Assembly (NCBI GenBank): GCA_902805985.1
Contig: CADCUW010000165.1
Location: 1 to 18,038 of the forward strand
Direction: 5' to 3'
DNA length: 18,038 nucleotides
Source of the DNA: an uncultured Rubrobacteraceae bacterium
Lineage (GTDB): Bacteria; Actinomycetota; Rubrobacteria; Rubrobacterales; Rubrobacteraceae
Shown here: positions 1-18,038 of the stretch, piece by piece
Position numbering within the stretch: position 1 is the stretch's first letter
Layout of the letters: the number at the start of each line of letters is the position of its first letter
Notes under the pieces: model-generated
The model's input: the letters and a program-made list of their open reading frames with translations, nothing else
Databases searched by the model: none
Told to the model about the DNA's origin: nothing
Position numbers and translations under genes: made by a program

Positions 1-646
1 GCTCGTGCAGGTGCCCGATGAGGTCTTCCAGGTCCACCGCCGACACGTCGAGCGGTATCTCCTCTCCTCCGGGGTTCGGAACCAGCCCGCCCGGGTTGAA
101 CATGTTGCGCGAGCGGCGGAGGCGCATGTGGTACGTCAGCCGTTGCAGCGCGCTCTCCATCGCACCCGGCTTGCGGTTCAGGATCAACTCCTGCGAGAAC
201 ATCGAGAGCCGCATCCGTTCGGCGTCCCCGTGCACGTCGTTCGACGGGCGCATCCGCTCTTCTTCGAAGAACCGGCGCATCTCCGTCGACTCGTCCTTGT
301 CGTGCGTGTGCTCCGCGTCGTCCGGCTTCTGCCCGCCGGCCTCTTCCCCAAGCTCCAGCCGCGCCGGCGGCGGGCCGTGGTCGTGATCGTGGTCGTGCCC
401 CCTCACCCGCGCCCCCGGCTTCTCCGCCACGGGCCGCATCGAGAAGAAAAGGTCGAAGAGACGGTCGAAAGTAGCCGCATCCTCGCCGTTCTTTACGAGC
501 GTCGCCCGCAGGGTGTCCTTCACCGTCTCGCGCTCCCCGACGCCGGTGTTCCGCAGGGCGTTCAGCGCGTCGATGCTCTCCGCCGGGGAGACCCGGACGC
601 GGTGGTCCCTGAGTACCTGCACGAAGTCGTTGACTACGGTATCCAC
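1..646 (-). CDS. CoxE-type VWA-domain protein, N-terminal part (runs off left edge)
   Basis: About 215 codons are visible; the C-terminal half, where a MIDAS metal-binding VWA fold would lie, is outside the window. The start is GTG at 646: it follows an in-frame stop at 652-650 and begins 11 nt after the MoxR stop, so the two genes are one unit. The visible part has a helical N-terminus, a run of alternating His and Asp (H84, H86, H88, H90), a second His pair near residue 112, and a basic helix ending in MRLRRSRNMFNPGG. CoxE/VWA proteins work with MoxR AAA+ ATPases in maturing metalloenzymes, so I infer a role in activating the upstream alcohol dehydrogenase. The family assignment rests on position after MoxR and on the general layout, because the MIDAS motif is not seen. 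The His-rich stretch is absent from the second VWA protein of this locus. Confidence 0.72.
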   Translation of the reverse strand, partial: MDTVVNDFVQVLRDHRVRVSPAESIDALNALRNTGVGERETVKDTLRATLVKNGEDAATFDRLFDLFFSMRPVAEKPGARVRGHDHDHDHGPPPARLELGEEAGGQKPDDAEHTHDKDESTEMRRFFEEERMRPSNDVHGDAERMRLSMFSQELILNRKPGAMESALQRLTYHMRLRRSRNMFNPGGLVPNPGGEEIPLDVSAVDLEDLIGHLHE

Positions 647-657
647 GAGCTACCCCG

Positions 658-1656
658 CTAGTGGGCGTGCTTGTGGGCTGAGCGGTGCATCTCGTACATC
701 GCCTCTGACGGGTTCTCGCCGGTCGGCTTGGTCTGGCCGAGGTGCTTGGTGTCGGCGGCGTTCACGCCGAGGTGGTCTAGCATCTTCTCGGCGTCGCGGT
801 CGTGCTTGGCGATGACGCTGATGGTGCTCTCGATCAGATCTTTGGAGAGGTTTTTGGCGTTGAGGACGACGAGGCTCTGGGCCCAGTCGAGCGTCTCGCC
901 GATGCTCGGCGCCTTGCGCAGATCGAGCTCCCTTATGCCCTGGATGGTGCTGACGAGCTCTTCGGAGAGGGCCTCGCCGATACTGGGGGCCTTGAGGCGC
1001 ACTATCTGTAGCTCCACGTCGCCGCTCGGGTAGCCGAGCTGGAGGTGCAGGCAGCGGCGCTTGAGGGCCTCTGAGAGCTCGCGGGTGCGGTTGGAGGTCA
1101 GGATGACGAGGGGCGGGGCTTTCGCCTTTACGGTGCCTATCTCCGGTATCGAGACCTGGAAGTCCGAGAGGAACTCGAGCAAGAAAGCCTCGAACTCCTC
1201 GTCGGCGCGGTCTATCTCGTCTATGAGGAGCACGGAGGACTCTTCGGAGCGTAAAGCCTGGAGGATCGGGCGCTCTACCAGGAAGTTCTCGCTGAAGAAG
1301 GTGTCCTCCTGGCCGCGCAGGATCTCGGCCGCCTCGCTAAGGTCCTTCGCCGGCTTGAGGACCTCGCCGATCTTCTCCCGCAACACCTGCGTGTAGAGGA
1401 GCTGCTTGGAGTACTCCCACTCGTAGAGGGCCTTTGCCTCGTCGAGACCCTCGTAGCACTGGAGACGGATCAGGTCCCGGCCGGCGGCTCCCGCGAGCGA
1501 CTTCGCGAGCTCGGTCTTCCCGACGCCGGCCGGCCCCTCGACGAGAACGGGCTTGCCCAGGCGCGTCGCCAGAAAGATGACGGTCGCCAGCCGCGCGTCT
1601 GAGACGTAGTCCTGTTCCGCGAGCCTCTCCCTGACCTCTTCGATGCTCTCGAACAA
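658..1656 (-). CDS. MoxR-family AAA+ ATPase linked to the alcohol dehydrogenase
   Basis: This is a 332-residue AAA_3 ATPase. Walker A is GPAGVGKT (residues 41-48), Walker B is LLIDE with D146/E147, sensor-1 Asn is N189 in LTSNRTRE, and the arginine-finger candidates are R200/R201. The start is TTG at 1656, chosen because AGAAGGAG lies just upstream and the protein begins where the conserved fold does. MoxR ATPases couple ATP hydrolysis to remodelling or metal insertion with a VWA partner; that partner lies 11 nt downstream. The gene is 75 bp behind the mno-like dehydrogenase on the same strand. The C-terminal tail contains H324, H328, H330 and H332, suggesting metal handling. It is clearly paralogous to the ATPase at 11525-12451 (shared LQCY-x-G and the YEW[DE]Y pattern). 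The enzyme it serves is inferred from position. Confidence 0.93.
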   Translation of the reverse strand: MFESIEEVRERLAEQDYVSDARLATVIFLATRLGKPVLVEGPAGVGKTELAKSLAGAAGRDLIRLQCYEGLDEAKALYEWEYSKQLLYTQVLREKIGEVLKPAKDLSEAAEILRGQEDTFFSENFLVERPILQALRSEESSVLLIDEIDRADEEFEAFLLEFLSDFQVSIPEIGTVKAKAPPLVILTSNRTRELSEALKRRCLHLQLGYPSGDVELQIVRLKAPSIGEALSEELVSTIQGIRELDLRKAPSIGETLDWAQSLVVLNAKNLSKDLIESTISVIAKHDRDAEKMLDHLGVNAADTKHLGQTKPTGENPSEAMYEMHRSAHKHAH

Positions 1657-1685
1657 AGCGCTCCTTCTGAAATGTGGTCATGGAT

Positions 1686-1714
1686 GGGGGCGGACCGGGT
1701 AGTGGCCCGCCCCC
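1686..1714 (-). terminator. GC-rich hairpin between mno-like gene and MoxR gene
   Basis: GGGGGCGG (1686-1693) pairs perfectly with CCGCCCCC (1707-1714) across a 13-nt loop, about 20 nt after the dehydrogenase stop. No U-run follows on the minus strand, so it may be a partial terminator or an mRNA-stabilising stem that sets dehydrogenase above accessory-gene expression. Confidence 0.4.
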
Positions 1715-1731
1715 ACGGGTGTCGTACTCTG

Positions 1732-3123
1732 CTACGGCGTCGAGGCGGGCTCGCGGCCGACGCTGGCCGACTCCCCACGCCCCTCGTAGCCGTGGAGACG
1801 GCGGCCCATCGCGGGCGCCGCGCCCCAGATGTTCTGGCGGTAGCCGTTGGAGGTCTTGCGCTCCATCCCATCGTACATGCAGTCGCGCAGGATCTCCTTG
1901 GCACCATCGACGGTGAGGTCGCGCGGGTTGCCCGGCGTGCAGAGGTCGTTCATCATGTGCTCGGCCATCTTCTGCAGCTCGTCGTCGTCGCTCTGGATCG
2001 GGCCGCTGCTCTTGTTCTCGTAGTAGCCCTTGCCCATCCTCGTCTTCGGGTACTCGCTTACCTGGCCCCAGTTCTCAGGGATGCCGCAGTCCTTGGCGAG
2101 CCGGATCACGGCGTCTATGGCTTGGTCGGCGGCCTGCACGGGGTTCATGCCCCTGGTGTCCTCGCCCATCGCCGTCGCGATGTCCGCGTACTTCTCGACC
2201 GCCGCCGGCTGGTTGTAAGTCCAGACCCTGGCGATGCCGATGCCGTTGTTCAGGCCGTGATGTATGTCGTAGTAGGCGCAGACGGCGTGCGAGAGGGAGT
2301 GGAGAATACCTAGCAGGGCGGAGCTGAACGCCTGCGCGGCCATGTACTGCGCCCAGACCATCCCCTCCATGGCCTTGAAGTTCTTCGGGTTGTACGTGGC
2401 CTCGCGCAAGTTCTCCGTCACCATCCTGACGGCCTCCAGCGCCACCGGCGTGCACGAGAGGTGCTGCACCCTACCTACGTACGCCTCAGAGCCGTGGGCT
2501 ATCGTGTCGAAGCCCGTGTAGGCGACGTACTCGGGCGGCTGGGTCATGCAAAGTACCGGGTCGTTGATGGCGAGCGTCGTCGTCATCGCCCGGTCGAAAG
2601 CAACCCACTTGTGCGGGGCGTTCTCCGATGAGAGGTCCGTGATGACCGCAGCGGGTGTCGTCTCGGAGCCGGTGCCCACGGTCGTGTTGATCGCGATGTG
2701 CGGCGGGTTCTCCAGCTTCTCGGAGGCGTTGACGCCCTGGAACTCGTTTATGTTCCGCCCGTCGTGGGCGGCCACGACCCTCGCGCCCTTGGTCGTGTCG
2801 TGCGGGCTGCCGCCGCCGATGGAGACGAAGCCGTCGCACTCGGACTCGCTGAACGCCTTGTAGGCGTCCATGACGTTGTAGTCCTTCGGGTTCGTCTCGA
2901 CCTTGTCGTAGACGGAGACGGAGACGCCCGCGTTCTCGAAGTTGGTCCTGCACTCGTCGATGATGCCGGTGCCCCTGAGGCCCGTCGTCACGAACAACAC
3001 GTGCCTGAGCCCCATCGCCGCCGCCTCGGGACCGGCGTTCTCGTAAGCCCCGGCCCCGAGCAACGACCTCGGCTGCTTGAAGAACTCCTTAACCGGGAAC
3101 TCGAGAACCCTCGAAAGATCCAT
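1732..3123 (-). CDS. mno: NDMA-dependent methanol/alcohol dehydrogenase-like iron-type ADH
   Basis: A 463-residue type III (iron-type) alcohol dehydrogenase. From memory, the N-terminus (FPVKEF, TTGLRGTGIIDE, YDKVETNPKDYNVM) closely resembles actinobacterial NDMA-dependent methanol dehydrogenases, which oxidise methanol and other primary alcohols with a tightly bound NAD(P) cofactor. Visible motifs are GGGS (103-106) with D109, GTGSE (150-154), and the metal ligands D206, H210, H275 and H289, with H279 between. I chose ATG at 3123 because the conserved N-terminus begins there; an open frame continues 29 codons upstream without family similarity. AAAGGAG lies 12 nt upstream, a rather long spacing. 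A tail of about 40 residues extends beyond the usual length of roughly 420. It is followed by MoxR and VWA genes and is divergent from a GntR regulator. The physiological electron acceptor (mycofactocin in some actinomycetes) cannot be read from this window. Confidence 0.9.
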   Translation of the reverse strand: MDLSRVLEFPVKEFFKQPRSLLGAGAYENAGPEAAAMGLRHVLFVTTGLRGTGIIDECRTNFENAGVSVSVYDKVETNPKDYNVMDAYKAFSESECDGFVSIGGGSPHDTTKGARVVAAHDGRNINEFQGVNASEKLENPPHIAINTTVGTGSETTPAAVITDLSSENAPHKWVAFDRAMTTTLAINDPVLCMTQPPEYVAYTGFDTIAHGSEAYVGRVQHLSCTPVALEAVRMVTENLREATYNPKNFKAMEGMVWAQYMAAQAFSSALLGILHSLSHAVCAYYDIHHGLNNGIGIARVWTYNQPAAVEKYADIATAMGEDTRGMNPVQAADQAIDAVIRLAKDCGIPENWGQVSEYPKTRMGKGYYENKSSGPIQSDDDELQKMAEHMMNDLCTPGNPRDLTVDGAKEILRDCMYDGMERKTSNGYRQNIWGAAPAMGRRLHGYEGRGESASVGREPASTP

Positions 3124-3277
3124 AAAGCCTGTTCGCTCCTTTCCCCTTACCCCTGCAAGACGTACGCGACGCCGAAAGACGCCCCCCTGAACCCTATCTT
3201 GACTCCTCACCCCCTTCGCAGCCCTTCCCTTAGGCCGCTTTGTTCCCGCAACGGGCGCTCCCGATCCCTCTCCAGAA

Positions 3278-3299
3278 GCTGTTACTACAATATAACAGC
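3278..3299. promoter_or_regulatory. Palindromic operator candidate in mno/gntR gap
   Basis: This is a perfect inverted repeat of GCTGTTA (3278-3284) and TAACAGC (3293-3299) around an 8-nt spacer. It contains GTTACTAC (3281-3288), a GT-N4-AC core of the kind bound by GntR-family dimers. It overlaps the predicted -10 box of the mno promoter, which fits repression. TGTTACTACAAT (3280-3291) recurs exactly at 7415-7426. The binder, presumably the adjacent GntR protein, is inferred. Confidence 0.6.
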
Positions 3300-3317
3300 C
3301 GTCTTGTACCGGGTCTA
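3289..3317 (-). promoter_or_regulatory. Predicted promoter of the mno-moxR-VWA unit
   Basis: On the minus strand, TAGACC (3317-3312) lies 17 nt from TATATT (3294-3289), matching 4/6 and 5/6 of the -35/-10 consensus. Transcription would start near 3282, giving a leader of about 160 nt. The palindrome at 3278-3299 covers the -10 box. Confidence 0.45.
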
Positions 3318-3380
3318 GCGAGCATCCGGTCCGGGACGTGCTTTATAGCATCGGCGTTGACGCGGCGCTGCCGTGACAGA

Positions 3381-3409
3381 TTGACACAACAATACTTTGA
3401 TGCTACAGA
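3381..3409 (+). promoter_or_regulatory. Predicted promoter of gntR, possibly leaderless
   Basis: A perfect TTGACA (3381-3386) is followed by a 17-nt spacer and TACAGA (3404-3409). Seven nucleotides separate the -10 box from ATG at 3417, so transcription would start at about the A of the start codon. No Shine-Dalgarno sequence precedes that ATG, consistent with a leaderless mRNA. Confidence 0.5.
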
Positions 3410-3416
3410 TGGTTAT

Positions 3417-4169
3417 ATGAGGCCGTTGTCACGAACGAGCGCGGGGACTTTGTACCATCAGATCCTGCTTGGCTTGACGGAGCGCATCGAGTCCGGGGAG
3501 GTCGGGGTGGGGGACCGGTTGCCGAGCGAGGCAGACCTGGTCGCGGAGTTCGGGGTGAGCCGGACAACGGCGCGGCGGGCTCTGGACGAGCTCAGGCGCC
3601 AGGGGCTCGTGCGTCGGGAGCCGGGGCGGGGGACCTTTCTGGCCAGCCCGAGGCTTCGGTCCAACCTCGCTTACCTGCACAGTTTCTCCGAGGAGATCGA
3701 ACGCTGGGGATACACGCCGGGGGTGAGGCTCGTCTCGCAAGAGGAGGGGACCGCCGGCGAGGAGGTGGCGGCGTGGCTCGAGGTCGGGGTGGGGGAGGAG
3801 GTGCTGTACGTGCGCCGGCTCAGGCTGGCGGACGAGCGCCCGATCTTCGTGTGCGACTCGCACCTGCCGACCGGCCGCTTCCCGGCTCTGAGGGACGCGG
3901 ACTACGGGACCGTATCCCTCACCAAGCTCATGGAGGAGAGGACCGGGCGCCGGATCGAGCACGCGCGGCAGTGGATCGGGGCGGCGACCGCCGAACCGGA
4001 CGTGGCTGGCTTGCTGGAGATAGAGGCCGGCGTTCCGGTACTCAAGATCCGTCGCATCACCTGCGTCGCCGGCGGAGAACCGGCCGAGATCGTCGAAGCG
4101 TTCTTCCACCCCGAACGATACCAGCACTACAACGAGCTCTCCGCCCAACCCGCTGAAATTACCGGCTGA
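3417..4169 (+). CDS. GntR-family (HutC/UTRA type) transcriptional regulator
   Basis: The 250-residue protein has an N-terminal winged helix-turn-helix (about residues 10-75, with PSEADLVAEFGVSRTTARRALDEL-type recognition region and a GRGTFL wing) and a C-terminal UTRA effector-binding domain (about 90-240). The start is ATG at 3417, where family similarity begins; the frame stays open upstream to 3240 but encodes nothing family-like. It lies divergent from the mno-like gene across a gap with a palindromic operator candidate. UTRA regulators typically repress and are released by a small ligand, often a pathway metabolite. I infer control of the mno unit and, through an identical 12-nt core at 7415-7426, possibly of the Mo-hydroxylase operon. 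The ligand cannot be predicted. Confidence 0.93.
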   Translation: MRPLSRTSAGTLYHQILLGLTERIESGEVGVGDRLPSEADLVAEFGVSRTTARRALDELRRQGLVRREPGRGTFLASPRLRSNLAYLHSFSEEIERWGYTPGVRLVSQEEGTAGEEVAAWLEVGVGEEVLYVRRLRLADERPIFVCDSHLPTGRFPALRDADYGTVSLTKLMEERTGRRIEHARQWIGAATAEPDVAGLLEIEAGVPVLKIRRITCVAGGEPAEIVEAFFHPERYQHYNELSAQPAEITG

Positions 4170-4604
4170 GGTCCAAACCGGCGATAGCCCTCGGCACGGG
4201 CGTCATTCCCAGCCCCTTTGGCGCCACCGCGCCCGGCGGTCTTGGCGGGCGGGCCAAAACCCACCAGGAAGTCCGGGGAGCACAGACCGACCAGGTCCAT
4301 CGGCACGAACGCGCGCCTTCGCAAATTCCTACGGCCTGTCCCGCGTGCCGCGGGCGTGATGCAAGAGATCGCGTGCTCGTTCGTTACCATTCCACATCGC
4401 GGTTGCCCTGGCGCCGCTCGAGCCCTGCGGGCACGTCACCATCGGGCGCGGGAAACGGTCTCACGCAGAGACGTGAATGCGGGCTCCGGGGAATGCCCCT
4501 TCTACGAGATTCGATAAACAGGGCAAATAGCGGGGGCAAGAAGTGAGGCAACGACGCCGGACTGCTCTAAGATGCGAGTCTTCGGGCGATCACCAGGAGT
4601 CAGC
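4170..4604. other. Intergenic region between gntR and sulfatase-like gene
   Basis: No convincing gene is present. A hairpin lies at about 4222-4246: CGCCA pairs with TGGCG outside, ACCGC with GCGGT inside, with a small bulge. A second small one (TTGGC 4242-4246 with GCCAA 4253-4257) overlaps it. Either could end gntR transcription, but no T-run follows. GTCTC (4458-4462) and GAGAC (4468-4472) form a short inverted repeat. The last 100 bp are less GC-rich and probably hold the promoter of the next gene, but no clear -35/-10 pair could be fixed. Confidence 0.4.
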
Positions 4605-6086
4605 TTGGCGCAGGAGAGGAAACCGAAAAAGGGGGCGCGGCAGCGAACACGTGGGCTGACGCGCGGGGATTTCCTGAGGGCGGTGGGGGCCGGCGTGCCC
4701 CTCCTCGGCGTGGCCGGCTGCGGCGGCGAGCTGTTTCGGGTGCCCGAAGAATACCTCCCTAGTGGAGGGCCCGGAACCGGCGGCATCGGGATGAACGTGA
4801 TCCTGGTGATCCTCGACAGCCTCAGGAAAGACCACGTCGGTGCCTACGGCAACGACCTGATACAGACGCCGGCCCTGGACGCGGTGGCCAGGGAGGGGCT
4901 TCGCTTCACCCGCGCCCACCCCGAGGCCATGCCCACCATACCGGTTAGGAGGGCGATCCATACGGGCGCGAGGACGTTCCCGCTGGGGCCGCCCGCCTAC
5001 GGCTGGACCTCCATTCCGGCGGGGCAGACGACTCTGGCCGAGGTGCTCAAGAGCGAGGGCTACGGCACCTTCCTGGTCACCGACACCTACCACCAGTTCT
5101 CGAAGAACTTCGGCCGGGGGTTCGATGCCATCCGGGCGATTCGGGGCCAGGAGAGCGATCCCTACAAAGACCCGGCTTCGGTATCCGAGGAGGACATGCA
5201 CCGGCGCTACCTTATACAGGGGGAGGGCAAGAAGGCCCGCCAGTACCTGGCCAACGTCCAGGGCCGCGAGCGGGAGGAGGACTGGTTCGCCCCCAAGGTG
5301 TTCCTGAACGCGATGGACATGCTCGAGGAGGCCCACCGCGAAAAAGGGCCATTCTTCATGGTGGTCGACTCCTACGATCCCCACGAGCCCTGGGACCCCC
5401 CCAAGAAGTATGTAGACCTCTACGGCGAGGGCTACGAGGGGAAGGACCCGCTAAACTCCAACTATGGTAGCGACGACTACCTCACCGACCGCCAGCTGCT
5501 GCGTATGCGGGCGCTCTACGCCGGGGAGGTCACGATGGCCGACCGCTGGCTGGGCGAGTTTCTCGGGAAGACCCACGACATGGGGCTCATGGAGCGCACC
5601 CTGCTGGTGGTCGTGAGCGACCACGGCCACGCCTTCGGCGAGCACGACGTGACCGGCAAGCCCCCATACGCCCTGTGGTCGGAGATCACGGACATCGTCC
5701 TCCTGATGCGACACCCCGAACGGAAGATGGCCGGGCAGGCCTCCGCCCACCTCGCCTCCACCCACGACGTGGCGCCGACCATCCTGGGCGCCCTGGGCAT
5801 AGAGCCGCCGCCCGCGATGGGCGGCGAGGACTTCTCGGTCATGTTCGACGGCAAAGACCATGAGGGCCGGGACTACCTCACCTCTGGCTACAAGGACCAC
5901 GTGTGGGCCCGCGACGGACGCCGCGTGCTGTTCTGCCGCAACGACGGCTCGGGGCCCAGGCTCTACGACGCGCAAAGCGACCCCCGCCAGGAGAGGGATC
6001 TGGCCGAGGACGAGCCCGACACGGTGGGCAGGATGTTCGAGGATTACGTGCTCAAGGACGCGGGAGGGTCGCTCCCCCCTGCCTGA
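4605..6086 (+). CDS. Sulfatase-superfamily lipoprotein with Thr at the nucleophile position
   Basis: A secreted, alkaline-phosphatase-fold hydrolase (DUF/sulfatase type). I prefer TTG at 4605 because AGGAG (4595-4599) sits 5 nt upstream; ATG at 4572 gives 504 residues but has no ribosome binding site. Numbered from ATG 4572, the N-terminus has a basic region, LTRGDFLRAVGAG (Tat-like but lacking the twin Arg) and a lipobox VAGC ending at C50, so a lipid-anchored extracellular protein is likely. Metal-site motifs are ILDSLR (D82) and VSDHG (D350, H351) with H358. The sulfatase signature C/S-x-P-x-R reads T122-I-P-V-R126, so formylglycine formation is not expected. The protein is more likely a phosphodiesterase or phosphotransferase-like enzyme (LtaS relatives use Thr), or has an unknown ester substrate. 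It stands alone, with gaps on both sides. Confidence 0.85.
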   Translation: MAQERKPKKGARQRTRGLTRGDFLRAVGAGVPLLGVAGCGGELFRVPEEYLPSGGPGTGGIGMNVILVILDSLRKDHVGAYGNDLIQTPALDAVAREGLRFTRAHPEAMPTIPVRRAIHTGARTFPLGPPAYGWTSIPAGQTTLAEVLKSEGYGTFLVTDTYHQFSKNFGRGFDAIRAIRGQESDPYKDPASVSEEDMHRRYLIQGEGKKARQYLANVQGREREEDWFAPKVFLNAMDMLEEAHREKGPFFMVVDSYDPHEPWDPPKKYVDLYGEGYEGKDPLNSNYGSDDYLTDRQLLRMRALYAGEVTMADRWLGEFLGKTHDMGLMERTLLVVVSDHGHAFGEHDVTGKPPYALWSEITDIVLLMRHPERKMAGQASAHLASTHDVAPTILGALGIEPPPAMGGEDFSVMFDGKDHEGRDYLTSGYKDHVWARDGRRVLFCRNDGSGPRLYDAQSDPRQERDLAEDEPDTVGRMFEDYVLKDAGGSLPPA

Positions 6087-6392
6087 TACGCCCCCCTTCC
6101 ACACCAGAAGCCGCTCCGCCGTCCGCCAGCGTGTACTTCTGAGAAGGCCGTTATCGCGAACTTCTTACAATCCTCAGAGCGAGGTTGCAGGACCTACTTC
6201 TACAAGGTTCTTCGAGTTGGGCCGGACGCCGTTGCGCTCTTACTTCTGGCCACCTCGTGCCGCCTGAAGGGCCCGCGGCGGACCAAAGGCGGGCGGTATG
6301 TGCATCTTCGGCTTCGTGACGAGGTCTCGACGGACCAACCGTGGCGGATCTTTGGGTTAACATGCCCCGCCGGAGCGAAGAAGCGGGGGCGT
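6087..6392. other. Intergenic region before thioesterase gene, with repeated ACTTCT
   Basis: No gene is supported. The hexamer ACTTCT occurs four times in the same orientation at 6135, 6160, 6196 and 6242. A weak hairpin (CCGC with GCGG) lies near 6261-6280. GTTAAC at 6357-6362 is the most AT-rich patch near the thioesterase start and may belong to its promoter, but no -35 box was recognisable. Confidence 0.35.
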
Positions 6393-6854
6393 ATGAAAGA
6401 ATCGGAGCAGAGAAGCGCGGAGAGGGAGGCGCCGGAGACGCGGGACCGCTACCCGCATTTCCTGACCATAGCGACGCGCTGGATGGACAATGATGTCTAC
6501 GGCCACGTCAACAACGTCGTCTATTACTCGTACTTCGATACCGTCGTGAACGAGTACCTTATCCGCGAGGGCGTCCTGGATATCGAGGGGAGCCCGGTCA
6601 TCGGCCTCGTCGTCGAGACCCAGTGCCGCTACTTCGAGCCCGTTACTTTTCCGGACACGCTCCACGCGGGTTTGCGGGTCGCGCGGCTGGGGCGCAGCAG
6701 CGTGCGGTACGAGATCGGGCTCTTCAAGAACGACTCGGAGACGGCCGCGGCGCAGGGCCACTTCGTCCACGTCTACGTCGAGCGGGAGGGCCGCAAGGCG
6801 ACCGCGCTGCCGCAGGAGATGCGGGCGGCGCTGGAGAAGATCTCGGCCGGCTAG
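6393..6854 (+). CDS. Hotdog-fold acyl-CoA thioesterase (4HBT/YbgC-FadM type)
   Basis: The 153-residue product carries the 4HBT signature WMDNDVYGHVNNVVYYSYFD (residues 30-49). D34 aligns with the catalytic Asp of 4-hydroxybenzoyl-CoA thioesterase, and HVNN follows. Such enzymes hydrolyse acyl-CoA or aryl-CoA thioesters in the cytoplasm. The start is ATG at 6393, preceded by a G-rich stretch (GCGGGGG) as a weak ribosome binding site; the frame is open upstream to 6300 without family similarity. The first 20 residues are charged and probably disordered. Its stop codon overlaps the stop of the convergent GAF gene within one CTAG. The substrate is unknown, and neighbours give no clear pathway. 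Confidence 0.88.
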   Translation: MKESEQRSAEREAPETRDRYPHFLTIATRWMDNDVYGHVNNVVYYSYFDTVVNEYLIREGVLDIEGSPVIGLVVETQCRYFEPVTFPDTLHAGLRVARLGRSSVRYEIGLFKNDSETAAAQGHFVHVYVEREGRKATALPQEMRAALEKISAG

Positions 6855-7327
6855 GAACCGGCCAGCGAGGCGACGCGAGGGGCGACGACCGCGGCGAGCT
6901 CTTCGAGCAACGCCTCGTCTTCGGCGGTAAACGCGCCGACTATATCGGAGTCGATGTCGAACTGGCCGACGATCTGCCCTTCGTGCCGGATCAGGACGAC
7001 GATCTCCGAGCGGGTGTGGATGGAGCAGGCCAGGTAGTTCTCGACCTCGCGCACGTCCTCGACGACCTGGTTTTTGTCCTCGGCCACGGCCGTCCCGCAG
7101 ACGCCCTCCCCGACCTCGATCCGGTCGTGGTCCGCCGGCGCGGTGCTGGGCCCGAGCACGAGCACTCCGCCCTTCATCAAATAGATGCCGCTCCAGTCCC
7201 AAGACGGGTGCGCGTCGTGTGCCAGCCGCACCACCGCTTCCAGCACCTCTTCGTCCGGGCCGTCCGAGGCAACGAGCCCCTCCGCCTCCGCCCGAAGGTC
7301 CTTCTCCAGCGCCGTGTGATCTGCCAT
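6851..7327 (-). CDS. GAF-domain protein resembling free methionine-(R)-sulfoxide reductase
   Basis: A 158-residue single GAF domain (about residues 25-155). Conserved blocks are WDWSGIYL, LVLGP, GEGVCGTAV, VVEDV, SEIVVLI and GQFDIDSD. These match fRMsr (E. coli YebR-type) enzymes, which reduce free Met-R-sulfoxide using cysteines. C77 and C101 are 24 residues apart, matching C94 and the catalytic C118 of the E. coli enzyme. The position of the third cysteine (C84) is H67. Activity may persist with altered recycling, or the protein may be a sensor. The start is ATG at 7327 with AGAGGA about 9 nt upstream; the longer frame reaching 7621 is not family-like. It diverges from the Mo-hydroxylase operon across a 350-bp gap with an operator candidate. 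Confidence 0.88.
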   Translation of the reverse strand: MADHTALEKDLRAEAEGLVASDGPDEEVLEAVVRLAHDAHPSWDWSGIYLMKGGVLVLGPSTAPADHDRIEVGEGVCGTAVAEDKNQVVEDVREVENYLACSIHTRSEIVVLIRHEGQIVGQFDIDSDIVGAFTAEDEALLEELAAVVAPRVASLAGS

Positions 7328-7677
7328 GAAACGTTCCTCTCGACTCCTTGAAACCATCCCTTCGATGATAACGCCGCCGCGCCGTTCTGTCCCGGACACG
7401 CGCCATTGCGCAATTGTTACTACAATGTTACGGTTCGGAACGATGGGGTGATTTGCGGGTCGCGGAGGGTGGTTTCGAGCGCGGAGAAAGAGGCCTGTGC
7501 TACACTGCCCGCACTTCGGGAAGAAAGGGGAAAAGGGCATAGGAACGCCTTGTACGGCAGGGTAAGCGTGCTGTATGTGATCCCGATGACGGCGGCCCGG
7601 TGGCGGTAGGGGAGACTGCATGCGGGTGGTCGGATACCGGCCTTGGGTGTGGGGAAGTCGTAGGGAAAGGAAAATAC
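7328..7677. other. Leader region between GAF gene and Mo-hydroxylase operon
   Basis: The 350-bp divergent gap has no convincing gene. It holds the operator-like element at 7413-7431, a TACACT (7501-7506) that could be a -10 box without an evident -35, and a purine-rich tract around 7511-7547. TTGTAC (7550-7555) lies 18 nt before TATGTG (7574-7579), a weak promoter candidate. No molybdenum-cofactor riboswitch was recognised. A small open frame at 7406-7609 has no ribosome binding site and is not called. Confidence 0.4.
7413..7431. promoter_or_regulatory. Second GntR-type operator candidate, upstream of the Mo-hydroxylase operon
   Basis: ATTGT (7413-7417) and ACAAT (7422-7426) form a perfect inverted repeat around TACT, giving the core GTTACTAC (GT-N4-AC). 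The 17 nt at 7415-7431 match 3280-3296 at 15 positions, including TGTTACTACAAT without change. The site lies about 250 nt before the coxS-like start and 85 nt before the GAF start, so it could act on either. TACAAT (7421-7426) resembles a -10 box but has no matching -35. Confidence 0.5.
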
Positions 7678-8142
7678 GTGCGAAGGATTCAGGTAAGCGT
7701 AAACGGCGTCGCCTACGAGCACGAGGTCGAGCCTCGGTTGCTCCTGGTGCATTACTTGCGTGAGGGGCTGAACCTGACGGGGACCATGGTCGGGTGCAAC
7801 ACCTCCAACTGCGGGGCGTGCACCGTGCTTTTGAACGGGGAGTCGGTCAAGTCTTGCACGCTGTTTGCGGTGCAGGCCGACGGGCATGAGATCACCACGG
7901 TCCAGGGCCTCCAGACCAACGGCGACTGGCATCCCATGCAGACGGCCTTCCACGAGCAGCACGCCTTGCAGTGCGGGTACTGCACGCCAGGCATGATCCT
8001 GGCCTCCGTCAGCTACCTCAAGGAGAACCCGAACCCGAACGAGGAAGACATCCGGGAGGCTTTGGAGGGCAACTACTGCCGCTGCACCGGTTACGAAAAC
8101 ATCGTCAAGGCCGTGCAGCAGGCCGCCGGCCAGACGAGCTAG
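7678..8142 (+). CDS. coxS: Molybdenum hydroxylase small subunit, two [2Fe-2S] clusters (CoxS-like)
   Basis: The 154-residue protein carries electrons from the Mo site to FAD in the xanthine-oxidase family. The plant-type ferredoxin domain ligands are C40, C45, C48 and C60; the helical second domain supplies C99, C102, C134 and C136 (CGYCTPGM and CRCTGY blocks). All eight ligands are present. The start is GTG at 7678, preceded by GGGAAAGGA at a normal distance; the frame is open upstream to 7600 but is not conserved. It is the first gene of the operon, 15 bp before the large subunit. The sequence places it in the CO dehydrogenase/aldehyde-oxidase-like group, but the small subunit alone does not identify the substrate. 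Confidence 0.95.
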
Positions 8143-8157
8143 AAGGAGGCGCTAGAG

Positions 8158-10677
8158 GTGACGCAGGCACCGGAACGCTACATGGGGAACGGTCTACCCC
8201 GCAAGGAGGACCCGAACCTCGTAACCGGCAAGGCCAACTGGACCGACAACATCAAGCTGCCAGGCATGGTCCACATGTCCATGCTCAGGAGCCCCTTCGC
8301 CCGGGCGAAGGTAACGAAGCTCGACGTCTCGGCCGCGCTCGAGAGGCCCGGCGTCGTCGCTGCCTTCACGGGGGCTGACCTCGCCGAGGAGTGGCCCGGC
8401 GGCGTGCCGTGCGCGGCGGTGGTCTCCGAGGAGCAGAAGACCCCGTTCTTCCCGCCCATCGTCACGGACGAGGTGCGCCACGTGGGGGACGTTGTGGCGG
8501 TGGTGGTCGCGAGCGACCGCTACGCCGCGCAGGACGCCCTCGAGTTTATCGAGGTCGACTACGAGCCCCTGCCGGCGATCGTGAACATGGAGGATGCGCT
8601 TAAGGCGGACTCCCCGCTGGTTCACGAGGACCTCGGGACCAACGAGTGCTTCACCTACACGGCGAACGTCGGGAACACCGACGAGCTCTTCGACCGGACG
8701 GACGACTCTGGTGACGCGGGCGCGGAGATCCGGGGCCCCGAGATCCAGGGGCAAGGCGACACCGATGAGGCCTTCAGGCGGGCGAGCGTGGTCATCAAGG
8801 AGCGTTACATCCAGCAGCGTCTGCTCCCAACCGCCATCGAGCCGCGGGCTTCCGTCGCCTACCCCGATCCCGGTCACGGCGGGTACGTCATCTACACGTC
8901 CACCCAGGTGCCCCACCTCGCCAAGATCGTGCTCTCGCTGGCGACCGGGATACCGGAGAACCAGATCCGGGTCGTGGCGCCCGACGTGGGCGGCGGGTTC
9001 GGCTCCAAGCTGAACATCTACCGCGAGGAGATCCTGGCGGTCGTGCTGGCCAAGACGCTCGGCGTGCCCGTCAAGTTCGTCGAGGACCGCTCGGAGAACT
9101 ACCAGGCGACCATCCACGGGCGGGGCCAGATCCAGGACATCGAGCTCGCCGCCGACTCCGAGGGCAAGATCCTCGGGATGCGGGTGAAGCTGCTCGACGA
9201 CATGGGCGCCTACCTGCAGCTCCTGACCCCGGTCATCGCGATCAGCGGCGGGGCCATGTTCCCCGGCGTCTACACCTTCGACAACTTCTCCATCGAGATC
9301 AAGGGCGTCTTCACCAACCTAACGCCGACCGACGCATACCGCGGCGCCGGGCGTCCCGAGGCCTGCTACGCCATCGAGAGGGCCATCGACTCCCTGGCCC
9401 GCGAGCTGGACATGGACCCGGCCGAGATCCGGCGCAGGAACTTCTACGAGCCGTTCGACGAGCCGACCGCCAACCCGGCCGGCCTTATGTACGACTCCTT
9501 CAACCTGCAAGGGACGCTCGACCGGGCGATAGAGCTCGCCGACTACGACGCTTTGCGCGAGGAGCAGCGCCGCAGGCGCGAGGCGAACGATCCGGTGCAG
9601 CTCGGGATCGGCATGTCTACCTACACCGAGATCTGCGGCCTCGGGCCCTCGCACGCTCTGGCGGGCCTCGGTATCGGCGGCGGCGGCTGGGAGGTCGCGA
9701 GCGTCAGGATGCTCGTGACCGGCAAGGTCGAGGTCGCCACAGGCACCTCCCCGCACGGCCAGGGCCACGAGACGAGCTGGTCCCAGATCGCCGCCGACGT
9801 CCTCGGCGTAACCCCCGACGACGTCGAGGTCCTGCACGGCGACACGGGCATCGTCCCCTTCGGCCGCGACACCTACGGCTCCCGCTCTCTTGCCGTCGGC
9901 GGCATCGCGGTGTACCACGCCGCCAACAAGGTCGTCGAGAAGGGCAAGAAGATCGCCGCGCACATGCTCGAGGCCTCCGAGGATGACATCGAGTTCGAGG
10001 GCGGAAAGTTCAGCGTGGCCGGCTCGCCCGACCAGAACGTCGGCATCGGGGACGTCGCGGGCGCCGCGTACCTGGGCAACGACCTGCCCGAGGGCATGGA
10101 GCCGACGCTCAACGAGACGATGACCTTCGACCCGCCCAACTTCACCTTCCCGTTCGGCGCGCACATCTGCGTCACCGAGGTGGACACGGAGACGGGAGCC
10201 GTGAAGATCCGCGACTACATCGCCGTGGACGACTGCGGCCCGGTCATCAACCCGACCATCGTTGACGGCCAGTTGCACGGGGGGCTCGCGCAGGGCATCG
10301 CCCAGGCGCTCTACGAGGGGGTCATCTACGACGAGGAGGGCAACCTGCTCACCGCGTCGATGGTGAACTACATGATCCCCGGCGCCCCGGAGCTGCCTAA
10401 CTACACCCTGGACCGGACCGTTACGCCCTCGCCGAGCAACCCGCTCGGGGTCAAGGGTGTAGGCGAGGCGGGGACCATCGGCGCGCCGCCCGCGGTCATC
10501 AACTCCGTGGTGGACGCGCTCTCGCCGATGGGGATCAGGCACATAGACATGCCCGCCTCGCCGATGCGGGTGTGGAAGGCCATCCAGAACGCGCAAGGGT
10601 TGCAGTCGGGCGACCGGCAGGAGGACGCCTCGCTGGGGGCGAGCGCCGCCGACATCAAGCAGGGGGGTGACGCGTAA
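8158..10677 (+). CDS. coxL: Form II CO-dehydrogenase-like molybdenum hydroxylase large subunit
   Basis: This is the 839-residue Mo/cofactor-binding catalytic subunit. The start is GTG at 8158 with AAGGAGG 8 nt upstream. Motifs include GGGFG (278-282), the active-site loop AYRGAGR (393-399), GQGHET (about 535-540) and GVGEAG with the likely catalytic E770. True form I CO dehydrogenases have AYxCSFR with a Cys binding copper; here that Cys is absent and the loop is the form II type. CO oxidation is therefore doubtful, and an aldehyde, a purine-like or another carbonyl/N-heterocycle substrate is possible. An acidic, Gly-rich stretch around residues 178-203 looks like an insertion relative to typical CoxL. 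The cofactor is presumably molybdopterin cytosine dinucleotide, consistent with a MocA-like gene downstream. The stop TAA overlaps the next ATG by one base. Confidence 0.95.
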
Positions 10678-11528
10678 TGATCCCGATGGCCTTCGACTAC
10701 GAGGTCGCCGAATCCGTCGACCACGCCATAGAGCTTCTCGGCCAGCACGGCGAGGACTCGAAGCTTCTCGCTGGCGGGCACTCCTTGATCCCGATCATGC
10801 GCCTCAGGCTGGCGGCACCCACGGTCCTCATCGATCTGGGACACCTGGACGACCTGCGCTACGTGCGCGACGGGGGCGACCACCTCGCCATAGGCGCCAT
10901 GACCCGCCACCGCGACCTGCTCTTCAACGACCTCGTCAAGGAGCACTGCGGCATCATGGGCTATACCGCCGGTTTGCTCGGCGATCCGTCCGTCCAGCAC
11001 CGCGGCACTCTGGGCGGCACTTTGGCCCACGGCGACTCCTCGGGCGACATGCCGAGCGTCATCACGGCGCTCGAAGGGGAGCTGACGATCAAGGGCCCGG
11101 ACGGCGAGCGGACCGTCAAGGCCGCGGAGTTTTTCCAGGACTACATGATGACGGTCCTCGGCGAGCAGGAGGTCGTCACGGAGGTCAGGGTCCCCAAGCT
11201 CGGCCAGAACACCGGCTGGTCGTACAAGAAGTTCAGCCGACGCTCGCAGGACTGGGCGACGGTGGGTGTCGCGGCGGTCGTCGAGCGCTCCAACGGCTCC
11301 ATCGGCTCCGCCCGCATCGCGCTCACCAGCATGGGCGCGACACCCATCAGGGCGACCGCCGTCGAGCAGGCGCTCTCGGGTGCCTCCCCCGACGCCGTCG
11401 CCGAGGCGTCCCAGTCCGCCGATGAGGGTACCAACCCCTCCTCCGACGACGCGGCGTCGGCCGAGTTCCGGCGCCACCTGGCGCGGGTGTGGACCCGTCG
11501 GGCGGTTGAGGAAGCTTTAAGCCGTTGA
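10677..11528 (+). CDS. coxM: Molybdenum hydroxylase medium subunit, FAD-binding (CoxM-like)
   Basis: The 283-residue FAD subunit receives electrons from the [2Fe-2S] subunit and passes them on. FAD-binding motifs are AGGHS (32-36) and TLGGTLAHGD (111-120), followed by a CO-dehydrogenase flavoprotein C-terminal domain. The ATG at 10677 overlaps the large-subunit stop (TAATG), with AGGGGGG 9 nt upstream. The gene order small-large-medium differs from the classical coxMSL order but is common in form II-like operons. A low-complexity Asp/Ser/Ala stretch lies near residues 240-265. Its stop overlaps the TTG start of the MoxR gene, so translation of the accessory genes is coupled to it. Confidence 0.94.
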   Translation: MIPMAFDYEVAESVDHAIELLGQHGEDSKLLAGGHSLIPIMRLRLAAPTVLIDLGHLDDLRYVRDGGDHLAIGAMTRHRDLLFNDLVKEHCGIMGYTAGLLGDPSVQHRGTLGGTLAHGDSSGDMPSVITALEGELTIKGPDGERTVKAAEFFQDYMMTVLGEQEVVTEVRVPKLGQNTGWSYKKFSRRSQDWATVGVAAVVERSNGSIGSARIALTSMGATPIRATAVEQALSGASPDAVAEASQSADEGTNPSSDDAASAEFRRHLARVWTRRAVEEALSR

Positions 11529-12451
11529 GCGAGGCCGTAAACGGACGCCGGGGGGCCCTGCCCCCCGGCGTTTCGCTTTCCGGGGAGCTGAAGGAGAGGC
11601 TGCGCGAGGGGAGCTACCTCGCCGGCGAGGGGCTCGCGACGGCGATCTTCCTGGCCCTCAAGCTGCAGAAGCCACTCTTCCTGGAGGGCGAGGCAGGTGT
11701 CGGCAAGACCGAGGTGGCCAAGGTGTTGAGCCGGATGCTCTCGACGCCCCTGATCCGCCTCCAGTGCTACGACGGCATAGACGTCAACCAGGCCGTCTAC
11801 GAATGGGACTACGCCCGCCAGCTCCTGCACATCCGCACGGCAGAGGCGCTTGGCACGACCGGCGAGGACCGCTCGCGCCTCGAAGACGAGCTGTACACGC
11901 GCCGGTTTCTCGTGAACCGGCCGCTGCTCCAGGCCATCGAGCACCACGGAGACAACCCCCCGGTCCTGCTCATCGACGAGGTTGACCGGGCCGACGACGA
12001 GTTCGAGGCCTACCTGCTCGAGATCCTCTCCGACTACTCCGTGACGATCCCCGAGATAGGCACCGTCAGGGCCGAGCGCCCGCCGGTCGCCATCCTGACC
12101 TCCAACCGGACCCGCGAGGTCCACGACGCCCTCAAGCGCCGCTGTCTGTACTTTTTCATAGACCACCCGGACATGGAGCGGGAGGTCGAGATCGTGCGCC
12201 TCAGGGTGCCCGAGGCCGAGGAGAGGCTCACCCGCCAGGTCGCCCGCGCCGTGCAGCGCCTGCGCGGCATGGACCTCTACAAGCCGCCCGGCGTGGCCGA
12301 AACTCTAGATTGGACCGAGGCGCTCGTGGCGCTAGGGGCGAAGGAACTGGACGAGGCCCTGATCGAGGCGACCATGGGCTCGGTCTTGAAGTACCACGAG
12401 GATCAGCAGAGGGTCCTCGTCCAGTCCCTGAACCTTCTCGCCGGGAGCTAG
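11525..12451 (+). CDS. coxD: MoxR-family AAA+ ATPase of the Mo-hydroxylase operon (CoxD-like)
   Basis: A 308-residue AAA_3 ATPase with Walker A GEAGVGKT (55-62), Walker B LLIDE (D151/E152) and sensor-1 in LTSNRTRE. In carboxydotrophs CoxD is needed to mature the active site, working with the VWA protein CoxE encoded next. TTG at 11525 overlaps the coxM stop (TTGA); no other ATG, GTG or TTG precedes the conserved fold. The first 20 codons contain a perfect 11-bp stem-loop, so the true start may be debatable. Compared with the paralogue at 658-1656, it lacks the His-rich C-terminal tail. It probably hexamerises in the cytoplasm. Confidence 0.93.
   Translation: MSEAVNGRRGALPPGVSLSGELKERLREGSYLAGEGLATAIFLALKLQKPLFLEGEAGVGKTEVAKVLSRMLSTPLIRLQCYDGIDVNQAVYEWDYARQLLHIRTAEALGTTGEDRSRLEDELYTRRFLVNRPLLQAIEHHGDNPPVLLIDEVDRADDEFEAYLLEILSDYSVTIPEIGTVRAERPPVAILTSNRTREVHDALKRRCLYFFIDHPDMEREVEIVRLRVPEAEERLTRQVARAVQRLRGMDLYKPPGVAETLDWTEALVALGAKELDEALIEATMGSVLKYHEDQQRVLVQSLNLLAGS
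11545..11571 (+). terminator. Terminator-like hairpin inside the 5' end of coxD
   Basis: ACGCCGGGGGG (11545-11555) pairs perfectly with CCCCCCGGCGT (11561-11571) across a CCCTG loop. A pyrimidine-rich TTCGCTTT follows. It looks like an intrinsic terminator but lies within codons 7-16 of the MoxR frame. It could attenuate expression of accessory genes relative to the three enzyme subunits. Confidence 0.55.
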
Positions 12452-12456
12452 GAGGC

Positions 12457-13599
12457 ATGGCGCCCGAGACCGCGCCCATGCTCCCCATGCTCCGCATGTC
12501 GGTCGCCTTCGGGCGCCTGCTCAGGCGGGCCGGGCTCGCGGCGGGACCCGACCGGGTGGTCGGTTTCGCCACGGCCCTGGAGGAGCTAGACGTGGGCAAC
12601 CGCGAGGACGTGTACTGGGCCGGGCGGGTGACGCTGTGCTCCCGTCCCGAGGACTTCGAGATGTACGACCGGGCGTTCAAGGTGTTCTGGGAGGGGAGGG
12701 AGGGCTTGAAGGTCCCGGACCCGCCGGGGAGCACGTTCTCCATCCGGCTCTCCCCGGACTCCGTGCAGCCGCCCAAGAAGAGCGCGGAGGAGAGCGAGGA
12801 AGGCTCGGAGGCGGTGAGGCTCCGCTACAGCCCCGTGGACGTGCTCCGCCGAAAGGACTTCGCCGACTGCACCCCCGAGGAGTTCGTGGAGCTGTACAGG
12901 CTCATGGCTGACATGCGCCTCTCGGGGGCCACGAAGCGCTCGCGACGGCTGGAGCCGGCCCACAGGGGCCGCCACGACCAGCGTAGGACCCTGCGCGGCG
13001 CGATGCGCACCGGCGGGGAGCCCATGCGACATCGCTACCGGAAGGCCAGGGACCGGCCCCGGCGGGTCGTGCTGCTCTGCGACGTCTCGGGGTCTATGGC
13101 CTCCTACAGCCGGGCGCTCCTCAGGTTCATGCACGCGGGCGTTGCCTCGGGCGAGCCGGTCGAGGCCTTCGTCATGGGGACCCGGCTCACGCGTGTCACC
13201 CGCGAGCTCGCGACCCGCAACCCCGACCGGGCGCTGCGCGAGGCCTCGAAGGCCATAGAGGACTGGTCCGGGGGGACCAGGCTCGGGGACACGGTAAAGG
13301 AGTTCGTGGACGTGTGGGGCCAGCGCGGGATGGCCCGCGGCGCCGTCGTGGTCCTGCTCTCCGACGGCTGGGACCGCGGGGACGTGGAGGTGCTCGCCGA
13401 CGCGATGCGGCGCATCCACCGGCTCGCCCACAGCGTCATCTGGGTGAACCCCCTGAAGGCCGCCCCCGGCTACCAACCACTCGCCCGCGGGATGGCCGCG
13501 GCGCTCCCTTACGTGGACGTCTTTCTCTCAGGCCACAACTTCGAGAGCCTGCAAGAACTGGCCTACGCCGTAGCCGGGGCTTCCCGCGGGGGAGGTTAG
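12457..13599 (+). CDS. coxE: CoxE-family VWA-domain protein
   Basis: The 380-residue protein has a C-terminal VWA domain with MIDAS motif D209-V-S211-G-S213 (LLCDVSGSM), a downstream Thr in SGGTRLGD and a third motif in LLSDGWDRGD. The N-terminal half is a CoxE-type helical region with an acidic linker (SAEESEEGSE) and a basic stretch (TKRSRRLEPAHRGRHDQRR). CoxE partners the MoxR ATPase in cofactor maturation of CO dehydrogenase-type enzymes. The start is ATG at 12457, 5 nt after the coxD stop; GGGAG lies 9 nt upstream, while AGGAGG is only 1 nt away, so ATG at 12478 is an alternative. No His-rich run is present, unlike the VWA protein at the left edge. Confidence 0.92.
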   Translation: MAPETAPMLPMLRMSVAFGRLLRRAGLAAGPDRVVGFATALEELDVGNREDVYWAGRVTLCSRPEDFEMYDRAFKVFWEGREGLKVPDPPGSTFSIRLSPDSVQPPKKSAEESEEGSEAVRLRYSPVDVLRRKDFADCTPEEFVELYRLMADMRLSGATKRSRRLEPAHRGRHDQRRTLRGAMRTGGEPMRHRYRKARDRPRRVVLLCDVSGSMASYSRALLRFMHAGVASGEPVEAFVMGTRLTRVTRELATRNPDRALREASKAIEDWSGGTRLGDTVKEFVDVWGQRGMARGAVVVLLSDGWDRGDVEVLADAMRRIHRLAHSVIWVNPLKAAPGYQPLARGMAAALPYVDVFLSGHNFESLQELAYAVAGASRGGG

Positions 13600-13600
13600 A

Positions 13601-13630
13601 ATGCCTGAACAGAGGAGGTGTTCGTTATGA
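13601..13630 (+). CDS. Possible 9-codon minicistron between coxE and the XdhC-type gene
   Basis: ATG at 13601 lies 5 nt after GGAGG (13591-13595) and encodes MPEQRRCSL. Its TGA (13628-13630) overlaps the ATG (13627) of the next gene as ATGA. Its AGG-AGG codons form that gene's Shine-Dalgarno. It ends with TTA, a codon that is rare in such high-GC genes. Translation could couple coxE to the next gene, but the frame is too short to be certain. Confidence 0.35.
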   Translation: MPEQRRCSL

Positions 13631-13941
13631 ATCCAGTGGTAGATAAGGTCGCTGGCTGGAGCAAAGAGGGCAAGAAGTCCGCCCTCGCCACGGTCGTAAA
13701 GGTCGAGAGGAGCGGGCCCCTAGGGCCCGGCACCTCGATGGCCATAAGCGAGGACGGGCAGGTCGTCGGGTCGGTGAGCGGCGGGTGCGTGGAGCCCGCG
13801 GTCTACGAGGAGGCGATGATGGCCATCGAGAGCGGCAAGCCGAAGCTTCTCTCCTACGGCATCTCGGACGACGAGGCGTTCGGGGTTGGCCTGACGTGTG
13901 GTGGGATCATCCACATCTTCGTCGAGCGGGTTGACTGGTGA
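13627..13941 (+). CDS. XdhC/CoxI-family protein, N-terminal domain only
   Basis: A 104-residue stand-alone XdhC_CoxI domain with SGPLGPGTSMAIS and the family signature GSVSGGCVEPAVYEEA. XdhC-type proteins bind molybdenum cofactor and help sulfurate and insert it into xanthine-oxidase-family enzymes. The start is ATG at 13627 with AGGAGG 8 nt upstream; GTG at 13618 lies inside that Shine-Dalgarno and is unlikely. Its stop overlaps the GTG of the next gene (GTGA). The split into a short N-terminal-type protein and a longer Rossmann-containing partner is seen in other actinobacterial Mo-hydroxylase operons, from general knowledge. The conserved Cys in GGCVE is present here, whereas the partner lacks this motif. 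Confidence 0.9.
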   Translation: MNPVVDKVAGWSKEGKKSALATVVKVERSGPLGPGTSMAISEDGQVVGSVSGGCVEPAVYEEAMMAIESGKPKLLSYGISDDEAFGVGLTCGGIIHIFVERVDW

Positions 13942-14804
13942 GCCTGCTCTTTCGCTGGCACGCCTTGCTTCGGGAGCAGTCGCCGGTCGCCATCGCGACC
14001 GTGATCGAAGGCCCGGGGGACTCTTTGGGCGGCAAGCTGCTCGTTACGCCAGACGACCACGAGGGAGGTGCTGGCGACGAGGATCTCGACAGGGCGATAG
14101 TCGAGGCGGCCCGCGGGCTCCTGGAGGGCGGCAAGACCGAGACGCGCCACTTCGGCCCGCGCGGGCAGCGCCGCATGGAGGACGTCGCCGTCTTTATACA
14201 GAGCTTCGCCCCGCCGCCCAAGATGTATGTCTTCGGGGCCATAGACTTCGCCTCGGCCGTAGCCAGGATCGGCAAGTTCCTCGGGTACCGTGTGATCGTC
14301 TGCGACGCCCGCGCCGTCTTCGCCACGCGAGACCGCTTCCCCTCGGCCGACGAGGTCGTAGTCGCCTGGCCCGACGAGTTCCTCAAGACGGCCGAGGTGG
14401 ACCACCGCAGTGTCATCTGCGTCCTGACCCACGACCCCAAGTTCGACGTGCCGGTGCTGAAGGCCGCGCTCGATACGCCCGCAGGGTACATCGGGGCGAT
14501 GGGCAGCCGCCGCACCCACAATAACCGCACGGCGCGCCTCAAGGAGGAGGGCGTCATCGACGAGCAGCTCGGGCGCGTCAGCAGCCCCATCGGGCTTGAC
14601 ATCGGGTCGCGCACCCCGGAGGAGACGGCGGTGGCGATAGCGGCTGAGATCATCGCGTTTCGCACGGGCCACGCGGGCGGGCGGCTCGCGGAGCGCACGG
14701 GCCCGATCCACACCCCCGACCCGGACGTGTCGGAGTCACCGGACGCCAAAGCGGAGCTTGACGCGAGGCGGGAGGCGGCGGGTGCGGCCCGCGACGCGCG
14801 TTGA
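13938..14804 (+). CDS. XdhC-family protein with C-terminal Rossmann domain
   Basis: The 288-residue protein has a degenerate XdhC_CoxI-like N-terminal domain (about 1-90; PVAIATVIEGPGD and GGKLLV, but no GSVSGGCVE) and an XdhC Rossmann domain (about 95-245). The latter shows MYVFGAIDFASAV, VIVCDAR, THDPKFD and YIGAMGSRRT. It probably handles the molybdenum cofactor before insertion into the large subunit, perhaps as a complex with the preceding short XdhC-type protein. The start is GTG at 13938, in a 4-nt overlap with the previous stop. The last 45 residues (PDPDVSESPDAKAEL and an Arg/Ala-rich end) look disordered. Confidence 0.9.
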   Translation: MSLLFRWHALLREQSPVAIATVIEGPGDSLGGKLLVTPDDHEGGAGDEDLDRAIVEAARGLLEGGKTETRHFGPRGQRRMEDVAVFIQSFAPPPKMYVFGAIDFASAVARIGKFLGYRVIVCDARAVFATRDRFPSADEVVVAWPDEFLKTAEVDHRSVICVLTHDPKFDVPVLKAALDTPAGYIGAMGSRRTHNNRTARLKEEGVIDEQLGRVSSPIGLDIGSRTPEETAVAIAAEIIAFRTGHAGGRLAERTGPIHTPDPDVSESPDAKAELDARREAAGAARDAR

Positions 14805-15433
14805 GCGGGGTCTCGGCCGTCGTGCTCGCCGCGGGCGCGGGGAGCCGCTTCGGGGGTGGGAAGCTCCTGGCCCCGTTCTGGGGGCGGACCCTGATCGAAG
14901 CCACCCTGGAAGGGCTGCGCGGGGCTCCGGTGGATGAGACAATCGTGGTGGTCGGAGCCGAAGGGGAAAGGTTGCGCAGCGTAAGCGCCGCACACGGGGC
15001 CCGCGTGGCCATAAACCGCGCGTGGGCTGAGGGAATGTCCACCTCGGTCGGCGTGGGATTCGACGCCTGCTCGCCGGGGTCCCGCGCCGCGGTCGTCGTC
15101 CTCGCGGACCAGCCGCTCGTGGGGGCCGGGGCGGTGGCGCGGCTCGTCGAGGCCTTCGAGGACGGGGCGCGGATGGCGGTTGCGACCTACGGCGGGGAGC
15201 CGCGCAACCCGGCGCTCTTCGCCAGGGAGGTATGGCCGCTCCTTGAGCGTGAGATGTCGGGGGACAGGGGGGCGAGGGCCGTCCTCGCGCGCCACCCGGA
15301 ACTGGTAACGGAGGTGCCTTGCGATGACGTAGCGGACCCGGCCGACGTGGATACTGTGGAAGACCTGCGGCGTCTGGAGGAGCTGGCCGCTCCCGGGCGT
15401 GGCGGGGCGATCCGTCAAAGGAGAGACAGATGA
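14801..15433 (+). CDS. MobA/MocA-like molybdenum-cofactor nucleotidyltransferase
   Basis: A 210-residue NTP-transferase-fold protein. The N-terminal signature is VVLAAGAGSRFGGGKLL (residues 7-23), which binds the nucleotide; LADQP with D103 supplies the metal ligand. In Mo-hydroxylase operons such proteins usually act as CTP:molybdopterin cytidylyltransferase (MocA), making the MCD cofactor needed by CoxL-type subunits. A GTP-using MobA activity cannot be excluded from motifs alone. TTG at 14801 overlaps the stop of the XdhC gene (TTGA). Its own stop overlaps the coxG start (ATGA), so five consecutive genes are translationally linked. Confidence 0.88.
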   Translation: MSGVSAVVLAAGAGSRFGGGKLLAPFWGRTLIEATLEGLRGAPVDETIVVVGAEGERLRSVSAAHGARVAINRAWAEGMSTSVGVGFDACSPGSRAAVVVLADQPLVGAGAVARLVEAFEDGARMAVATYGGEPRNPALFAREVWPLLEREMSGDRGARAVLARHPELVTEVPCDDVADPADVDTVEDLRRLEELAAPGRGGAIRQRRDR

Positions 15434-16161
15434 AGCTAAACAACGAGTTTACGGTCGACGTACCGGTAGAAGACGTCTGGAACGTGTTGCTCGACTTGGA
15501 GCGGATCACCCCATGCCTGCCCGGCGCTTCCCTGACCGAAGAGACGGGCGAGCGCGAGTACGACGGGGCGATGAAGGTCAAGCTTGGCCCCGTGACCCAG
15601 CAGTACAAGGGTACGGTCAAGATCCAGGAGGCCGACGAGTCCGCCCACCGGGCGGTGCTGAGGGCCGACGGCAAGGACGCCCGCGGCCAGGGGACGGCCT
15701 CGGCCACCATCGTCTCCACCCTGCACGATGAGGGGAACGGCAGCACCAGGGTAAACGTCGAGACCGACATGCAGATCACCGGCCGCGCGGCGCAGTTCGG
15801 CCAGGGCATCCAGCAGCAGGTCTCCGAGAAGCTCCTCGGCCGGTTCGCCGATTGCCTGGAGGAGGAGATTACTAACGGTGGGGCCGCGAGGGGGGCCGAC
15901 GTCTCCGGGGCCGCGCCGTCCGCGAACGGCTCCTCCGGGAACGGGCGGGCGTCCTCCCAGCAGGCAGGTACCACCCGGCAGCAGGACGACGTCGAGGCGC
16001 TCGACCTCGGCGAGGCGAGCCGGGACGTCGTCATGGGTCAGATCAAGCCCGCCATACCCCTGGTGGTCGGCGCCGTGGTACTGCTGCTCGTGCTCCGCTC
16101 CCTCAGGGGAGGCTCCTCCGGCCGGGGACGTGGCAGGCCCGAGATAGCCTTCAGGTTTTAA
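15430..16161 (+). CDS. coxG: CoxG-family SRPBCC protein with C-terminal membrane anchor (first copy)
   Basis: The 243-residue protein has a CoxG/SRPBCC domain (about 1-150; FTVDVPVEDVWNVLLDLERITPCLPGA is the hallmark start, and GQGTASATIVSTL follows). It then has a Ser/Gly/Gln-rich linker and one hydrophobic helix at about 208-222, followed by a basic tail. CoxG is thought to recruit CO dehydrogenase to the cytoplasmic membrane; a tail anchor facing the cytoplasm fits that. The start is ATG at 15430 with AAAGGAG upstream, overlapping the previous stop. It is the last gene of the operon and has a paralogue at 16880-17686. Confidence 0.93.
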   Translation: MKLNNEFTVDVPVEDVWNVLLDLERITPCLPGASLTEETGEREYDGAMKVKLGPVTQQYKGTVKIQEADESAHRAVLRADGKDARGQGTASATIVSTLHDEGNGSTRVNVETDMQITGRAAQFGQGIQQQVSEKLLGRFADCLEEEITNGGAARGADVSGAAPSANGSSGNGRASSQQAGTTRQQDDVEALDLGEASRDVVMGQIKPAIPLVVGAVVLLLVLRSLRGGSSGRGRGRPEIAFRF

Positions 16162-16169
16162 GGTTGCCA

Positions 16170-16214
16170 GCCGTCAGCGGTTGACTCTCAGACAGAAGGT
16201 CGGCCGCTGGCGGC
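16170..16214 (+). terminator. Probable terminator of the Mo-hydroxylase operon
   Basis: GCCGTCAGCGG (16170-16180) pairs with CCGCTGGCGGC (16204-16214), 11 bp including one G-U pair, across a 23-nt loop. It begins 9 nt after the coxG stop. No U-run follows. Confidence 0.4.
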
Positions 16215-16280
16215 GTAAGCCCGAGGCTGGCGCGTCCCGGCGGACGCCCCGGGTTCGGCCCGGTGGGGAGCGCAGACCAT

Positions 16281-16318
16281 AGAGGGAGGGTGCCGAGTGT
16301 TTGCCCGGCACCCCCTCT
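16281..16318. terminator. Hairpin between convergent coxG and small minus-strand gene
   Basis: GGGTGCCG (16288-16295) pairs with CGGCACCC (16306-16313) over a 10-nt loop. The stem is extended by AGAGG (16281-16285) with CCTCT (16314-16318) past a 2-nt bulge. Its position between two converging genes suggests termination in both directions. Confidence 0.5.
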
Positions 16319-16347
16319 TCGACCCGAGAACCTTTGGTTGGCTGGCT

Positions 16348-16659
16348 CTATCTGGCGCCTAGCTGGGCCTTGACCTTGCTGAAGATCTCGTCCGCTCTGT
16401 CCAGCAGGCCCTTCTCCCTGGCCTTCTCCGCCATGGAGGGGTACACCCAGTTGTTCTCCTGGGCCCTGTCGACGGCCCTAGCTATGGGTCCCTGTCCTCC
16501 CCGGGGGGCGCCCTCCGACTGGGATGACGCCTGCGCCCCCCCGGCGCCGGGGGGTTCCTCCTGGCTCTCCTGAACGCCGACCGGCCCGATCAGGCGCTGC
16601 TCGTTGACCGCCCTGAACAGGGGACGCTCATCCTCTGGTCTTCTGTCCCGTACCGGCAC
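16348..16659 (-). CDS. Small hypothetical protein between the two coxG genes
   Basis: The 103-residue product is not recognised. The start is GTG at 16659, with AGGAG 7 nt upstream, which is the best evidence that the gene is real. The N-terminus is charged (PVRDRRPEDERP), the middle is Gly/Gln/Ser-rich and probably disordered (about residues 32-57), and the C-terminus is a helical segment (ARAVDRAQENNWVYPSMAEKA onward, ending KVKAQLGAR). No cysteines, signal peptide or membrane helix are visible, so it is likely a small soluble cytoplasmic protein. A predicted promoter lies just upstream. It is divergent from the second coxG and convergent with the first. A role with CoxG is only a positional guess. 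Confidence 0.68.
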   Translation of the reverse strand: MPVRDRRPEDERPLFRAVNEQRLIGPVGVQESQEEPPGAGGAQASSQSEGAPRGGQGPIARAVDRAQENNWVYPSMAEKAREKGLLDRADEIFSKVKAQLGAR

Positions 16660-16685
16660 TTGTGCGCTCCTCTCCCGGTGGTGCC

Positions 16686-16715
16686 ATTACACCTTGCTTT
16701 ATACTCCTACTCCAA
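16686..16715 (-). promoter_or_regulatory. Predicted promoter of the small minus-strand gene
   Basis: On the minus strand TTGGAG (16715-16710) lies 18 nt from TGTAAT (16691-16686), giving a leader of roughly 20 nt. A second AT-rich box, TATAAA (16703-16698), has no suitable -35. Confidence 0.4.
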
Positions 16716-16761
16716 CCCTGGCGCAGGAATCTCGCATACCGGCGCCTGACACCCGGGACCG

Positions 16762-16829
16762 GCGGACGCGACGGGGCGCGCGAGGCAAGCGTCGCTCGAG
16801 GGGTCGGAGATCCGGACCGTCGCGTCCGC
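16762..16829. repeat. 13-bp perfect inverted repeat in the leader of the second coxG
   Basis: GCGGACGCGACGG (16762-16774) and CCGTCGCGTCCGC (16817-16829) are exact reverse complements around 42 nt that can fold further (CGAG with CTCG inside). It lies between the divergent small gene and coxG copy 2. TATAAC (16854-16859), just downstream, may be a -10 box for coxG copy 2. Confidence 0.5.
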
Positions 16830-16879
16830 GGAAGACGCGGGTAGAGGCGAGGCTATAACATGGGTCAAAAGGAGGCGCG

Positions 16880-17686
16880 GTGAAGATCGACTACGAGTTC
16901 ACGGTTGGCGTACCCGTGGATCAGGCATGGAGCAGGATGCTGGACCTCGAGAAGATAGCCCCCTGCCTACCGGGAGCCGCCATCCAGGAAGAGATGGGCG
17001 GCGGCGAGTACGCGGGCACCATGAAGGTCGAGATCGGCCCCATAACCGTGAGCTACAAGGGCACTATAAAGTTCGAGGAGACGGACGAAACCAACCACCG
17101 CGCCGTCCTCCGCGCGACCGGCCGCGAGGCCCGCGGCCAGGGAACCGCCTCGGCGACGATAATCTCCACCTTGCGCGAAGAGGACGACGGCACCAGGGTC
17201 AGCGTCGAGACGGACTTGATGCTCACCGGCCGCGTCGCCCAGTTCGGCCGGGGCATAGCCCAGGACGTGGCGAAGAAGATGCTCGACGAGTTCGCCGTCT
17301 GCCTGGAGCAGGAGATCTCGGGCGCCAACGTCGCGGACGCCGCCGAACCCGCCCCCGAGAACATTGCCGCGGACGCCGCCACCAGCGAGTACGCCCCGCC
17401 AGCCGCGGCCACCGGGGGCACTGCCAGGGACACAGCCGGCGCGACCGTCGAAGGCGCTATCGTCGCCGGTCCGAGCCCCACGGAGGCCGCCGCGGCGGCC
17501 CCGACCACCCCCACGCAACAGCCGGCGATCCAGGAGATACCCCGCCGCGAGCCCCAGAGAGAACCGGAGCCACCCGGCCCCGATGCCCCGGGACGGGAAG
17601 AGCTTCCGAAACGGCTCCCCCCAGCGCTCGCCGGCCTCGGTATCCTGCTGCTTCTCCTCTTCTGGCTCCTCCGCAGAAAACGTTAG
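16880..17686 (+). CDS. coxG: CoxG-family SRPBCC protein with C-terminal membrane anchor (second copy)
   Basis: The 268-residue paralogue of the preceding CoxG shares FTVGVPVDQAW, LDLEKIAPCLPGA, YKGTIKF and GQGTASATIISTL. The SRPBCC domain covers about residues 1-150. A long Ala/Pro/Glu-rich linker (about 155-245) leads to one hydrophobic helix at 249-264 and a basic RRKR tail, so the protein is tail-anchored with the domain in the cytoplasm. The start is GTG at 16880 with AAAAGGAGG 4 nt upstream. The gene is separated from the operon by about 700 bp and a minus-strand gene, so it has its own promoter. It may recruit the same Mo enzyme under other conditions, or another one. Confidence 0.92.
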   Translation: MKIDYEFTVGVPVDQAWSRMLDLEKIAPCLPGAAIQEEMGGGEYAGTMKVEIGPITVSYKGTIKFEETDETNHRAVLRATGREARGQGTASATIISTLREEDDGTRVSVETDLMLTGRVAQFGRGIAQDVAKKMLDEFAVCLEQEISGANVADAAEPAPENIAADAATSEYAPPAAATGGTARDTAGATVEGAIVAGPSPTEAAAAAPTTPTQQPAIQEIPRREPQREPEPPGPDAPGREELPKRLPPALAGLGILLLLLFWLLRRKR

Positions 17687-17764
17687 GGCCTCCGGGCGCC
17701 AGAAGACGGCAAAAACCGTCCCCCAACGCGCGGTAAAGGCTTCCCATCTGCGCTGAGCGCCCCA

Positions 17765-17796
17765 AGGCGGGCTCGGAGCTTTTCCCGAGTCCGCCT
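17765..17796. terminator. Probable bidirectional terminator after second coxG
   Basis: AGGCGGGCTCGG (17765-17776) pairs with CCGAGTCCGCCT (17785-17796), 12 bp with one G-U pair on the plus-strand RNA, over an 8-nt loop. It lies between convergent genes. A weaker stem, GACGG (17705-17709) with CCGTC (17716-17720), precedes it. Confidence 0.55.
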
Positions 17797-17821
17797 CGTG
17801 GCTTCTACTCTTTGCCGAAAA

Positions 17822-17842
17822 CTGACCGCTGAAGGCTGACGG
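17822..17842 (+). repeat. Heptamer tandem repeat CTGAnnG, three units
   Basis: CTGACCG, CTGAAGG and CTGACGG follow one another without gaps at 17822-17842, just before the stop of the minus-strand gene. A related GCCGTCAGCGG (its reverse complement contains CTGACGG) lies at 16170-16180, downstream of the first coxG. Confidence 0.5.
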
Positions 17843-17844
17843 CT

Positions 17845-18038
17845 CTAGTGCTCGTGGTGCTGGTGGACGACGGCGTGGCCCTTGCCCCGGGCTATAAGGT
17901 AGCGGTTCACAGGGAAGGCGACCACGAAGGCGACCGCGAGCGCGAAGGCGAGGCTGCCCCAGAAGAGCAGGCTCGTCGGTCCCGCCTCCATCGCGCCCGG
18001 GACGGCGAGCATGATGAGGTTGTCCACGATCTCCATGA
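17845..18038 (-). CDS. DUF4396-like membrane protein, C-terminal part (runs off right edge)
   Basis: About 63 residues are visible. A hydrophobic helix in SLLFWGSLAFALAVAFVV is followed by AFPVNRYLIARGKGH, resembling the PVNWWLI-RG ending of DUF4396 membrane proteins, which I recall only from general knowledge. The end is His-rich (VVHQHHEH). An ATG at 18036 is in frame, but the family is usually longer than this, so the gene probably continues beyond the window and that Met is internal. The family's role is unknown, though some members sit near metal-transport genes. It is convergent with the second coxG gene. Confidence 0.66.
   Translation of the reverse strand, partial: MEIVDNLIMLAVPGAMEAGPTSLLFWGSLAFALAVAFVVAFPVNRYLIARGKGHAVVHQHHEH

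Follow-up and report, generated by a model that had tools for sequence, protein, structure and literature searches.

Comparative analysis of an 18,038-nt stretch of DNA from an uncultured Rubrobacteraceae bacterium (the whole stretch is hereafter the window, and its genome G000) points to a local regulon in which a GntR/HutC-type regulator would bind two copies of a 20-bp site, YTGTTACTACAATRYWACRG, with the repeated 12-mer TGTTACTACAAT as its core. The predicted targets are the operon of an iron-containing alcohol dehydrogenase (ADH), probably the regulator's own gene, and a Mo-hydroxylase operon. We give this reading a probability of about three in four; it appears well supported for the ADH and fairly supported for the Mo-hydroxylase. 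The features concerned are as follows.

658..1656, minus strand: MoxR-type AAA ATPase (Pfam AAA domains), downstream of the ADH gene
1732..3123, minus strand: iron-containing ADH, related to NDMA-dependent methanol dehydrogenase (Pfam Fe-ADH; TIGR04266, 523 bits)
3279..3298, plus strand: putative operator 1, CTGTTACTACAATATAACAG, between the ADH gene and gntR; 16-20 of 20 positions kept in 11 genomes with a GntR orthologue
3289..3317, minus strand: predicted ADH promoter, TAGACC-N17-TATATT, best score in a consensus scan, -10 box within operator 1
3381..3409, plus strand: predicted gntR promoter, TTGACA-N17-TACAGA, 7 bp before the ATG, read from the letters
3417..4169, plus strand: gntR, GntR/HutC-type regulator of 250 aa with UTRA domain (Pfam GntR 72 bits, UTRA 122 bits)
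4572-6086, plus strand: sulfatase-family protein
6393-6854, plus strand: thioesterase-family protein
6851-7327, minus strand: GAF protein
7414..7433, plus strand: putative operator 2, TTGTTACTACAATGTTACGG, upstream of the Mo-hydroxylase operon; kept before Mo-S in G003, G004, and G006
7496..7506, plus strand: likely extended -10 of the Mo operon, TGTGCTACACT, from a pattern search of Mo-S upstream regions
7678..11528, plus strand: Mo-hydroxylase subunits S (7678-8142), L (8158-10677), and M (10677-11528) (Pfam, NCBIfam; AYRGAGR loop)
11525..16161, plus strand: helper genes, namely MoxR ATPase, VWA, XdhC-type pair, MobA-type transferase, and CoxG-like (NCBIfam/Pfam for ATPase, VWA, XdhC, MobA, and CoxG; the ORF at 13627-13941 is named by position only)

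The initial annotation had drawn attention to exact copies of TGTTACTACAAT at 3280-3291 and 7415-7426, and scans of both the window and the assembly bore this out. In the 4.2-Mb assembly (707 contigs, 88.6% complete, the portion for which the count is valid), exact copies occurred at these two positions alone, with one further place at one mismatch, while the window held no third copy at up to two mismatches. A scan of this assembly for unrelated copies of the 20-bp site at up to three mismatches returned two places, both of them the window sites. Also as first described, 15 of 17 nt are identical between 3280-3296 and 7415-7431, each copy is intergenic, and the GT-N4-AC core is present together with the arms GCTGTTA/TAACAGC at the first copy and ATTGT/ACAAT at the second. 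The proposed unit of 17 nt, in contrast, had to be revised: The conserved unit spans ~20 nt and consists of a TGT-N4-ACA core followed by a downstream AC(A/G)G box. Both copies lie between divergent genes: operator 1 is flanked by the starts of the ADH gene (3123, 165 bp away) and of gntR (ATG at 3417, 128 bp away), and operator 2 by those of the GAF gene (7327) and Mo-S (7678). Reading site 2 as a direct repeat with an 11-bp period was dropped, since site 1 has its second half in inverted orientation.

Exact 12-mer repeats are common in the window (159 observed versus Markov means of 78, 78, and 105 for orders 1-3), so that repetition alone is little proof. A repeat with at least nine A/T, however, was observed once and arose in just 0, 0, and 2 of 200 shuffles at the same orders, in agreement with the earlier view that such an AT-rich pair is unlikely by chance. 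For TGTTACTACAAT itself, shuffling of the window gave 0.06 expected copies, and two copies were reached in 0 of 200 shuffles.

The site is conserved wherever the regulator is found. GntR orthologues with 66-94% identity occur in G003, G004, G006, G005, G001, G008, G015, G032, and G023 among 60 genomes searched, and additionally in G060; the window's genome brings the set to 11. In G008, gntR lies in two frames. Relatives of the GntR protein belong to uncultured Rubrobacteraceae and Rubrobacter genomes at seven of eight loci, the eighth being a weak 39% match elsewhere. In all 11 genomes gntR and the ADH gene flank the site (the G015 contig carries only the first 24 ADH residues), and the mean pairwise ungapped identity was 0.87 over the 20-bp site, falling to 0.44-0.45 in the 20 bp directly to either side and to 0.27-0.28 farther out. 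The loss of site 1 in close relatives, named at the outset as grounds for doubt, was thus not seen; the site is kept while its flanks diverge. The 15 sites compared (11 at ADH, 4 at Mo-S) all share TGT at positions 2-4, TACAAT at 8-13, and C at 18, and in every one GT and AC stand at the HutC spacing (GT-N4-AC). At a locus in G004 (L035:9691-9735), the half AGCTGTTACTAT is repeated twice more beside the full site at a 12-bp spacing, like extra half-sites.

Beyond these genomes the site is nearly absent. In a scan of 39 genomes of the family with the 17-mer at up to two mismatches, exact copies were confined to genomes with this GntR. Across 396 genomes of the phylum, YTGTTACTACAATRYWACRG at up to two mismatches gave 12 exact places in 8 genomes, of which 8 lay between gntR and the iron-ADH gene and 4 before the Mo-hydroxylase; as the pattern was derived from these same sites and misses the more diverged ones of G008, G032, and G023, the telling point is that it is exact nowhere else. 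Two-mismatch places outside the family numbered 6 in 6 genomes and look like background, because a reversed control pattern gave more (16) in that scan. We considered a wider regulon and set it aside: a third place in G006 (4015708-4015727, three mismatches) has no window proteins within 11 kb, and similar single places at three mismatches in G015 (on its contig 92, with no window protein) and G005 were not counted as targets.

Presence of the site follows the regulator rather than the ADH gene. When 21 ADH upstream regions were scored against the 20-bp site, those with a GntR orthologue reached 16-20 of 20 in 10 of 10 cases (G015 being additional), whereas the site was found in 0 of the 11 regions without an intact GntR, which scored 11-14, no higher than shuffled versions of the consensus can reach (maximum 14-15). 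For site 1, the co-occurrence that the initial annotation had proposed to check therefore holds. Among these 11, four belong to a more distant ADH (51-53%), G034 offers 606 bp upstream of the ADH to the contig end, and G017 has a helix-turn-helix ORF upstream of its ADH that looks like an insertion. G061 presents a regulator in decay (L150:6225-7333): its GntR match stops at about residue 178 and resumes in another frame, and the operator beside the broken gene has decayed to 14 of 20. The ORF that follows is one we take to be transposase-like. On the ADH tree (20 rows), the label "site plus GntR" needs five changes, at least three of them forced by well-supported branches, and shows no significant clustering (59 of 500 shuffles gave as low a count). 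A single inherited event therefore does not account for the match of site and regulator. In the sister pairs G032/G034 and G023/G011, one member has both site and GntR and the other has neither. In G010 and G011, the ADH and Mo-S genes are directly divergent, ~0.5 kb apart, with no regulator between them and no site. On comparative grounds the site is tied to this regulator: the two occur together, they were gained or lost jointly more than once, and the site is nearly confined to genomes that carry the regulator.

The regulator itself is of the GntR/HutC type. Its GntR winged helix and UTRA domain both score above the Pfam cut-offs, and it falls below that of TIGR02018, the equivalog model for the HutC histidine-utilisation repressor (144.6 versus 220 bits). 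Its best solved match is NagR (YvoA) of Bacillus subtilis (118.5 bits), which like DasR combines GntR and UTRA domains, a GT-N4-AC core, and an operator on the target promoter; the window's system differs from both in its operator centre, TACT, and in its targets. In the portion of the NagR structural report consulted (PMC4333415), Arg48 reads G-4, Arg38 reads G-5, and Gly69 anchors the wing. The aligned residues of the window's GntR are Arg49, Ala39, and Gly70, invariant in eight sequences, and the operator half-site is T(-5)G(-4)T(-3), without the second G, as expected from the missing second arginine. By analogy with the NagR contacts, Arg49 and Ala39 would fit this TGT half-site. According to the sections used of a study of HutC-type motifs (PMC4494728), four nucleotides between GT and AC are usual, the consensus centre is MTAK although some HutC-type motifs differ, weaker extra boxes lie 7-12 nt from the site centre, and, where one site lies between divergent operons, it usually acts on both. 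The downstream AC(A/G)G box would fit such an extra box, and the centre of the 15 sites, TACT or close forms, departs from MTAK.

Predicted promoters place the two operators differently. The initial annotation had set the first copy on the -10 box of a predicted mno gene. The overlap held, with the -10 box of the best ADH promoter inside the site in 8 of 10 GntR genomes (counting a tie in G005 and shifted boxes in G001 and G032); in G060 this promoter ranked second by 0.1 and in G008 it was outside the first four. The mno label needs qualifying: the ADH falls below the cut-off for NDMA-dependent methanol dehydrogenase. A -10 box inside an operator, as predicted here, is typical of a repressor that blocks its promoter. 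The element TTGACACAA of the gntR promoter aligned in 10 of 11 upstream regions, the exception being G023. This promoter (3381-3417) nearly reaches the ATG, so that a leaderless transcript is likely, and the similarity of its -10 region (TGATACTACAAA in several relatives) to the operator core makes self-control possible. On the Mo side, 11 of 16 Mo-S upstream regions contain TGTGCTACACT or a near variant, whether GntR is present or not, and this element is likely the operon's own promoter. The extended -10 (TGTGCTAAACT in G006) starts 81, 82, 71, and 81 bp past the start of the 12-mer in G000, G003, G004, and G006, respectively; the single shorter spacing is off by about a helical turn, which is suggestive at n = 4. 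The likely Mo start is thus ~90 bp downstream of site 2, and a strong promoter over this site, on either strand, was not present in all four genomes.

Site 2 is kept in four of the six genomes with a separate Mo operon (G000, G003, G004, and G006), and no site was found before Mo-S in G005 and G001; the Mo-hydroxylase half of the regulon is weaker for that reason. In G015, G060, and G032, Mo-S directly follows gntR and one site serves for both; G008 has Mo-L on another contig; and in G023 the regulator, site, and ADH are present and no close Mo-L was found. The gene divergent from Mo-S at site 2 encodes the GAF protein in G000 and G003, and a small PucR-type helix-turn-helix ORF in G004 (L035:4710-5036) and G006 (L036:6096-6422); a similar PucR-type ORF stands beside Mo-S in G012. 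The sulfatase-family gene between gntR and the thioesterase gene was not found in the other gntR neighbourhoods mapped, one relative occurring instead in G017. The MoxR ATPase gene adjoins the ADH in the relatives mapped, where the contig allows, with the exception of G020.

We weighed three other explanations of the paired site. The regulator may control only the ADH gene and itself, with site 2 serving the divergent gene beside it or being a leftover. Several observations would suit this account: site 2 is far from the Mo start; two of the six genomes whose Mo operon stands apart lack it; no close Mo-L accompanies the regulator, site, and ADH of G023; and in G000 and G003 the best consensus promoter directed away from Mo-S is located near site 2. 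Yet Mo-S adjoins site 2 in each case, whereas the divergent neighbour varies, and a single site stands before both genes where Mo-S follows gntR; we consider such a restricted role unlikely. That a different regulator binds the site and travels with the cluster by coincidence seems highly improbable: binding by this GntR is a prediction and the TACT centre departs from the usual HutC centre, but site and GntR are gained or lost jointly where the ADH gene persists, and the base-contacting residues fit the core.

A chance repeat, or a plain promoter word in which TACAAT acts as a -10 box, can be dismissed almost entirely, even though 12-mer repeats abound in the window and TACAAT, invariant in all 15 sites, resembles a -10 box. 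Chance is ruled out by the shuffles, the genome scan, and the conservation, which covers 20 bp; a mere promoter word is ruled out by the lack of a recurring -35 box upstream of TACAAT (judged by eye) and by the absence of the site at ADH genes without GntR. Against the predicted regulon as a whole stand the missing site 2 in G005 and G001, its position over no conserved predicted promoter, the recurrence of the Mo promoter form without GntR, the pairing of ADH and Mo-S without this GntR in G010 and G011, the lack of a close Mo-L in G023, and a core, TACT, that departs from the HutC centre MTAK given in the consulted sections of PMC4494728. The initial proposal of one regulon joining ADH and Mo-hydroxylase is nonetheless favoured by the comparative evidence, less firmly in its Mo half.

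Under a regulon of both operons, a GntR dimer would contact the TGT-N4-ACA core through Arg49 and, since site 1 covers the ADH -10 box, would block the ADH promoter until a pathway metabolite bound in the UTRA domain released it. At the Mo operon it may act from a distance, by looping or by activation, because site 2 lies well upstream of the likely start. Both enzymes would then serve one route, from alcohol to aldehyde to acid.

What the enzymes resemble would fit such a route. The ADH scores 523.2 bits against TIGR04266 (NDMA-dependent methanol dehydrogenase; cut-off 625). Although such dehydrogenases are associated with mycofactocin genes in the genome, according to the part consulted of PMC3023750, MftC exceeded its cut-off in 0 of 17 genomes with an ADH copy of at least 75% identity (several of them incomplete assemblies) and in 6 of 39 family genomes, and a mycofactocin link of this ADH was set aside. 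In G030, G012, and G024 (L148, L149, and L154), a 51% ADH relative, a Mo-hydroxylase, and mycofactocin MftC lie within ~20 kb, so the pairing of ADH and Mo-hydroxylase is not limited to genomes with this regulator. In the MnoSR/mno system of Mycobacterium smegmatis, too, an NDMA-type alcohol dehydrogenase has a regulator of its own, with one palindromic site upstream of the gene; unlike the window's GntR, MnoSR is a two-component system whose loss lowers mno expression, and the portion of the report drawn on here describes no Mo-hydroxylase (PMC11303327).

The Mo-hydroxylase cluster resembles aerobic CO dehydrogenase operons (CoxMSL) in its S, L, and M subunits and its MoxR, VWA, XdhC, MobA, and CoxG-like helpers, and the best solved match of the large subunit is CoxL 8uem (658 bits). 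Form I aerobic CO dehydrogenase has a Cys-bearing active-site loop, AYxCSFR. The window's large subunit aligns AYRGAGR where CoxL 8uem has AYACSFR, and it is on this basis what we take to be a "form II" CoxL. It scores 723.5 bits against TIGR02416 (aerobic CO dehydrogenase; cut-off 991), and for the S and M subunits the highest score is to glyceraldehyde dehydrogenase, again under the cut-offs. ModA and ModB, for molybdate uptake, are above cut-off within the cluster in G006 and G005, and transporter genes of the same Pfam families occur in G004, G020, G024, and G028.

The operator pair is real and, by comparative evidence, so appears to be the local HutC-type regulon, new as an instance and ordinary in kind; in the titles and opening lines of abstracts surveyed, we recognised no description of a GntR linked to such an ADH or Mo enzyme. 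The regulon is of interest chiefly because it connects the ADH with the Mo-hydroxylase. It is possible, though somewhat short of probable, that the HutC-type switch pairs a mycofactocin-independent NDMA-type ADH with a "form II CoxL" enzyme that is the aldehyde-oxidising second step of the same pathway, not a CO dehydrogenase, with molybdate uptake genes in the cluster of some relatives. To our knowledge, it is not settled which substrates form II CoxL-type enzymes act on, and a regulator tying one of them to an ADH would offer a concrete guess, an aldehyde, while the operator sequence could be used to look for further targets.
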